A stretch of DNA of 64,000 nucleotides from Chloroflexota bacterium (GTDB lineage: Bacteria > Chloroflexota > UBA6077 > FW602-bin22 > JAMCVK01): assembly GCA_023475225.1 (NCBI GenBank), contig JAMCVK010000028.1, positions 73,962 to 137,961 on the forward strand, given 5' to 3'. Position numbers and translations under genes: made by a program. The notes beneath the pieces were generated by a model. The model had not been told where the DNA came from. It did no database searches and saw nothing but the letters and a program-made list of their open reading frames with translations. Positions 1 through 64,000 of this stretch are shown here, one piece after another. Within the stretch, counting starts at the first letter, position 1. Every line of letters starts with the position of its first letter.

Positions 1-1103
1 TAGCCATTACAGGTTATCCTGGTCCATATAGATACCACCTTGTCCTGGAGGGCTGCCGAGGCGGTGACGATCTTAAACACAGAACCAGGAGGATAGGCAT
101 CACTGATACTGTGATTTACCAGTGGTCGACCAGGCTGGGAAAGCAGGTCCTTGTAAGCCTCCGCGCTTATTCCCCTCGAGAAGAGGTTATTATCATAGGT
201 AGGCAAATCGGCCATAGCCAGAATCTGCCCGTTGCGAGGGTCCATGGCGATGGCGGCTGCACTCCCGTACTGCTCGATATTCTGGGCAAGGATGTTATTG
301 ATCTCACGCTGGAGAGCCAGGTCTATGGTCAGACGCAGGTTATAACCAGCCTTCGGTGGCTTCTCATTAAAGATGTACACTGGACGACCACTAAAGTCTA
401 CCTCCATCTGCCTCTCGCCCACACGGCCCCTCAGCTCTGCCTCATAGGTATACTCCAGACCGGTTTGCCCTATGAGGTCATTCAAGGCGTATTTCCTTTC
501 CGGATCATCTTTTAGCTCTTCATACTGCTCCTTCGTGATCCTCCCGACATAACCAAGGATATGAGATGTGAGTGGCCCGTCCAGATACTCACGGATAGGC
601 TGAACCTCGACATGAACACCAGCCAATTCCAGGTGCCTCTCTTCGATAGCGAAGGCAATCTCTGTAGACACGTTGGTCTTTATCGGTACAGAAGTAAAGG
701 CATCCGTACTCCGCTCTCCAAATGGTGGCAACTCGACCATCTTCCTAATCTGTTCAGGGGACATGTTCAAGAGTATACCGAGATGTCGGTAGACAAGAGA
801 GGGATCTTTAGGCAGATCGGCCGGGATGATGGCGATGGTATAGCTGGGGCTGTTGCGCACCAGGAGGACACCATTGCGATCATACATGACGCCTCGAGGC
901 GCTTCGATCCGCATCAATCGAAAGCGATTATTATCCGCCCGCTCACGATATTCATTCCCCTGCACAATCTGCAAGTGCCAAAGCTGCGCAACCAGAACGG
1001 CGAAGGTGAGCACAACCACCAATTTGAGCCCAAGTATTCTCCCCGCGTGTGGTTCACGCTCCTCCCCTTCAAGGGCATCATCCAGTGAGGTTATCGGATC
1101 CAT
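1..1103 (-). CDS. mrdA: Penicillin-binding protein 2 (partial, C-terminus outside window)
   Basis: Peptidoglycan transpeptidase of the elongation machinery, anchored in the cytoplasmic membrane. Translating the minus strand from the ATG at 1103-1101 gives a short cytoplasmic tail, one membrane segment (about residues 25-45) and the class B PBP dimerisation domain with RIEAPRGVMYDRNG. Near the window edge is the penicillin-binding motif YPPGSVFKIVTA, with active-site Ser about residue 341 (codon at 81-83). The frame stays open to base 1, so the rest of the transpeptidase domain (SxN and KTG motifs) lies outside. No strong ribosome binding site precedes the ATG. It is the last visible gene of the long minus-strand run that begins with the exopolysaccharide genes. 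The family call is firm; mrdA rather than another class B PBP is inferred from the N-terminal motif. Confidence 0.9.
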   Translation of the reverse strand, partial: MDPITSLDDALEGEEREPHAGRILGLKLVVVLTFAVLVAQLWHLQIVQGNEYRERADNNRFRLMRIEAPRGVMYDRNGVLLVRNSPSYTIAIIPADLPKDPSLVYRHLGILLNMSPEQIRKMVELPPFGERSTDAFTSVPIKTNVSTEIAFAIEERHLELAGVHVEVQPIREYLDGPLTSHILGYVGRITKEQYEELKDDPERKYALNDLIGQTGLEYTYEAELRGRVGERQMEVDFSGRPVYIFNEKPPKAGYNLRLTIDLALQREINNILAQNIEQYGSAAAIAMDPRNGQILAMADLPTYDNNLFSRGISAEAYKDLLSQPGRPLVNHSISDAYPPGSVFKIVTASAALQDKVVSIWTRITCNG

Positions 1104-1146
1104 TATCTTAGATTACCAGTCCATTTCTGAGGGCACATGGTTCTGT

Positions 1147-2421
1147 TCACTCCTGAGGACTGGCCCTCCCTTCCTTCAGCTCCAGAATATACTGTTCCAG
1201 TTCAGTGATCCGCTGTTGTTTGTATTGTTCTTGAACACGCTCGATGTCGGCCAGCTGCTTATTCACCCGCTCCCAATACCCCTGCATTTCACGGCGTGAG
1301 AGCTCCGCCCCCTCGGATATCTCCGTAACCTTTTGCTTAAACTCCTGCTCAAACTCTCCTAACTGGGCACGCAACTCATCTTCGAGCCGCTTGACAAGGT
1401 TTCCCTGTCGTTCTATCTGTACTTGCTCCTGTTCCAAACGCTGCTCCAGGCTCCGTAAGTCCTGCCTACTGCGTCCCCACTGTTCCTCAAACTGCCGCAG
1501 CATAGCACTCTGAACATCCAGGCGTTGTCCCTGATTATCTACCTCTCCAGCAGTTTTGGCCAGGGTCTGTTGAATCAGATCAAGCATCTTTTGCAATTGC
1601 TGCAAGTTTTGTCCATGATCCTCACTTCGCTTGTGTTGCTCAGCCAAGGATTTAAAAAGATCCAGATTCTCAGCCGAGATTTGGGTCAATTGCTTACCAA
1701 ACTGCAGAAACTTCAGCGCCTGCTCCTCATCCTGCTTCTGCCAGTTCTCCATTTGCGATCGCCACTCTGATAGCTGCCGTGCGAGGCGCGACTCAATAGC
1801 CTGCAGACGTTCCACCAGGCGGGGTTGCTCGGCCAAGACATCATCAACGCTGGATTGTAAGGCCACGACCTGCGACTCTAGCCTCTTTCGCCGCTCATCA
1901 AGACCCTGTAGGCGCTCGACCAATTGAGCCGTTTCCTTTTGCAAGCTCTCGACCAAAGAGAGCATGGGCTCGACCGTGCTATGCTCATGTTTTACATCTT
2001 CTATCAAGAGCGTGATCTTCGTGCTCAAAGTTTCATGAAGCCTGGATAAATCATTGATCTGCTGGGCTAATTCTTTCATATATTTTCTATCACGCTCTAA
2101 TTCTGTCTGCCGCAGAAGAGCAATATGGTCCTGGTCACGCACCCTTTGTTCAAAACGTTCTTGCAAGGCAGCAGCCCATTCCTCACATCGCTGCAATCTC
2201 TCCTCTAACAGAGGCAAACGATTACTCTGCGTCTTCTCCCTCCTGAGCTCATCCTGTAAGGCCGACAGCTGGGCCACCTGCCCCTTCGCCTCTTGGATAA
2301 GTCGCTCTACCTGTTGCTGTAATCTGCCGAGCTGCTCCTTATCCTGTTTACGTTGCTCCTCCAACCAAAGGACCATCTGGGCGATCTGTGTTGGCTCGCT
2401 TAATCGGCTCCCTTCTGTCAA
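1147..2421 (-). CDS. Long coiled-coil protein of unknown function
   Basis: A 424-residue protein that is almost entirely Gln/Glu/Leu/Arg-rich heptad repeat from about residue 15 to the end, with no signal peptide, membrane segment or globular domain that I recognise. The start is a TTG at 2421-2419, preceded by AAGGAG seven bases upstream. It lies between an aldehyde oxidoreductase gene (17 bases upstream) and penicillin-binding protein 2 (43 bases downstream). Position next to PBP2 could suggest a cytoskeletal or division role, but that is only context. Low-complexity coiled coils attract false matches to SMC and myosin proteins, so no function is assigned. Confidence 0.8.
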   Translation of the reverse strand: MTEGSRLSEPTQIAQMVLWLEEQRKQDKEQLGRLQQQVERLIQEAKGQVAQLSALQDELRREKTQSNRLPLLEERLQRCEEWAAALQERFEQRVRDQDHIALLRQTELERDRKYMKELAQQINDLSRLHETLSTKITLLIEDVKHEHSTVEPMLSLVESLQKETAQLVERLQGLDERRKRLESQVVALQSSVDDVLAEQPRLVERLQAIESRLARQLSEWRSQMENWQKQDEEQALKFLQFGKQLTQISAENLDLFKSLAEQHKRSEDHGQNLQQLQKMLDLIQQTLAKTAGEVDNQGQRLDVQSAMLRQFEEQWGRSRQDLRSLEQRLEQEQVQIERQGNLVKRLEDELRAQLGEFEQEFKQKVTEISEGAELSRREMQGYWERVNKQLADIERVQEQYKQQRITELEQYILELKEGRASPQE

Positions 2422-2437
2422 ACTTGATCTCCTTGCA

Positions 2438-4333
2438 TTACTCCATCAGGTGGTCGGCCACCCAACCCAAGCCGAGCTCCTCCAGCTTGGCCTGCGTTGG
2501 ATTACCGGTTTGGGCCTCCCAGTTCATCATCGCATAATATTTCTCTAAGGCTATCTCCCAACTACAGCGATCCACCCCTTTTCCTGCGCTCGGGCCATCG
2601 GGCAGCGGCTGAAAGAGACGTTCAGGGAGACGATCATCCTCCTTGGTGAATCCCTCTCTGGCATTGAAACTGCGCAGCAGATTCGTCCGCCGCTCGCCTA
2701 CCTTCATCAATTCCCACAGGGTCACCCGCCAACCTGTTATCGCTTTGACCAAACTGGGCAGATCATTAATTGGCAATAGTTGAAAGCTCGGTCCCCAAAC
2801 AAAGATACAGATGGTGAGAGCGTCAAGAAGAGCAAGTACCTGCTGGGTATAGACAAAGAAACGAACCTTGTCGTTATCTAAGGCATCAAGCGGTCTGGGA
2901 TTCAGGAGGCCTAGGCTAGCTAGTCGGCGTAAGCCCTCCAGATCGGCCTCAGGCTCATAGGAAGTGTCATGATCCGAGGAATTATGATCGGCTCCAAAAG
3001 GATTGACCGCGTAAGTTAGCGCCAATGATCGCTTCACCTGGGGCATATGGGCCGGCAGCTCCTGTCCTCTGGACTCTATAGCGAATTGTTCAGCTCCTTT
3101 ACCGAAGTGGCGCGCTGCCCTGGCACTACCCTCGGCCAGGATATCACCGATGCCCTCCCTCCTGGCAATCCTTTCCAGTACCTCTACCATCGCCTGAGCA
3201 TTGCCGAAGGATAGGTCCAGCCCGTCGGATTCCTTCCTTCCAATGATTCCTCGCTCGCAACATTCCATAGCGAAGGCGATCGTTCCACCAGCGGATATGG
3301 TATCAAGCCCATATTTGTTGCAAAGCTCGTTTCCCTTGGCTATGGCCACCAGGTTATCGATTTGCAGATAGGAGCCAAGAGCAGCCAGCGTCTCATATTC
3401 TGGGCCACCATAGGTTGGATCGACCTTATACGGCGCCTCGGCCGCCACCACCTGCTTACAGCGAACGGCACAAGCATAACAGCTTTCACTCTTCACATAT
3501 ATTTGTTTACGCATCGCTTCTCCGCAGATCTTATCTGCTCCGGCAAAGACGCCTCGAGCGTAGTTTCGTGTCGGTAGCCCCCCATCGTCCTGTTGCCATT
3601 TCACTACTCCGGCCGTACCCAATTCATGCAAGGAGAAACCACGCTTCACCGCCTCTACGGCCTGCTTTGCAATCTTCCGTACCGTCTCCGCATCAAAGAC
3701 CTCCACCTTCTTACGCCCACGGACGGCCACCGCTTTCAAGTTCTTCGAGCCCATCACTGCCCCCATCCCCGTGCGGCCGGCGACATGATTGAGCCCACTT
3801 ACTATGCTGGCGAAACGAACCAGTTTTTCACCAGCCGGTCCAATACAGGCTACCTGCACATCCCCATCACCAACCTCACGACGGACGAGTATTTGGGTCT
3901 CACCCGTAGTCTTCCCCCAAAAATGACCTGCGTCCCGGATCTCTACCTGTCCATCATCGATCCAGAGGTAAACAGGGCTTGAAGCCCTGCCCTTGATGAC
4001 AATGGCATCAAAGCCAGCAAACTTCAACTCAGCCGGCCAGTAGCCACCAGCCTGGCTATCCCCAATAGCATCAGTTAATGGTGACTTAGCCGTTACCGAG
4101 AAGCGACTGAGACCACTTACCGGTGCCCCAGTGACAACACTACAGGCAAGCACTAAGATATTCAACGGCGAGAAGGCATCACAGCCTGGCCGCATCTCCT
4201 TCAAAAGATAGTAAGCACCAAGCGCGCTTCCTCCCATATAAGTACGGTAGAAGTGCTCATCGTTCTCCTCAATCCCGACCTGACGCTCAGTGAGATCAAC
4301 ACGCAATATTCGGCCATTGTAACCATATGGCAT
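2438..4333 (-). CDS. Tungsten-containing aldehyde:ferredoxin oxidoreductase family protein
   Basis: Member of the AOR family, which oxidises aldehydes to carboxylic acids with ferredoxin, using a tungstopterin cofactor and one [4Fe-4S] cluster. The protein is about 631 residues, normal for the family. It opens with the typical GYNGRILRVDLT strand and has GGSALGAYYL, a cofactor-domain GRTGMGAVMGSKNLKA stretch (about 186-201) and the cluster motif CYACAVRC (Cys about 285, 288, 292). A later Cys (ALTICIF) may be the fourth ligand. I chose the ATG at 4333 because GAGGAGG lies seven bases upstream; an in-frame ATG 12 codons earlier lacks this. It sits between pth and the coiled-coil gene, with no pterin or ferredoxin gene adjacent, so its aldehyde substrate cannot be inferred. 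Confidence 0.92.
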   Translation of the reverse strand: MPYGYNGRILRVDLTERQVGIEENDEHFYRTYMGGSALGAYYLLKEMRPGCDAFSPLNILVLACSVVTGAPVSGLSRFSVTAKSPLTDAIGDSQAGGYWPAELKFAGFDAIVIKGRASSPVYLWIDDGQVEIRDAGHFWGKTTGETQILVRREVGDGDVQVACIGPAGEKLVRFASIVSGLNHVAGRTGMGAVMGSKNLKAVAVRGRKKVEVFDAETVRKIAKQAVEAVKRGFSLHELGTAGVVKWQQDDGGLPTRNYARGVFAGADKICGEAMRKQIYVKSESCYACAVRCKQVVAAEAPYKVDPTYGGPEYETLAALGSYLQIDNLVAIAKGNELCNKYGLDTISAGGTIAFAMECCERGIIGRKESDGLDLSFGNAQAMVEVLERIARREGIGDILAEGSARAARHFGKGAEQFAIESRGQELPAHMPQVKRSLALTYAVNPFGADHNSSDHDTSYEPEADLEGLRRLASLGLLNPRPLDALDNDKVRFFVYTQQVLALLDALTICIFVWGPSFQLLPINDLPSLVKAITGWRVTLWELMKVGERRTNLLRSFNAREGFTKEDDRLPERLFQPLPDGPSAGKGVDRCSWEIALEKYYAMMNWEAQTGNPTQAKLEELGLGWVADHLME

Positions 4334-4376
4334 GTACGCCCTCCTCAAGGAAGATAGGGACGTTTCCATCGCCCAT

Positions 4377-4943
4377 TCAATTAAATCTATTCATAGCGGC
4401 AGTGATTCCGTGTTCCCAAAGATACTCGATGGCTTCCATAGCCCGCGCTAGCATCTCCTCTACCACAGGACGTTCCTCAGGCATGAAATCGCTCAGAACA
4501 TAATCAGACGGCTCTCCTTCAGCCGAGCGGCCAATACCCAGGCGCAAGCGGGCGAATTCCTCCGTTCCCAGATGATCAATGATGGATTGAACACCGTTAT
4601 GTCCTCCAGCGCTACCCCCCGGCCGGATGCGAATCTTACCCAGAGATAGATCCAGATCGTCATGAACAACGAGGAGCGCGGCTGGATCGGATTTGTAACA
4701 TTGCATCAGCCCCTGGACAGCCCGACCGCTTAGATTCATAAAAGTCTGAGGTTTAGCCAAAACCACCCTCGTTCCCCCTATCCGTCCCTCGCTTATCAAG
4801 GATCTCGCTCGCTTCAGCGTAAAGCGTAGTTCATGCCTGCGAGCCAGGAGCTCGACACACCGGAAACCAATGTTATGCCGATTGTGGGCATACATTCGGC
4901 CGGGATTGCCGAGCCCTACCAGCAATCGTAACGGTGCTACCAA
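4377..4943 (-). CDS. pth: Peptidyl-tRNA hydrolase
   Basis: Cleaves the ester bond of peptidyl-tRNAs that drop off ribosomes, recycling tRNA in the cytoplasm. The family opening LLVGLGNPG is followed by NRHNIGF with the catalytic His, then KPQTFMNLSG, VVHDDLDL with the catalytic Asp, and GGHNGVQSI. I place the start at the TTG at 4943-4941, giving about 188 residues, because GGAGG lies ten bases upstream and the conserved strand begins five residues later. A longer in-frame reading starting inside the upstream gene would add an implausible Pro/Ser-rich tail. The start lies just after the stop of the preceding membrane-anchored protein, so the two are probably translationally coupled. Confidence 0.93.
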   Translation of the reverse strand: MVAPLRLLVGLGNPGRMYAHNRHNIGFRCVELLARRHELRFTLKRARSLISEGRIGGTRVVLAKPQTFMNLSGRAVQGLMQCYKSDPAALLVVHDDLDLSLGKIRIRPGGSAGGHNGVQSIIDHLGTEEFARLRLGIGRSAEGEPSDYVLSDFMPEERPVVEEMLARAMEAIEYLWEHGITAAMNRFN

Positions 4944-4947
4944 GTTG

Positions 4948-5784
4948 TTAACGCCTCCAAATGGCGGCGATAAGCCCTGCGCAGAAGACGAGGGCTGCAC
5001 CAGCAACCCCGAAGAAAAAGGCTGGCCATAATGATTCGACCCAAAGATCAAACCGTAACCAGGATGGCCACAATGTAAATATCTCTGACGATGGTCGTCT
5101 GGTGTCAGGTTCAGGAGTGATCTCAGCCACAGATGGCGATGGGCTACCAGCAGTCACCGTTCCTCTAATAACAGGAGTCTTGAAGGGTGTAGGCGTAGGT
5201 GACGGCGGGGTGGGCGTCGGTGAAACCGTCACCGTCATCGTCGGCGTCGCCCCAGGTGTTGGTGTCATCAATAAAGTGGTCTCAACGAACTCGATGACCG
5301 CCCCAGTTCGTCCATCCACAAAGATATTCTCCGCCGGCACCCCAGAGAATCCCTCCACCGCAAGTGAATAACTCCCCAGAGGGAGACCAACAAAGGCAAA
5401 TCCCCCATCACTCGCCGAAATCGTCAAGGTTTTATAGTTATGACCCCAGAGCTTGATTACGATGCCGGCCAATCCAGCTCCAACTCGATCCAGTACTCGA
5501 CCGCGAATTGTGGCGCCACGCCCCTCGGCTGACGGAGTAAGAGGCGCATTCAATAAATAGCGCGGCACAAAATATACCGTGGAGGAGAGGGCGGGCGGAG
5601 AAGGTGTGGCTGTAACCATCGTCGTTGCTGGAGTTATAGTAGGACTCGGCTGAGCGAATGGCATCGGCAGAGCTACCACTGTATTGCCAGTGGTATTCTC
5701 CGCCGCCAAAACAGCCCCAATTCGACTCGCGCCCACCAGGGCGATGATCATCATCAGAAAACAGACGTAGTAACCTCTCTTCAT
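4948..5784 (-). CDS. Membrane-anchored protein with carboxypeptidase-regulatory-like domain and PT-rich linkers
   Basis: Secreted or surface protein of about 278 residues. It has an N-terminal signal segment (MKRGYYVCFLMMIIALVG), a Pro/Thr/Ser linker, and one beta-sandwich carboxypeptidase-regulatory-like domain (about residues 90-170, with the typical IRGRVLDRVGAGLAGIVI opening and a DGGFAFVGLPLGSYSL core). A second PT-rich linker and a C-terminal membrane helix (AFFFGVAGAALVFCAGLIAAIW) follow. The ATG at 5784 overlaps the stop of the upstream sugar transferase by one base, so this is the preferred start over one 25 codons upstream. Being last in the polysaccharide block suggests an envelope or polymer-binding role, but the domain is a generic scaffold and no activity is implied. 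Confidence 0.85.
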   Translation of the reverse strand: MKRGYYVCFLMMIIALVGASRIGAVLAAENTTGNTVVALPMPFAQPSPTITPATTMVTATPSPPALSSTVYFVPRYLLNAPLTPSAEGRGATIRGRVLDRVGAGLAGIVIKLWGHNYKTLTISASDGGFAFVGLPLGSYSLAVEGFSGVPAENIFVDGRTGAVIEFVETTLLMTPTPGATPTMTVTVSPTPTPPSPTPTPFKTPVIRGTVTAGSPSPSVAEITPEPDTRRPSSEIFTLWPSWLRFDLWVESLWPAFFFGVAGAALVFCAGLIAAIWRR

Positions 5785-7184
5785 CAATAAGCGTTCTTGT
5801 CTCCCAGAATTACGAGGAGACTGCGTATTAGGATTTTGAAATCTAGCCAGATGGTCCAATTTTCAACATACCAAAGGTCATAAGCGGTCCGTTCTTCTAT
5901 AGAAGTATCCCCCCTTAAGCCATTAACCTGCGCCCACCCCGTAATGCCGGCCTTCTCGTTATGTCGCTCTACATAGCGTGGTATTCTCCTTTGAAATTGC
6001 TCCACAAAATATGGCCGTTCCGGGCGAGGCCCAACCAGACTCATTTCTCCGATGAGGACATTGATCAGCTGAGGCAGCTCGTCTAGCGAAAAACGGCGCA
6101 AGAAAGCCCCCCAACGAGTGGTACGGGGGTCACCCTTTTTTGCCCACACCGGGCCAGTCTCGTCCTCAGCTCCTGGCCTCATTGACCGGAATTTGAGCAT
6201 CTGGAAAGGCTTCCCATCCAACCCCACCCGTTCTTGGGTATAGAAAACGGGCCCCCCTGGCGACGTCACTTTTATCAGAGCAGTGATCAACAACATGAGG
6301 GGTGATAGGAGGATTAAACCTACGGCACTAGATACTAAATCCATCATTCGCTTAATGGTTAGGTTCCAACCTCGCAGGGCTACATCTTTCACACTGATAA
6401 GAGGTAAGCCATTCAGGTCACCAATGCTCACCTCACTAGCCATCATCTGGAACAGATCCGGAAACACCTTGATGCCAACCCTAGCTCCCTGGCTCTTTGC
6501 CACCAGGTCCAACAGCTGTTTATGGGATAGATTGGGAATAGCGATGATGATTTCATCTATGCCCTGGCTCCTGATGATTGCCCCCAATTGTTCAATCTGG
6601 CCGAGCACAGGTACACCAGCTACCTGGCCCACGTCTTGATCCTCTGAGAGGAAACCCACAACGTGATAGCCGAGCCCTGGTGAACTTCTAATTTTGTCTA
6701 AGATGAGCTGCGCTGTTTCACCTGTGCCCATGATGAGGACCCTATCTCTATCAATCCCCCGAGAGCGCAACAAAGAATATAGAGAATGCAAGACGAAGCG
6801 CCCCATAGTGACCAGGATGATACTCAAGAACCAGGCTAAGGCTAACAATAAACGAGAGTAAGCAAAATCTCGTGAAGCGAAGGCGCTAGCCGCCATCATC
6901 AGAACAGTGGCAATGGAAAGGGCCACAAAAATGGCGTAGAACTCGTCAGTCCAAGAAACAGCTCGCTTGGGACGATAGAGCCCCTGGAGGGCAAAAACAA
7001 GGGGTAAGATAATCATTTGCAGACCCACTAGCCCAAGGTAGGCAGAATAGGGCTGCCATTCATCATAAGAGAAGATGTTGGCTTGGAAGCGCAGGCGATA
7101 GGCCAGCAGGGAAGCCAAATTGACCATCGCCAGGTCATTGATAAAAGTAAGAAACAGAAAGTAAGTTCCTACTCTCCGTTTCAT
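5784..7184 (-). CDS. Polyprenyl-phosphate sugar-1-phosphate transferase (WbaP/WcaJ/EpsE-like)
   Basis: Starts polysaccharide assembly by moving a hexose-1-phosphate from a nucleotide sugar to undecaprenyl phosphate at the membrane. About 466 residues: four to five N-terminal membrane helices, a Rossmann-like CoA-binding domain (VLIMGTGETAQLI, LGYHVVGFLSED), then the catalytic bacterial sugar transferase domain with KRMMDLVSSAVGLILLSPL, FKMLKFRSM-like and GRFLRRFSLDELPQL-like segments, LVGPRPERPYFV and PGITGWAQVNGLRG-like motifs. The ATG at 7184 has GAGGAGG upstream and overlaps the stop of the preceding glycosyltransferase by one base. It is the priming enzyme of this exopolysaccharide cluster. 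Confidence 0.93.
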   Translation of the reverse strand: MKRRVGTYFLFLTFINDLAMVNLASLLAYRLRFQANIFSYDEWQPYSAYLGLVGLQMIILPLVFALQGLYRPKRAVSWTDEFYAIFVALSIATVLMMAASAFASRDFAYSRLLLALAWFLSIILVTMGRFVLHSLYSLLRSRGIDRDRVLIMGTGETAQLILDKIRSSPGLGYHVVGFLSEDQDVGQVAGVPVLGQIEQLGAIIRSQGIDEIIIAIPNLSHKQLLDLVAKSQGARVGIKVFPDLFQMMASEVSIGDLNGLPLISVKDVALRGWNLTIKRMMDLVSSAVGLILLSPLMLLITALIKVTSPGGPVFYTQERVGLDGKPFQMLKFRSMRPGAEDETGPVWAKKGDPRTTRWGAFLRRFSLDELPQLINVLIGEMSLVGPRPERPYFVEQFQRRIPRYVERHNEKAGITGWAQVNGLRGDTSIEERTAYDLWYVENWTIWLDFKILIRSLLVILGDKNAY

Positions 7185-8119
7185 TAAGCTAGCCTCCTCA
7201 CGATCGCAGACAACCACACGTTACGCAATAAGGCCAGGATAGCCTGAACATAGATTCCGCCTACAATCAGGAGATTAAGCGGAAATGGTGTCGTGGACGC
7301 ATAATGCTTACGATAGAAGATCAGCATCGCACGATAAAATTCGATGACTGGCCGCCAACTATCCTGCCTGCTGCTCTCGCCCTTATAATGCAATACCTTG
7401 ACTTTCCCATTATATAACACTTTCCAACCACGCTGCTTAATTCGATAAGCCAGATCGAGATCCTCGCCATACATGAAGAACGACTCATCAAGCAATCCAA
7501 CCTGCCGCCACATCGAACTACGAATTATCATAAATGCGCCAACCACCGAGTCGACTTCCGCGACGTCGTCTGGATCAAGATAGGTCAAGTTGTAGCGGGC
7601 AAACCGACGGCTTCTCGGAAATAGCTTGCTCAGGCCGAGCATACGGTAGAAAGATACCGCAGGAGTTGGGAAACTACGGCGGCAGGCCAGATCCAAACTA
7701 CCATCCGGCCTGATCAGCTGCGGGCCCGCCGCTCCAGCATCCGGATGAGAATCCATAAACTGGATCATGTCCCTTAGGACGTAGAGCGATAAAGCGGTAT
7801 CAGGATTCAGCAACAGGATGTAGCGGGGTAACGCTGAGGATGTTTCATCATCTACAGCTGGCAACGATGGGTAACCATCGAGTATCACCCGCAAGGCGAG
7901 GTTATTAGCATAAGCATATCCCCCATTGAATGGACTCTCGATCAAACGCGCTTGGGGGAACTCCCTGCTTACCATCGTCACACTTCCATCCTTAGACGCA
8001 TTGTCTACAACAAATACCTCGTAGCTGAATCCCCCCTCACTGCTGAAAACCGTCTTAAGACAATCCCGTAGCAGATCGCAAACATTATAATTTACGATTA
8101 TGATTGCTAGATCAAGCAC
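7184..8119 (-). CDS. Family 2 glycosyltransferase (rhamnosyltransferase-like)
   Basis: Adds a sugar to the growing lipid-linked oligosaccharide on the cytoplasmic face. It has the GT2 opening LAIIIVNYNVCDLL, FVVDNASKDGS with the nucleotide-sugar Asp, and the metal-binding line ILLLNPDTAL. GAFMIIRSSMWRQVGLLDESFF MYGED (the latter part with the catalytic acid) and a short hydrophobic C-terminus that may associate with the membrane follow. The start is GTG at 8119-8117; the gene overlaps the upstream GT2 gene by eight bases. Length (311 residues) is typical. The donor and acceptor sugars cannot be told from sequence. Confidence 0.9.
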   Translation of the reverse strand: MLDLAIIIVNYNVCDLLRDCLKTVFSSEGGFSYEVFVVDNASKDGSVTMVSREFPQARLIESPFNGGYAYANNLALRVILDGYPSLPAVDDETSSALPRYILLLNPDTALSLYVLRDMIQFMDSHPDAGAAGPQLIRPDGSLDLACRRSFPTPAVSFYRMLGLSKLFPRSRRFARYNLTYLDPDDVAEVDSVVGAFMIIRSSMWRQVGLLDESFFMYGEDLDLAYRIKQRGWKVLYNGKVKVLHYKGESSRQDSWRPVIEFYRAMLIFYRKHYASTTPFPLNLLIVGGIYVQAILALLRNVWLSAIVRRLA

Positions 8120-9107
8120 GCAACCCTCTATTCTTCAGCCGCCAGAGAACGCCAACAGGGTAGCCGATCATCTTAGCGATATCACCCGTAAGACGAATGA
8201 GGGGAACGAGGAGAACAGCCTTTATCCTATCACCTCCAGAGCAGTGCAAGACCAACGGATATAGGCGTCGATAAGGACGATATAAGTAACCGGCCGCACC
8301 CAAAAAGAGCATAAGCCACCATCCTTTATACCAAAAACCAAGTAGGAGCACAAGACAGCCGATGGTATAGGCAGCATAGCGGATAAGATGGCGATGAAAC
8401 CATAGTCCAGCCTTGCCATCCCCTCGTGCATACAGATAATACTGTCTAAAAAAGTCCTTCAACGTGGAGCGAGGACGAAACAAAGCCACTGCGTCCGGAA
8501 CGAAGTGAAAACGACATCCCAAACGCCTCAGGTTCAGATCGAAGACAACATCCTCACAATAATCAAGCCACTCCGGATACCCGCCCACCTTAACCCAAGC
8601 GGCTCTTGTATAAGCCACCGATCGGCTGGAGGGCAAAAAGGATGTCGGATCGATATCCTCCACAGCAGGCAGGACCGCTGCGCCCATCGCTATCTCAAAA
8701 ATGCTTCGTGGATCGGGCTTAAAGAAACCGCTCACAACATCGATCGGCCCGCTGTCCGCTTCCCCTAAGATAGTTGCATTGCTGCTCTCAAAGGGAGCCA
8801 ATAGTTTGGCCAACCAATCTGGGGCGAGACGCACCCCTGCATCGGTTGAGACGATGATCTCGCCACTTGCCGCCTCGACGGCCCGATTACGTCCCTGGGA
8901 GATGTTACAACCAGGCACCACAAGCAATTTGATGGGCGCACCTTCGGCTATAAACGAATTGACTCGCTCTACCGTTCGATCGGTCGAGCCACCGTCGACG
9001 ATGACGATCTCTTCGGGTTGGCGCGTCTGAGACAGCAGAGAGGAAAGCATATCATCGATAGTACCTTCCTCGTTTTTAACTGTCATAATGACTGACGCTC
9101 GCACCAA
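8112..9107 (-). CDS. Family 2 glycosyltransferase (ExoA-like)
   Basis: A GT2 enzyme with SVIMTVKNEEGTIDDML, IVDGGSTDRTVE, the GEIIVSTDAGVRL metal-binding segment, and a C-terminal pair of hydrophobic stretches (about residues 240-275) as in ExoA-type enzymes. The start is a TTG at 9107-9105 or the next codon, GTG at 9104. AAGGAGG lies five and eight bases upstream respectively, so both are possible. It follows the large GT39 gene by 24 bases and overlaps the next glycosyltransferase by eight bases, so it is part of the same operon. Sugar specificity is unknown. Confidence 0.88.
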   Translation of the reverse strand: MVRASVIMTVKNEEGTIDDMLSSLLSQTRQPEEIVIVDGGSTDRTVERVNSFIAEGAPIKLLVVPGCNISQGRNRAVEAASGEIIVSTDAGVRLAPDWLAKLLAPFESSNATILGEADSGPIDVVSGFFKPDPRSIFEIAMGAAVLPAVEDIDPTSFLPSSRSVAYTRAAWVKVGGYPEWLDYCEDVVFDLNLRRLGCRFHFVPDAVALFRPRSTLKDFFRQYYLYARGDGKAGLWFHRHLIRYAAYTIGCLVLLLGFWYKGWWLMLFLGAAGYLYRPYRRLYPLVLHCSGGDRIKAVLLVPLIRLTGDIAKMIGYPVGVLWRLKNRGLRA

Positions 9108-9131
9108 TGTATCCTCCTTAGGACGGGTGGG

Positions 9132-11651
9132 CTAGCGAATCCATAGCGACCCCAGATCAACCGTTGCCCGAAGAACCCTCTCCCCAGCCATTTTCCCAGG
9201 CCCGCTATCCTGTTTCAGATACAAAACGATCTTGTACTCCCCAGGCGCAAGCCCGTGTAGGGCGATCCTTTCCTGATCGCGAATCAAGTCACCAACGTGC
9301 CACTTACTTGTGGTATACGCACCCCCCATCGGCTCATCCTCTGTGGTACGAGTGACAACCCCATTCGTACCAACCAGCCCTATTTGCCGCGCGTAATCCT
9401 CCTCAATGTCGCCTAAGGCCTGCCAGTACAGGACCAGATGAGCTATGTCGGCTGGGGCAAAGTTAACCTCCGCGGAGTCGCTACCCAGCTTATAGAGCCC
9501 GTAACCGAGAAATTTCACCTTGTTGTCAAGAAGCGTTTTACCCGATAAACGTGGCATACGGAGCGCCTCGACCTTCGGTGGTGTGTTGGACCGAAGCACC
9601 GTTACCCGCCCAAACAAGAAGCGGTCGGCTGTAGCGCGCCCTTGTTCATCGAGGATACTCAAGCGCTTACCCGTATCTGTTTCATAGAGGCCTACCTCAA
9701 TCTGATATTCGCCGGGCGGGGTGCCCAGGAGAATAGGTATCCCATGACGATCCTCAACCATATCGGCGACAGCCCAGGAATCGGTCGGCTTGGTTCCTCC
9801 TGCTGGTTCACTATCATGTTGCCCACAGATGAACTCACGTTGATCAAGCAAATGTACAAAGACAGTATAGCGCTTCTTCAATGGCTCTAGCGCTTGCCAA
9901 AATAACGTCAGTGGAAGGATGTCGCCAGGTTTTGGTGACTGTGCCACCACACGGTAGCCCAGTAAGACGACTTCATTACCGAAATTTACCCTTACTTTAT
10001 CTGTGGTAGCCTCCCCCACCTCGCCTGCCGCCAAGGAATAAAGGCATAGCCGTACGCCACCATACCAGGTGTTGTTTGCCTTGTAAGCGTGCTTATCCAG
10101 CCAGCCCTCAATGAAACCGTTGGGATCGGCCTCCTGCACCGCCCAGAGCACCAACCACACCCGCTTGTGCCCACCAGCAATCCTCCGCAACTCCCCCTCC
10201 GTATCCCTCTCATCTATCGGCCGCTGCCGCGGCAAAGGGTAAACGTCTCCCTCCCCACGATAATAGTAACGAAAGATCTCCACTTGCCCCGGAGCGTTCA
10301 GGACAATAGCATCCCCCTCCCGAAAGGACGACTCGATCTGCCGCACCAAACCCCGATAGTCATCGCGAGCATACTTCGGATCATAATAATAGGCCAGCAA
10401 TGAGCGGGCACTGGAAGTCAAAATGAGCAGGACACAAATAGCAATGGCCCCCATCGAGAGAGCCGTCCGGGTCAACCTCATCCCGGAAATGGGTGGTAAA
10501 CACCTCACGATCCTATCTAATCTATCCAGCCCCAAACCCAGGAGTAAACAATACCCAGGAACAGCCAACAGGAGAAACTTGGGATTGTACATTGGGCGAC
10601 GTAAGGATAACAGATAAAGAACCAATACGGGGAACAAAACGTAGGCAAGGTTGAAGGCAAGAGCCCGAAGGCGATCAGGCCTTCCTACCTGCGCAGGCAG
10701 ATACATCAATAGAAGGCTAGCCACTAGCAAGGCTAAGAAGGCGACTTCTTCGACATTCGATGCCTCATAGGAAAGCCCAAAAGAGAAAGCCACAAAAATC
10801 TTGTGCAATAAAGTGAAGAATGAAAATGGTTCGCTGACACTCGGCCAGACGGCCAGCTGTTTCAGCGATACGGCTAACCAGGGAACATAAAGGAGTAGAA
10901 GTATACCCTGAGCTATCACCCATTTGATGGCCAGACTGCGCCGTGGCCAAAAGGTGAGAGCCAGGAAAAAGTTCTGAGCTAAAACGATGGTGAAGGCAAA
11001 ATAATGAGAGTACAGCGCCGCAGCAGTGACCAAAACATAGACGATCCACACCCACAAATCATCCCATCGTCCGACCTTCCCTATCCCCGTCGAGGATAAG
11101 CTGCTGCGCAGTGGAGAGGTAGACGGACCTTGGCTATCCACGGTGATAATTCGATAGCCCCTGGTCAGCAATCTCAGAAATAGATACATCGATAAAGCAG
11201 CGAGGAAGGTTACCTGCATATACATCCTCGCTTCCTGAGAATAGTAGACTAGGAGAGGAGAAAAAGTAGCTATGAAGCCTGCGAAATAGCCCGCTCCCAG
11301 ATTGAATAAACGCTCCCCAATTTTGTAGGTTAGAGCCACAGTTAGAACGCCATAGATCAGGGAGAGATAACGCAGGCCAATTTCCGAGTTCCCGGAAAGG
11401 GCTGTCCAGAAATGCAGAATGTAGTAATAAAGCGGTGGATGAATATCCCCTGCGGCATCATGGGTGATGGTGGCCAAATCCCGTGGAGCCATCAGCGCAC
11501 TTATTCCTTCATCGTACCACAGGCTTTGTGCCTCTATCCGCCAGAGGCGCAAGCCAAAGGCGATGACGAGGATGGCCATTAGGATCATTATGCTTATATA
11601 ATTCGCTCGCCCTGCTGACCGGCCTCCCATCCTATTTCTCTTCCTGATCAA
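9132..11651 (-). CDS. GT-C (GT39-like) membrane glycosyltransferase with C-terminal beta domains
   Basis: Integral membrane enzyme predicted to use a lipid-linked sugar donor outside the membrane. About the first 420 residues hold roughly ten membrane helices, with the first external loop carrying the acidic motif LWYDEGISAL and DIHPPLYYYILHFWT, hallmarks of the ArnT/PMT-type GT-C fold. After the helices is an external domain (about 440-560). Two related beta-sandwich repeats follow, marked by VVLLGYRVV...LPLTLFWQALEP and VKFLGYGLY...HLVLYWQAL. The start is TTG at 11651, overlapping the stop of the preceding gene; an ATG seven codons on is an alternative. A 314-base stretch at 10093-10406 is nearly identical to the end of the upstream gene (separate repeat entry). 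Confidence 0.88.
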   Translation of the reverse strand: MIRKRNRMGGRSAGRANYISIMILMAILVIAFGLRLWRIEAQSLWYDEGISALMAPRDLATITHDAAGDIHPPLYYYILHFWTALSGNSEIGLRYLSLIYGVLTVALTYKIGERLFNLGAGYFAGFIATFSPLLVYYSQEARMYMQVTFLAALSMYLFLRLLTRGYRIITVDSQGPSTSPLRSSLSSTGIGKVGRWDDLWVWIVYVLVTAAALYSHYFAFTIVLAQNFFLALTFWPRRSLAIKWVIAQGILLLLYVPWLAVSLKQLAVWPSVSEPFSFFTLLHKIFVAFSFGLSYEASNVEEVAFLALLVASLLLMYLPAQVGRPDRLRALAFNLAYVLFPVLVLYLLSLRRPMYNPKFLLLAVPGYCLLLGLGLDRLDRIVRCLPPISGMRLTRTALSMGAIAICVLLILTSSARSLLAYYYDPKYARDDYRGLVRQIESSFREGDAIVLNAPGQVEIFRYYYRGEGDVYPLPRQRPIDERDTEGELRRIAGGHKRVWLVLWAVQEADPNGFIEGWLDKHAYKANNTWYGGVRLCLYSLAAGEVGEATTDKVRVNFGNEVVLLGYRVVAQSPKPGDILPLTLFWQALEPLKKRYTVFVHLLDQREFICGQHDSEPAGGTKPTDSWAVADMVEDRHGIPILLGTPPGEYQIEVGLYETDTGKRLSILDEQGRATADRFLFGRVTVLRSNTPPKVEALRMPRLSGKTLLDNKVKFLGYGLYKLGSDSAEVNFAPADIAHLVLYWQALGDIEEDYARQIGLVGTNGVVTRTTEDEPMGGAYTTSKWHVGDLIRDQERIALHGLAPGEYKIVLYLKQDSGPGKMAGERVLRATVDLGSLWIR
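10093..10406. repeat. 314-base near-identical tract, copy A (in GT39 gene)
   Basis: Matches 11715-12028 with a constant offset of 1622, no gap and five mismatches by hand count, while flanks of the two genes are far less similar. In protein terms it spans the external domain with PLPRQRPIDERDTEGEL and WLVLWAVQEADPNGFIEGW. It looks like a gene-conversion tract between two homologous genes. Confidence 0.9.
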
Positions 11652-14600
11652 GAAACCTCATAGAGAAGAAGCCGAACCGTACCAAATAAGCGCTCCCTAA
11701 TCAGATGGCCATGTTTATCCAGCCAGCCCTCAATGAAACCGTTGGGATCGGCCTCCTGCACCGCCCAGAGCACCAACCACACCCGCTTGTGCCCACCAGC
11801 AATCCTCCATAGCTCCCCCTCCGTATCCCTCTCATCTATCGGCCGCTGCCGCGGCAAAGGGTAAACGTCTCCCTCCCCACGATAATAGTAACGAAAGATC
11901 TCCACTTGCCCCGGAGCGTTCAGGACAATAGCATCCTCCTCCCGAAAGGACGACTCGATCTGCTGCACCAAACCCCGATAGTCATCGCGAGCATACTTCG
12001 GATCATAATAATAGGCCAGCAATGAGCGACTGGTAAAGAATCCGACCAAGGCCAAGCATAAGATAAGAGACCCAAGACCTGTTATGATCGCTATCTGCTG
12101 GAAATTCTCCTTCACTTTGCATCGTATAAATCCGCAGATGGGACTCAAAACCATCGGTAGGGAAAAGGCGAAAGAATTTATGCCTATCGCCAGCCAAAGA
12201 TAATAAGCCGGCACAGCTAGAATCAGAAGGCGGGGATTATCAATCGGATTGTACAAAGGGTGCCATAACCACAAGGCATAAGTGACCACGATGGGAACCA
12301 GACACCAGAAGGCCATTAAGGCTTGAGGGCGTAGATCCTCTGCGAATCTCCTGCCCAAAGTATTCACCTCACAGATCCCCCAGGATAAGTCTCGGAGATA
12401 CCGCGCCAACGGCCAGAAACAGCCCGCCAGAAGAAAAAACAGGAAAACAGCCGCAGCTTTATTGGTTAGCGTAGCATCAGCTGAGAGACCAAAGCTGAAG
12501 ACGACAAAGGCCCGCCTTAAGACTGAACCAAAGGCAACGTATTCCCCAACGCCCGGGCCGCCGCGCCCTATGACCTGTCGGCCTACATAGAGTAGCCAGG
12601 GCAGGCAAAGCAGAACAATAACCAATTGGGACTTTAGCCAGGAGCGCAACCTCCGGTCACGCCGAGAAAGGACGACCAGCACATAAACGTTTTGCACCAA
12701 TAGAACGGCTACGGCCAGGTAGTGGGTATAGAGAGAAAGGGTCGCCACGATAACGTAAGACAGCCACAGATGCGTTCTGCCTTCCTCCCCATCCGAGCGT
12801 TCTAAAATAAGCCTAATAAAGAGGTACATAGACAACGTGGAAAGGAGAAGCAGCAGGGAATACATGCGCGCTTCTTGAGAATAGTAGATCAATAGCGGTG
12901 CCACAGCAGCAAGCCAGGCAGCTACGAGCCCAACACCCCACCCCATCAAGCGAGTGCCAACTTTGGCCAGCAGTGGTAGCAAAGCCACACCAATCACTGC
13001 TGAAAACAAGCGTAAGACAAACTCGGATGTACCAAAAAAGATAGTCCAGATACGGAGCAGGTAGTAATACAGCGGTGGATGAATGTCCATCGCCGCAGCC
13101 TGGGTGATAGCCGAGAGATCACGCGTCATCAGCGCCGCCGTTACTCCCTCATCATACTCCAGGCTCTGGCCATTCAGTAAATATATGCGCAGAGCAAAAC
13201 CGCAGGCGACGATCAACAGCAGTGCCAAGAGTAAACTGATCTGCTGGGGCGACCGCGGCGCGGATTCCGGGGTAACCGTCGTATGTTCTCTTCGCCATCG
13301 CTGAGACCAGGCCAGACCACCAAGTAAGACTAACCCAACCCCCATCCCTATTAGGGATCCTATCAGAGGAAGGTTATTCGATCCCTTGATAACAACAATG
13401 CCGTCCAGCACACAGCGCTTGCCCGACGAGGATTCATTCGTCGTCGCTGCAACCCGCAGCTCGGTAAAATGCACATCATCACTTAATCCATCGGCCACTG
13501 GTACTCGCTCTTGCCAGCGCACCTCTGGATTATAAAGATCAAGATACGCTCGCTTTTGTTCATCCCTCGGTAGCAGATTAGCCCCCTCTGACGAACCGTC
13601 GATGGTTACCAAGAGCCTTCCAGCAGTGGGGCCCTTTCGAACCACCAAATCCAGCTCATTTCCCTTAAAGAGGAACCTGACGGCGTCGCCAGCTGTGTCA
13701 CTAAAAGCATAGTGGCCCAGGCCGGCTCTGTGGTCGGTGGCTCGTTGCCAGTGACCATCGAAGTTCAACGCCCAGTGGTCCTCCTGATGATAACCAAGGT
13801 ACATCACTCGAGGCCCTGTGGCCAACTCTTTTAGCGCTTTATAAACGGGATGAGGATGGAAATCACTCCCGACGATGTTAAAATAATACCGCTGCTGCTC
13901 TTTATCTGCCTCATTAACCGCTCGAAAATGCCAGAGGTTCACCACACCCATCCACGGCCATTCCTCCTGGATCCGTTGATAGGCTCTAACAGTGTACTCT
14001 GCTTGCTGTTCGCGAGTGACCCGCCCGAAAAGAGGTTCAGCTGGAAAATCAGGGGGAAGAGCACACCAACCCATCTCCGAACCCCAGATCGGCTTTCCCG
14101 CATCACCATTGCGCACCATAATCTCTCGCGTCAGAATGGGCCGCGAGAAGTTGATGTCTCTCTCTGTGGCTTGCAGCGTTACATCGGGACCAGAGCGCAA
14201 TCCATAGGGATTGACGCTCATTATGTCAAAGTACGGTTTAGCCCCGGCATCGTACATCTGTTGCAAGAAGATGAGGTCGTTTATTCCTCGCTCACTGTAC
14301 TCGATCGTTGGGGCCAGGGCTGCGGCAAGAATAACAGCCTTCGGATCAGCCTCTTTCGCCCGCACATAAGCGATCTTCAGCAGTCGTACATACTCTTTAG
14401 CATTCGGTACCTGCCCACCCCATTCAAAGGCGAGGTTTGGCTCGTTCCAAATCTGATAATACCTGACCTTCCCCTTGTAACGACTGACAATGGTGTAGAC
14501 AAAATCACCGAAGTCATCAAAATTATCCGGTGGCGTTTCTAACTTTGACTTGCCCGGGCGGGCCCATTCAGGTGAGGTATCTATGCGAAGGATCAAACCC

Positions 14601-15037
14601 AAGCCATACTCGTCGGCCAGATCGACGATGCGGTCGTATTTCTTCCAGGTATCCACGTTGTTGTGACGGTCATCTTGGTACAGGCCCTTGGCCGGACGTT
14701 CGATCTCATACCAAAGGACCTGCTGTTTGATCCAGCCGAACCCAGCTTCCTTGATCATTTGCAAAGTGCGGCGGATCTCACTCTCCTGCACTTCCTGCTC
14801 TAAGAAGACATTGATGCCGTAAGGATTGAATCCTGTATAAGGCATCGGCTCATAGTCGGCTGTTTCTACCTGTCGAGCTGTGAGCCTACTGTAGACGGCA
14901 ATTATCCTATCCCTGACTTCGTATCCGATGATCGGTTTCACTGTATGCCATAGAGGCTGGCGGAAGACGATCCCAAGGACGGTGATGGCTAAGAATAACG
15001 CTGCAAGCCACAGAGAGAGACGCCTGATCCTCACCAA
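11648..15037 (-). CDS. Fusion of an extracytoplasmic glycoside-hydrolase domain and a GT-C (GT39-like) glycosyltransferase
   Basis: A 1129-residue fusion. After an N-terminal membrane anchor comes a TIM-barrel glycoside hydrolase domain (about 50-400) resembling GH39/GH5-type clan A enzymes. It has YYQIWNEPNLAFEWGG with the acid/base Glu and PIWGSEMGW with a probable nucleophile Glu. A beta-rich segment (about 410-550) follows, then a membrane helix and a GT-C domain with external loop LEYDEGVTAALM and MDIHPPLYYYLLRIWT. The N-terminal domain is clearly homologous to the neighbouring lipoprotein. The start is TTG (15037) followed directly by GTG; GAGG lies upstream. A single protein could both cut and transfer glycan at the outer face. 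Whether the hydrolase domain is active is inferred only from retained Glu residues. Confidence 0.88.
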   Translation of the reverse strand: MVRIRRLSLWLAALFLAITVLGIVFRQPLWHTVKPIIGYEVRDRIIAVYSRLTARQVETADYEPMPYTGFNPYGINVFLEQEVQESEIRRTLQMIKEAGFGWIKQQVLWYEIERPAKGLYQDDRHNNVDTWKKYDRIVDLADEYGLGLILRIDTSPEWARPGKSKLETPPDNFDDFGDFVYTIVSRYKGKVRYYQIWNEPNLAFEWGGQVPNAKEYVRLLKIAYVRAKEADPKAVILAAALAPTIEYSERGINDLIFLQQMYDAGAKPYFDIMSVNPYGLRSGPDVTLQATERDINFSRPILTREIMVRNGDAGKPIWGSEMGWCALPPDFPAEPLFGRVTREQQAEYTVRAYQRIQEEWPWMGVVNLWHFRAVNEADKEQQRYYFNIVGSDFHPHPVYKALKELATGPRVMYLGYHQEDHWALNFDGHWQRATDHRAGLGHYAFSDTAGDAVRFLFKGNELDLVVRKGPTAGRLLVTIDGSSEGANLLPRDEQKRAYLDLYNPEVRWQERVPVADGLSDDVHFTELRVAATTNESSSGKRCVLDGIVVIKGSNNLPLIGSLIGMGVGLVLLGGLAWSQRWRREHTTVTPESAPRSPQQISLLLALLLIVACGFALRIYLLNGQSLEYDEGVTAALMTRDLSAITQAAAMDIHPPLYYYLLRIWTIFFGTSEFVLRLFSAVIGVALLPLLAKVGTRLMGWGVGLVAAWLAAVAPLLIYYSQEARMYSLLLLLSTLSMYLFIRLILERSDGEEGRTHLWLSYVIVATLSLYTHYLAVAVLLVQNVYVLVVLSRRDRRLRSWLKSQLVIVLLCLPWLLYVGRQVIGRGGPGVGEYVAFGSVLRRAFVVFSFGLSADATLTNKAAAVFLFFLLAGCFWPLARYLRDLSWGICEVNTLGRRFAEDLRPQALMAFWCLVPIVVTYALWLWHPLYNPIDNPRLLILAVPAYYLWLAIGINSFAFSLPMVLSPICGFIRCKVKENFQQIAIITGLGSLILCLALVGFFTSRSLLAYYYDPKYARDDYRGLVQQIESSFREEDAIVLNAPGQVEIFRYYYRGEGDVYPLPRQRPIDERDTEGELWRIAGGHKRVWLVLWAVQEADPNGFIEGWLDKHGHLIRERLFGTVRLLLYEVS
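11715..12028. repeat. 314-base near-identical tract, copy B (in GH-GT39 fusion gene)
   Basis: Partner of the tract at 10093-10406. The mismatches change three residues (Arg/Trp, Gly/Glu, Arg/Gln), and the reading frame is preserved in both genes. Confidence 0.9.
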
Positions 15038-15050
15038 GAATAGACCTCAA

Positions 15051-16304
15051 TTAATTACGCATATTCTTCAAGGCTGTATAGGCAGGGCGAACAGTGCCAT
15101 CAGGATTAGTGATCGACCAGTAGTATTGTTCCTGGGCTGGCGTCCAGTCTGGGCTGGCAATATAAATGACCGTCATCGCCCCTATCCATGGCCGCCAATG
15201 TTCTTTAGCATACTGAAAAGCACGTACAAGGTAGTCAGCCTTTTCCGCCTCAGATACGCTCTGCCATTTGTATGGTGAGTCAGGCCTGGGGTCACTCGTC
15301 CAACCGAATTCTAATATGGCGATGCGTTTTTGCTCATCACCATACTTGACCATTATCTTCCGCAGGTCCTCCACGTGGCGGAAGCAATAGATCCGTCCTG
15401 CACCAGGTTCATTATGATCGTATCTCGGATCATAGGCCACCTCATCAGGCGACAGCTCTGGTGGCGCCTTATACCCTGCGGCGTGAGCACCCAGCATATC
15501 AAAATAATCCTTTGCGCCTTCCTCGTACATCTGCTTCACAAATTCCATATCCGGCATAGCGATGGCCCCAGAAGCCGTCGTCGGCGCCAGGCCAGCGCTG
15601 ATAACTATAGCCTGCGGATCAGCCTTCTTAATGGACTGGTAAGCCAACTTCAAGAGGGTTACATACTCCTTTACATTTGGCGGCCGTCCTCCCCATTCCC
15701 GCGCCAGGTTCGGCTCGTTCCATATCTCATAAGCATCTATCTGACCATAAGGTGAACCGTTCTTATAGCGACTGGCAAGGGCATACACAAAGTCAGCGTA
15801 ATCCTGCAGATTTTTAGGGGGACTGCTCAAGGCCGAAGCTGAAGCAGGATCAATGGCCCACTTGGGAGAAATATCTACCCGTGCGATTATGCGCAAACCA
15901 TATCTCTTGGCTGCCGACACGATGCGGTCTGGCTCATTCCATTCGAATTGCCCCTTACCCTTGCCCTCGATATAGTTCCATTGAAACATCTGCTTGATCC
16001 AGGTAAATCCACCATCCTTGGCCAGCTTCAAATCCCTCTCCAGGTACGGGCTCCCCCACAGCATAACGTGCACTGCTCGGGCTGTACTATCCATCCAGGC
16101 CAATGGGGGATAGATCTCCTTTGCAGTAAGGTGCGTCTGTGTCGGCTTCGCCGTAGGCGATGGGCTGGATGTCGACTGCACCGTAGGCGATGGACTGGAT
16201 GTCGGCTGCACCGATCCCCCTATACAGCCCACTAGAAGTGGTAACAGTAAAACAATCATTAAGACAGCACTGATCAAACCTTTACTGCGAAGGTCGTTCC
16301 ACAT
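15051..16304 (-). CDS. Lipoprotein glycoside hydrolase (GH39/GH5-like)
   Basis: Secreted and lipid-anchored: signal peptide with lipobox LLVGC (Cys about 27), then a Pro/Ser/Thr linker with a ten-residue repeat, then a TIM-barrel domain. Visible motifs are DAYEIWNEPNLAREWGGR (acid/base Glu) and IAILEFGWTSD (candidate nucleophile Glu). The ATG at 16304 is chosen because AGGAGG lies seven bases upstream and the signal peptide starts there; an upstream in-frame start 39 codons earlier has no support. It is a paralogue of the hydrolase half of the next gene, 14 bases away. Probably trims or modifies the exported polysaccharide. The exact linkage it cuts is unknown. Confidence 0.87.
   Translation of the reverse strand: MWNDLRSKGLISAVLMIVLLLPLLVGCIGGSVQPTSSPSPTVQSTSSPSPTAKPTQTHLTAKEIYPPLAWMDSTARAVHVMLWGSPYLERDLKLAKDGGFTWIKQMFQWNYIEGKGKGQFEWNEPDRIVSAAKRYGLRIIARVDISPKWAIDPASASALSSPPKNLQDYADFVYALASRYKNGSPYGQIDAYEIWNEPNLAREWGGRPPNVKEYVTLLKLAYQSIKKADPQAIVISAGLAPTTASGAIAMPDMEFVKQMYEEGAKDYFDMLGAHAAGYKAPPELSPDEVAYDPRYDHNEPGAGRIYCFRHVEDLRKIMVKYGDEQKRIAILEFGWTSDPRPDSPYKWQSVSEAEKADYLVRAFQYAKEHWRPWIGAMTVIYIASPDWTPAQEQYYWSITNPDGTVRPAYTALKNMRN
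16151..16210. repeat. Two tandem 30-base units in lipoprotein linker
   Basis: Units 16151-16180 and 16181-16210 differ at two positions. They encode the repeated Ser-Ser-Pro-Ser-Pro-Thr linker of the glycoside-hydrolase lipoprotein. Confidence 0.85.
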
Positions 16305-16446
16305 GAAGATTCCTCCTACCACAATTTCATCGAAGTGGCTTTCCCCACATCGGAGGCAGAGTATAACCCTCTTGTCCGAATTTATCAACGTACCACCATT
16401 CTCAAAAGCTGATACCAGCACAGTCGGCTTTGAGGCTCGCGCTCTC

Positions 16447-17664
16447 CTAGGATATCTCCAGTAAGGAGCAATAAAAGCGCTCTAATCGGGGAACAAGCAC
16501 CCGCCAATCGTATTTTATCTCTACAAGCTGGCGGGCCTTACGGCCTAGCCCTCTGCCCCTTTCCGGATCGCGAAGCAAAGCCAGCACCTTTTCGGCGAAT
16601 TCAGCTGCATCATTGGCAATCAACACGTTTTCATCGGGGGTAACCTCGATCCCCTCACAACCAAGCGAGGTGGAGACGACAGGAGTACCGAGAGCCATAG
16701 CCTCCAGTACCTTCAGTCGAACCCCTCCGCCAATACGCATGGGCACTACACAGGCTGCTGCTCGCCCAACATAAGGACGTATATCAGCCACGGGACCACT
16801 AACAATTACACCTGGTATCTGCCCCAAGCGGAGAACCTCTCTCTTGGGGTCCCGACCAACGATGTAGAAGCGCAGGTCTGGCACTTCAGCACGAAGCCGA
16901 GGTAATATCTCTCGACAAAACCAGGTTACAGCATCAACGTTCGGTCGAAAGTCCATCGTTCCACTAAAGACAAGGAACGGCTCCCTCTCACTATTAAGTG
17001 GGGCGAATTCCGCTAAATCGACACCATTGCTGACCACTGTTGCTTTTAAGTTGGGGACGAGGGATTGTAGCATCCTTCGATCTACCTCGGATACGGCCAC
17101 TACCCCATCTACCAGACGACAAATCTTGGCCTCATAACGCCGTAGCTTCCACCATTGGATAAACGAATAAAAGGCTCCGACCCAAGTGGCTGGACGGGAT
17201 AGGTCGGTCTCAAAGGCCCGACGTTGCAACACATATTCGGCATTATGGGCATCCAGAACAACCAAGGGGCGCCTGTTCGTGGTCTTTCCCTTCCAGGCCA
17301 TCTCCCAAAGGGGAGCCATTTCCAATCCCTCAATCTGGATCACGTCGAACTCCTCAGCGGCTAGTAAGGATGAAAGACGCTGGACTAAGGCCAGGGAAGA
17401 AAGGCGCAGAGTCAGGTCTGGCTGCTCTGAAAAGATCACACTGAACGCCCGACGAAGGGACGAACGAGTTGGTGGGGGTATCACCTCAACCCGCACACAG
17501 TAACGACGCAGCACGGCGAGCGCTGCTTTATCCGCTGGTTCACCAAAGGAAACAAGAGTCAGCTCATGACGGGCAGCAAGGTTTTCGATGATATTGAAAT
17601 TCCTTATGGCCGTCCCCTTGTGGGGAGGATAAGGGACATGAGGAGTCAAGAACAGAATCCTCAC
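16447..17664 (-). CDS. Family 4 glycosyltransferase
   Basis: Retaining GT-B fold glycosyltransferase of about 405 residues. It has the N-terminal VRILFLTPHVPYPPHKGTA glycine-rich strand and a C-terminal nucleotide-sugar domain (FSGTMDFRPNVDAVTWF, YIVGRDP). MRIGGGVRLKVLEAMALGTPVVST carries the E-x7-E motif. The start is GTG at 17664-17662, overlapping the TGA of the upstream GT4 gene, with an AGGAGG further upstream. A longer frame inside the upstream gene is less likely. It acts in repeat-unit assembly of the polysaccharide. Donor unknown. Confidence 0.9.
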   Translation of the reverse strand: MRILFLTPHVPYPPHKGTAIRNFNIIENLAARHELTLVSFGEPADKAALAVLRRYCVRVEVIPPPTRSSLRRAFSVIFSEQPDLTLRLSSLALVQRLSSLLAAEEFDVIQIEGLEMAPLWEMAWKGKTTNRRPLVVLDAHNAEYVLQRRAFETDLSRPATWVGAFYSFIQWWKLRRYEAKICRLVDGVVAVSEVDRRMLQSLVPNLKATVVSNGVDLAEFAPLNSEREPFLVFSGTMDFRPNVDAVTWFCREILPRLRAEVPDLRFYIVGRDPKREVLRLGQIPGVIVSGPVADIRPYVGRAAACVVPMRIGGGVRLKVLEAMALGTPVVSTSLGCEGIEVTPDENVLIANDAAEFAEKVLALLRDPERGRGLGRKARQLVEIKYDWRVLVPRLERFYCSLLEIS

Positions 17665-18791
17665 GCTGCTGATACCCTCCTGTATACCTCTAAGGTCTGT
17701 CTGGCTGTTTGCTCCCACGAGAATTGCTTGGCCCGCTCCAGTCCTTTACGCTGTAAATCCGCCCGAAGTGCGTTATCAACCAACAGGCGCTGCATCACCA
17801 GCGCCAATTGCTCAAAGTCGTTTGGATCAACCTGCACAGCAGCCTCACCCACCACCTCAGGTAGCGAAGAACAGTTTGAGACGATCACCGCTGTACCACA
17901 GGACATCGCTTCCAACGCCGGTAACCCAAATCCCTCATAGAGAGAGGGCATAATTAAGGCTAAGGCACCGTTGTAAAGGTAGAGCAAATCATCGGCCGTG
18001 ACCGCTCCCACAAAAATTACACTCTTTTCCAGTTGTAGAGTCTGCACCAGGGCGAAGATCTCCTCATAAAGCCATCCCCTCGCGCCAGCGATAACTAAAC
18101 TGGGCAATTGCCTTAGGCTGGTGCCCGCCCCTTGCTGTCTCCTCAGAAGTTCATATGCCCTAAGCAGCGTGGGTAGATTTTTCCGCGGCTCAAGAGTGCC
18201 CACAAATAAAAAGAATGCGTCTTTAAGCCTGAAACGCGACCACAGCTCCGAACATACCTGCTCAGCATCGACGATTGAGCGAAAGATAGCGTCGGCAGCT
18301 TCGTAAATCACCGTGATTTTTGTTTCGGGAACGCCAAGTTGTTCCCTGAGGTCGCGCTTTGTGCTCTCTGAGACAGCGATGATCCCCTCGGCGCTCTCTA
18401 CTGCTTGCCTTATCTGTCCATAATAGCGCTTACTCTCCGCCGTAAGCAGCTGCGGATAATGCAGAAAGGCCAGGTCGTGAACCGTGATGACCGATTTGCA
18501 CCGTCGCCGAAACGGAGGAATGAAATCGGGACTGTGCAATATGTCCAGGCCAAGAGGAATGAGCTCAAGCGGCAGCAGAAATTGCTCAAGACGATGATGA
18601 CAAGGTGTCCAAAGAAAACTCCGCTTGAAAGCAGCGGCGGGAAATAAAGGGCGTCTATCCCGCGCACTTTGCAAGACGATCGGCTCGATCGTAGTAGCAA
18701 TATTAGCAAGCCCCTTCAGTAAACCCAAAATATAGGTACTGATACCACCGGGCCGATAACGCACCAACCGGGCATCAATGCCGACCCGCAT
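17661..18791 (-). CDS. Family 4 glycosyltransferase (mannosyltransferase-like)
   Basis: GT-B fold enzyme of about 376 residues with MRVGIDARLVRYRPGGIST at the N-terminus and VHDLAFLHYPQLLT mid-protein. FVGTLEPRKNLPTLLRAY and IMPSLYEGFGLPALEAMSCGTAVIVSN (the GFGLP variant of the E-x7-E donor motif) follow. This pattern is common in WbaZ/MtfB-type mannosyl- or rhamnosyltransferases. The ATG at 18791 overlaps the stop of the O-antigen ligase by one base, so it was preferred to a reading that starts 60 codons earlier in that gene. Confidence 0.91.
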   Translation of the reverse strand: MRVGIDARLVRYRPGGISTYILGLLKGLANIATTIEPIVLQSARDRRPLFPAAAFKRSFLWTPCHHRLEQFLLPLELIPLGLDILHSPDFIPPFRRRCKSVITVHDLAFLHYPQLLTAESKRYYGQIRQAVESAEGIIAVSESTKRDLREQLGVPETKITVIYEAADAIFRSIVDAEQVCSELWSRFRLKDAFFLFVGTLEPRKNLPTLLRAYELLRRQQGAGTSLRQLPSLVIAGARGWLYEEIFALVQTLQLEKSVIFVGAVTADDLLYLYNGALALIMPSLYEGFGLPALEAMSCGTAVIVSNCSSLPEVVGEAAVQVDPNDFEQLALVMQRLLVDNALRADLQRKGLERAKQFSWEQTARQTLEVYRRVSAA

Positions 18792-20350
18792 CAGACGGAT
18801 TCCTTGACCTGCTGGAGCCTCTCTTCGATCGCCATCTGTCCCAGCCGCACTGACACCATAGTCAAGCCTACGAACAGCCAGAAAAGAGCGATGGCATGGG
18901 GAAACCGCAAGTTGAAAAAGTGATGGTCGAACAGGCCAGTGGTGAGGGCCCCAAACATAGCAGCCAGACAACTCAGCAAAATAGTTTGTAACTCAGCATC
19001 GGGAATGCGATTGAGTACCCGTAGACCATGCCAGAAGAGCAAGCCCATAATCAACAGGAACACAGCTAAGCCGATTAACCCCATCTCCTCGGCCATTAGG
19101 AGATAGATGCTGGATACACCGATGTAAAGATCGATAGATGGGGCAGCACCAAAGCCGACGCCGAACCAAGGATAGGTGGCAATCAAGCGAAAAGCATCCT
19201 TGTACTCCCCCAAGCGCATGGCCGCAGCCTTATCCTGAGCCATGAATCCTGACTCCAAATGCCCCAAGAACGGTTCTGCCTGTGGCAGAAGCCCAAAATA
19301 TAGAGCTGCTCCCAGGAGCACAAAAAGCACCCATAGCCTTCTATATTTGACTGTAGCGACGAAGATGGTAGCTGCCGCCAACCCCACCCAGGCGCTGCGG
19401 GATCGCGTCAATAACAGGCAGGCGACAATAAGGGTGAAGAGCACGGCCAGTCCCCATCGCTTTGCCAGTGCTGCCCAGGCCGATTTTTTACCAAATAAGG
19501 CCGGTAGCGGCGACCGTGAGACAAGATAGGTCACAGCTACGCTGCCCGTCAACATCAATGTCGCTCCTAAGATATTGGGGTCAATTGAGGTTCCATTGGC
19601 ACGCAGGATCTTCGTGCCAGCGATGTAACGCAGGATATCCTGCCAACCAGAAGGGTAACCAATTACACGCAGCGATGACATAAGACGAACCGTCATTGCT
19701 GTTGGCAAAAAATAGAGGACAAGCCCAATCAAAGCAGCTACACTGCCAGCTAACACAAGACCCAGAAGCACCTGCTGCAATTGCTGCTTCGTCCGCACGC
19801 AATTAAGCACCCCAAAGAAAAGGAGAATACTATTAATCAATTTCAAGAAGAGACGGGTTATCTCAGGTGAGTCAGAATAGCCAGTTCCAAGAACGAAGGA
19901 GACGCCAGCCAGGAAAATGAATAGCAAAATGAAGAGATCAAGTGGCGAGGTCTGTAACCTCTGCCCAGGATGTGTAAGGAAACGGATCAACCAAACAAGA
20001 AGAAGGATAGTCAGAGTAGCATCGAGAAAGGTGAGCTTAACTGTACCGATAGGGAGTGGGATGACGGCGAATGGCAATAGACAGGCGACGCCTACGATGG
20101 TCAGCAGGCCAATCTGCGTGTTCAGCAGCATAGCCATACCCAGCAGTAGCCCGATGATTCCGGCTATGGCGAAGGGCGGAGTCACAGCGGCGGTTAAGGA
20201 TCCGACCACAGCTCCTAACACTACAGCCAGGGCCATCAGTGCTAGGCGCGCTCGCCACTCATCATCAATCCCCATCCACGGTGCTCTTCTTGCTTTGACT
20301 CTGTCGAATAACATCCCAATCTGCCTTGGCCCGCTGTCCTGCTGGGCCAT
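18791..20350 (-). CDS. O-antigen ligase / polymerase family membrane protein
   Basis: A 519-residue polytopic membrane protein with about eleven to twelve hydrophobic segments and the large periplasmic-type loop of the Wzy/WaaL family (about 330-410). The loop contains LTRSRSAWVGL and the conserved YPWFGVGFGAAPS stretch just before the last helices. It would polymerise or ligate the lipid-linked oligosaccharide outside the membrane. First gene of the polysaccharide operon: an extended -10 promoter lies about 40 bases upstream of its ATG. The next gene overlaps it by one base. Polymerase and ligase cannot be separated by sequence alone. Confidence 0.88.
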   Translation of the reverse strand: MAQQDSGPRQIGMLFDRVKARRAPWMGIDDEWRARLALMALAVVLGAVVGSLTAAVTPPFAIAGIIGLLLGMAMLLNTQIGLLTIVGVACLLPFAVIPLPIGTVKLTFLDATLTILLLVWLIRFLTHPGQRLQTSPLDLFILLFIFLAGVSFVLGTGYSDSPEITRLFLKLINSILLFFGVLNCVRTKQQLQQVLLGLVLAGSVAALIGLVLYFLPTAMTVRLMSSLRVIGYPSGWQDILRYIAGTKILRANGTSIDPNILGATLMLTGSVAVTYLVSRSPLPALFGKKSAWAALAKRWGLAVLFTLIVACLLLTRSRSAWVGLAAATIFVATVKYRRLWVLFVLLGAALYFGLLPQAEPFLGHLESGFMAQDKAAAMRLGEYKDAFRLIATYPWFGVGFGAAPSIDLYIGVSSIYLLMAEEMGLIGLAVFLLIMGLLFWHGLRVLNRIPDAELQTILLSCLAAMFGALTTGLFDHHFFNLRFPHAIALFWLFVGLTMVSVRLGQMAIEERLQQVKESV

Positions 20351-20385
20351 CTGCTTCCAACCCTTGCGTCTATCCGATAGCCAAG

Positions 20386-20394
20386 ATTATACCA
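20386..20394 (-). promoter_or_regulatory. Extended -10 promoter for the exopolysaccharide operon
   Basis: On the minus strand the sequence reads TGGTATAAT, a perfect -10 with the TGn extension. No good -35 is present at the usual distance, as expected for an extended -10 promoter. It would start transcription about 30 bases before the O-antigen ligase ATG. The rest of the 20351-20599 gap shows no gene or strong hairpin. Confidence 0.55.
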
Positions 20395-20599
20395 CACCAC
20401 CAAATCTGCAGGGCGAGAGCATTATCCAACGTCCCCTTGGAAAGTTACCTTGACCTGAAAGAGACGCTAGAGCCATTGGGATAGAGGCTGGGGAACGCAG
20501 ATAAGGACGGCAGCACAACTAGCGGGCGAAGGTATACCCAGGCCAGATAGGCGAAGATCCCTACACCCAGCGATTCGTCAGGAAACTCCCAGCCAGGAC

Positions 20600-21247
20600 C
20601 TAACGGCGGGATGGGATGATCAATTCTTGCCCCACCCTGAGACTATCCGGATCTGATAGCCCATTGGCTTCAATAATCGCCTGGGGCGATATGCCGTATT
20701 GAGAAGCGATGCCCCTGAGAGTCTCCCCTTCCTGGACCGTATGCACGAGCGGTGCCGATACCGTTGGCGTCGGCCCAGCTGCGGTCAAGGGGATGAGCAG
20801 GCGCTGCCCCTCAGCCAGGTTGTCCGGATCCTCCAACTGATTCACCTGGACGATCGCCTCAACGGAAGCCCCATATTGGATGGCTATCTCCTTCAGCGTC
20901 TCACCAGCCTTGACGATGTGCACTTTCTCCATCGGGGTCGGAACAGCAGTAGGAGATGGGGGAGCCGGTGTCGCTGTTGGACTTACCGTGGGCTGGGGAC
21001 TGGGTACAGGCGTAATCGTGGCCGTCGGTGCAGTGGGCGTCGGTGACACCACTGACACAGTGGGCAGAATCTGACTAACAAGTGTAGGAGCCGGCGACGC
21101 CGGCTGCCCCTCGACAGGATAAAGGACAGGTTCTGCCAGGCGATAGCCTGAGGCCAGAATGAGGGCTATAAGCCCAACAGCAAACATCTGACTTAACAGC
21201 CAGGGGGTAACCTCGACACGGTGCGATTCTTTAAAGAATCGTCTCAT
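20600..21247 (-). CDS. LysM domain protein with N-terminal membrane anchor
   Basis: A 215-residue envelope protein: N-terminal cytoplasmic basic stretch, one membrane helix (about 18-38), a Pro/Thr/Val-rich linker (about 50-110), then two LysM domains. The first begins about VHIVKAGETLKEIAIQYG and the second about VHTVQEGETLRGIASQYG. LysM domains bind N-acetylglucosamine polymers, so it probably sits on peptidoglycan; no hydrolase domain is attached. The ATG at 21247 is chosen, with GGGG about seven bases upstream; a GTG four codons earlier directly abuts the upstream gene. Stop lies 250 bases before the O-antigen ligase gene. Confidence 0.9.
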   Translation of the reverse strand: MRRFFKESHRVEVTPWLLSQMFAVGLIALILASGYRLAEPVLYPVEGQPASPAPTLVSQILPTVSVVSPTPTAPTATITPVPSPQPTVSPTATPAPPSPTAVPTPMEKVHIVKAGETLKEIAIQYGASVEAIVQVNQLEDPDNLAEGQRLLIPLTAAGPTPTVSAPLVHTVQEGETLRGIASQYGISPQAIIEANGLSDPDSLRVGQELIIPSRR

Positions 21248-21259
21248 AGCTAACCCCAC

Positions 21260-22099
21260 TCAGTCCCTGCTCGAACGAAAGTCGAGTCCCAATCGTTCGA
21301 TAAGTTCGAGAAACTCCTTATGTAACTGGGCACCGGCCACGATAATACTTCTGCTCCACAGTAAGCACGGCTTCCCCTCCCAATCTGTAACCCTTCCTCC
21401 AGCTTCGGCCACAATCAGTCTAGCCGCAGCCATATCCCACGGGTAAAGAAATCGGTGGAAATAAAGATCCAGACGCCCAACAGCAGTATAGGCTAAGCCC
21501 AGGGCAGCCGAACCTAACACGCGGAAACACTGAATGTAGGGGCAAATGGCCTGAGCCACCTTAACTATAATGGCCCGCTCCTCTTCATTGTGACCAAGGT
21601 CGAAGCCAACGTTCGACTGAAGTAGAGACGTTTTTGGTTTACTGACAATTCTCACACCGTTCAGAAAAGCACCCTTTCCCTGCTCGGCCAGGAACGTTTC
21701 CTCTCGCAGAGGGTCATAAATTACCCCCAACCGTGTCTCTTCCGTATGGATTAAGGCGATAGACACCGAAAAAAAGCCTATACCGCAAGCGTAATTTAGT
21801 GTGCCGTCCAGAGGATCAATGACCCACGTATACTCCGACCCATTTTCGATTCGGTCGGATTCCTCCGAAAGGATGTTATGCGTCGGAAATTCGCGCCGAA
21901 TCAGGCTGATGATCTGCTCCTCTGCCCTTAAATCCACGTGAGTGAGGATATTAGCCCGTCCCTTGTAATCAAAGGAGTCGATCGCCCCAAAGTGCTGCCT
22001 TATGGTCTCCCCAGCTGCTTTGGCTGCGGCGATGGCCACCTCACTTTGGCTCCATCCACTCTCGCTCAATAACAACCCCTGCACAGTATCTCTCCTCAT
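21260..22099 (-). CDS. Inositol-monophosphatase-family phosphatase
   Basis: Mg-dependent phosphatase of the IMPase/FBPase fold, about 279 residues. It carries the metal motifs LSEESD, WVIDPLDGTLNYACG and PWDMAAARLIVAEAGG in order. The substrate could be inositol phosphate, a sugar phosphate or 3'-phosphoadenosine nucleotides; the sequence does not decide. The ATG at 22099 is used; a reading ten codons longer starts in poorly conserved sequence. The stop is 13 bases before the LysM gene start, so they may be co-transcribed. Confidence 0.9.
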   Translation of the reverse strand: MRRDTVQGLLLSESGWSQSEVAIAAAKAAGETIRQHFGAIDSFDYKGRANILTHVDLRAEEQIISLIRREFPTHNILSEESDRIENGSEYTWVIDPLDGTLNYACGIGFFSVSIALIHTEETRLGVIYDPLREETFLAEQGKGAFLNGVRIVSKPKTSLLQSNVGFDLGHNEEERAIIVKVAQAICPYIQCFRVLGSAALGLAYTAVGRLDLYFHRFLYPWDMAAARLIVAEAGGRVTDWEGKPCLLWSRSIIVAGAQLHKEFLELIERLGLDFRSSRD

Positions 22100-22151
22100 A
22101 GTTGGCTTAAGACGGATACATAATAGCATAAACCGCCAGCCAGCCCCGGGC

Positions 22152-23075
22152 TTAAGTCCTCATTAGAGAAATAAATACGTCATCCAAAGAGGGCAGGATG
22201 GGTTCGAGACGAGTGACAGTTATCCCTGACTCACCAAACCAGGTGCTCAGTTGCTGAGGCGTCGCATCCGGACTAACTACGACATGGAGCGAGGTTCCAT
22301 AAAGGACTACTTCACGCACAGCGGGGCAGTCAGCTAAAATGTCCATCGCCTTCATCAGCGGACTACAATCAATAGCTAGCAGCCGTCCTTGTATCGCCGA
22401 CGCTTTTAGATGATCAGGCGTATCACAAGCGATAAGTTTGCCCTGGTGCATCAGACCGATAGTATTGCAATGCTCAGCTTCGTCCATATAATGTGTGGTC
22501 ACAAAAACGGTCACCCCCTCGCCGGCCAGCTGGTAAATCATATCCCAGAAATTTCGCCTGGAGACCGGATCAACGCCGGCTGTCGGTTCATCCAAAAAGA
22601 GTATGGGGGGATGGTGAATTATGGCACAACCAAGTGCCAGGCGCTGTTTCCACGCCCCAGACAAGTTGGCTGTCAATTCATTCCCCTGTCCCACGAGATC
22701 AGCCATACCGATCAGTTCCTCTATCCTGGCTCGTTTCCGCTCAGGCGGTATGCGGTAGACGCTAGCATAGAAATTGAGATTCTCCCAGACCGTTAGATCA
22801 TTATAGAGAGAGAAGCGCTGCGACATGTAGCCAATATGCTCCTTTAGACGTTCCGCTTCCCGGCTTATATCCATTCCTAATACCATCCCCTTACCTGCTG
22901 TGGGAGAGAGTATGCCACATAACATGCGGATAGTGGTCGTCTTGCCCGACCCATTAGGACCAAGGAAACCGAAGACTTCTCCTTCTTGGATCCGGAAACT
23001 AACCCTATCTACAGCTGCGAACTCCCCAAATTTCTTGGTTAGCTCCGTCACCTCAACAGCGTAGCTCTCTGACAT
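22152..23075 (-). CDS. ABC exporter ATPase, second-half YbhF type
   Basis: Cytoplasmic ATPase subunit of a drug or lipid exporter. Walker A is GPNGSGKTT (about 40-48), Q-loop MSQRF, Walker B ILFLDEPTAGVDP, and switch His in FVTTHYMDEAEH. Its signature is LSGAWKQRLAL rather than LSGGQ/LSGGM, as I recall for the C-terminal half of YbhF-type fused ATPases. This suggests it is the second half of an asymmetric pair. It overlaps the start of its gene neighbour, the other ATPase, by 23 bases. Function therefore is with that partner and the ABC-2 permease. Confidence 0.92.
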   Translation of the reverse strand: MSESYAVEVTELTKKFGEFAAVDRVSFRIQEGEVFGFLGPNGSGKTTTIRMLCGILSPTAGKGMVLGMDISREAERLKEHIGYMSQRFSLYNDLTVWENLNFYASVYRIPPERKRARIEELIGMADLVGQGNELTANLSGAWKQRLALGCAIIHHPPILFLDEPTAGVDPVSRRNFWDMIYQLAGEGVTVFVTTHYMDEAEHCNTIGLMHQGKLIACDTPDHLKASAIQGRLLAIDCSPLMKAMDILADCPAVREVVLYGTSLHVVVSPDATPQQLSTWFGESGITVTRLEPILPSLDDVFISLMRT

Positions 23076-24012
23076 CGCCTTCCCCAGAACGAATCCTCTT
23101 GCCGGACAGGAACATGAAAACGTCCTCCATCGATGGCTCTATCTGGCGCATAATGACTATCTCCACCCCAAGTTGAACCAGCCTAGCCCTCAACCTGGCC
23201 ATAACCTGGGCTGCATCATCAGTCAGCAGATGCAATGAATCACCAAATGTCTGCACATCAGCCACACCAGCTGTTTCCCGCGCTACTCGCTGGGTAATCT
23301 TGCGCGGAATACCCTTCAACTCTATCACCTGATTCGTCACCAATCGCTTCAGATCGGCTGGGCTGTCACAGGCGATTGACTTTCCTTGAGAAAGGAAACA
23401 GACCGTATGGCAACGCTCTGCCTCATCCATATAAGGCGTAGAGACGACGATAGTGACTCCTTGAGCCAGCAAGCCGTGTAAAAGGCGCCAGAACTCGCGG
23501 CGCGCCACAGGGTCAACTCCAGTCGTCGGTTCATCGAGGAGAAGCAACTCAGGTCGATGAATAAGGGTGCATGAGAGGGCTAACTTCTTTTTCATGCCCC
23601 CAGAAAGGTGACCGGCCAAACGATCCGTATAGGGCGCCAGCTGGCTGAAGGATAACAGCTCTGCGGTACGTTCTTCCCGCGTCTCAGGCGGCACCCGATA
23701 GAGATCAGCAAAAAAGGCCAGGTTTTCTCTGACAGTGAGGTCAGCGTACAGGCTGAATTGCTGGGCCATATATCCAATGCGCTCTTTAACACCTTCGGGT
23801 TCTCTGCTCACATCGAATCCGACCACAGAGGCCGTTCCCTCACTGGGAGCGATGATGCCGCTGAGCAAGCGCAAGGTTGTCGTCTTACCCGCTCCATCTG
23901 GACCCAGAATTCCAAAGATCTCCCTCTTTTTGACCTCAATATTCAGGTTGTCCACAGCCATAATGCGGCCAAACCTCTTCGTTAACCTATCGGTTTCGAT
24001 GGCCAATTCCAT
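23053..24012 (-). CDS. ABC exporter ATPase, first-half YbhF type
   Basis: ATPase subunit with Walker A GPDGAGKTT, Q-loop MAQQFSLYADLT, canonical signature LSGGMKKKLAL, Walker B LLLLDEPTTGVDP and STPYMDEAERC. It overlaps the downstream ATPase gene by 23 bases and starts three bases after the permease stop. In Escherichia coli the corresponding two ATPases are one fused protein (YbhF); here they are separate genes of about 310-320 residues. The catalytic site of the pair probably uses this protein's intact signature. Confidence 0.92.
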   Translation of the reverse strand: MELAIETDRLTKRFGRIMAVDNLNIEVKKREIFGILGPDGAGKTTTLRLLSGIIAPSEGTASVVGFDVSREPEGVKERIGYMAQQFSLYADLTVRENLAFFADLYRVPPETREERTAELLSFSQLAPYTDRLAGHLSGGMKKKLALSCTLIHRPELLLLDEPTTGVDPVARREFWRLLHGLLAQGVTIVVSTPYMDEAERCHTVCFLSQGKSIACDSPADLKRLVTNQVIELKGIPRKITQRVARETAGVADVQTFGDSLHLLTDDAAQVMARLRARLVQLGVEIVIMRQIEPSMEDVFMFLSGKRIRSGEGDVRELRC

Positions 24013-24014
24013 AG

Positions 24015-25142
24015 CTAGACTAACCTTTTGCGGAATCGACTGATACTAATCACAAAGACTACCAGACCAAAGATGGCTAACAGCCACACCTCAGTCCAGA
24101 GGTAGTCGATGCCAATCCCCTTGAGAGCGATGCCTCGCAAGATCTTGAGGAAATAGGTCAAAGGGATCAGATAACCCAGATAAAATAGCGGCTGTGGCAT
24201 CACTTCACGTGGGAAGATGAAGCCAGAAAGCAGAATAGAGGGCATCATGTAAAATATCGCTACCTGCATCGCCTGGTACTGGGTCTCTGAGACGGTCGAA
24301 ATCAACATCCCTAAAGAAAGGGATCCCAGGAGGAAAACCATCGCCAGAGCCAACAGGAGAAAAATACTGCCGCTGAACTCCACCTTAAACCAGAGAGAGC
24401 CTACAGTGATGGTCAGAGCCACATTCCAGAAGGCGATGATGACATAAGGCAGAATCTTGCCCAACACGAGCTCCCATGGCTTAATGGGACTAACAATCAA
24501 TTGTTCGATCGTCCCCTGTTCCCTTTCCCTTACGATGGCGAAGGCGGTAAGGAATACTGTCTGGAATTGGAGAATCAGGCCGATCAACCCGGGGATCATA
24601 AAATTGGCACTCTCCATATTAGGGTTATAAAGCACGGTCGGTCGTAGATCTATAGGCGTCTTAAGCTGCTGACCACCGATACGGTTAGTGGTGGAAGCGA
24701 GGATGTCTGCCGCCTCGGCCTGAGCGATTGACGAAGCAGCGAAAAGAGCTGTTTGGGCCGTGTTAGGATCAGAGCCATCGATCAGCACCTGCACCTGAGC
24801 CGGCTTACCTGCCATCAGATTGGCTGAAAAGTCCGGGGGAATGAGGAAAGCTACCTTCGCCCAACCGCGATCTATCGCCCGACGTGCTTCTTCCGGACTG
24901 CGAATATAGCCGACGAGATCAAAGTATTGTGTATTAACGAAGGACTGAATGAGAGACCTGCTCTCCCGACTGAGCGCCTCATCGCATACCAGCGTAGCGA
25001 TATGCTTGACATCAGTGATGACCGCATAGCCCAAAAGCGTGAGCATCATCACCGGCATTATCAGGATGATAGCCAGAGTCCGTCGGTCACGGACGATTTG
25101 GATGAACTCCTTACGAATTATCGGCCAAATACGGCTTCCCAT
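24015..25142 (-). CDS. ABC-2 type permease (YbhS/YbhR-like)
   Basis: Membrane subunit of the exporter, 375 residues: one N-terminal helix, a large external domain (about 45-170), then five helices, with FAIVREREQGTIEQLIVSPIKPWELVLGK in the family-specific loop and FPREVMPQPLFYLGYLIPLTYF near the end. Only one permease gene is present, whereas YbhGFSR systems have two, so it may form a homodimer. It lies eight bases from the HlyD gene and three bases from the ATPase gene. Confidence 0.92.
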   Translation of the reverse strand: MGSRIWPIIRKEFIQIVRDRRTLAIILIMPVMMLTLLGYAVITDVKHIATLVCDEALSRESRSLIQSFVNTQYFDLVGYIRSPEEARRAIDRGWAKVAFLIPPDFSANLMAGKPAQVQVLIDGSDPNTAQTALFAASSIAQAEAADILASTTNRIGGQQLKTPIDLRPTVLYNPNMESANFMIPGLIGLILQFQTVFLTAFAIVREREQGTIEQLIVSPIKPWELVLGKILPYVIIAFWNVALTITVGSLWFKVEFSGSIFLLLALAMVFLLGSLSLGMLISTVSETQYQAMQVAIFYMMPSILLSGFIFPREVMPQPLFYLGYLIPLTYFLKILRGIALKGIGIDYLWTEVWLLAIFGLVVFVISISRFRKRLV

Positions 25143-25150
25143 CGGCTGTT

Positions 25151-26707
25151 TTAATCCCTTATCTCCGCGTCAGCCGGCATACCCGGCTTGAGCTCGTGTT
25201 GAGAATTAGGCACCTTAACTTTAACAGCGAAGACCAGATTCTGCCGCGCCTTTTGAGTTTGTACGTTCTTGGGAGTGAACTCAGCGTGGGCTGATATAAA
25301 GACTACCTGACCCTCAAAGACCTTATGGGGAAAGGAATCAACAGTCATCTCAACCTTTTGTCCTACCCTAACTAGGCCAATCTTATTCTCAGGGATGTAG
25401 AGCGTCAGGGTCACGGTATCGATGTTAGACACGACGAGCAGCCTCATTCCCGGAACGGCCATCTCCCCCACGTTTACCGTGCGCTCGGTGACCAGGCCGC
25501 TGATGGGCGAGACTAACGACATCTTCCGCAGCTGCACCTCAAGCACTTCCACACCTGCCTCTGCCTGCTGCAACTGGGCTCGCGCCACGGCTAATTGTTC
25601 TGCAGTTGCGCCCTTCATTATGGCCTCCAGCTTGGCTTGAGCAGCCTCAACAGCAGCTTTGCTCGACTCGTACTCAGCCTTGGCCTTATCCACCTGCACA
25701 TTGATGGTAAGGGGATCGTCACGCATAGCGATAAGGTTGGCCAGGCTCTTACGGGCCTGATCCAGGAGTGCCTCCGCGGAGGCTACATCCTCAGCGGTGG
25801 GACCGGCCTTAAGCTGGTCCAGCCTGGCCTGAGCACTGTCCAAAGCGGATTTAGCACTCCGCACGGCGTCAGTAGCTATCTGAAGATCCTGGGCCGTAGG
25901 AGGCGCCGTCTTAGCCCGCAGATTAGCCTCAGCGACTGAGACAGCAGTTTCTGCTGCGGCTACCTTGGCATCAGCTACCTGTCCTTGATACTCAGGAAGT
26001 CTTGGATTCCCCTTGATCGCATCGCGCTCAATCTGTGTGGCCCAAAGCGAATTCCGTGCCTGTTCAACCGCCAACTTGAGCACGGCGATATCCTCCGCCC
26101 GAGGACCGGCCTTGAGGAGATCGAGGCGTTGCTGGGCCAGATCTAAATTGGCCTGGGCACTAGCCACATTGGCCTCGGCTACGCGTAAGTCGGCCTCTGG
26201 GGGCCACCTCTTGACACGGTCCAGTGAAGCCTTGGCTATGGCCACCTGTGACTCAGCCGCATCAATCTTAGCCTTCAGCTCTTGCGGGTTGGCTCGTATC
26301 GCCTCAGCATTCTCCCAGGCCTTCTTAGCACCATCGCGGAGGGCGACGGCTTGCGCTAGAGCCGCCTTAGCCTGACGCGTCTCCTCATCACGCGCCCCAG
26401 CCTGCACAAGGGCTAGATTGGCGCGCGCCACCGCTGCTGCCGCCTGAGCCTGCTTCAGCTGAGCCTCTAGCAGCGCCGTGTCCAACCCCACCAAGCGGTC
26501 ACCGGCTCGGACCTCAGTGCCCTCATCAACAAAGATCCCCTCGATTCGTCCCCCCACCTCCGCAACGATGGAGACCTCTTCCGCTTCGATCGTCCCCGAA
26601 CCAGTCAACTCTTTCGACCCAGCCTGATTACCCTGGGCAAAATACCACGCTCCCACCGACCCAGCCAAGAGCAAGATAATAGCGATGGCTATCCTCGCTC
26701 TCTTCAT
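25151..26707 (-). CDS. HlyD-family membrane fusion protein (YbhG-like)
   Basis: Periplasmic-adaptor-type protein of 518 residues. It has an N-terminal membrane anchor (RIAIAIILLLAGSVGAWYFA), a lipoyl/barrel-sandwich half (EAEEVSIVAEVGGRIEGIFVDEG split around a hairpin), and a very long Ala-rich coiled-coil hairpin (about 70-380) with several internal repeats of LDQLKAGPTAEDVA type. It closes with the second lipoyl half and a beta-barrel (VISGLVTERTVNVGEMAVPG-like region, PGMPADAEI). The hairpin is longer than in most HlyD proteins. ATG at 26707 has GGAGGTGA seven bases upstream. First gene of the exporter operon. Confidence 0.92.
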   Translation of the reverse strand: MKRARIAIAIILLLAGSVGAWYFAQGNQAGSKELTGSGTIEAEEVSIVAEVGGRIEGIFVDEGTEVRAGDRLVGLDTALLEAQLKQAQAAAAVARANLALVQAGARDEETRQAKAALAQAVALRDGAKKAWENAEAIRANPQELKAKIDAAESQVAIAKASLDRVKRWPPEADLRVAEANVASAQANLDLAQQRLDLLKAGPRAEDIAVLKLAVEQARNSLWATQIERDAIKGNPRLPEYQGQVADAKVAAAETAVSVAEANLRAKTAPPTAQDLQIATDAVRSAKSALDSAQARLDQLKAGPTAEDVASAEALLDQARKSLANLIAMRDDPLTINVQVDKAKAEYESSKAAVEAAQAKLEAIMKGATAEQLAVARAQLQQAEAGVEVLEVQLRKMSLVSPISGLVTERTVNVGEMAVPGMRLLVVSNIDTVTLTLYIPENKIGLVRVGQKVEMTVDSFPHKVFEGQVVFISAHAEFTPKNVQTQKARQNLVFAVKVKVPNSQHELKPGMPADAEIRD

Positions 26708-26886
26708 CCTGTCACCTCCACGCCTATAGCTCTGGAATCGGCCACAACCAGCTTAAGATGCCTTCTCACCATGTCTAGAAACGCCTCCAGCCTTGTCCGT
26801 AGCTTGGGATCTAGGGTGAACTCAATCGAGAGGAACATAGCCACCAGCCAGCAATATCTCACTGGGGACGGTAGTCGAAATCCCAA
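26704..26886 (-). pseudogene. Possible remnant of a TetR-type regulator C-terminus
   Basis: A 60-codon open frame whose stop overlaps the HlyD ATG by four bases (ATGA). The middle, CWLVAMFLSIEFTLDP followed by KLRTRLEAFLDMVRRHLK, resembles the last helices of TetR-family proteins, and a TetR gene commonly precedes this exporter type. There is no DNA-binding domain and only about 200 bases upstream before the next gene. This would therefore be a deletion remnant, or just a leader peptide for the exporter. Confidence 0.3.
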
Positions 26887-26911
26887 TCGCCTTCACTATA
26901 CTATCCATCCT

Positions 26912-26950
26912 GCTATAATAGAGATAATCTTTGTCATGGCTTATTATAGC
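26912..26950. repeat. Inverted repeat with two opposed -10-like elements
   Basis: Perfect nine-base arms GCTATAATA (26912-26920) and TATTATAGC (26942-26950) flank 21 bases. Each arm carries TATAAT, one per strand, between the exporter operon (minus) and the GT-C gene (plus). It could be a paired promoter or an operator. The remaining gap (26951-27083) also holds GTAGGGCA C TGCCCTAC at 27043-27059, but no gene. Confidence 0.4.
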
Positions 26951-27083
26951 ATCTGTGCTCCAAACAACGGATGATAAGCAGACCCTTCAGATTTGACCCG
27001 CTGAAAGATACCTTCAAGATAATCCCTTCAGGAGATTTACCTGTAGGGCACTGCCCTACCCTTATTGGCGGCCGCGCGAGAAA

Positions 27084-28472
27084 ATGAAACACGCCTTAGA
27101 GAAATCCTCTCTAGCAATCAGCCTCAGTTGGCAGGCGGTGCTTATCTTCCTGCTTAGTCTCTTTATCTTCTTTCTCCTGACCCCCCATATAGTGGCCGAA
27201 CTGGATCTACCTCGTGGCGACGAGCCGTACTATTTGCTCATCGCTCACAGTCTGCTTTACGACCACGATATCGAAATGAGCAACAACTATGCCCAAAAAG
27301 ACTACTGGTCCTATTACCCCGAAGAGCTGCTGCCCCACCGGTCGCAAACAAAACGGCCCGGCTGGTACGAGAAACACAGCATCGGGCTCCCCCTTCTTAT
27401 ATCACCGGCCTACGCGCTCGGCAGCCGGTTGGGAACGGTTTTATGGCTGAACGTACTGGCAGCACTGCTTTCGGCCAATATCTTCCTGCTGGCCAGGGAG
27501 GTAACAGGCAAAACATTTCCGGCCTTATCTACCTGGCTAGCCACAGTCTTCACTAACCCTTTGTTCAGTTATTCCTTCCTCATCTTTCCGGCCCTGCCGG
27601 CCACTCTTCTTGTGACCTATGCGTATCGCCGCTCCCGTCTGGCTACCGGAAATGCTGCCTGGCAAACATTCCTTGTCAGCATCTGCCTGGCCTTCCTGCC
27701 CTGGCTACATCCCCGCTTTCTCTTAATCGTTCTACCTTTGGGAGCATTCTTTCTCTTTAAGAGACACTACAGATGGCCGGCGTTACTATTATTTATCATT
27801 CCTCTCTTCCTCTCAGGAATTCTACTGATGTCCTATTATTATTATTTGTACGGCACGATCGTCCCCAACTATCACGACCACGCTGGCGCTCAAGGCGTCT
27901 TAGGGACAATTAATGGCCTCTTTGGTTCCTTTCTGGATCAACAGTGGGGACTCCTGGTGTATTCTCCCATCTACATGCTGCTCTTTGCTGGGCTAGTGCG
28001 TCTTTGGAAGGAACGGCGTTCTGAACTTTTCTGGATAGCCGTGATTGGGCTACCTTATCTTCTCTTCATCGCCAATTATCACCTTTGGTGGGGCGAGTGG
28101 TGCCCTCCAGCCCGCTATCTGGTTCCGCTCACCCCCTTATTCGTGGTGGGAATAGCCTCCGCCATCGCCTCCATCAGGGCCAGGACGTTTAATATTATAG
28201 CCGTTATACTGTTGATGCTCAGCCTGGGGATAATGGGCATCTTCTTATGGCACCCAAAACTCATGTACAACCATCCCACGGGGCAGAGCGTCCTTCTCTT
28301 ATGGGCCGATCAATATCTTGATCATGTCGAACTCAGTGGATTATTTCCCTCCTTCGTTGTCCTGAGCCTCAGGACATATCCTCTTGCCCTACCATGGTTA
28401 GCAGCCATCGCTTATCTTATTTTCCTGAGTTGGGATAGACTGAGCCCTCAGAGACAAGCTACCCAGCTCTAA
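27084..28472 (+). CDS. GT-C-type integral membrane protein, probable glycosyltransferase
   Basis: A 462-residue protein with about ten to eleven membrane helices. The first external loop contains RGDEPYYLLIAHSLLYDHD, an acidic motif as in GT-C enzymes, followed by a short lumenal segment with HSIGLPLLISPAYALG. No soluble C-terminal domain is present. It is transcribed away from the exporter operon, alone on the plus strand, and its stop lies two bases from that of a convergent hydrolase gene. The upstream region has only a weak ribosome binding site. The family (ArnT-like) is a reasonable inference; donor and acceptor are unknown. Confidence 0.75.
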   Translation: MKHALEKSSLAISLSWQAVLIFLLSLFIFFLLTPHIVAELDLPRGDEPYYLLIAHSLLYDHDIEMSNNYAQKDYWSYYPEELLPHRSQTKRPGWYEKHSIGLPLLISPAYALGSRLGTVLWLNVLAALLSANIFLLAREVTGKTFPALSTWLATVFTNPLFSYSFLIFPALPATLLVTYAYRRSRLATGNAAWQTFLVSICLAFLPWLHPRFLLIVLPLGAFFLFKRHYRWPALLLFIIPLFLSGILLMSYYYYLYGTIVPNYHDHAGAQGVLGTINGLFGSFLDQQWGLLVYSPIYMLLFAGLVRLWKERRSELFWIAVIGLPYLLFIANYHLWWGEWCPPARYLVPLTPLFVVGIASAIASIRARTFNIIAVILLMLSLGIMGIFLWHPKLMYNHPTGQSVLLLWADQYLDHVELSGLFPSFVVLSLRTYPLALPWLAAIAYLIFLSWDRLSPQRQATQL

Positions 28473-28473
28473 G

Positions 28474-29340
28474 TTATCCTCCAAACCCAAGCCGCTCAGC
28501 CAATTGCGTAATCCAATATTCGGGCACGATCACGATCTTCCGTCTGGTCATAAGCCACTGTTGTCGGATGATCTCCTTGGGATTTTCTATCCCCCGGCGT
28601 CTGGATTCCATCTGGTTCATGAGCCAACCGAACATATTCTGGCGCTCTTCCTCCTCAGTATCCAGGATGTTGCCCAGGATATGGATAGGAAAGACATGTC
28701 CCTCAAACATCAGATCGAAATCGAAGGATAACAATCTCTCTAGCGAGTCAGCCCAGGTTTCCAGATCGGCATAGGCATCCCGTGAACGATCCAGGAAATA
28801 CACCCCGTGGACAGTATCCCCGACAAAGGCCATCCGGTATCCGTCGACCGCTGCCAGGATCGTGCAGCTACCTGGGGTATGACCAGGCATGGGCACGATC
28901 TCAAAGGTCACATCACCAATACGAAGAACTTGCCCATCAGTAAGCTTAAGATCGACGATGTCTGCTGAGGCATCCAAATCCTCCTTTATGTTAAGAGATG
29001 GAAATCCCCGGCCCAGGAAGGGCACATCGGACTCGTGGAGAGCGAATTCAGCCTGCGATTCACGGCGTATCAAGGCAGTGTTGCCGACATGGTCGGGGTG
29101 ATAATGTGTTCCGATAACGTAACGGATATCGCTTATGGACAGCCCGAGCAATCGAAGATTGCCCTTCATCTCGTCATAGGTTAAGCGAGCGCCACAATCC
29201 ACTAATACCGGTTCCGGGCACATGATCAGGTAGGATTCAGCCGAGAAGGGGGCAAACGGACCGGCCGATGGAGTCACCCCGTGACCGTTCACCCGGTACA
29301 CTCTGGGCACTTTCGTCGTTAGGCTACTAATGTCCTTCAT
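28474..29340 (-). CDS. Metallo-beta-lactamase-fold hydrolase
   Basis: 288 residues with the metal-binding motif THYHPDHVG (about 88-96), PMPGHTPGSC with a third His ligand, AFVGDTVHG with the bridging Asp, and MFEGHVFPIH with the last His. These are features of glyoxalase-II-like hydrolases and not of beta-lactamases. The C-terminal tail after 230 is helical. A strong SD (AAGGAGG) precedes the ATG at 29340, and an extended -10 lies about 25 bases further up. Substrate unknown. Confidence 0.88.
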   Translation of the reverse strand: MKDISSLTTKVPRVYRVNGHGVTPSAGPFAPFSAESYLIMCPEPVLVDCGARLTYDEMKGNLRLLGLSISDIRYVIGTHYHPDHVGNTALIRRESQAEFALHESDVPFLGRGFPSLNIKEDLDASADIVDLKLTDGQVLRIGDVTFEIVPMPGHTPGSCTILAAVDGYRMAFVGDTVHGVYFLDRSRDAYADLETWADSLERLLSFDFDLMFEGHVFPIHILGNILDTEEEERQNMFGWLMNQMESRRRGIENPKEIIRQQWLMTRRKIVIVPEYWITQLAERLGFGG

Positions 29341-29362
29341 CGCTATACCTCCTTAGTCACCC

Positions 29363-29371
29363 ATTATATCA
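29363..29371 (-). promoter_or_regulatory. Extended -10 promoter for the metallo-hydrolase gene
   Basis: The minus strand reads TGATATAAT, a perfect -10 with a TGn extension and no good -35. It would give a very short leader containing the AAGGAGG before the ATG at 29340. Confidence 0.5.
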
Positions 29372-29418
29372 CTCCGAGCACTTGCTGAAGTTCAGCCAAA
29401 ATTTTCCATCGTTTGCTA

Positions 29419-29447
29419 TTGACATGCGACCTTTTTGGTGTTAAAAT
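29419..29447 (+). promoter_or_regulatory. Sigma-70-type promoter of the Rrf2-iscS-iscU operon
   Basis: TTGACA at 29419-29424, 17-base spacer, TAAAAT at 29442-29447. This is one of the best -35/-10 pairs in the window. The predicted start, about 29455, lies inside the palindrome listed next. Confidence 0.75.
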
Positions 29448-29450
29448 CAT

Positions 29451-29461
29451 ACTAAATTAGT
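29451..29461. promoter_or_regulatory. Candidate Rrf2/IscR-type operator
   Basis: ACTAAATTAGT, a perfect palindrome around a central A, overlaps the expected transcription start of the operon. Its position just downstream of the -10 fits autorepression by the first gene product. The match to a named IscR site is only partial. Confidence 0.5.
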
Positions 29462-29481
29462 AGGAATTGGGGTCAACCTCA

Positions 29482-29940
29482 ATGAAACTATCAACACGTG
29501 GGCATTATGGATTAAGGGCGATGGCCAAACTGGCCGAACATTATGGGCACGGCTTGTTGTCGCTCACGGAGATAGCCGAGGCCGAGGGTCTTCCCTACGC
29601 TTATCTTGAACGACTGTTCGCCTCACTACGCCAAGCAGGACTTATCACTGCCAGCCGTGGGGTCCAAGGGGGTTACCAGCTGGCCAGAGACCCGGCCCAA
29701 ATCAGCGTGGGGGAGGTCATACGTATCCTGGAAGGACCCATCGTCCTGGTCCAATGTGCCTCGGAGACAAGCAGCGCCAGCTGCTGCGAACGCGAGGCAA
29801 CCTGTACAACCAAAAATGTCTGGCTTAAAATGCGCGCTAGCATCGCCGAGATGCTTGATGCCACTTCACTGGCCGATATCTGCCGCGAGGCAGTAACCCA
29901 AGGATCATCACACATCACAAAGGAGGAAGCAGATGGCTAA
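29482..29940 (+). CDS. Rrf2-family transcriptional regulator (IscR-like)
   Basis: DNA-binding regulator of about 152 residues with the family opening [18 protein letters not shown], a winged helix-turn-helix ([19 protein letters not shown], then [17 protein letters not shown]), and a C-terminal Cys group (Cys about 92, 101, 102, 108) expected to bind an Fe-S cluster. ATG at 29482 is chosen over a TTG five codons upstream. Its end overlaps the iscS start by eight bases. It probably senses Fe-S status and controls its own operon. Confidence 0.92.
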
Positions 29941-31099
29941 AACTATCTACCTTGACCACGCCGCCACCACCCCTGTCCGTCCCGAAGTTCTGGAGGCGAT
30001 GCTCCCCTATTTCTCGGAGAAGTTCGGCAATCCTTCCAGCGTTTACGCTCTTGCCCGCGAATCGCGTAAAGCGCTCGATCAGGCTCGGGATACCGTGGCT
30101 GATATACTGGGAGCCAGCGCACATGAGATAATCTTCACCAGCGGGGGCACAGAAAGCGACAACCTGGCCATCAAGGGTGTTGCCTTCGCCAACCGGGATA
30201 AGGGTAACCACATCATTACTTCTCAATTAGAACATCATGCCGTACTGCACACTTGCGAACATCTGGAGAAGTTTGGTTTTAGGGTCACTTACCTACCAGT
30301 CGATAGCTATGGAGTCGTCGATTTAAATGCCCTGGAGAAAGCCTTAGACGACAAGACGATCCTGATCACCATCATGCTAGCCAATAATGAGGTGGGCACC
30401 ATCCAGCCTATCTCAGCCATCGCGGAGATGATTCGGGGTAAGGGGATCATCTTCCATACTGATGCAGTACAGGGAGGAGGCAGTCTAGATCTCAACGTCG
30501 ATAAGCTAGGTGTAGATATGCTCAGCCTGTCAGGGCATAAATTCTATGGACCAAAGGGGACAGGCATACTTTATGTGCGACGAGGAACCAAGTTCTGGCC
30601 ACAACAACACGGCGGCGGACAGGAGCGTAACCGCCGTGCAGGCACAGAGAACGTTCCAGGCATAGTGGGGTTCGCTACCGCCTTACGTCTGGCCCACGAG
30701 CACCTGGAATCGTATAACCGGCACGTGCAAAGGATTCGCGATGGATTAATCAATGGCATCCTCCCCAATATTGAACGCTGTCAGCTAACTGGCCATCCTA
30801 CGGATCGATTGCCGAATAGCGCCAGCTTCGTCTTTGAATTCGTTGAGGGCGAATCAATCCTCCTAAATCTGGATATGTATGGTATCGCCGCCTCCAGCGG
30901 ATCGGCCTGTACCTCTGGCTCACTAGAGCCATCTCACGTGCTGAAGGCTCTGGGTATCCCTATCCAGATTGCTCACGGCAGTCTGCGCCTGACAGCGGGG
31001 ATTGATAACACAGAACAAGACGTGGAGCAGGTCGTCTCTGTCTTACCCGGCATCATCCAGAAGCTACGCGTCATGTCTCCCTTGACCGCTCAAGCATAA
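29933..31099 (+). CDS. iscS: Cysteine desulfurase (IscS/NifS)
   Basis: PLP enzyme that takes sulfur from cysteine for Fe-S cluster assembly. It has [18 protein letters not shown], the PLP-binding [12 protein letters not shown] (Lys about 203), and the persulfide loop [10 protein letters not shown] (Cys about 326), all at normal distances in a 388-residue protein. Its ATG overlaps the end of the regulator gene; iscU follows after a 31-base gap. The iscS label could equally be nifS, since the two families merge here. Confidence 0.95.
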
Positions 31100-31130
31100 G
31101 AAAGATGTGAATAAAGGAGGGCTTTAAGGC

Positions 31131-31511
31131 GTGTATAGTGAAAAGGTAATGGAGCACTTCAGCAACCCACGCAACGTTGGGAGTATCCCCGATGCCGATG
31201 GGATAGGCGTCGAAGGCAATCCCATTTGTGGCGATATCATGAAAATGTACATCAAGGTGAAGGATAATCGCATAGAGGCTATAAAGTTTCAAACATTTGG
31301 TTGTGGTGCCGCCATCGCTACCAGCAGCATAGTCACAGAGATGGTCAAGGGTAAAACATTGGAGGAGGCCAAGATCATTTCTAATAAGATGGTGGCTGAG
31401 GCACTAGGTGGCTTACCGCTCAATAAGATGCATTGTTCTAATCTTGCTGCTGATGCCCTCCACCGCGCTATCGAGGACTACGAAAGCAAGAAGGCAGTGG
31501 CTGTAACTTGA
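31131..31511 (+). CDS. iscU: Fe-S cluster scaffold protein IscU
   Basis: A 126-residue scaffold with the conserved cluster-binding Cys at about 33 (GNPICGD), 58 (FGCGAAIA) and 102 (KMHCSNLAADAL). The start is GTG at 31131, with AAAGGAGGG 11-13 bases upstream. It is the last gene of the Rrf2-iscS-iscU operon. No hscAB, iscA or ferredoxin genes follow, as in minimal Gram-positive-style assembly sets. Confidence 0.95.
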   Translation: MYSEKVMEHFSNPRNVGSIPDADGIGVEGNPICGDIMKMYIKVKDNRIEAIKFQTFGCGAAIATSSIVTEMVKGKTLEEAKIISNKMVAEALGGLPLNKMHCSNLAADALHRAIEDYESKKAVAVT

Positions 31512-31676
31512 GTGATGTCGCTACTTCGCTTTATTGCACCTTTAACATATCGCCTTTATAGCCGAACTTTTCAAGAAGACTTCTGGCATTATTGATGCAG
31601 CTGGCCGTGCTGCAATTAGTTCCAATATATGATTCGTTCCTTTTATGCTGTGTTAGGTGGTGTGGGGGGCTTATCT

Positions 31677-31868
31677 TTAAGATGAAATTCCACCCCCTCC
31701 ACCTTCATTGGTCTTTCCGCTTTTCCACCCTGTTCTTCCTTCAATTTCATGGTTTTCCTCCCAGTATTTGTGAAATTCAGAGATATATTCAGGAGGCAAA
31801 GATGCTTTTTTCTGATAGAAAAATTCAGATAACATATTCTGTTTTATGTTTATAGAGATATTTTTCAA
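31677..31868 (-). CDS. Small hypothetical protein
   Basis: A 63-codon frame with charged, plausible composition in the middle (ASLPPEYISEFHKYWEENHEIEG) but a Gly/Ser-rich end. It starts with TTG inside the end of the upstream small gene, near GAGGA. An equally long frame runs on the opposite strand, so this could be chance. No homologue recognised. Confidence 0.25.
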   Translation of the reverse strand: MKNISINIKQNMLSEFFYQKKASLPPEYISEFHKYWEENHEIEGRTGWKSGKTNEGGGGGISS

Positions 31869-32082
31869 TAATCCTCATGACTTCCTTAAACTCGTTCTCG
31901 TCAAGACTGCTCCAATCTTCTTCGGTAATCGGTTCAACCTCCCACCCGAAACCATAATTGCTATCTTGTGCATACCAGTAATATGCTTTTCCCTTATACT
32001 CAATCTTCCCACCAGCAAGGTAGTCATCAAACTGAACACGGTGGTATTTTGAGTCTATAGCTACAGAAAGTTTATCAGTCAT
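31825..32082 (-). CDS. Small hypothetical protein, acidic
   Basis: 85 residues, acidic and aromatic-rich in the middle (YYWYAQDSNYGFGWEVEPI), helical at the end. ATG at 32082 has AGAGG five bases upstream. It shares the AT-rich composition of its neighbours and may be part of an acquired module. No family recognised. Confidence 0.55.
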   Translation of the reverse strand: MTDKLSVAIDSKYHRVQFDDYLAGGKIEYKGKAYYWYAQDSNYGFGWEVEPITEEDWSSLDENEFKEVMRIIEKYLYKHKTEYVI

Positions 32083-32114
32083 GTTTACCTCTTATCGTCG
32101 CTTTTGAACGACAT

Positions 32115-32336
32115 TCACTCATTCACAACCTTTACTCCAAACTTTTCAAGAATACGCTTGCACCTCTTATACGCATCACGATACATAAGTAAATCACCAG
32201 CGTTATCAATTTGATATTCTTCTCCGTCTCGGATACCTAACTTCTTAAGTTCATATAGTAAGCCTCCATAATCTGCGTAATCCTCGATTTCGAAAGTGTC
32301 TACAATCACTATTCCTGCATATAAACCTGTACCCAA
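32115..32336 (-). CDS. Small hypothetical protein
   Basis: 73 residues, mixed alpha/beta, ending in a basic helix (KRCKRILEKFGVKVV). The start is TTG at 32336, supported by AAGGAGG four to five bases upstream. It sits 56 bases downstream of the endonuclease-like gene and 33 bases upstream of the next small gene, consistent with a short operon. No family recognised. Confidence 0.55.
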   Translation of the reverse strand: MGTGLYAGIVIVDTFEIEDYADYGGLLYELKKLGIRDGEEYQIDNAGDLLMYRDAYKRCKRILEKFGVKVVNE

Positions 32337-32391
32337 AATTCCTCCTTCAATTGTGTAGACTTTTTATCCTTACATGATTTCATGTTTCCTC

Positions 32392-33165
32392 TCAAATTTT
32401 GCACCTTTCAATAATTCCAAACTGTTCTCGTCGGTCATTATGAGTTAAGGCAGCATTATACAGCTCCTCTAATTCTTTATAAAGCTTAAACAAAAATCTA
32501 TCTCTAAAACTTCTAAAAGGCGTTTGATTGACATATTGATCAAATAAATCTTTCTCTTTTGTGCTTGGGCTGATAACAAAAAACTGGGTTGGGAATCTTC
32601 TCGGTATTTTTAATAGTCTATCTAAACCAGATTTAACCCTTGTTGTTTCTTCCACTTCAAAAGCATACACAGGAAACAATCCGTAATCATCCTCATGAAA
32701 CCATAAAGCATCTATCTCTCTAATCTTTGCCAAGTTAGGACCCCTAAAAATATCGGTACAGTCAGCCACAGTCACATAATCCCTTAATGGCTTATCTTGG
32801 AATTTTCTTATAGTTTGGTCATGCGGTGGTGTATAGGTTTCATATCCATAAATTCTTCCAAGCGTTAGTAACATTCCTTGAGCAATTCCGTGATCAATTT
32901 CTGGTTTTTGAGTAAAACTCTGCGATTCTGGTTTCATTAAAACTTCTTCCAAAAGTTTGTAAATACCACTTCTTTCGGGTGGGACTGGTTCAAAAATCTT
33001 ATATTGCCTTACAACTCGCCTAATAGTATCCTGCCAAGTTGGATTAGTCTTAGTTTTGGGATGACCCTCTACGATTTTATTAATCTCAGACAAATGACCT
33101 TGCCCACCTAATTCCAATAAGGCATCTCTTACAATATCTTTCCAAGTTAATTTTTGCTTGTCCAT
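32392..33165 (-). CDS. Restriction-endonuclease-like protein with N-terminal winged helix
   Basis: 257 residues. About 8-75 is a winged helix typical of restriction-associated proteins (DALLELGGQGHLSEINKIV, TIRRVVRQY). The C-terminal half has a PD-(D/E)xK-like core: IDALWF (Asp about 152) then YAFEVEETT (Glu about 170 and 172), then SGLDRLL. ATG at 33165 has GAGG seven bases upstream. It directly follows a truncated methyltransferase gene, which supports a restriction role. The recognition site and cleavage activity are unknown, and the K position is replaced by Glu, so activity is uncertain. Confidence 0.65.
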   Translation of the reverse strand: MDKQKLTWKDIVRDALLELGGQGHLSEINKIVEGHPKTKTNPTWQDTIRRVVRQYKIFEPVPPERSGIYKLLEEVLMKPESQSFTQKPEIDHGIAQGMLLTLGRIYGYETYTPPHDQTIRKFQDKPLRDYVTVADCTDIFRGPNLAKIREIDALWFHEDDYGLFPVYAFEVEETTRVKSGLDRLLKIPRRFPTQFFVISPSTKEKDLFDQYVNQTPFRSFRDRFLFKLYKELEELYNAALTHNDRREQFGIIERCKI

Positions 33166-33175
33166 TTTATATCCT

Positions 33176-33757
33176 CTAAGTAGAATTGAATGATAAATCT
33201 CTGGCATCGCCAACTGATAATTCAGGTTCATAGATTTGAAAATATTTTTTTCCTTCAATAAGCGGTAACTGTTGTGGTTCAACGTTGAAATTTACATTCT
33301 CCTTTGCCAGTTCAATGGCTCTATCGTTAATATCAAGGGCAATGCACCTTCTTCCTAAAAGTTTACATTCTACAGCGGTTGTTCCTGCACCACAGAAATA
33401 ATCCAAGACTAATTCACCTGTGTTTGAATATCTGAGAATCACATTTCGCGGGATATAAGGCGACCAGTTTCCCCTATACTCTCCGCTATGAGTGGCCCAG
33501 TTACCCCTTTGCTTAAAACTCCAAACTGTAGTTTGTTCTTCCCTAAAATCTTTTGGGGAAAGCTTTTTTACTTCTTTTAAAACTTTTAAAGCACTAATAT
33601 TGAGCCCATGTGTTTTGGTAATAAGTCGCTCAATATATCTAAATGTAACTCCATATTTCTGGCCAATTTCCAAATCAGAAGTTCCTCTTGCCTTTTCCTG
33701 CAAGATTGCCTCTTGAAGCCCTTTTTCGGTTTTGAAACTTACTTTTTGATTTCCCAT
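33176..33757 (-). pseudogene. DNA methyltransferase truncated before its catalytic motif
   Basis: 193 residues. The N-terminus has a helix-turn-helix (SDLEIGQKYGVTFRYIERLI), then the S-adenosylmethionine motif I DYFCGAGTTAVE (about 119-130) and RRCIALDINDRAIELAKEN. In relatives that I recall, GDARDLSF is followed by a catalytic S/T/D-PPY motif and about 100 more residues. Here the frame stops four residues later with a TAG and the endonuclease gene begins 10 bases on. No PPY motif is present anywhere in it. It is probably catalytically dead, unless a partner subunit is encoded elsewhere. The promoter side (33758-33855) shows no gene. Confidence 0.7.
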
Positions 33758-33855
33758 AATCCCTTTTACCTCATTAAATTAAGCCGGCTGTTTCGCTTAA
33801 CAGGTTCCTAAACGATATTTGAAGCACTGACGCTCTTGATGAGACAGAGGAAGGA

Positions 33856-34350
33856 TCAAGGAAGGAAACGCTGTATCGATTCAAACTCTTTGGGCAATAA
33901 CGAGAGTAGAAGCGGTGTTAACTTCGAGAGATAGGGCATTAAGGCTGATTTCCTGAGGGCCAGCTCCAGACCAGGTAGAGGGAACCTGGTGGCGATAATC
34001 AGGAAGGTTTGTAATATCATGGCCGCCACAGCAGTGCCAAAGACAGCCCCCAAAATCCGATCGAGGCAACCGAAAAAGATTAGACCAACGACGTAATGGA
34101 GAAGCTGGCCGAGTAGAGTGGCAACCAACAGGACAGATAAGAAGATAGCTGCAAAGGCAATTACCCTAGCTAGCGAGGGGTCAGCCACGAAGAAAAACAA
34201 CGGCGCCAGTTCAGCGTAACGCTGTCCGGCTAGCATCAGTCCAACCCAGAAACCGAGCAGGCCTATAGCCGAGCGAACAAGCCCCCTGGACAGTCCATCA
34301 ATGGCTCCACCAACCAGGGCCATGATGATCAGTAGATCAAGCCAGTTCAT
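33856..34350 (-). CDS. CvpA-family membrane protein
   Basis: About 164 residues with four membrane helices, opening MNWLDLLIIMALVGGAIDGLSRGLVRSAIGLLGFWVG, the conserved start of CvpA (colicin V production) proteins. The remaining helices carry the usual Gly and small residues; a positively charged loop separates helices two and three. ATG at 34350 is chosen since GAGGG lies a few bases upstream. It is 15 bases after the stop of the DUF4015 gene. Physiological role in this group is not known. Confidence 0.8.
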   Translation of the reverse strand: MNWLDLLIIMALVGGAIDGLSRGLVRSAIGLLGFWVGLMLAGQRYAELAPLFFFVADPSLARVIAFAAIFLSVLLVATLLGQLLHYVVGLIFFGCLDRILGAVFGTAVAAMILQTFLIIATRFPLPGLELALRKSALMPYLSKLTPLLLSLLPKEFESIQRFLP

Positions 34351-34364
34351 AGTGCCCTCGCCCA

Positions 34365-36146
34365 CTAATCCGACCCTTTGACCAGCCCTCCCTTATTATA
34401 GCGCACAAATGGTTCCCACAACATCCAACCCACCGCTCCAGCATCGATGGCCGCCTTCTTCTGAAGCTCGATATCCTTGGCCGTGTAGGGCCTTCGGCTG
34501 CCATTATAATACTGAATCCAGGGTCTCACCTTGACCGGTAGACCGTTCAGTCTCTTAATGGCCTCCTGTACGCTGTAGTAAACGACCTCATAGGGGTAAT
34601 TCTCGGCTGGAGTATAGCTCGGAGTCATCGGCAGCCCATACCAGAAAAGGGATGGATAATCCATCGGACAGAGAAAATCGGCATACTTGCCCATCTCCTC
34701 GATGTTTTGTCCAAGAGGGAGATTCACATTGTCCGGTTGCCAGCTGGCATAGCCAAAGACGTCCACTGCCACATAGACCCCAAGTGGCTTCAAGGCAGCG
34801 TAAGCCTCAGCCAGGAAGGAACTGATCGCCTTAACCCGGTTTTCCGCTGTGTTCGGTTGAGAGAAGACAGCGTAACGCAGGTTCCTATCGGCCGGGAAAC
34901 GGATATAATCGAACTGGATCTCGTCGAATCCCTTTTGGGCTGCCTCCTTAGCAATGGCGATATTGTAATCCCAAACCTCGCGCCGAAAAGGATCAACCCA
35001 GCCCAGTCCTTGCGAGGCATCCTTCCACGGTCCACCTGTCCGCTCATCTATTATGGCCACATTTGTACCTGCCTTCGCCCCATTACTGGCTAACAGGTCG
35101 TCCTTGAAGGTGATGATCCGAGCGATAGTATAAATGCCCTGTTTCTTCAGCTCTGCGATCAACCCCTCAGGATGCGGTATGGTGATGCGCTCTTGGGCCC
35201 CGATGGCCTTGGCTAAAGGGACATTGCTCCTCCAGGCGATCGATCCATCATCGTCTTTTACATCTATCACGATAGCGTTTAGCTCTGTTTCCTCAATCAG
35301 ACGCGTGACCAGATCCCTCATTGGCTGGTAACCGATACCAGCCATGGTGATGTAGGCCGCCTTAACTACAAACGGTTTTAGAGCGACGTCTATATTACTT
35401 CGTCGGGCAATTGTAATCCTAGACTTCTCATATCCGGGAGCGCTGACCAGCAAGTCGGGTTCAGGAGGTATATCAGTCAATTTATAGGTTCCATCAACAC
35501 CGCTTACGGCTACCCTATTTCCAACAGAAGCCTTCGCCCCGGCGATTTGTTTATCACTCGTTGCCTCAGTTATCTTGCCGCTGAGAACATTGGGACGGAG
35601 AGCGACCTCCACCCCGGTCTGTCCCATATAGCTAATTTCGTCCTTGGCATAGCCATCGGCCACCATCGTCACGACCCCACCCTGCTTAACCCTAACGAGG
35701 CGAAAGAGGCCACTAGCATCAGTAGTCGTATGGGAGCCACCCTCCGAAACAGCGGCGTTGGCTATAGGAGCATCGGTGTAGGCATCCTTGACTGTACCAC
35801 TCAAGATAAGGGGCTCAAGATCGATGTCAAGCGGACTATTATGGATGACGACGGCCTCTCGCTTAGCGTATCGATCGGCCTTGATCACCAGTTTCGAGCC
35901 TCTCCGCAGCCCGGAGATGGTGTAGCGGCCGTCTTCTCCAGTATGAACAGAGAGAGACGAGGGCGCTTCCTTGTTCAGAATAGTAATGGAGGCGCCAGCG
36001 ATCGGTTGGCCGTTAAGGCGATCGCGCACCACCCCACTCACCGTCAAACTAGCGAAGAGGATGGCATAGATGAGTAGAACCCCGCTAATAGCAAAGAGGA
36101 TCAGTAGCCAGCGTCCCAGGCGGAAATGGCCGTAGTAACTTTTCAT
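34365..36146 (-). CDS. DUF4015-type predicted glycoside hydrolase with carboxypeptidase-regulatory-like repeats
   Basis: 593 residues. After a membrane anchor (about 12-35) come three beta-sandwich repeats (about 36-115, 113-190, 190-265), each with the pattern (V/L)SGxV(x)DxxT...IAGAxV. A TIM-barrel-like domain follows (about 265-590) that matches the putative glycoside hydrolase family DUF4015, with LVTRLIEETELNAIVIDVKDD, EIQFDYIRFP and VAVDVFGYAS. Acidic residues in EIQFDYIRFP are candidate catalytic ones. It is probably outside the cell, acting on a polysaccharide; the substrate is unknown. An extended -10 promoter lies about 110 bases upstream. Confidence 0.87.
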   Translation of the reverse strand: MKSYYGHFRLGRWLLILFAISGVLLIYAILFASLTVSGVVRDRLNGQPIAGASITILNKEAPSSLSVHTGEDGRYTISGLRRGSKLVIKADRYAKREAVVIHNSPLDIDLEPLILSGTVKDAYTDAPIANAAVSEGGSHTTTDASGLFRLVRVKQGGVVTMVADGYAKDEISYMGQTGVEVALRPNVLSGKITEATSDKQIAGAKASVGNRVAVSGVDGTYKLTDIPPEPDLLVSAPGYEKSRITIARRSNIDVALKPFVVKAAYITMAGIGYQPMRDLVTRLIEETELNAIVIDVKDDDGSIAWRSNVPLAKAIGAQERITIPHPEGLIAELKKQGIYTIARIITFKDDLLASNGAKAGTNVAIIDERTGGPWKDASQGLGWVDPFRREVWDYNIAIAKEAAQKGFDEIQFDYIRFPADRNLRYAVFSQPNTAENRVKAISSFLAEAYAALKPLGVYVAVDVFGYASWQPDNVNLPLGQNIEEMGKYADFLCPMDYPSLFWYGLPMTPSYTPAENYPYEVVYYSVQEAIKRLNGLPVKVRPWIQYYNGSRRPYTAKDIELQKKAAIDAGAVGWMLWEPFVRYNKGGLVKGSD

Positions 36147-36256
36147 CCCCGCTGTTCTCTACCTCAACGGATACAGTTCCCCCCGCGCACTTGGCCGCTA
36201 TACCCAGAGCCTCAAGCAACCGGCCTATGCGCTTCAGGCCGCTTTTAATCTAGGGC

Positions 36257-36265
36257 ATTATAGCA
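36257..36265 (-). promoter_or_regulatory. Extended -10 promoter upstream of the DUF4015 gene
   Basis: The minus strand reads TGCTATAAT, with a perfect -10 and TGn extension; no good -35. It lies in the gap between ahbD and the DUF4015 gene (36147-36364), which otherwise holds no gene. Confidence 0.5.
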
Positions 36266-36364
36266 CAAAGATATCCAGCTGGGACCTCTCCAATATCAGG
36301 ACTTTATACCCGAAATTCCTCTACGGGGGGCAAATAGACGTAAAATGGATGATATTTGCTGAGA

Positions 36365-37504
36365 TTAGCGCTTGCGCCCTGGTTGGTAGATACAATAGGG
36401 CTCTTCGGCCAGGTAATCACCGCTAGCCTCGTAGGCTCGTGCCCGACAGCCACCACAGATCACCTTATACTCGCAGTCTCCACACTTCCCTTTTAAGTTG
36501 CTAAAGTTACGCAGCTGGCGAAAGAGCGGCGAATTCACCCAGATATCAGCCAGGCTCTTTTCTTTAACGTTACCCGCGGCTACATCCAGGTAACCACAAC
36601 CCTGCACCTGGCCGATATGCGAGACGAAGAAGAAGCCAATCCCAGCCAGACATCCCCTGGTCATAGCGCTCATCCCCCCCGCTTCATGGGCACGCGCCAC
36701 AGCGTGAGGGTGAACCCCAGCGTGGGGGTCCTGAACAACGGCTTTTTCCTCCTTGGCCCGCTGGCGCATTACACGCCAATAATGAGGGACATCCGTGGGC
36801 TTAAAGAAGATGCGCTCTCCAATCTCCCTTTGGCGATCATAGATCCAGTGCAGGGTACGCTCATACTCCTCCGGAGGCAGTTCCTCAGCCTCCATCTCCT
36901 TCCCCCGTCCAGTAGGCACCAGCATGAATGGATGGAAGGCGACAGCCCCCAATTCGATGGCCAGGGAGAGGAGCTCGTCTAGATAAGGAGCATTCAGACG
37001 AGTTACCGTCGTGTTTATCTGCACCTCGATCCCGGCCTGCCGGGCATTTTTGATACCCTTGATGGCTTCGGCGAAGGCACCAGGTACACCCCGAAAACGG
37101 TCGTGCTGCTCAGCAGTAGGAAAATCAATGCTAACGCTTATCCGTCTGATGCCAATCTGACGCATCTTCTCCGCTGCCTCTGCAGTGACCAGGGTGCCGT
37201 TCGGGGATGCAGCCACTCGAAGCCCCTTGTCTATAGCGTACTTGGCGATGTCAAAGATGTCCTCGCGGAGAAGAGGTTCACCACCGGTAAGGACGATGAT
37301 GGGTCGGCCGATCTGTAAGATTTCATCAACCAAGCGAAAACATTCCGTTGTAGATAACTCCCCCTCATAAGGGGCATTCGCCGCTGCGGCCCGACAATGG
37401 GCACAAGCCAGATTACAACGGCGGGTGAGCTCCCAGGCCATGATGTGGGGAACGGGCACTCCGCTGGGATCGAGGGGTGAACGCCTACCTTTCTCCACCC
37501 TCAT
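36365..37504 (-). CDS. ahbD: Heme b synthase AhbD (radical SAM)
   Basis: Last step of siroheme-dependent heme synthesis: oxidative decarboxylation of two propionates of iron-coproporphyrin III to vinyl groups, giving heme b. The radical SAM motif is CNLACAHC (Cys about 30, 34, 37), followed by GGEPLLREDIF, and a C-terminal SPASM-like Cys group (KGKCGDCEYKVICGGC, ending EEPYC). Its ATG overlaps the ahbC stop by four bases. 379 residues is normal. Its role follows from its position behind ahbC. Confidence 0.93.
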   Translation of the reverse strand: MRVEKGRRSPLDPSGVPVPHIMAWELTRRCNLACAHCRAAAANAPYEGELSTTECFRLVDEILQIGRPIIVLTGGEPLLREDIFDIAKYAIDKGLRVAASPNGTLVTAEAAEKMRQIGIRRISVSIDFPTAEQHDRFRGVPGAFAEAIKGIKNARQAGIEVQINTTVTRLNAPYLDELLSLAIELGAVAFHPFMLVPTGRGKEMEAEELPPEEYERTLHWIYDRQREIGERIFFKPTDVPHYWRVMRQRAKEEKAVVQDPHAGVHPHAVARAHEAGGMSAMTRGCLAGIGFFFVSHIGQVQGCGYLDVAAGNVKEKSLADIWVNSPLFRQLRNFSNLKGKCGDCEYKVICGGCRARAYEASGDYLAEEPYCIYQPGRKR

Positions 37505-38718
37505 GTCAAAACCTCACTACCACTCTTCTCATCGTCACCCAAGCCAATCTCCGTATCTGTCAGATAGCAAGCCGGGTCTTCCGCCCACACATCACCATAA
37601 GCGGCCTCTGCCCGCACACGGAAGTTGCCATTGCAGAGCTCCAGATAACAACAGCGAGCACAGCGACCCTTCAACAACGGTTCCCTATTTTTCAGGCCAC
37701 GCATCAAGGGGTCAGAGGTATCCAACCAGATCTCTCCAAATTTCCGCTTGCGTACATTACCGAAGGAGTAATGCCACCAGAACTGGTCGGCGTGCACATT
37801 TCCAAGGTTATCTACGGCGGCGATGCCGATCCCAGACATGTTCCCCCCATTCCAGCGCAATAATTGTAAAACCTCCTCCGCCCGCTCCGGCTGCTCTCTC
37901 CTCACTTTCAGGTAGATGAAGACACCATCGGCATGATTATCGACGGTCAAGATATCCTTAGGCAGACCACGGCGATGGAAATCTTGCGTTCGGGCGATGA
38001 TCAGTTCAAGAGCGGCTCTAGTTTCAGCATGGCTGATGTCATCTTTGACCATGCTGCTACCACGTCCAGCATAGACGAGATGGTAAAAGCAAGCGCGGTC
38101 TATATTTTCCTCCTCAATAAGATCAAAGACAGCAGACAGATCCCGGTAATTGTGGCGATTAATAGTGAAGCGAAGGCCAACCTTTTGCCCAACAGCTACA
38201 CAGTTACGGATCCCTTGCAAGGCCATCTCAAAGGCCCCTCTCTTGCCCCGAAAGCGGTCGTTATTTTCAGCAATGCCGTCGATGCTCACCCCTACATAAC
38301 CGAAGCCGGCATCCTTAATCTGTCTGGCTACCTCTTTAGTAATAAGCGTACCGTTGGTAGAGATCACCGCCCGTATACCCAGTGCACTGGCCAGCGCTCC
38401 TAGCTCGAAAAGGTCTTGCCGCAAAAGCGGCTCGCCACCAGAGAAGAGCAGCACTGGCACTCCGAACTCGGACAGACCCCTGATGAAGGCCTCAGCCTCT
38501 GCTGTACTGAGCTCACCTGGATAATCACGCTCATGAGAGTCGGCATAGCAGTGAATACAATGTAGATTACAGCGTCGCGTCGCATTCCAAACGACTACGG
38601 GACGCTTGTCAGCCGAGAATTGGAGAAGATGAGAGGGCATCCCCGCCGAACGCCTCCCATAACGCAGCACATCACCGGTCGTCGCCGTGCCGCATATTAG
38701 CTTTGTAATACCAATCAT
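37501..38718 (-). CDS. ahbC: 12,18-didecarboxysiroheme deacetylase AhbC (radical SAM)
   Basis: Converts didecarboxysiroheme to iron-coproporphyrin III by removing two acetate chains. The radical SAM motif is CNLHCIHC (Cys about 50, 54, 57), with GGEPLLRQDLF, VSIDG and a C-terminal Cys set (KGRCARCCYLELCNG, then DPACY). The ATG at 38718 has GGAGG five bases upstream, so I prefer it over a start four codons earlier. It ends by overlapping ahbD by four bases. About 405 residues. Confidence 0.93.
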   Translation of the reverse strand: MIGITKLICGTATTGDVLRYGRRSAGMPSHLLQFSADKRPVVVWNATRRCNLHCIHCYADSHERDYPGELSTAEAEAFIRGLSEFGVPVLLFSGGEPLLRQDLFELGALASALGIRAVISTNGTLITKEVARQIKDAGFGYVGVSIDGIAENNDRFRGKRGAFEMALQGIRNCVAVGQKVGLRFTINRHNYRDLSAVFDLIEEENIDRACFYHLVYAGRGSSMVKDDISHAETRAALELIIARTQDFHRRGLPKDILTVDNHADGVFIYLKVRREQPERAEEVLQLLRWNGGNMSGIGIAAVDNLGNVHADQFWWHYSFGNVRKRKFGEIWLDTSDPLMRGLKNREPLLKGRCARCCYLELCNGNFRVRAEAAYGDVWAEDPACYLTDTEIGLGDDEKSGSEVLT

Positions 38719-38794
38719 CCGGCCCTCCACAGAGCAATAATAATCTCTCGATTCCGGTTGTAAACGCTCGACCGACAGTACATATTACAGGCCC

Positions 38795-40084
38795 CTAGGT
38801 GTTTAGGGTTTGGCATGTCTCCTTTGCAGCTCGGATAGTGGCTTCAATGTCAGCTTCGCTATGGGCCAGAGAGATAAAAACTGCCTCGAACTGAGAAGGA
38901 GCCAGATTTATGCCATGTTCCAGCATGCCCCGGAAAAATGAGGCGTAACGCCTCGTATCTGCCGTCTTGGCTGTTTCGTAATCAACAACGCATTGGCTTG
39001 TAAAGAATAGAGTAAGCATAGAGCCGACTCGCGTTAAGAAGGCACTTATGCCCGCTTCCCTGACCGCCTCCTCTAGCCCTTCGGCCAGTCTGGACGCCCT
39101 CTCTTCCAGTTGAGGGTAAACGCCTGGTTCCTTAAGAATTCGTAGGGTCTCAATACCAGCCGTCATAGCCAGGGGATTCCCAGAAAGGGTACCAGCCTGG
39201 TAGACCGGTCCACTTGGGGCCACCAATTCCATCATCTCCCGCCGCCCGCCATAGGCACCGACGGGTAGCCCACCTCCAATGATCTTGCCCAAACAGGTCA
39301 GGTCCGCATATATACCATAGAGAGATTGTGCCCCACCATAAGCGACACGAAAACCGCTGATGACCTCATCAAAAATCAATAGAGACCGATAGGCAGTGGT
39401 TACTTCTCTAAGTCCCTTAAGGAAACCAGGCTGTGGGGGGACAACACCCATATTACCGGCTATGGGCTCAACAATCACGGCAGCTATATCAGGTCCATGC
39501 TTCTCGAAAATGCGTTGTACGCTGTCGAAATCGTTATAGGGTGCAGAGATGGTGTTTTGGGCAACAGCGACAGGCACTCCCGGGCTATCCGGCACGCCAA
39601 GGGTGAGAGCACCTGAGCCAGCTCTAACCAGCAACCCATCAGCGTGACCATGATAGCAGCCAGCAAATTTGATTATCTTATCTCGGCCGCTAAAAGCGCG
39701 GGCCAGGCGAAGGGCGCTCATAGTAGCTTCTGTGCCGGAGTTCACAAAGCGCACCATCTCAATCGAGGGAAAAGCCTCCGTCATCAGCTTTGCCAGAGCG
39801 AGCTCCCCTTCAACAGGGGCACCAAAGCTGGTCCCTGACTCAACCGCAGCCTTAAGGGCCGTTACGACGCGGGGGTGGGCATGCCCCAGGATAAGCGGTC
39901 CCCATGAACAGACATAATCGATGAATTCATTGCCGTCCACATCCCAAATGTGTGCACCGGAACCGCACCTAAGGAAGAGCGGTTCTCCTCCCACGGCCCG
40001 AAAGGCCCGTACAGGACTATCTACACCACCCGGCAGGTATCTTTGGGCCTCACTAAAAAGATGCCTTGATCCATCAATCTTCAT
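38795..40084 (-). CDS. hemL: Glutamate-1-semialdehyde 2,1-aminomutase
   Basis: PLP enzyme forming 5-aminolevulinate from glutamate-1-semialdehyde. The opening is [18 protein letters not shown], and it has [50 protein letters not shown] and the PLP Lys in [16 protein letters not shown]. Typical length (429). It lies six bases from ahbB. Grouped with hemA, it completes the C5 route from glutamyl-tRNA. Confidence 0.96.
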
Positions 40085-40090
40085 CTGAGA

Positions 40091-40564
40091 TCAGCCCCCT
40101 TCGTAATAACGCACCCTGATCTTCTTATATTCCTTTGTGCTGAACAGGATGACATAGTCATTTAGCCCTATCCGTTCGGCGATGGACCGTGCCATATCCT
40201 GACACTTCTCCGCTGTGTGAGCATGGAGCATAGCTAGGAGATTGTAAGGCCAGTCAGGATAGGTTGGTCTTTCATAACAATGAGTAACCTCTGGGAAAGA
40301 GGCCATCATCCGACCGACCTCGTCTATCCTGCCAGCAGGCACGCACCAGCAGGTCATAGCGTTGCCGTGAAAGCCAGCCAGACGATGACGCAGCACCGCC
40401 CCATAGCGGCGCATAATTCCCCTTTGTTGCAAGTCCTGGGCTATTCGAATAACCTCTTCCTCACTTAACCCTACTCTGGCCGCCATCGCCGCAAAGGGGT
40501 GGGGAATAACCTCCAAGTCATTTTGCAACTCGCTAATCAGTCGCCGCTCCAGCTGCGAAAGCAC
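40091..40564 (-). CDS. ahbB: Siroheme decarboxylase subunit AhbB
   Basis: With AhbA it decarboxylates siroheme to 12,18-didecarboxysiroheme. It is Lrp/AsnC-like: an N-terminal winged helix (RRLISELQNDLEVI, GLSEEEVIRIAQDLQ) followed by an RAM-type ferredoxin fold. It has the AhbB signature CYERPTYPDWPYNLLAMLH and a STKEYKKIRVRY end, as opposed to the AhbA version. Ends six bases before hemL. 157 residues. Whether it also binds DNA is unknown. Confidence 0.9.
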   Translation of the reverse strand: MLSQLERRLISELQNDLEVIPHPFAAMAARVGLSEEEVIRIAQDLQQRGIMRRYGAVLRHRLAGFHGNAMTCWCVPAGRIDEVGRMMASFPEVTHCYERPTYPDWPYNLLAMLHAHTAEKCQDMARSIAERIGLNDYVILFSTKEYKKIRVRYYEGG

Positions 40565-41043
40565 TAGCTACCTCCCAGATCGAAATTAACACCGATCTTA
40601 AACGCCTTTGTGGCTGGAAGATACATCATCCGCTCGACACCCACCTGTTGGGCCAGCCCACTTGCCACCTGTTGAGGATTGCTCTCTGGCGGTACAGTAA
40701 GGGTGAACCAGAGATTGTAGGCATGCTCCCGGCGATAGTTGTGGCTCACACCTGGGTGTGCACTGATCAGAGCCGCAACCTCTGCTAAGCGCTCCTCTGG
40801 CACCTGCATCGCCACCAGAGCGCTCCGATAGCCTAGCTGTCGTGAGTCAAAGATAGCGCTGATCTGCCGGATTAGGCCACTCTCCTTTAAGCGGCGCACT
40901 CTTTCCAGCACCTCCGCTTCAGATAGATGGAGCCTCTCGGCGATCGCCTTAAAAGGACGCTCACATAGGGGAAATTCGGACTGTAACACATTGAGCAACC
41001 TTTTATCTGTAAGGTCAAGATCCCTTATCTTCGCCTCAACCAC
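40564..41043 (-). CDS. ahbA: Siroheme decarboxylase subunit AhbA
   Basis: Lrp/AsnC-like partner of AhbB with the AhbA signature [22 protein letters not shown] and the [15 protein letters not shown]-terminus; N-terminal winged helix about 10-65. The start is GTG at 41043, with GGAGG seven bases upstream; it overlaps the end of hemB by 19 bases. It ends one base into ahbB. 159 residues. Confidence 0.9.
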
Positions 41044-42041
41044 TGCGCTACCTCCAGGGCGTGATAACTGATAATCAGATTGGCTCCCGCTCGCTTGATA
41101 CTGGTGAGAATCTCTAAGGTTACTTTCTGCTCATCGAGCCAACCGTTACGAGCGGCGGCCTTAACCATAGCGTACTCACCACTCACGTTGTAGGCCGCCA
41201 GCGGATAAGGGAAGGCCTGTTTAACTTTGGATATCACATCTAGATAAGCCAGGGCGGGCTTAACCATGACGATATCGGCCCCCTCTATGATGTCCAATTC
41301 AACCTCCCGTAGAGCCTCACGCACATTGGCTGGGTCCATCTGATAGCCACGCCGATCACCGAATTGAGGCGCTGATTCGGCTGCCTCACGGAAGGGCCCA
41401 TAAAAAGAAGAGGCATATTTTGCTGCGTAGGCCATTATGGCTATATTCTTAAAACCGTTCTCATCTAAAGCTGCCCGAATAGCAGCTACACGACCATCCA
41501 TCATGTCCGACGGCGCTACTATGTCTGTCCCCGCCTCAGCATGGCTAACAGCCGTCCTGGCCAAGACTTCTAAGGTCTCATCATTGTCCACCTGCCCATC
41601 AATGATTACTCCACAGTGGCCGTGGCTGGTATATTCACATAGACAAACATCAGTTATCACCATTAGCTCAGGTAGGTTGCGCTTCAGGGCGCGCACCGCC
41701 TCCTGGACTATACCGTGTGGATCATAGGCCTCTGAACCCAGCGGATCCTTGCTCGCCGGCAACCCAAAGAGAAGCACAGCAGGAATGTCCAAGGTGGCTA
41801 CTTGTTCCGCCTCTCGGGACAGCTGGTCTACCGAGAGATGAAAGACGCCAGGCATCGAGGAGATCTCCTCCTTCACCCCCGTGCCATGGACAACAAAGAA
41901 GGGATAGATGAAATCATCCACGGAGAGCTCGGTCTCCCGGACCATGCGCCGCAGAGTCTCGCTGTGGCGCAGGCGCCGCAGGCGTTGAACAGGAAAACCA
42001 AATGCTTGTCTCTCTTTCAAAAGATTCTTTGAAATGATCAT
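41025..42041 (-). CDS. hemB: Porphobilinogen synthase (zinc type)
   Basis: Joins two 5-aminolevulinate molecules. It has [20 protein letters not shown] at the N-terminus, a zinc-type Cys set [14 protein letters not shown], the Schiff-base regions (YGPFREAA and [10 protein letters not shown], each with or near a Lys) and [24 protein letters not shown] at 42041 lies six bases after GAGGTG, so I do not use the adjacent TTG. It ends overlapping ahbA by 19 bases. A weak terminator lies just upstream. Confidence 0.95.
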
Positions 42042-42064
42042 CAAACACCTCCCTCCTTGCTACG

Positions 42065-42097
42065 AAAAGGCACCCCAGGCCTTTGCTAAGGGTGCCT
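42065..42097 (-). terminator. Weak Rho-independent terminator between cobA-hemD and hemB
   Basis: On the minus strand, AGGCACCC (42097-42090) and GGGTGCCT (42075-42068) form an eight-base stem around a 14-base loop, followed by TTTT. The stem overlaps the cobA-hemD stop codon. It may reduce, not stop, transcription into hemB-ahbD. Confidence 0.5.
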
Positions 42098-43627
42098 ATC
42101 TTCCTTGAACCCTGTTCCTAAACGGTCTCTGTACTGCACTAAGGCTTTTACCAGGCCGGGGATGGTATGTTCCTCAGCCACTACGTCTACGCGAATACCC
42201 AGCTCAGTCGCCGTTTGAGCGGTAATCGGCCCAATACAGGCCACGGTTGTCGCTTCAAGGCGAGTGATATCTTCACCCAGCATCATCGCCAGGTGACGCA
42301 CTGTGGATGAGCTGGTGAAGGTGACGATGTCTATCCCTCCCTCCCGAAACAACTTCCTCACGTAGGCCCTATCTGTTGCTGGTGGTACAGTGCGGTAGAT
42401 GGTCACCTCATCCACCACGGCCCCCAGCCTGGTTAGCTCAGTCAGAAGAAGGTCACGGGCCCCCTCCGCGCGAGGCAGAAGAATCCGCTGACCGGAGATA
42501 CCGCGCTCGGCCAGTCCAGCCACTACCCTTTCGGACACATACTCTGAGGGCATGTAGTCAGGGTACAGGCCATAACGTCCAAGGGCCTTGGCCGTTGCCG
42601 GCCCGATGGCACACAGTTTCACCCCCTTGAGCTCCCGACTATCCAGCCCTAGCGTTTGGAGGCGAGAGAAAAACAGATTGACACTATTCTGGCTGGTGAA
42701 TACTAGCCAATCATAGTCCTCCAGATGAGTTATAGCCTTGTCTAGCACAGAATGATCTGATATGGGTTGAATCTCGATGGTAGGTGCTTCTATCACCTTG
42801 GCCCCTAGCTCACGTAGCATCTCTACTAGAGAGCTTGCCTGCTCACGAGAGCGGGTGACCAGCACGCGCTGACCAAATAGGGGCCGATTATCAAACCAGC
42901 GCAGCTTCTCCCGCAGGCGCACTACCTCCCCCACTACCATTACCACGGGTGGGCTGAACCCTCTTTCCTTTGCTTTGGCCACGATCTCGCCCAGGGTTCC
43001 CTCAAGAACCTCCTGTTCCGGACCACTGCCATGACGTATCAATGTGACTGGGGTCTGGGAGGTTCGCCCACATTCCAGCAGTCTGCCAACGATGAAGGAC
43101 AAATTCCCCATGCCCATCAGCACGACTAAGGTATCAACGCCTGTGGCCAGCTTATCCCAGGCGAGGCATGAGGTCAGCTTACGAAGGTCTTCATGCCCAG
43201 TGATCACAGCGAAGGAGGAACTATATTCACGATGGGTAAGCGGGATACCAGCATAAGCCGGTACAGCCACAGCGGAAGTCACCCCCGGTACGACCTCGAA
43301 GGCTATCCCGGCCTCGGCCAGGACTTCAGCCTCCTCGCCACCACGCCCAAAGACGAATGGATCGCCGCCTTTCAGCCTGACGACCACTTTCCCCTCCCTG
43401 GCCTTCTGGATTAAAAGGGCATTGATCTCCTCTTGAGGCAGTGTATGCTTGCTGGCCGCTTTGCCCACGTAGATCAGTTCAGCCGTTGGCTTGGCCTCGG
43501 TGAGCAGCTGCCGATCAATGAGGTGATCATAGATCACGACATCCGCCTCCTGAAGGCAACAGATTCCTTTCACGGTGATTAAACCGGGATCACCTGGTCC
43601 ACCACCAACCAGGTAGACCTTACCCAT
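42086..43627 (-). CDS. cobA-hemD: Uroporphyrinogen-III C-methyltransferase / uroporphyrinogen-III synthase fusion
   Basis: Two-domain protein of about 513 residues. The first (about 1-240) is the SAM-dependent SUMT with [29 protein letters not shown] and [10 protein letters not shown]. It makes precorrin-2. The second (about 255-505) is uroporphyrinogen-III synthase, which closes the tetrapyrrole ring, with [13 protein letters not shown] and [24 protein letters not shown]-like segments. ATG at 43627 follows the hemC stop with AAGGTG six bases upstream. This fusion steers the tetrapyrrole straight to siroheme. Confidence 0.93.
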
Positions 43628-43628
43628 C

Positions 43629-44552
43629 TCATTCACCTTGGCCTCCCCGCAAAATCTCCGCCCCTCCAAGGGAGAGCAGCTGTTCCGCCAAAGCACTTCC
43701 AACCCGTTCGGGAGCGCTCGCCTCACCGATCTCCCTCGCCCGCAGCATCCTTCGTCCATCAAGGCTGGAAACCATACCCTCCAGCATCAGGCAGATACCT
43801 TCCACACGCCCATAAGCGGCAATAGGAACCTGGCAACCACCACCCATCGCCGCCAGGAAGGCTCGCTCGGCTGTTATGGCCGAGCGAGTGGGTTGATGAT
43901 CAAGGGGGAAGAGCATCTCCTGTAATTCGGAATTCCCGGCTCGTATCTGAATGGCCAAAGCGCCCTGCCCCACAGATGGCAAACAGATATTCAGGGGAAG
44001 GTACTGGCTAATCTGATTTTGCAGATCCAGACGAATCATGCCCGCGGCAGCCACGACGATACCGTCGACTTCACCCGACAACGCCTTACGCAACCTGGTA
44101 TCAAGATTGCCCCGCAAGTCTTGAATCTGGAAATCGCGGCGGAAGGCCAGCAGCTGAGCCTGCCGACGGGCGCTGCTGGTGCCCAGCCGAGCGCCTGAGG
44201 GTAGTTCGGCCAAGGAACATCGCCAACGGGTCACTAAGACGTCTCGGGGCTCTTCTCTTTCATCGAACGCTGCCAGAACAAGCTCAGGACTCATCTGGCC
44301 GGGCAAATCCTTGAGGCTATGCACAGCCAAATCTATCTCTCCCGCAAGAAGGGCCCTCTCGATTTCCTTAACGAAAACCCCCCGACCACCAATCGCTCGT
44401 AGTGGCACCCCTCGTTCCCGATCCCCTTGCGTTACAATCTGCTTTATAACTAGCTGTTGTCTCGGATACAATCGTTGTAGTTTAGCGGCGATATGACGTG
44501 CCTGCCATAGGGCCAAGGTACTGCCACGTGAACCAACAACAAGCGTCCTGAT
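43629..44552 (-). CDS. hemC: Porphobilinogen deaminase, probably starting at a rare ATC codon
   Basis: Assembles hydroxymethylbilane from four porphobilinogens on a dipyrromethane cofactor carried by Cys in MGGGCQVPIAAYG. It has LALWQARHIAAKL, SLKDLP, ATSSARRQAQL-like and DLRGNLDTRLRKA. The conserved first strand, reading RTLVVGSRGST, lies before the first TTG (44516). Upstream the frame is closed by TGA (44564-44562) and contains no ATG, GTG or TTG. ATC at 44552-44550, with GAGGGAG a few bases before it, is the best start and gives 307 codons. Alternatives are an ACG two codons on, or a sequence error. Confidence 0.88.
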   Translation of the reverse strand: MRTLVVGSRGSTLALWQARHIAAKLQRLYPRQQLVIKQIVTQGDRERGVPLRAIGGRGVFVKEIERALLAGEIDLAVHSLKDLPGQMSPELVLAAFDEREEPRDVLVTRWRCSLAELPSGARLGTSSARRQAQLLAFRRDFQIQDLRGNLDTRLRKALSGEVDGIVVAAAGMIRLDLQNQISQYLPLNICLPSVGQGALAIQIRAGNSELQEMLFPLDHQPTRSAITAERAFLAAMGGGCQVPIAAYGRVEGICLMLEGMVSSLDGRRMLRAREIGEASAPERVGSALAEQLLSLGGAEILRGGQGE

Positions 44553-44566
44553 CTCTCTCCCTCAAA

Positions 44567-45394
44567 CTAAAAGATGAATCCGTGCCTGCTTGCGGCCATC
44601 AAGTTGGGCCCCAAGTAGGAGACCAGAATACAGGCAAAGCCAATCATTATTAAATAGGCCGCTTTCTTCCCTCGCCAGCCGACGATATCGCGCATATAGA
44701 AATATCCCACATAGACCAGCAAGGCGACCAAGGTCGCTGTTTGCTTCGGTTCCCAGCTCCAGAAGGTCCCCCAGACGCGTTGTGCCCAGAAGGCTCCTGT
44801 AATAATAGCCAGAGCCATAAAGGGAAGACCCAGCCCAATAAAGCTGTGACCTAACCTCTCCATCATCTCCAGTGGCGGCAAGCGGTAGTACAGTAGCCGA
44901 GGTTTTTTACCCTTAAGCTGAGCCTGTTGTAATAAATAGACGATCGCGGTAATGAAGGCCAGGGTAAAAAGGGTGTAGGCTATATACGATAGGCTTACGT
45001 GGACGGCCAACCAGACGCTTTGGAACCCAGATAATGAAGCCACAGTGCCCTTAGGCAAGAAAGCCGCCATACTGATGATGAGAACGACGATGGGGGTGAT
45101 GAAAGCACCCAGCACCTTCTGGGCATAAATACGTTCAACAATAAGATAGGCGAGGACTATCAGCCAGGTGTAAAAAGAAAGGGTTTCATAACGACTCGCG
45201 AGGGGTAGTTGTCCAGAAGCCAGGTAACGGCTGGCAATAGCAAGGCTATGAATTCCCCAAGCGATCAAGAGCAGGCGCGTAGCCCACTCTCCAATACGCC
45301 TACTCCTGAAACCCAGGAACCACTCATAAAAGAGCGTACTGAGTGAATAGGCCAGTACACCAGCCACAAACAGGATTAAGCTCAGTTGCTCCAT
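44567..45394 (-). CDS. HemX/CcsB-like cytochrome c assembly-family membrane protein
   Basis: 275 residues with about eight membrane helices and the family tryptophan-rich motif WGTFWSWEPKQT (about 210-221), the heme-handling WWD-type region of CcsB/CcmC proteins. In several bacteria the hemA-C-D-B-L operons carry such a gene as hemX, which influences glutamyl-tRNA reductase level. Its ATG overlaps the hemA stop by one base, arguing for a heme-synthesis role here. A cytochrome c assembly role (CcsB) is the alternative. Confidence 0.85.
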   Translation of the reverse strand: MEQLSLILFVAGVLAYSLSTLFYEWFLGFRSRRIGEWATRLLLIAWGIHSLAIASRYLASGQLPLASRYETLSFYTWLIVLAYLIVERIYAQKVLGAFITPIVVLIISMAAFLPKGTVASLSGFQSVWLAVHVSLSYIAYTLFTLAFITAIVYLLQQAQLKGKKPRLLYYRLPPLEMMERLGHSFIGLGLPFMALAIITGAFWAQRVWGTFWSWEPKQTATLVALLVYVGYFYMRDIVGWRGKKAAYLIMIGFACILVSYLGPNLMAASRHGFIF

Positions 45395-46650
45395 TAGCGC
45401 TCCTCGTCCAGTCGGAAAAGATGCTGCACGGCCCGCACGTAGTTGCGTCCATTGCTGGCATCCTTCAGCGAGACGATCGGGTGATGCAATAGCTTATTGA
45501 TGATGCCTACCGTCAGGGCATTGACGATCTCACGTTCTCTATCAGAGAGATTGCTCAGCTTACCCAGGGCCTTAGTCAGCTCCATCTGGCGAATGTTCTC
45601 GGCTTTATGGCGCAGGGCACTGATCGTGGGCACTACATCTAAACTAGCCCACCAAGCCATAAATTTCGCCACCTCTCCCTCTATGATCGCCTCTACCCGC
45701 TTAATCTCCTTCTCGCGCTCGCGCAAATTCGACTCACAGACTGCCTGTAAGTCATCAATGTTGAACAGATACACGTTTTCGAGATTTTCTACCTCCGGAT
45801 CCACGTCGCGAGGTACAGCGATATCGATCAAAAAGATAGGCTGGTTGTGCCTGGCCTGGCAGGCCTGGTGCATCATCTCTGGTTCAATAATATAATTTGG
45901 CGCGCCAGTGGAGGTGAGGACAATGTCAGCAGCAGATAAAGCCTCCGGCAAGCGAGAAAACTCAACGGCGCTACCTCCAAAACGTCTGGCCATCTCCACA
46001 GCCCTCTCATAAGTACGATTGGCAACAATAACTTTGGCCACACCATTATCTATAAGCGTCTTGGCTGTGAGCTCCCCCATCTTCCCCGCCCCTACGATCA
46101 AGACAGTGCGCCGAGCCAAGTCACTGAAGATCTTCCTGGCCAGCTCGACTGCAGCATAGCTAACAGAGGCGGCGTTTTTACTGATGTCAGTCTCTGTACG
46201 AACCCTTTTACCCACGCTGATCGCCTGACGAAAGAGACTAGATAGCACTGCTCCCACACATCCCTGGGCTTGAGCCACCTCGAAGGCATCGCGCACCTGG
46301 CCCAGAACTTGCGGTTCGCCGACGATCATTGAATCGATGCCGGAGGCAACGCGAAAGAGGTGCCCTATCGCCTCCTCCTGACCGTAGAGATACAAGTAAG
46401 GCTCTATCTCGACAAGGGTCAGATGATAATAGTCGCAGAGGAAGCGTTGAATATTCTGTGCCCCAGAGCGACGGTGTCCAACAAGTCCATAGATCTCCGT
46501 GCGGTTACAGGTGGAGAGGATCATCCCTTCGGTCACATAGGAGCGCAAGAGAGATAACGCCTCAGCAAGATCATCGTGGCCGATGGCCAAGCGTTCGCGC
46601 ATCTCGACCGGCGTTGTCTTATGATTCAATCCTAAGGCGAGGATGTACAT
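45394..46650 (-). CDS. hemA: Glutamyl-tRNA reductase
   Basis: Reduces glutamyl-tRNA to glutamate-1-semialdehyde, the first committed step of tetrapyrrole synthesis. Catalytic Cys about 48 in LSTCNRTEIYG; DSMIVGEPQVLGQVR; NADPH-binding VLIVGAGKMGELT; C-terminal dimer helix (about 320-418). 418 residues, normal length. It ends one base into the HemX-like gene. Confidence 0.96.
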   Translation of the reverse strand: MYILALGLNHKTTPVEMRERLAIGHDDLAEALSLLRSYVTEGMILSTCNRTEIYGLVGHRRSGAQNIQRFLCDYYHLTLVEIEPYLYLYGQEEAIGHLFRVASGIDSMIVGEPQVLGQVRDAFEVAQAQGCVGAVLSSLFRQAISVGKRVRTETDISKNAASVSYAAVELARKIFSDLARRTVLIVGAGKMGELTAKTLIDNGVAKVIVANRTYERAVEMARRFGGSAVEFSRLPEALSAADIVLTSTGAPNYIIEPEMMHQACQARHNQPIFLIDIAVPRDVDPEVENLENVYLFNIDDLQAVCESNLREREKEIKRVEAIIEGEVAKFMAWWASLDVVPTISALRHKAENIRQMELTKALGKLSNLSDREREIVNALTVGIINKLLHHPIVSLKDASNGRNYVRAVQHLFRLDEER

Positions 46651-46677
46651 CCTGTCGATTGATCCTTCCTGTTAGAT

Positions 46678-47322
46678 CTAAGATTCCTCTGAAGTCCTGC
46701 CTTCCAGGGCAACAATAAGATTTCTTTCCGCTTCCTCGGTCTTTCCTTCCTTTAGTAGGGAAAGCACTCCGGGTGTGACTGCTTTCTGCCAGACACTATA
46801 GGACACTTTTTGTCCACGTGCCTTCAGCTCCTGGCGTACCTTCGCTAAAAGGGTTAGCAAATGGCCATATTCAGGCCCGATTGACTGTTCCAACCCTTCG
46901 CGAGCCATCCTGGCCAAGGCCGGGCTGCGCCCACCAGTGGAAATACAAATGGTAAGATCACCACGATGGATTACTGCAGGGACGATGAAGTCACAAAGAG
47001 AGGGATCATCCACAACGTTAACCAGGACACCGAAGCTACGTGCATCCTGTCTTATCGCCGCATTGATCCCCGCTCGGTTGGTAGCGGCGATCGCCAGGAC
47101 AGCTCCCTCCAAATCTTCGCGTTGATAGCTGCGAGTTATGGCCCTGATTTGTCCCTTCGCAGCTAACTCCTGCAAGCCAGGACTGAGAGTGGGGCTGATG
47201 ACCGTCACCTCAGCGCCACAGGACAATAAAGCGTTCACCTTGCGCTCGGCCACGCCTCCACCACCAACGACAACGCATCTCTTCTGTTTCAGGTTCAAAT
47301 AGATTGGGTACCAATCTGGCAT
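46678..47322 (-). CDS. Precorrin-2 dehydrogenase (SirC/Met8-like)
   Basis: Oxidises precorrin-2 to sirohydrochlorin with NAD. It has the N-terminal Rossmann motif VVVGGGGVAERKVNALL, ATNRAGINAAI, and VVDDPSLCDFIVPAVIHRGDLTICISTGGRSPALA; the C-terminal half is a short helical domain. At 214 residues it resembles SirC, which lacks the chelatase activity, as much as Met8, which has it. No separate sirohydrochlorin ferrochelatase is seen in the window, so iron insertion may be by this protein or by a distant gene. It lies 27 bases upstream of hemA. Confidence 0.93.
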   Translation of the reverse strand: MPDWYPIYLNLKQKRCVVVGGGGVAERKVNALLSCGAEVTVISPTLSPGLQELAAKGQIRAITRSYQREDLEGAVLAIAATNRAGINAAIRQDARSFGVLVNVVDDPSLCDFIVPAVIHRGDLTICISTGGRSPALARMAREGLEQSIGPEYGHLLTLLAKVRQELKARGQKVSYSVWQKAVTPGVLSLLKEGKTEEAERNLIVALEGRTSEES

Positions 47323-47349
47323 CTTACTATGTACTGTATCAGGATAAAT

Positions 47350-48084
47350 CTATTGTTGTCCTATAGACGCATCAGGCTCAGCATCAGCCCGGCCAGCACC
47401 TTCTGGCCTTGGCTGGTCCTCTTTGTTCCGCTGATACGACTCAGCTGTGGCCAGGAGGAGCTCATCGATGAAACGGTTAGTCTGTTCCAGGATTGCGGCC
47501 ATCTGCTCCTGGTTCAAGATATCATTTTGACGGATCGACTGGACTACAGCGTTCAACACCGGACTACGAAAGAAGAGGAAGGACTCTATCGCTTCCGAGG
47601 CCGATAGGCCAAGCTGAGCCAGCGCGGTCCCATATTCCTCCCCTAAACGATGGCCTTCTCTAAGGCTATGCTCCCTGGACCGCTTATGACTTAGATACTC
47701 ACTGAGCAGCTCGATATAGCGACGCCCATGTTTCCGAAACCTGACCTTATGCTGCTCATCAAGGTTACGATACCAAGCCCGTGAACACAACCAATCCTTC
47801 TGTGCCGCTAAATAGCGCTGGTATCCGGCCTGAATGAGTTCGATCAGATTGGAAGGGCGAAGCATTTGCCCTGTTCCTTGCAGCATGCGACGCAGATCTT
47901 CCTCAGCGAAGCGCCGATGGCCACCGGGGGTTAAGAAAACTTTGACCTTGCCCTCATCCGTCCAGCGGCGCAGGGTAGTCTGGTTCACCCCAAGCAGTTG
48001 AGAGGCGCGCCCTAGCCTTAACCAGGTCGTTGAGGCCACATTTTCGGCAGTCCCTGATCGCTTCCGCTGTGCCCTATCACCCAT
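47350..48084 (-). CDS. MerR-like helix-turn-helix regulator of the heme operon
   Basis: 244 residues. A MerR/excisionase-type winged helix (about 20-70: LRLGRASQLLGVNQTTLRRWTDEGKV, TPGGHRRFAEEDLRRML) precedes an all-helical domain with no recognised ligand motif. It has several Tyr, Trp and His residues but no Cys-rich cluster. It is the first gene of the operon, 28 bases upstream of the precorrin-2 dehydrogenase gene. Direct repeats before its start are a likely autoregulatory site. The signal it senses (heme, siroheme, oxygen) cannot be told. The ATG at 48084 lacks a clear SD. Confidence 0.85.
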   Translation of the reverse strand: MGDRAQRKRSGTAENVASTTWLRLGRASQLLGVNQTTLRRWTDEGKVKVFLTPGGHRRFAEEDLRRMLQGTGQMLRPSNLIELIQAGYQRYLAAQKDWLCSRAWYRNLDEQHKVRFRKHGRRYIELLSEYLSHKRSREHSLREGHRLGEEYGTALAQLGLSASEAIESFLFFRSPVLNAVVQSIRQNDILNQEQMAAILEQTNRFIDELLLATAESYQRNKEDQPRPEGAGRADAEPDASIGQQ

Positions 48085-48086
48085 AC

Positions 48087-48125
48087 GCTAAAAAATCTAC
48101 CTAATTCTAGCTAAAAATGCCTAAT
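48087..48125. promoter_or_regulatory. Two direct repeats in the heme-operon leader, candidate operator
   Basis: GCTAAAAAATCTACCTAAT at 48087-48105 and GCTAAAAATGCCTAAT at 48110-48125 share GCTAAAAA and CCTAAT with a different spacer and are about 23 bases apart. They lie between the predicted transcription start (about 48135) and the regulator's ATG. Confidence 0.5.
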
Positions 48126-48141
48126 GCCTGATGCGTTGCCT

Positions 48142-48170
48142 ATACTATATGTCTTCACCGGCGTTGTCAA
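48142..48170 (-). promoter_or_regulatory. Sigma-70-type promoter of the heme operon
   Basis: Minus strand: TTGACA at 48170-48165, 17-base spacer, TAGTAT at 48147-48142. Drives the regulator and the heme genes down to ahbD. A plus-strand promoter lies just to its right, so the two regions are divergently controlled. Confidence 0.7.
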
Positions 48171-48186
48171 GGCGAGCGCGGTTTAT

Positions 48187-48215
48187 TTGACAAATTCTGT
48201 AGTCTGTGCTAGCTT
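48187..48215 (+). promoter_or_regulatory. Promoter for the ABC ATPase / oxidoreductase pair
   Basis: TTGACA at 48187-48192, 17-base spacer and TAGCTT at 48210-48215 with TGC just before it (an extended -10). The leader to the TTG start at 48388 is about 165 bases; it holds a small hairpin (CCCGT...ACGGG near 48292) but no riboswitch that I recognise. Confidence 0.5.
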
Positions 48216-48387
48216 ACGGTCAACCCTGGAAAAAATAGCCGCGAGGATGATCAGGCTTGAAGTCAAGACTCCACCAATCGAGCCTTTTCCCGTTCACAAC
48301 ACGGGCCATCCACTGTCCCAATCCTGACGAGGATTTTCCTTGCTTAGAACGGTCCAGGATGCTGATTACTTATAAGAGGTGATCGCT

Positions 48388-49902
48388 TTGACGGCAATAT
48401 TACGCATGGAAAACATCACCAAGATCTTCCCCGGGGTCGTAGCCAATGACGGTGTTACCTTGGAGATCGAGCAGGGGGAAATTCATGCCCTTCTCGGTGA
48501 GAACGGCGCGGGCAAAACTACCTGCATGAATATCCTCTATGGGCTCTATCGTCCCAACTCCGGGCGCATCACCTTTCGCGGCGAGGAGATACACATTCAC
48601 TCAAGTAAAGATGCTATCAATCTCGGCATTGGGATGGTTCACCAGCACTTTATGCTTGTCCCGACACTCACCGTGGTGGAGAATATCGTCCTCGGTCTGC
48701 CCTCAAGACGTGAACCACTACTGGATTTAGAGAAAGCTAAGGCTGAGATCGCTCGTCTCTCCAAGAGTTATGGGCTTGAGGTAGATCCAATAGCCTTAGT
48801 TTGGGATCTCTCTGTAGGAATGCAACAACGCGTCGAGATTATCAAGGCCCTCTACCGTGGGGCTGATCTGCTCATTCTTGATGAGCCGACATCCGTTCTC
48901 ACCCCAGCAGAGGTACGCGATCTCTTTCTGATCCTGCAACGCCTGGCTCACGACGGACATTCGATCATTTTCATCACCCATAAACTTGATGAGGTTATGG
49001 AGATCAGCGACCGGGTGACCGTCCTACGTGATGGACGAGTCGTCGCCACCGTGCACACGGCGGAGACGAGCAAAGCCGCCCTGGCCCGCATGATGGTTGG
49101 GCGCGAAGTGCTATTCCGCCTGGATAAGCCCCCTGTAGAGCCAGGGAAGACGGTCTTAGAGGTACGCAATTTGAACGTGCCGAGCAGTCGTTACCTCAGC
49201 GCCCTGAAGAACGTCTCCTTGGGTATCAGAAGGGGGGAAATACTGGGTATCGCTGGTGTAGATGGTAACGGCCAAAGCGAATTGGCCGAGTCTATTTGCG
49301 GCTTGCGCCGCCCAACCTCCGGTCATATCTTTATCCTGGGCCAAGAGGTTACCAACCATTCACCGCGAGAATTGTTTGAGCTTAACCTCGCCCATATCCC
49401 TGAGGATCGCCAAAAAGTCGGGTTAGTGATGGATTTCACCATCACAGAAAATATCATCATCAAGAACTTCTACCGTCAACCGTTCTCCGAGCGGGGCTTC
49501 CTGCACGTACCGACCATCCTCCAACAGGCCGAACGCCTCGTCAAAGAGTACGACATACGCGCCCCGAATACCGGGGTAAAGGTACGTGCCCTCTCCGGTG
49601 GAAATCAACAGAAGGTAGTTTTGGCCAGGGAGCTGTGCACGGATCCAGACCTGCTCGTCGCTGTCCAGCCTACGCGTGGTTTGGATGTAGGAGCGACAGA
49701 GTACGTTGAACGTCGTCTACTTGAGCAACGGTCTAGGGGAGCCGCTATTCTATATATCTCTACAGAGCTAGAAGAGATCCTCTCCTTGAGCGACCGTATA
49801 GCGGTGCTCTACGGAGGTGAAATCATGGGTATTGTACCAGCTGCCGCGGCCAACATCGAGGATATCGGATTGATGATGGCCGGTTCTAAGAAAGTGGCTT
49901 AA
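48388..49902 (+). CDS. ABC importer ATPase for BMP/nucleoside-type transporter (two nucleotide-binding domains)
   Basis: Energises import; one protein with two ATPase halves, as in sugar/nucleoside (NupO/RbsA-like) systems. First half: Walker A GENGAGKTT, Walker B DLLILDEPTSVLTP. Second half: GVDGNGQSELAES, signature LSGGNQQKVVLARE, and CTDPDLLVAVQPTRGLDVGA in place of a canonical Walker B, a known asymmetry of this class. The start is TTG at 48388, five bases after an AAGAGGTGAT that complements 16S rRNA; a GTG three codons earlier is the alternative. Its permeases and binding protein are 5-8 kb downstream on the other strand. Confidence 0.92.
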   Translation: MTAILRMENITKIFPGVVANDGVTLEIEQGEIHALLGENGAGKTTCMNILYGLYRPNSGRITFRGEEIHIHSSKDAINLGIGMVHQHFMLVPTLTVVENIVLGLPSRREPLLDLEKAKAEIARLSKSYGLEVDPIALVWDLSVGMQQRVEIIKALYRGADLLILDEPTSVLTPAEVRDLFLILQRLAHDGHSIIFITHKLDEVMEISDRVTVLRDGRVVATVHTAETSKAALARMMVGREVLFRLDKPPVEPGKTVLEVRNLNVPSSRYLSALKNVSLGIRRGEILGIAGVDGNGQSELAESICGLRRPTSGHIFILGQEVTNHSPRELFELNLAHIPEDRQKVGLVMDFTITENIIIKNFYRQPFSERGFLHVPTILQQAERLVKEYDIRAPNTGVKVRALSGGNQQKVVLARELCTDPDLLVAVQPTRGLDVGATEYVERRLLEQRSRGAAILYISTELEEILSLSDRIAVLYGGEIMGIVPAAAANIEDIGLMMAGSKKVA

Positions 49903-49954
49903 GAAGGACAAAAGGTGCTCTTACAGGGCACCACGCCTGTGAGGAGGAACAGCT

Positions 49955-50941
49955 ATGATTCCCACGGGAATTTGGCTCTTTCCGGACAAGCCCGTAGCCG
50001 AAATCGTTCATATCGCTCGCATGGCTGAAGAACACGGTTTCTCCTATTGTTGGCTCGGGGATGAGGGCTTTGCCAGGGATGTTTATATTTCTATGGCGGC
50101 CATCGCCCAGGCGACTAAAACGCTGAAGATAGGGGTGGGCATAACAAACCCTTATACCAGGCACCCAGCCATAACAGCTGTAGCCATCGCCACGCTAGAC
50201 GAACTCTCCGGAGGACGCGCTTTCCTTGGACTTGGCGCCGGTGGCTCATTGACCCTGAATCCCCTGAACCTGCACGCTGAACGGCCCGTCTCCACCTGCA
50301 TAGAGGCCATCACCATCGCCAGAAGGCTCTTCCGAAAGGAGAAGGTCGATTTCTCTGGCAAGAGATATCAGCTGAAAGGGGCCAGTCTCGCCTTTGGTCG
50401 GCCAAACATCGAAATCTATGTCGCTGGGCGCGGCTCTCGGATGCTCGAGATGGGTGGTCAATACGCTGATGGCGTCCTCCTCTCAGGCAAGGCCAAGTTT
50501 GACCTTGAAAATACGATCAGCGATATCAAAAGAGGGGCAGCCGAATCACAAAACGATCCGAAGATAATCTACGCCACCAACGTGGCCTACGACGAAGACT
50601 TGCCGAGAGATATAAGACCACACTATACCTATATGATCGCCGACTCCCCATCTCACGTGAAGGAGAGACTAGGTGTTTCTCCTGCTTTGGAACAGGATAT
50701 CCGAGCTGAGATGGCCAAAAATGGTATAGAGAGCGCGGCACGCTTTGTGACGGACGAGATGCTAAAACAATTTATCATAATGGGCGATAGGACTGAATGC
50801 GCCTCAGAGATACGTGCCCTCGTTCAGACCTATGGCTTTGCCCAATTCGTCGTGCCATTGACTATAGCCTCATTTGATAAGGCGGCGGACATCCTCTCCA
50901 ATGTGGCCGCTATCCTCCAAAAGGCTCTTCACTCGCCTTAA
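49955..50941 (+). CDS. Mer-like flavin/F420-dependent oxidoreductase (luciferase-like fold)
   Basis: 328 residues with the bacterial-luciferase-like TIM barrel: GIWLFPDKPVAEIVHIARMAEEHGFSYCWLGDE, IGVGITNPYTRHPAITAVAIATLDELSGGR and FLGLGAGG. The NPYTRHP and LDELSGGR motifs recall F420-dependent methylene-tetrahydromethanopterin reductase (Mer). A flavin-linked monooxygenase of the same superfamily cannot be excluded. It lies 52 bases after the ABC ATPase. Its stop codon overlaps the stop of the convergent Mch gene. The 50942-50950 region needs no separate feature. Confidence 0.85.
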   Translation: MIPTGIWLFPDKPVAEIVHIARMAEEHGFSYCWLGDEGFARDVYISMAAIAQATKTLKIGVGITNPYTRHPAITAVAIATLDELSGGRAFLGLGAGGSLTLNPLNLHAERPVSTCIEAITIARRLFRKEKVDFSGKRYQLKGASLAFGRPNIEIYVAGRGSRMLEMGGQYADGVLLSGKAKFDLENTISDIKRGAAESQNDPKIIYATNVAYDEDLPRDIRPHYTYMIADSPSHVKERLGVSPALEQDIRAEMAKNGIESAARFVTDEMLKQFIIMGDRTECASEIRALVQTYGFAQFVVPLTIASFDKAADILSNVAAILQKALHSP

Positions 50942-51891
50942 GGCCCCAACAGTGACCGTCGTAGTACAGCATAGTCCACCTCCCCCGCAGTGAAGGTATG
51001 TCCACTAGAAAGGTTATTGATGTTGATCACGGCCGGCGAATGCAGCGCTGGATCGATTTGATAGAAATCTCTATTATGCCTTTCGAAAATATCCACAAAG
51101 GGTATACCATACTCTCTTGAATAGGAGGATGGTATCTTTCCAATCACTTCCCTTATGAGTTGGTCCTCGGAGTGAACATAGTACGTAGCTGTACCTCCGT
51201 AGAGGAGGCAATCATTTATACGACCCATCGCCTGCAATTCATCTTTTATTAATGTGGCTATGGGGGCATAGCCGTAGGCGAAGGCGATGGACTTGAGATC
51301 GAACCCTTCCTCAGCCAGCTTATGCAGGCCCTGCTCCACTGTCCGGGCCGATACCTGAATGGCGCAGACCAGGCTGGAATTCGGAGCTACTAGAATATAG
51401 AGATGCTCGGGCTGAAGGCGGCAGGCCTTGGCGACAGATTCGGCTATCTCCACGGTAATCTCCCTGTCGGTCTGAATACAGATCACCCCCTCAGCACTGT
51501 CATCTCGGTAATCGATCCAGCGGAAGTAGCGATCCGGATTGGTAGCTAAGGCTCTGGCCGGCCCGGAGAGGATAGGGACAAAATCACCTCCTTGCAGTCT
51601 CCAACCGGCTATTTGAGAGGCCACACAGGCGAGAAGAGGCTGATCAATAGCGACGTGCACCGCTGGCAGTTCGGTTTCATTAAGTCTAAAGCGGCCAAAG
51701 GTGACCTCCCCTATACCACCCATAGTAACCAGGGCATAGTATTTACCCGCCAACCAGCCACCCTCTACCTTCTGCCCCATATCTATGACTGTCGTCCCAT
51801 TCGAAAGTTTATTGATGGCGATATTCAGCTTTTCGGCCTCTCCCAGAATCACTCTCACGAGCTTCATAGCCTCTTTGTTTACGCTTATCAC
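50938..51891 (-). CDS. Methenyl-tetrahydromethanopterin cyclohydrolase homologue, copy 1 (diverged)
   Basis: 317 residues, full-length Mch. It opens ISVNKEAMKLVRVILGEAEKLNI, has GGWLAGKYYALVTMGGIGEVTFG, LSGPARALA (about 109-117), and QVSARTVEQ with Arg 183 and Glu 186. As I recall, these are the numbers of the catalytic Arg/Glu of Archaeoglobus Mch. The end is NNLSSGHTFTAGEVDYAVLRRSL. It differs from copy 2 and true Mch at two places near the pterin site: APNSSLVCAI in place of APTASLVGSI and YGYAPIAT in place of FGTAPVAP. The start is GTG at 51891, with GGGGAGG six bases upstream. Its stop overlaps that of the Mer-like gene. Confidence 0.9.
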   Translation of the reverse strand: MISVNKEAMKLVRVILGEAEKLNIAINKLSNGTTVIDMGQKVEGGWLAGKYYALVTMGGIGEVTFGRFRLNETELPAVHVAIDQPLLACVASQIAGWRLQGGDFVPILSGPARALATNPDRYFRWIDYRDDSAEGVICIQTDREITVEIAESVAKACRLQPEHLYILVAPNSSLVCAIQVSARTVEQGLHKLAEEGFDLKSIAFAYGYAPIATLIKDELQAMGRINDCLLYGGTATYYVHSEDQLIREVIGKIPSSYSREYGIPFVDIFERHNRDFYQIDPALHSPAVININNLSSGHTFTAGEVDYAVLRRSLLGP

Positions 51892-51919
51892 TAATAACCT
51901 CCCCAAGATATTTGTAAGC

Positions 51920-52768
51920 TTATTCCCTTTCGTCCTGACGGTCAGAGAGAGGATAGCTGCCATCCACCAGGTCTTTGTATACCCTCACCAGGTTCTGTCT
52001 GTGAACCATATTGGCCGCATTCTCAGGCATCCTTGAAGGATACACCAGGGGAAGGGTTAGGACCTCTTCTAAGCTCCTCTTTCGATGAACCATTTCGCTC
52101 ACCTGACGGTGCAAATAGCGAAAATAGGCAGCTTCCTTATCCACGATGGACAGGTCACAGATGTACCCATGTCCAGGTACAACGGTATGTACAACCATCC
52201 CCCGCAAACGCTCCAGGGAGGCGAAGAAATCTTTCAGTCGGCCATCACGGATAACGTTGATATGCCCTTCCATCACTGCGTCTCCGGCAAAGATAAGACC
52301 CATCCGAGAATGTCGGACGGCTATAGAGTCCGGCGTGTGGCCTGGCAGCCAGATGAGCTCAAGATATTCATCGCCGAGTTGGAGTTCATAAGACTCGTTA
52401 ACCACTATGGTAGGGGAAATAATCTCAGCGTCCCACAGGTCCTTATATGTCTTCTTCATCGTTCTGGCATAAGGTATCATATGTGAAACGGCCATCCGGC
52501 GCCACGCCTTATGGGCGATGACCGGCACATCTCGAAAGAACCAATCACCAAGGGCATGATCCCAATGATAGTGGGTATTGATAAGATAGGTTAATGAGGC
52601 TTGCCGTTTGGCTAACAGATCGCTGATCTGCTGACAGGATTCACGCGTGAGTGGAGCATCAATGAGGCAGGCTTGCTTCCTGGCGAAGATGACCCCACAA
52701 TTTCTTTCAAAGAAGTCCCCAGAGAAAACATAAACGTCATCGCTCAGTTGATGGGTGATCATCGCCAC
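51920..52768 (-). CDS. Metallo-beta-lactamase-fold hydrolase
   Basis: 282 residues with NTHYHWDHALG (metal ligands), WLPGHTPDSIAV, FAGDAVMEGH with the bridging Asp and VVPGHGYICD. These features occur in glyoxalase-II and lactonase-like members. The start is GTG at 52768, with AGGTGA nine bases upstream. It lies between the Mch copy 1 gene (28 bases downstream) and the SDR (12 bases upstream). A ring-opening or thioester-hydrolysing role in the cluster is possible, but nothing specific shows it. Confidence 0.87.
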   Translation of the reverse strand: MAMITHQLSDDVYVFSGDFFERNCGVIFARKQACLIDAPLTRESCQQISDLLAKRQASLTYLINTHYHWDHALGDWFFRDVPVIAHKAWRRMAVSHMIPYARTMKKTYKDLWDAEIISPTIVVNESYELQLGDEYLELIWLPGHTPDSIAVRHSRMGLIFAGDAVMEGHINVIRDGRLKDFFASLERLRGMVVHTVVPGHGYICDLSIVDKEAAYFRYLHRQVSEMVHRKRSLEEVLTLPLVYPSRMPENAANMVHRQNLVRVYKDLVDGSYPLSDRQDERE

Positions 52769-52779
52769 AACTTGATCAC

Positions 52780-53553
52780 CTATGAAATCCTTGGTACGGC
52801 CTCACGGGCGCTAAGGGCTCCATCCACTGGTATTACAGCCCCAACCATGTAGTTGGATTCGTCAGAAGCCAGAAAGACAGCTACCTGCGCTATCTCCTCC
52901 GCAGTTCCTAGCCTCTGCCAAGGTACGTATCGCTCGAAGTCAGCCCTCATGCCAATCTCGGCCAGCCAATCATTCATCTCATTGGTCGCGACTAAGCCTG
53001 GGGCGATGGCATTTACCCTGATACCGAATGGCGCCATTTCCAGGGCCAAGGCTCTGGTGAAAGCGTTCAGCGCTCCCTTGGAAGCACAATAAGCTGTACG
53101 CCTATCGACAGCCACTGTGGCCAGGATAGAGCTCACATTAATGATGGCCCCTTTTCTGCGCTCGATCATCTTCCTGGCCACAGCGCGGCTCATCAGGAAC
53201 GGGCCTCTCACGTTCACTGCAAATAGCCTGTCCCAGTCCTTCTCGTCTGTCTCCAGCAACGTCGTCCGCAGAAAGGTAGCCGCATTGTTCACCAGTACGG
53301 TAATCGGGCCCAGTTCCTTTTCAGTCCTCCCGACCAGCTCCTCTACCTCTGACGCTTGAGATACATCAGCCTGGATAGCCAGGGCTTGGCCACCATCTCG
53401 CCTGATACTCTCCACCGTCTCCTCAGCACCGGCCTTGTCCTTCTGGTAGTTTACCGCGACCCTGGCACCCTCGCGGGCAAAGGCGATGGCGATAGCCCGC
53501 CCAATGCCACGAGAGGCACCCGTGACGATGACCGCTTCACCGCCAAAGCGCAT
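52780..53553 (-). CDS. Short-chain dehydrogenase/reductase (FabG-like)
   Basis: 257 residues with NAD(P)-binding TGASRGIGRAIAIAFA, NNAAT, catalytic Ser/Tyr/Lys in INVSSILATVAVDRRTAYCASKGAL, and the usual VNAIAPGLV. After TGASRGIG comes NYQKDKAGAEETV, with no Asp at the position that would give NAD preference, so NADPH is likely. ATG at 53553 has AGGAGG upstream. Sits 13 bases after a TIGR04076-type gene. Substrate unknown, but probably an alcohol or ketone intermediate of the cluster. Confidence 0.92.
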   Translation of the reverse strand: MRFGGEAVIVTGASRGIGRAIAIAFAREGARVAVNYQKDKAGAEETVESIRRDGGQALAIQADVSQASEVEELVGRTEKELGPITVLVNNAATFLRTTLLETDEKDWDRLFAVNVRGPFLMSRAVARKMIERRKGAIINVSSILATVAVDRRTAYCASKGALNAFTRALALEMAPFGIRVNAIAPGLVATNEMNDWLAEIGMRADFERYVPWQRLGTAEEIAQVAVFLASDESNYMVGAVIPVDGALSAREAVPRIS

Positions 53554-53565
53554 GGCGTTCCTCCT

Positions 53566-53832
53566 TTACTCGCTCTCTAAGCGCCTCAGTTCAAAGATCA
53601 CCTGATAGTAGGGATCGGGGCAGGCCACCCGCGTAACGTGCGGCTCCTCTTCCCAAGGAAACGCGCCACCAAATTGGAGGGTCACAACCCTCGGATAGCA
53701 ATTCCGCAACACCTCAACACACATATGGCCGTGCACCGTGTCTTTGTCGAACACTATCTCGTCACCGACCCTATGACCGGCCGTACAATCCGACCCCATA
53801 GCAATGACTTTGGCTAACACCTTATAGCTCAT
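53566..53832 (-). CDS. Small protein of the TIGR04076 type, copy 1
   Basis: 88 residues. It reads YKVLAKVIAMGSDCTAGHRVGDEIVFD near the start and TLQFGGAFPWEEEPHVTRVACPDP near the end, matching the TIGR04076 family as I remember it. Two Cys (DCTAGH, ACPDP) sit in the family pattern. Function is not known to me; these small proteins often sit next to flavin or metal enzymes. It is followed by the SDR gene after 12 bases, and preceded 43 bases away by its paralogue. Confidence 0.82.
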   Translation of the reverse strand: MSYKVLAKVIAMGSDCTAGHRVGDEIVFDKDTVHGHMCVEVLRNCYPRVVTLQFGGAFPWEEEPHVTRVACPDPYYQVIFELRRLESE

Positions 53833-53875
53833 TTCCCCCTCCTACGCTGCCCCGCGGGCCTCAGAGCAGCAAAAA

Positions 53876-54166
53876 TCATTTAATCTCCTCGATGGCGAAC
53901 GCCACAGTGTTATCCGGACTGGGACAACCGCTGAAGGTAACACCTTCACGGTTCTGAAAGGGATAAGAGGCACCGCGCTGCTTACCATACACCATAGGAT
54001 AGATAGCACATAGCGCCTCCACACACTTTGGCGCAGTGCTCAGGCTCATCCCATCGAAAACCAATTCTTCCCCTACCTTAAAGCCGGCGACGCAGTTGCC
54101 GCGCACCTCTATTACCCTCGCCTTAACCTTCTTAAGTGGCATCCCTTTACCTAAACATACAGACAT
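53876..54166 (-). CDS. Small protein of the TIGR04076 type, copy 2
   Basis: 96 residues with KKVKARVIEVRGNCVAGFKVGEELVFDG, TAPKCVEALCAIYPMV and FSGCPSPDNTVAF, clearly a paralogue of the next gene downstream. The ATG at 54166 has GGGGG six bases upstream; a second ATG eight codons in is an alternative. Cysteines occur in the same two places as in copy 1. Unknown function. Confidence 0.82.
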   Translation of the reverse strand: MSVCLGKGMPLKKVKARVIEVRGNCVAGFKVGEELVFDGMSLSTAPKCVEALCAIYPMVYGKQRGASYPFQNREGVTFSGCPSPDNTVAFAIEEIK

Positions 54167-54177
54167 CGCTTACCCCC

Positions 54178-54924
54178 TTACCGAACGGTCTCGAAATTCG
54201 CAGAGGCCGACAGTCCACGCTGGACGATCGTTGCAACCTCGGCCACCTTACGCCCAAACAGTCGGGCGTATTCCGGGGCTGAGGCCTGTCTGAAGCCCCA
54301 ATCCAACCATGTATCCCTTTCCACCTTCCTCCTCTGCTCGGCTAGAAAAGCCAAGCCGTATGGTGCTTCTCGCTCAGCGAAGCCCACAGGTATCATCTGC
54401 ATCGACATATAGAAATGGACGATCTGCCTGAGTGTTTCCTCCTGTCCACCATGCCTTGCCCCACCGATAGCTATCGCTCCACCTACCTTGTACCTGAACC
54501 AGGAGAAGGACTCCTCCCCCTGGAAATAATTAACGCTGTTGCAGCGATCGATCAATGATTTCAACTGGGCCGGTATCTGTCCGAAGAAGACTGGGCTGGC
54601 GATGATGATGGCATCAGCCTGAGCTATCGCCTCGATGATGGACGGCGCATCATCTTTGTGGACACACTGGAACCATCCCCTGCGTTCACCTCGGCCACAG
54701 AGATAGTCCTCAACGGGTGGGTGACACCTCCTATGGCAGACACCCAAACACGGATCGACCCTTTTGTGAGCGATGGTTAGGAACGTAGTGCTGACACCTT
54801 TACTCTCCGCCGCTCCCTCTAAGGCCTCCTTGATTATAAGCTCGCAATTGCCGTGGCGAGGACTAGCTGCCAGCCCCAACAACTTGATTCCCAACGCTCC
54901 GCCTGGAGACCAATCTTCCGCCAT
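54178..54924 (-). CDS. Iron-sulfur-flavoprotein-like NADPH-dependent FMN reductase
   Basis: 248 residues with a flavodoxin-like fold: LGLAASPRHGNCELIIKEAL at the FMN phosphate loop and DAIIIASPVFFGQIPAQLKSLIDRC. A Cys-rich stretch, VDPCLGVCHRRCHPP, resembles the cluster-binding region of iron-sulfur flavoproteins. It is probably an electron carrier or reductase for the cluster. The start could be the ATG at 54924 or a TTG about 11 codons in. It lies between the TIGR04076 pair and the permease, in the same direction. Confidence 0.82.
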   Translation of the reverse strand: MAEDWSPGGALGIKLLGLAASPRHGNCELIIKEALEGAAESKGVSTTFLTIAHKRVDPCLGVCHRRCHPPVEDYLCGRGERRGWFQCVHKDDAPSIIEAIAQADAIIIASPVFFGQIPAQLKSLIDRCNSVNYFQGEESFSWFRYKVGGAIAIGGARHGGQEETLRQIVHFYMSMQMIPVGFAEREAPYGLAFLAEQRRKVERDTWLDWGFRQASAPEYARLFGRKVAEVATIVQRGLSASANFETVR

Positions 54925-55020
54925 TATCGAACCGGTGATCCTCCACCAGTATATGCAGAATGCCCCCTAGAGACCTCCACCTGAGGGAACCCATCAGGCT
55001 GGTTGTTCCCTGGTGGGACG

Positions 55021-55959
55021 CTAGGCTGAATCTCTGACATAGGGAAGGCAGCTGGCGGCTGGGGCACGGGCCCGCCCTACCCCAAAGAGAGCAAGTAGTG
55101 TTACGACATAGGGTAGCATCACTACCAGCTGGTAGGGCAACTCCAAGCCGAAGGCTTGAATCCGCAGCTGGAAAGCGTCTGCCGCACCGAAAAGGAGACA
55201 AGCCAGGAATGCGCCGAGGGGATTCCATTTGCCAAAGATTATGGCCGAAAAGGCGATGAAGCCACGCCCGGCCGTTATATTTTCCATAAAGGTGTTTAAG
55301 AAACCAATGGTCATCACAGCACCACCGACGCCTGCTAGCATCCCACTGAAAATCACGCAGAGGTAACGAATCAGGAACACATTCACCCCGACGGTGTCAG
55401 CGGCACGAGGATGCTCTCCCACTGCCCTAATCTTCAATCCCCATGTGGTATGGAACATAGTGAAATGGACGAGAGGGACCAGCAGAAAGGCAATATATAC
55501 TAGTGGAATGTGATCGAACAGCACAGTTCCCAAGAAGGGTATCTCACTTAAGAGCGGGACTGGCATCGGGATGAAGGCTGGCACTCTGATCTGCGCCGTG
55601 GTAATGCCAAAATAGGCCCGAAAGACGACGCCAGTTAAGCCGAGCATAAGGATATTGATGGCTACCCCAGAAACGACTTGATCAGCCCGGAAGGTGATGG
55701 TGATGACGGCGTGCAACAGGGCCGTTATCCCACCAGCGATCAGGGCATAGAGAACACCCATCCAGGGATCGCCCGTCTGATGGGAACCGATAACAGCCGC
55801 CAGGGCACCAGCCAACATCATCCCCTCAAGCCCAATGTTGAGCACGCCGGAGCGCTCGGAGAAAACACCACCCATAGCAGCAAAAAGCAACGGTGTGGTC
55901 AGCCGGATGCTGGCGTAGACGAGATCACTCGAGAACAGGCTCAGCAATGTCTCCAGCAC
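55021..55959 (-). CDS. ABC importer permease, nucleoside/BMP type (second)
   Basis: 312 residues with about eight to nine membrane helices, and the family start MLETLLSLFSSDLVYASIRLTTPLLFAAMG followed by FSERSGVLNIGLEGMMLAGALAA. It overlaps the first permease gene by 35 bases, so the two are co-translated. The two permeases probably form a heterodimer with the plus-strand ATPase. A 96-base gap separates it from the flavoprotein-like gene. Confidence 0.92.
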   Translation of the reverse strand: MLETLLSLFSSDLVYASIRLTTPLLFAAMGGVFSERSGVLNIGLEGMMLAGALAAVIGSHQTGDPWMGVLYALIAGGITALLHAVITITFRADQVVSGVAINILMLGLTGVVFRAYFGITTAQIRVPAFIPMPVPLLSEIPFLGTVLFDHIPLVYIAFLLVPLVHFTMFHTTWGLKIRAVGEHPRAADTVGVNVFLIRYLCVIFSGMLAGVGGAVMTIGFLNTFMENITAGRGFIAFSAIIFGKWNPLGAFLACLLFGAADAFQLRIQAFGLELPYQLVVMLPYVVTLLALFGVGRARAPAASCLPYVRDSA

Positions 55960-57049
55960 GTGCTATCTCCTTCCGTTCAAGAATCCTCGGCGCAAATTGA
56001 ATGGCCGTTCCAGCAATCATAAAGAGTACGGCCAGGGCTTGAATGATGTACACAACTACGACAGGTAACTGTACCGCAGTCTGCATAGCGTTGGCCCCAG
56101 TGCGCAAAGCGCCGAAGAAGAGCGCCGCCAACAGGGTACCGAAGGGATGCAGACGCCCAAGCAAGGCGACGGCGATGGCGTCGTAACCATAGCCCGGGGA
56201 GAAACCGTCCAGAAGGCGATACTGTACACCCAGTAGCTCGCCCCCACCGGCCAGGCCAGCCAGTGCCCCACTTAGCCCCATCGTGATAACCATCGTTTTG
56301 GCCACGTTGATGCCAGCATACTGCGCAGCAGAGGCATTGGCCCCCACCATGCGGATCTGGTAACCTAAGGTAGTTCTCCAAAGCACGATATAGACGAATA
56401 CAGCGCAAAGCAGGGCAAGGAGGATACCAGCGTGGAGACGTGTGCCTGGAAAGATGATGGGCAAGCGGGCACTCTCAGCGACCAGGGCTGATTGCGGGTT
56501 CCAGCCCGGTTCCTTCAGCGGACCATGCACAGCATAGCTAGCCAACCAGATAGCGATATAATTCATCAGAATGGTGACGATAACCTCGTTGAACCCCCTG
56601 GTAGCCTTCAAATAGCCTGGTATCGCTCCCCATAATAACCCTCCAAGAAGGGAGGCGATGATTGCCAGGGGTAGATGGATAATCGCTGGCAGTCCAAGGA
56701 GATTTGTCCCGACCCAGGTGGCGAAAATAGCGGCCATGTATAGCTGCCCCTCTGCGCCGATATTGAAGACGCCACCTCGAAAGGAAAGGGTGATAGCCAG
56801 TCCAGCAAGCATCAAGGGGATGGATCTGATTATACTGGTGGTGATCTGACCAAGGTTGCCAAAAGCCCCTTCTAAGAGCGCCTGGTAGGCCACGATGGGG
56901 TTGACACCAACGAGTTGGATGACGATGGCCCCGGCAATAAAAGAGGCAACCACTGCTAGAAGAGGCATCGAAGCATTAAATATGCCTTGAAGGCTGTATC
57001 TGTCCCCCAGCTGACTCCAAAAAGAGGCTCGAGTCAAAGCCTTTCCCAC
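55925..57049 (-). CDS. ABC importer permease, nucleoside/BMP type (first)
   Basis: 374 residues with about ten membrane helices and SFRGGVFNIGAEGQLYMAAIFATWVG, the diagnostic region of YufP/NupP-type permeases. The start is GTG at 57049 with GAGGGG seven bases upstream. Overlaps the second permease by 35 bases. A perfect terminator hairpin separates it from the binding-protein gene. Confidence 0.92.
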   Translation of the reverse strand: MGKALTRASFWSQLGDRYSLQGIFNASMPLLAVVASFIAGAIVIQLVGVNPIVAYQALLEGAFGNLGQITTSIIRSIPLMLAGLAITLSFRGGVFNIGAEGQLYMAAIFATWVGTNLLGLPAIIHLPLAIIASLLGGLLWGAIPGYLKATRGFNEVIVTILMNYIAIWLASYAVHGPLKEPGWNPQSALVAESARLPIIFPGTRLHAGILLALLCAVFVYIVLWRTTLGYQIRMVGANASAAQYAGINVAKTMVITMGLSGALAGLAGGGELLGVQYRLLDGFSPGYGYDAIAVALLGRLHPFGTLLAALFFGALRTGANAMQTAVQLPVVVVYIIQALAVLFMIAGTAIQFAPRILERKEIARAGDIAEPVLE

Positions 57050-57073
57050 TAAGATCCCCTCTACTTTCGCTAG

Positions 57074-57114
57074 AAAAAGGTTACCTGCAGCCGCCGTAGC
57101 GGCTGCAGGTAACC
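57074..57114 (-). terminator. Strong Rho-independent terminator between the binding protein and permease genes
   Basis: Arms of 16 bases (GGTTACCTGCAGCCGC at 57079-57094, its complement at 57099-57114) around a four-base loop, followed on the minus strand by TTTTT. It starts seven bases after the binding-protein stop. Partial readthrough would supply the permeases at lower level, a common device for importers. Confidence 0.85.
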
Positions 57115-57121
57115 AGATGCT

Positions 57122-58219
57122 CTACTTGAATTCGGTCTTCAACTCGATCTTGCCCGCGGCCAGATCCTTCTCCAGCTGCTTGGCCTCGTCCTGGATCTCC
57201 TTGGGAATCATCGGACCCATGGGACCGAGAGCAGACACGCCGTCGGCTATCCCAACCTTGTAATTCTTGCCTCCCAGCTTGCCCTCCTGCGCCCAGGTGC
57301 AGGACTTGAGGACTATCGCCTCCACACTCTGGATAGCACTGGTCAAGACGTGCTTAGGAGCCAAGTGGGTCTGATCCTTGGTCCAACCCATGGCATAGAT
57401 GTTCTTCTCCTTCGCCGCATCAATCGCTCCGATGTTAGCCGCATCGCCATTGGCTAGAATCACATCTACACCAGTGGCAATCTGAGCTAGGGCGGCCTCC
57501 TTCGCCTTACCGATGTCCTCCCAGCTGCCCGTATAGGCCGTGACCACCGTGGCCTTGGGGTTGTACTTCTTCACCGCAATTTTGAAGTTCTCAAAATCGG
57601 CCGCGATGGTCGGGATCTCCATCGCCCCTACCTCTCCAATCTTATTGGTCTTGGTCATCTTGGCCGCAATGAAGCCCATGAGATAGCCCATCTCACCAGC
57701 TTTGAAGAGGAAGGAACTAAGGTTCTTCCCATTGCTCTCGCCTCCGCCGATCTGCACAAACTCAACCTTCGGGAAATCCTTGGCCACCGCCTTCAAAGAA
57801 TCGGCATACTCGAAACCGTGTCCGAAGATCACATTGAAGCCTCGGTTGGCGTAGCTGCGAATAATCTGTTCCTGATCAGCTTGCTTTGTATTCTCGGTAT
57901 TAGCTACTTCTGCCCCGAGCTTCTTCTTGACTTCCTGTAGTCCCTCGTAGGCCGACTGGTTCCAGCCACCATCATTGATCGGGCCCGAGGTGACCAGGGC
58001 CACTTTAAGCTTCATAGCCGTCGGAGTTGGCGTCGCCGCTACCTTCGCTGGGGTTGGCACTGTGGTGGGGGTTGCTGCGGCCGCTGCAACGGTAGCCGTC
58101 GGCTTAGCCACAGTTGGGGTCGGGGTCGGTGCTGCAGCCGGCGCGCCACAGGCTACCAGAAGTCCTAGAACGGCCAGCAGGGCTATCGACACCATCAAAG
58201 GCCCTCTAATTCTACCCAT
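57122..58219 (-). CDS. BMP-family solute-binding lipoprotein
   Basis: Extracellular binding subunit, 365 residues. Lipobox LLVAC (Cys about 24), an Ala/Pro/Thr linker to about residue 68, then the BMP domain: LKVALVTSGPINDGGWNQSAYEGLQE, GFNVIFGHGFEYADSLKAVAK, GVDVILANGDAANIGAI and GKNYKVGIADGV. BMP proteins bind purine nucleosides in characterised cases, but the ligand here is unknown. ATG at 58219 follows AAGGAGG. Confidence 0.93.
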   Translation of the reverse strand: MGRIRGPLMVSIALLAVLGLLVACGAPAAAPTPTPTVAKPTATVAAAAATPTTVPTPAKVAATPTPTAMKLKVALVTSGPINDGGWNQSAYEGLQEVKKKLGAEVANTENTKQADQEQIIRSYANRGFNVIFGHGFEYADSLKAVAKDFPKVEFVQIGGGESNGKNLSSFLFKAGEMGYLMGFIAAKMTKTNKIGEVGAMEIPTIAADFENFKIAVKKYNPKATVVTAYTGSWEDIGKAKEAALAQIATGVDVILANGDAANIGAIDAAKEKNIYAMGWTKDQTHLAPKHVLTSAIQSVEAIVLKSCTWAQEGKLGGKNYKVGIADGVSALGPMGPMIPKEIQDEAKQLEKDLAAGKIELKTEFK

Positions 58220-58383
58220 AGCTGTCGTTTCCTCCTTAGAACCGAATTTTGGTACGAAAACCAGGATATGCCGCGTTGAGTCTCACAGCGTGCTTCCTTT
58301 GGCAAACACCCCCTTTCACCTCAGATTGTGGGTGATATAACGCAGGACTAACCTACCGTCAGTGACCAATCCCCCAAAAATGC

Positions 58384-58413
58384 TTGACAGGAACCACCTT
58401 AATCTGATATTGT
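58384..58413 (+). promoter_or_regulatory. Promoter for the GntR and 2-oxoacid dehydrogenase genes
   Basis: TTGACA at 58384-58389, 18-base spacer, TATTGT at 58408-58413. It would give a leader of about 205 bases and transcribes rightwards. The rest of the 58220-58625 gap has no gene that I can see. Confidence 0.6.
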
Positions 58414-58467
58414 ATGGCTAGAACTCATCTGAAGTCTGAAGAGTTATTAGGTTTAGATGATGGGAAA

Positions 58468-58496
58468 GGTATAACACAAAATTGGTATGTTGTCAA
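58468..58496 (-). promoter_or_regulatory. Promoter for the binding-protein and minus-strand catabolic genes
   Basis: Minus strand TTGACA (58496-58491), 17-base spacer, TATACC (58473-58468). Gives a leader of about 240 bases before the binding-protein ATG. It faces the plus-strand promoter to its left, so both transcripts share about 40 bases at their 5' ends. Confidence 0.6.
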
Positions 58497-58625
58497 GCTC
58501 AAAACGGGATGTTGGCATAACTCAGGCGCACCACAACCTCTGGTAGGACAGCTAAGTGACCCGGCACAAAATAGTGTGGCTTAGCAGCGTTATGAAACAC
58601 TCTCAAAAAGGGGGCCTGTAGAGAT

Positions 58626-59384
58626 ATGAACCTTAAAATAGGTGGTCCTCCGCTTTACTCGCGTGGTAAACGCGTTCTGACCGAATTCATAAGGGAGGGC
58701 GAGTCTCTAAAGGGCAGTAAGCTCCCCTCTGAACAATCCCTGGCCGAACAATTGGGGGTAGGACGCAGTACGATCAGGGAAGCCCTGGCCACCTTAGAGA
58801 AAGAGGGCATAGTGACCAAGAAGCATGGGTTGGGCAATTTTGTGCACTACAGCGCCCTGGAGGCCAAGATGCGCATCGATCTTATCCCCGGCTTTATTGC
58901 TCTTATCGAAGATGCTGGCTATGTGGCCACCTCCACCCAATCCAATCCTCACGTGGAGAGGACCATCGATCTGCAGATAGCCAGGTATCTTAACCTGACC
59001 CCCTCGGAAGACTCACCTCAAGAGGTCTTCGTTTTTGATCGAACCTATTTCGCCAATGGGGGCCCAGCTATCTTCAGTACGACATATATCCCCTGCCCCA
59101 ATCTGCAAACCTTGCCAGCAATACCGTTCCAAGGAGGATTTATAGATTTTCTGGAAGAGCACTGTGGACAGGAAATCGCTCACGCTATAATCTGGTTCAT
59201 ACCGACGCTTGCTGACTCTCGCTTATCCGACATCCTCCAAATCGATCCAACCAATCCATTGATTGAATGGGAGGAGTTATATTACACCTTAGAGGATCGC
59301 CCCGTATGCTTCGTCAGGATATTCTTTAATCCACACTTTATGAAGCTTTGTATGCTCCGTAAAGTCTCGAAATTCAGGATGTGA
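58626..59384 (+). CDS. GntR-family regulator, HutC subfamily
   Basis: 252 residues. N-terminal winged helix (about 10-75: PLYSRGKRVLTEFIREG, KLPSEQSLAEQLGVGRSTIREALATLEKEGIV) and a C-terminal UTRA ligand-binding domain (about 90-245; FVFDRTYFANGGPAIFSTTYIP). HutC-type regulators bind small ligands such as urocanate or sugar phosphates. Located between the binding-protein gene (divergent) and the E1 alpha gene (141 bases downstream, same strand), it probably controls both. Its ligand is probably the cluster's substrate or an intermediate. Confidence 0.92.
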   Translation: MNLKIGGPPLYSRGKRVLTEFIREGESLKGSKLPSEQSLAEQLGVGRSTIREALATLEKEGIVTKKHGLGNFVHYSALEAKMRIDLIPGFIALIEDAGYVATSTQSNPHVERTIDLQIARYLNLTPSEDSPQEVFVFDRTYFANGGPAIFSTTYIPCPNLQTLPAIPFQGGFIDFLEEHCGQEIAHAIIWFIPTLADSRLSDILQIDPTNPLIEWEELYYTLEDRPVCFVRIFFNPHFMKLCMLRKVSKFRM

Positions 59385-59524
59385 GGAGGTTAAGGCGCGA
59401 GGGCTTGTTTCAACACGCTCCTACAAGATTCTAGGGCTTTGCCCCGGCTTCCATTTCCCCCCTATGGACAGGAGGGGGATCAGGACACTTTGGATTAAAT
59501 CAACATATATAAGGAGGTGATTCG

Positions 59525-60526
59525 ATGTCAGTGATGCGTATGACCCCAACGATCGTTACAAATGAAGACCTCATCCAGATGTTTCGGGATATGTGTCTCA
59601 TCAGAAGCTTTGAGACCCATCTGGAGCAACACTTCAAGAAGGGCGAGATTCCCGGCTTCTTCCACTCCGGCGTAGGGCAAGAGGCTGTTCTGGCTGGCGT
59701 CGCTAGAGCCTTGACAAGTAGAGATTACTTCTTCCCTGACCACCGTGGGCACGGCATCATCATCCTGAAAAGCGAACCCCACAAAATAATGGCCGAAATC
59801 TTTGGTCGCAGCACGGGGGTATGCAAGGGGAAAGGCGGCAGTCTCCACATCGCCGATATAGCGGTGGGCAACCTGGGCAACAACGGTATTCAAGGTTCCA
59901 TCTTAGCTACTTGCCTCGGGCCAGCCGTAGCCGCCCAGATACGCAAGACTGATCAAGTAACGGCCGTCTTCTTCGGCGATGGGACGATAGGACGGGGAGA
60001 GTTCCACGAGAGTCTGAACATGGCCTCAGTCTGGAAGCTACCCATCGTCTACCTCTGTGTCAATAATCTCTATGCTATCTCCACGCCGCTGCGAGAGGCT
60101 CATCCAGTAGAGGATCTGGTCGAGATGGTTGTGGGCTATAAGATCCAAACAAAAGTCGTTAACGGGAACGACATCGTGGCTGTATACCAGGCCACAAGTG
60201 AGGCCGTGGCCCACTGCCGGGACGGCAAAGGCCCCTACTTCTTGGAGTTTAAGACCTACCGCTGGCAAGGGCATTTCTCCGGCGATCCGGCCAGTTACAG
60301 ACCAGCCGAAGAGCTAGAGTATTGGAAGGCACGTGATCCTATCAAGCGTCTGAGGGAGAAATGCATTGGGGAAGGGATAGCTACCGAAGCGCAATTGACC
60401 GAGATACAGCGCCGAGTTGACGAAGAAATAGAGGATATGATCCGCTTTGCCCAAGAGAGTCCCTTCCCTGCCCTTGAGGAGGCTACCACCGATATTTACG
60501 TGGGACGGAGGGTTGAAGGAAAATGA
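59525..60526 (+). CDS. 2-oxoacid (pyruvate/acetoin-type) dehydrogenase E1 alpha subunit
   Basis: 333 residues. Thiamine diphosphate (TPP) domain with GDGTIGRGEFHESLNMASVW (GDG about 151-153) closing in CVNN (180-181), HRGHG and GKGGSLH. A near-perfect AAGGAGGTGAT ribosome site precedes the ATG. It overlaps the E1 beta start by four bases. Similarity is to the E1 alpha of acetoin or pyruvate dehydrogenases. Substrate choice cannot be read from these motifs. Confidence 0.92.
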   Translation: MSVMRMTPTIVTNEDLIQMFRDMCLIRSFETHLEQHFKKGEIPGFFHSGVGQEAVLAGVARALTSRDYFFPDHRGHGIIILKSEPHKIMAEIFGRSTGVCKGKGGSLHIADIAVGNLGNNGIQGSILATCLGPAVAAQIRKTDQVTAVFFGDGTIGRGEFHESLNMASVWKLPIVYLCVNNLYAISTPLREAHPVEDLVEMVVGYKIQTKVVNGNDIVAVYQATSEAVAHCRDGKGPYFLEFKTYRWQGHFSGDPASYRPAEELEYWKARDPIKRLREKCIGEGIATEAQLTEIQRRVDEEIEDMIRFAQESPFPALEEATTDIYVGRRVEGK

Positions 60527-61500
60527 GAACCATCTCTTTCTTACAAGCTATCAATGAAGCACTTCGCCAGGAAATGGAGAGGGACGAGACGGTTTTCCTG
60601 CTGGGCGAAGATATCGCCAAAATGGGTGGTGACTTCGGGGCAACCAGGGGACTGTGGCAAAGATTCGGCTCAGAAAGGGTGAAGGATACGCCCCTCTCCG
60701 AGGCCGCCATTTTAGGAGTAGCTAATGGCGCGGCTTTCGTGGGCATGCGACCAGTAGCCGAGATCATGTTTGCTGACTTCATCACCGAATGCTATGATCA
60801 GATTGTGAATAACGCGACGAAGGCGCACCATATGTTTGGTGGACAAATTAAATGCCCTATCGTTATCAGAACCGCCTGTGGTGGTGGTTTTCACGCCGGG
60901 CCGCATCACTCACAGAGCATCGAGGGCTGGTTCATGAATGTCCCCGGGCTTACCATCGTCGCCCCCTCTACACCCTACGATGCCAAGGGGCTGCTCATTG
61001 CCTCTATCCGTGATGATAACCCCATCCTTTTCCTGGAGCATAAGATGCTCTATGGGAAGAAGGGTAAGGTACCCGAGGAACCCTATATCGTTCCCATAGG
61101 AGTGGCCAATATCAAGCGTGCAGGCAACGATGTCACCGTTATAGCCAGTATGAAGACTGTGCACGATTCTCTGGATGTCGCTTCCGAACTGGAAAAGGAG
61201 GGCATCAGCGTGGAGGTGCTCGACCTGCGGACCATCCTTCCCCTGGATAAGCCAACTATATTGAAATCTGTAGCCAAGACAGGGAGAGCAGTCATCGTCC
61301 ATGAGGCATCCAAGACAGGTGGACCCGGTGCTGAGATATGCGCTCTCCTGGCCGAAGAAGGGTTTGGACACCTGAAGAAGCCGCCGAAACGGGTCGCCGC
61401 CTTAGATGCCCCCTTAGCCTTTGCCCCGGGACTGGAGGACTACATCTTGCCCAGTAAGGAAGATATACGTAAAGCTATCCTAGAGGTGATGCGGTCTTAA
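60523..61500 (+). CDS. 2-oxoacid (pyruvate/acetoin-type) dehydrogenase E1 beta subunit
   Basis: 325 residues. It has VFLLGEDIAKMGGDFGATRGLWQRFG, the PYR-domain DTPLSEAAILGVANGAAFVGMRPVAEIMFADF, GPHHSQSIEGWFMNVPGL, and a C-terminal transketolase-like domain with VIASMKTVHDSLDVASELEKEGISVEVLDLRTI. It overlaps the E1 alpha stop by four bases (ATGA). The pair forms the TPP-dependent decarboxylase. Confidence 0.93.
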   Translation: MRTISFLQAINEALRQEMERDETVFLLGEDIAKMGGDFGATRGLWQRFGSERVKDTPLSEAAILGVANGAAFVGMRPVAEIMFADFITECYDQIVNNATKAHHMFGGQIKCPIVIRTACGGGFHAGPHHSQSIEGWFMNVPGLTIVAPSTPYDAKGLLIASIRDDNPILFLEHKMLYGKKGKVPEEPYIVPIGVANIKRAGNDVTVIASMKTVHDSLDVASELEKEGISVEVLDLRTILPLDKPTILKSVAKTGRAVIVHEASKTGGPGAEICALLAEEGFGHLKKPPKRVAALDAPLAFAPGLEDYILPSKEDIRKAILEVMRS

Positions 61501-61586
61501 AATTCTCGCGGCGCCTATATCCCATCAGCAGGCAGGAATATAGTTCACGATCCCTACAAACGCATCAGCTGCAACGGAGGTAAGCA

Positions 61587-61853
61587 ATGGCCGAAACGAT
61601 CGTTATGCCCAAGCTAGGCCTGACTATGACCGAAGGCACCTTGGCGAAATGGGTGAAGAACGAGGGAGAAGCCATACAACAGGATGAGGTTATCGCCGAA
61701 GTGGAAACGGACAAGATCACCAGTGATATCGCTGCCCCCACGTCCGGAATTCTGACCAGGATACTCGTCCAACCAGGAGAAACGGTCCCGGTTGGCACAC
61801 CTTTGGCTATCCTCGCTTCCCCAGGGGAGATCGCTGAGCCTAACGAAGGTTAG
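61587..61853 (+). CDS. Free-standing lipoyl-domain protein
   Basis: An 88-residue protein that is a single lipoyl domain: ETIVMPKLGLTMTEGTLAKWV, EVIAEVETDKITSDIAAPTSG with lipoylated Lys about 43, then a short acidic tail. There is no subunit-binding or catalytic domain. It follows E1 beta by 86 bases and precedes the E2 core by 33 bases. ATG at 61587 has GGAGG upstream. It replaces the lipoyl arm normally fused to E2. Confidence 0.93.
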   Translation: MAETIVMPKLGLTMTEGTLAKWVKNEGEAIQQDEVIAEVETDKITSDIAAPTSGILTRILVQPGETVPVGTPLAILASPGEIAEPNEG

Positions 61854-61886
61854 CCATCAGTTGAATGAGAAAGGACAGTCCTAGAG

Positions 61887-62579
61887 ATGTCAAATCAGCC
61901 AGATACTGAGATCCCCCTGAATCGGATCAGACGGGTGATCGCCCGTGAGATGAAGCGCAGTCTCGAAACAGCCGCTCAGGTCACGATTACAACAGAAGCG
62001 GATATGAGCGCGGTAATGCGGTTACGAGATACAGAACTGTCCCAGAGATACCCTGAGATGAGGATATCCATTAACGATATCGTCATTTGCGCTGTCGCCC
62101 GCGCCTTAAGGCAGGTCCCCATCACAAACTCCACCTTCGCTGAGGATAAGATTATTATCCGTGGCGATATTAACATTGGCATCGCCGTAGCCACACCTGA
62201 GGGACTCATCGTCCCCGTCCTGAAAAATGCTGACCAGAAGAATATAGTCACCATATCCCAAGAGGCGAAAGAATTAGTGGAGAGAGCCAGAAAGGGAGGC
62301 TTGACCCTGGATGATATCAGCGGTGGAACATTCACTGTCACTAACCTGGGCATGTTTGGGATAGATTTCGGTACACCCATCCTGCGGCCACCGGAGAGCG
62401 GCATTCTGATGGTAGGTAGCATCCGTGAAAGGCCCGTCGTTATCGAGGGCGCAATCCAAATACGGTCCATGACTTACCTTAGCCTAACCCATGATCACCG
62501 CTGCTTCGATGGTAAGGACGGGGCAGATTTTCTTCAACAGATTAAAGATATCCTCACCCATCCTGAAACGCTGCTCTAA
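61887..62579 (+). CDS. E2 acyltransferase core, without lipoyl domain
   Basis: 230 residues, the catalytic (CoA-acyltransferase) fold only: PLNRIRRVIAREMKRSLETAAQVTITTEAD, GIAVATPEGLIVPVLKNAD, SGGTFTVTNLGMFGIDFGTPI, and the active-site DHRCFDG with His about 204 and Asp 208. No N-terminal lipoyl domain and no clear peripheral-subunit-binding domain remain before the core. It would assemble with the free lipoyl protein. No E3 (dihydrolipoamide dehydrogenase) gene is within the window, though one could lie beyond. Confidence 0.9.
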   Translation: MSNQPDTEIPLNRIRRVIAREMKRSLETAAQVTITTEADMSAVMRLRDTELSQRYPEMRISINDIVICAVARALRQVPITNSTFAEDKIIIRGDINIGIAVATPEGLIVPVLKNADQKNIVTISQEAKELVERARKGGLTLDDISGGTFTVTNLGMFGIDFGTPILRPPESGILMVGSIRERPVVIEGAIQIRSMTYLSLTHDHRCFDGKDGADFLQQIKDILTHPETLL

Positions 62580-62636
62580 ACCGGATTAAGAAGTGGAAAG
62601 CACCCCGCACCCGAACACTACTTCAGGAGTACTATC

Positions 62637-63602
62637 GTGTTAAGCATCAATAAAGAAGCGATGAGGATCGTCCGCAAGGTAATCGCCGAGGCTGACCAGC
62701 TGAATGTGAAGGTTTCATGCTCACCAATTGGAGCGACGATAATCGACATGGGTCTCAACTGTGATGGGGGTTGGCTGGCCGGCAAGTACTTTGTGGAAAT
62801 CGGCCTCGGGGGAATGGGGCACGTCTCCTTCGGAAATTTTACCCTGGGAGAAGTTACCCTACCCTCCATTGATGTGTGGGTTGACAATCCAGTGATCGCC
62901 GCTGTTGTATCCCAGGCCGGATCCTGGAAACTGGGGGAAGGTGAGCTCGCCCCTATAGGCTCCGGTCCGGCCCGAGCCATCGCCAAGGCTGATCAATGGG
63001 CCAGGATAGGAACATATACTGATCATAACGATGAGGCCATAGTGCAGCTCCAGAGTGATAAGATGCCCGAGGAGAGCACCTTGCGGTTTGTTAGTGAGTC
63101 TTGCGGGATTGCCCCCGAGAACCTCTATGTGCTCATCGCCCCCACCGCCTCCCTCGTCGGTTCCATACAGGTTTCAGCCCGAACGGTTGAGCAGGTGATG
63201 ATTAAGCTACAATACGCTGGCTTCGACGCTACTACTATCGTGCACGCCTTCGGTACTGCTCCAGTCGCTCCAGTAATACCCGACGAATTCCAGGCGATGG
63301 GCCGGGTAAATGATTGTCTCATCTACGGTGGCTCCACTATCATTTACACCCGAACATCAGATGAAGAGATAGAGAAGGTGATTGACCTAATTCCCTTCTC
63401 AGCCAGAGCAAAGGGACTATATGGGGTGCCCTTTGCGCAGATTTTCGATATGTTCCACCGTAATTGGTTTGAGGTAGATCCTTTACTGGACTCCCCCGCT
63501 AAAGTTACGATCAACAACCTGAACAGCGGCCGCACCTTCACAGCCGGGGAAATAAACTATGACGTCTTGCGCCGCTCACTCCTTCTCGTAGAGGATGGCT
63601 GA
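62637..63602 (+). CDS. Methenyl-tetrahydromethanopterin cyclohydrolase homologue, copy 2 (canonical)
   Basis: 321 residues; full-length Mch. The opening is MLSINKEAMRIVRKVIAEADQLNVKV, then GGWLAGKYFVEIGLGGMGHVSFG, IGSGPARAIA, APTASLVGSIQVSARTVEQ (Arg about 182, Glu 185), AFGTAPVAPVIPDEFQAMGRVNDCLIYGGST and NNLNSGRTFTAGEINYDVLRRSLL. These match archaeal and methylotroph Mch more closely than copy 1. The start is GTG at 62637. It follows the E2 core by 57 bases and precedes the amidohydrolase by 68, so it belongs to this operon. Confidence 0.92.
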   Translation: MLSINKEAMRIVRKVIAEADQLNVKVSCSPIGATIIDMGLNCDGGWLAGKYFVEIGLGGMGHVSFGNFTLGEVTLPSIDVWVDNPVIAAVVSQAGSWKLGEGELAPIGSGPARAIAKADQWARIGTYTDHNDEAIVQLQSDKMPEESTLRFVSESCGIAPENLYVLIAPTASLVGSIQVSARTVEQVMIKLQYAGFDATTIVHAFGTAPVAPVIPDEFQAMGRVNDCLIYGGSTIIYTRTSDEEIEKVIDLIPFSARAKGLYGVPFAQIFDMFHRNWFEVDPLLDSPAKVTINNLNSGRTFTAGEINYDVLRRSLLLVEDG

Positions 63603-63670
63603 TCGCCCACACTCCGGGATGTCCTCTAGATAAGTATCATTCTCCAGATTATAATCTAAAAGGACTGATG

Positions 63671-64000
63671 ATGAGTATGGATGTAGACCTGTTAATCGCC
63701 CATGGGCTGATTGTCACCCAGAACAGGAATAGAGCTGTCATCCCCGATGGGGCTGTCGCCATTCAGGGGAATAAGATCGTCGCCGTTGGCTCAACGCCCT
63801 TGTTGAGCCAAGGATATAGAGCCAGAAAGGTAATCAAGGCGCAGGAGAAGGTGATCATCCCCGGATTGATCAATACCCATACGCACCTCTTTCAAACCTT
63901 CTTGAAGGGATTAGGGGATGGAATGCCTTTACTCTCCTGGATAAGGAATATCACTACCCCCAGTGCCCTGAATCTCACTGAACAAGACTGCTACCTGGCA
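63671..64000 (+). CDS. Amidohydrolase / deaminase (SsnA-TrzN-like), partial
   Basis: The first about 110 residues of a metal-dependent amidohydrolase. The fragment has DLLIAHGLIVTQ, GAVAIQGNKIVAVGST and the metal-binding VIIPGLINTHTHLFQTFLKGLGDG. It resembles the guanine deaminase, chlorohydrolase and SsnA group, which attack N-heterocyclic rings. AAAGGA sits seven bases before the ATG at 63671; ATGs at 63668 and 63677 are alternatives. The frame is open to the window end, so the catalytic end is not seen. It is the last visible gene of the plus-strand operon. Confidence 0.87.
   Translation, partial: MSMDVDLLIAHGLIVTQNRNRAVIPDGAVAIQGNKIVAVGSTPLLSQGYRARKVIKAQEKVIIPGLINTHTHLFQTFLKGLGDGMPLLSWIRNITTPSALNLTEQDCYLA

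Follow-up and report, generated by a model that had tools for sequence, protein, structure and literature searches.

We found that two adjacent GT-C glycosyltransferase genes in a Chloroflexota genome, the products of an old duplication that have since diverged to synonymous saturation, were later homogenized over about 314 bases, and we attribute this to ectopic (intrachromosomal) gene conversion between them, with a probability of roughly 0.92. The homogenized segment encodes, in frame, most of an extracytoplasmic alpha/beta domain, and each gene has kept its own membrane core and C terminus. The genes lie in a window of 64,000 nucleotides (the whole stretch of DNA analyzed), corresponding to bases 73962-137961 of contig C28 in a draft genome of 2.74 Mb, 50 contigs, and 96.85% completeness, whose nearest named relatives are metagenome-assembled Chloroflexota, Anaerolineae included. 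The features concerned are the following:

9132-11651, minus strand: gene 1, 839 amino acids, GT-C glycosyltransferase (open reading frame; Pfam PMT_2, E 2e-13; structure model m3344f9eda90c)
11648-15037, minus strand: gene 2, 1129 amino acids (open reading frame; Pfam PMT_2, E 3.9e-12; Cellulase, GH5, E 1.6e-4, below cut-off)
10093-10406, minus strand: tract copy in gene 1, residues 416-519
11715-12028, minus strand: tract copy in gene 2, residues 1004-1107
10187, 10188, 10190, 10315, and 10342 (span 10187-10342), minus strand: the five differences between the copies, in gene 1 coordinates
15051-16421, minus strand: separate glycoside hydrolase, kin of the N-terminal part of gene 2 (open reading frame; Pfam Cellulase, E 2.9e-7)
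16447-20350, minus strand: upstream neighbors, two GT4 glycosyltransferases and a Wzy_C/O-antigen-ligase-like protein
5784-9107, minus strand: downstream neighbors, two GT2 glycosyltransferases and a WcaJ-type sugar phosphotransferase (open reading frames), made up of the next three entries
8112-9107, minus strand: GT2 glycosyltransferase (Pfam GT2)
7184-8119, minus strand: putative GT2, assigned by eye without a profile scan
5784-7217, minus strand: WcaJ-type sugar phosphotransferase (Pfam Bac_transf; TIGR03023, 476 bits against a cut-off of 411)

Gene 1 and gene 2 belong to an exopolysaccharide-type cluster, in which a Wzy_C protein, two GT4 enzymes, the glycoside hydrolase, gene 2, gene 1, two GT2 enzymes, and the WcaJ-type phosphotransferase follow one another in that order. 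The two GT-C genes overlap by 4 bases. Both pass the Pfam cut-off for PMT_2 (26.1 bits), with 51.3 and 47.1 bits, and by profile they are PMT_2/ArnT-like GT-C glycosyltransferases, with putative transferase activity using a lipid-linked sugar donor. An acidic pair in the first extracytoplasmic loop (D47 E48), which we take to be the GT-C catalytic motif, is nearly invariant in our alignment A1. In gene 2, a glycoside-hydrolase-like part (residues ~1-575) is fused in frame to the GT-C part (residues ~576-1129), which stops shortly past the tract. We name the former only "glycoside-hydrolase-like" because its score against Cellulase (PF00150, 21.7 bits) falls under the cut-off of 23.5, which the neighboring gene at 15051-16421 passes with 30.7.

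The cluster recurs in relatives as GT4, a glycoside-hydrolase-like protein, usually one GT-C or none, GT2, GT2, and a sugar transferase. In 12 of 12 relatives' loci compared, a set without locus L111 of G020 (where the GT-C is split over frames), the hydrolase-like gene and the GT-C that follows it do not share a frame and are separated by one or more stops; among the compared loci, the in-frame fusion seen in gene 2 occurs only in the window. One genome of the same order as the source, G006 (contigs C3 and C145), carries both GT-C genes: a gene-2-type GT-C after a hydrolase-like gene, and a gene 1 orthologue before the GT2 genes. G006 is a draft with a record coverage of 1.65, and its gene 2 GT-C is divided between two contigs, the matched part being interrupted by a single TGA; we infer the adjacency and intactness of its GT-C genes. 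The two G006 paralogues also each carry, within the reading frame, a 77-base block of a dispersed repeat (L054, 8562-8638 and 10342-10418), 91% alike and seemingly in the same loop. In whole or in part, the block matches the G006 genome 67 times, with the next-best copy at 83%.

Base-by-base comparison of 10093-10406 with 11715-12028 gave five mismatches over 314 bases at an offset of 1622, and matching drops to approximately chance within a few bases outside either edge, so that the length, mismatch count, offset, and sharp ends reported in the sequence-only reading all stand. BLAST delimits the match as 317 bases with 6 mismatches. Codon phase is identical in the two genes. All five mismatches are transitions, and three change an amino acid (gene 1 state first, gene 2 state second): R437Q (10342), G446E (10315), and R489W. 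Positions 10187, 10188, and 10190, clustered inside four bases, account for R489W and for a synonymous change of the adjoining Leu codon, within which two of the five differences fall. Five differences are too few to show selection in either direction. The longest exact match within the tract spans 124 bases (10191-10314). In a codon alignment of the two genes, the observed segment score was 294, a value reached in none of 10,000 column shuffles, the largest of which gave 34.

This tract is by far the strongest repeat of the 64 kb window. Five others were listed: a 158-base match (70%), a 128-base match between the same two genes (72%), two short inverted matches (26 and 36 bases), and a 219-base inverted match (51194-51411 with 63114-63331, 68%) that is unconnected with the tract. 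A DNA search of the whole assembly revealed no third copy, and when the window was compared with ten other stretches of the same genome that bear GT-C or related beta-sandwich genes, nothing beyond the tract itself reached at least 50 bases above 80% identity. Nor did scanning 48 loci, drawn from relatives and the source genome, for direct repeats (606,611 bases, some overlapping; at least 80 bases at 80% identity) uncover a comparable tract. It yielded three repeats unlike the tract, namely short-spaced ones in L063 and L065 and a tandem duplication in L141. The last of these (3959-7792 on G004:C3, in a region chosen for its GT-C genes) is an exact tandem duplication of 1,917 bases and is either very recent or an assembly artefact.

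Identity between the two genes changes abruptly at the tract edges. Before the tract they share 36.1% of amino acids and 48.5% of nucleotides (374 codons), within it 97.2% and 97.8% (106 columns), and after it 30.0% and 43.3% (20 codons), which bears out the initial description of two genes diverged outside a common segment. Divergence is far from equal inside and outside: pS is 0.715 before, 0.027 within, and 0.747 after the tract. With dS at ~0.03 in the tract and synonymous sites saturated outside it, the conversion appears recent relative to the duplication. The tract is also the most conserved stretch in 8 of 8 pairs compared. In G006, gene 1 and gene 2 are 37.6% identical in amino acids before, 49.1% (59.4% in nucleotides) within, and 30.4% after the corresponding segment. 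Conservation alone thus gives the tract 49%, not 97%, and the identity in the window goes beyond it.

Phylogenetic trees of the two regions conflict in the manner characteristic of conversion, with orthologues grouping outside the tract and window paralogues grouping inside it. The before-tract tree comprised 376 columns and 20 rows and the tract tree 106 columns and 22 rows; L073 and G020c, without the N-terminal part, entered the tract tree only, and W_C50, taken from a wrong frame, entered neither. Before the tract, window gene 2 joins G006 gene 2 (bootstrap 99), and window gene 1 joins G004 and G009 (86), then L067 (94); G006 gene 1 is placed with low support (44 and 39). Within the tract, the two window copies are sisters (bootstrap 93), and trees forcing a copy to its own orthologues were rejected (AU p 0.00219 for gene 2 and 0.000236 for gene 1). 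The tails again resemble those of the orthologues, that of window gene 1 (AYK...WYGGVRL) being like G006 gene 1 and that of window gene 2 (FGTVR) like G006 gene 2. The locus displays the hallmark of conversion: abrupt near-identity, in homologous register, between paralogues diverged on both sides. The central claim of the sequence-only reading, that one segment was recently copied onto its homologue, is upheld both by the contrast between low dS and saturation and by the rejection of the no-exchange trees.

Neither AU tests nor site likelihoods singled out a donor, the AU p values being 0.135 for gene 2 and 0.062 for gene 1 and the sign of the difference shifting with the backbone, and in the best tract tree the window pair falls outside both the gene 1 and the gene 2 clades. 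We consider it unlikely that conversion was recurrent and two-way (concerted evolution), with the tract a patchwork of the two ancestral versions built up by repeated exchange, and the domain needed by both enzymes, for example for binding a common partner or acceptor. On visual inspection, the tract is like G006 gene 1 in its first half (VRQIESSFREGDA...NAPGQVEIF) and like G006 gene 2 in its second (PLPRQRPID, RVWLVLWA, DPNG, IEGWL), and allowing two donors improved the fit by 5.48 log units, which was matched in 0 of 60 and 0 of 60 simulations under a single donor. However, the trees compared in that test differed also in backbone. On a fixed backbone, the two-donor gain was 3.28, which was reached in 2 of 100 simulations with gene 2 as donor, 6 of 100 with gene 1 as donor, 21 of 100 with G006 gene 1, and 22 of 100 on the best tree; the case for a two-donor mosaic is weak at these frequencies, and we do not claim one. 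The 77-base blocks of the G006 paralogues, which match each other (91%) better than the next-best copy does (83%), would speak for recurrence, but with 67 full or partial matches in that genome the repeat may have landed twice. Against recurrence, G006, the one other genome found to carry both genes, has a tract that is not homogenized (49% amino acid identity), although recurrence in other lineages may have occurred. Quite unlikely, in our estimation, is the more specific scenario in which the tandem GT-C pair swaps its ectodomain segment repeatedly and in both directions to suit one shared partner or growing glycan. Under that scenario, continuing exchange would keep a mosaic tract alike in the two genes, and these polysaccharide enzymes would share the domain as an interchangeable module.

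An improbable alternative invokes a third source, either another genome or a lost paralogue, that replaced the segment of one gene and was then copied to the other, or that replaced both. The best tract tree lies 8 to 11 log units above those with a forced single donor, although neither of the latter was rejected. The assembly search gave no third copy, which counts against this alternative. GC3 is higher in the tract than upstream in both window copies (0.68/0.65 versus 0.56/0.58), and the difference is below 0.1 in 20 of 22 rows, the exceptions being window gene 1 (+0.12) and G006 gene 1 (+0.11). The latter rises without a near-identical tract, and as a mark of the donor or of GC-biased conversion GC3 proved uninformative. 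A third source would, moreover, require one additional step.

Assembly or polishing error, raised at the outset as a means of refutation, is very unlikely. The genome is a draft in 50 contigs, and the 124-base exact match is comparable to assembly k-mer sizes, the range of which includes ~124 bases. Against this, five differences distinguish the copies, both genes are open and in frame, and the flanks on either side join each copy to the gene order and tails of its own orthologues; a collapse would remove a copy rather than create one, and outside the tract the paralogues are too unlike (~48% in nucleotides) to cause mis-mapping of reads. Strong purifying selection acting on a domain inherited from the common ancestor, with no exchange, can be dismissed despite the tract being the best-conserved stretch in every pair, because synonymous sites are 97% identical within it and saturated on both sides; the unconverted G006 pair, at only 49%, and the rejection of no-exchange trees likewise count against it.

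Returning to gene conversion, we considered which part of the protein was exchanged, using the predicted structure of gene 1, on which the GT-C fold test was made. The model (mean pLDDT 83.3) adopts an ArnT/PMT/oligosaccharyltransferase (GT-C) fold, with a membrane core running through a helix at residues 392-423, an alpha/beta domain at ~431-539, and two beta-sandwiches. Residues ~9-541 match ArnT (5f15; Foldseek E 1.7e-9; Z 25.4, rmsd 6.9, 429 aligned) and STT3 (8agb; Z 28.0, rmsd 7.8, 433 aligned). This part of gene 1 is thus like the GT-C enzymes ArnT, PMT, and oligosaccharyltransferase in predicted fold; sequence identity to them is ~9-15%, and gene 1 adds the C-terminal beta-sandwich domains. 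Searching solved structures by sequence, with alignment A1 as the query, returned no match at E 0.001. Mapped onto the model, the tract would take in the final part of the last membrane helix and the small alpha/beta domain minus its final two strands. The sequence-only reading had spoken of one external domain; this holds insofar as the tract takes in most of the ectodomain following the last membrane helix, but it ends before the last two strands.

The last beta-sandwich of gene 1 (residues ~708-839, encoded at 9132-9530) resembles the carbohydrate-binding domain of the Wzt O-antigen exporter (8dne_C: Z 12.4, rmsd 2.3, 108 aligned; 6o14_B: Z 12.2, rmsd 2.4, 116 aligned), a predicted likeness that would fit glycan binding by the gene 1 enzyme. 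Matches of gene 1 within its own genome (G000) lie on contigs C49, C37, C39, C30, C21, C24, C19, C14, and C50. For 23 of the 35, the match involves the beta-sandwich part alone (residues ~530-800), and nine of these are on C49. These matches make up a large family of a single module in this genome.

RecA-type intrachromosomal recombination between neighboring homologous segments is the ordinary explanation for a tract of this kind. Here, recombination between sister copies may have begun where the paralogues are most alike; the tract is the best-conserved stretch of these proteins and hence the likeliest site. One version would then have replaced the other in a non-crossover event, because crossing over would have removed or doubled the intervening 1.6 kb. 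The sequence-only reading suggested that selection may favor equal surface domains; three of the five differences alter the protein, and the high conservation of the stretch would by itself make it the likeliest place for recombination. The converted segment would have been tolerated if the alpha/beta domain has the same job in both enzymes, and this ectodomain is probably interchangeable between them. A later crossover between the copies, the deletion envisaged in the sequence-only reading, is predicted to fuse gene 2, up to the tract, with the tail of gene 1, in frame given the coordinates and shared codon phase. No joining of a gene 2 N-terminal part to a gene 1 tail was seen in the relatives' loci compared for gene order.

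A search of titles and abstract beginnings found no paper on conversion between bacterial GT-C genes, and the closest parallels come from other protein families. Gene conversion between the release factors RF1 and RF2, outlined for Bacteroidia and Chloroflexi (Ishikawa et al. 2015, PMC4530459), likewise transferred ~100 residues, amounting to almost an entire domain, between bacterial paralogues that had duplicated long ago and diverged. One of those cases falls in the same phylum, Chloroflexi, and the conversion was judged neutral, the domain performing the same task in both proteins. Unlike the enzymes described here, these are not membrane proteins, and the events, which are old, were recognized from protein trees with their direction resolved; the present genes are adjacent and their tract is almost identical in DNA. 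As described for methanogens, mtrA-1 and mtrA-2 are paralogues of the same operon, one of them a gene fusion, in which only the shared soluble domain is homogenized and the membrane parts differ (Wang et al. 2015, PMC4632066), much as in our pair. That protein is archaeal and different, and its conversion has recurred over a very long time in many species, whereas we show one event in one genome. Prokaryotic concerted evolution as presented by Wang and Chen (2018, PMC6053082) is similar in that paralogues of the same genome are closer than orthologues, but it is recurrent and long-lasting, in contrast to a single partial tract in one genome. Finally, the PE/PPE/ESX genes of Mycobacterium tuberculosis also undergo intrachromosomal conversion between paralogues, in accounts that concern antigen- and virulence-associated families of one species (PMC12046097, PMC13061034) rather than old paralogues of an exopolysaccharide cluster.

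With mtrA and RF1/RF2, conversion of domain size is already known for old paralogues, and the present case is real and ordinary in kind. It is of value as a clear-cut and recent illustration of how paralogues in bacteria remain partly alike, with one soluble domain reset in a single step while membrane cores and tails diverge to about one-third identity, and as a caution that GT-C phylogenies based on the C-terminal part can mislead.
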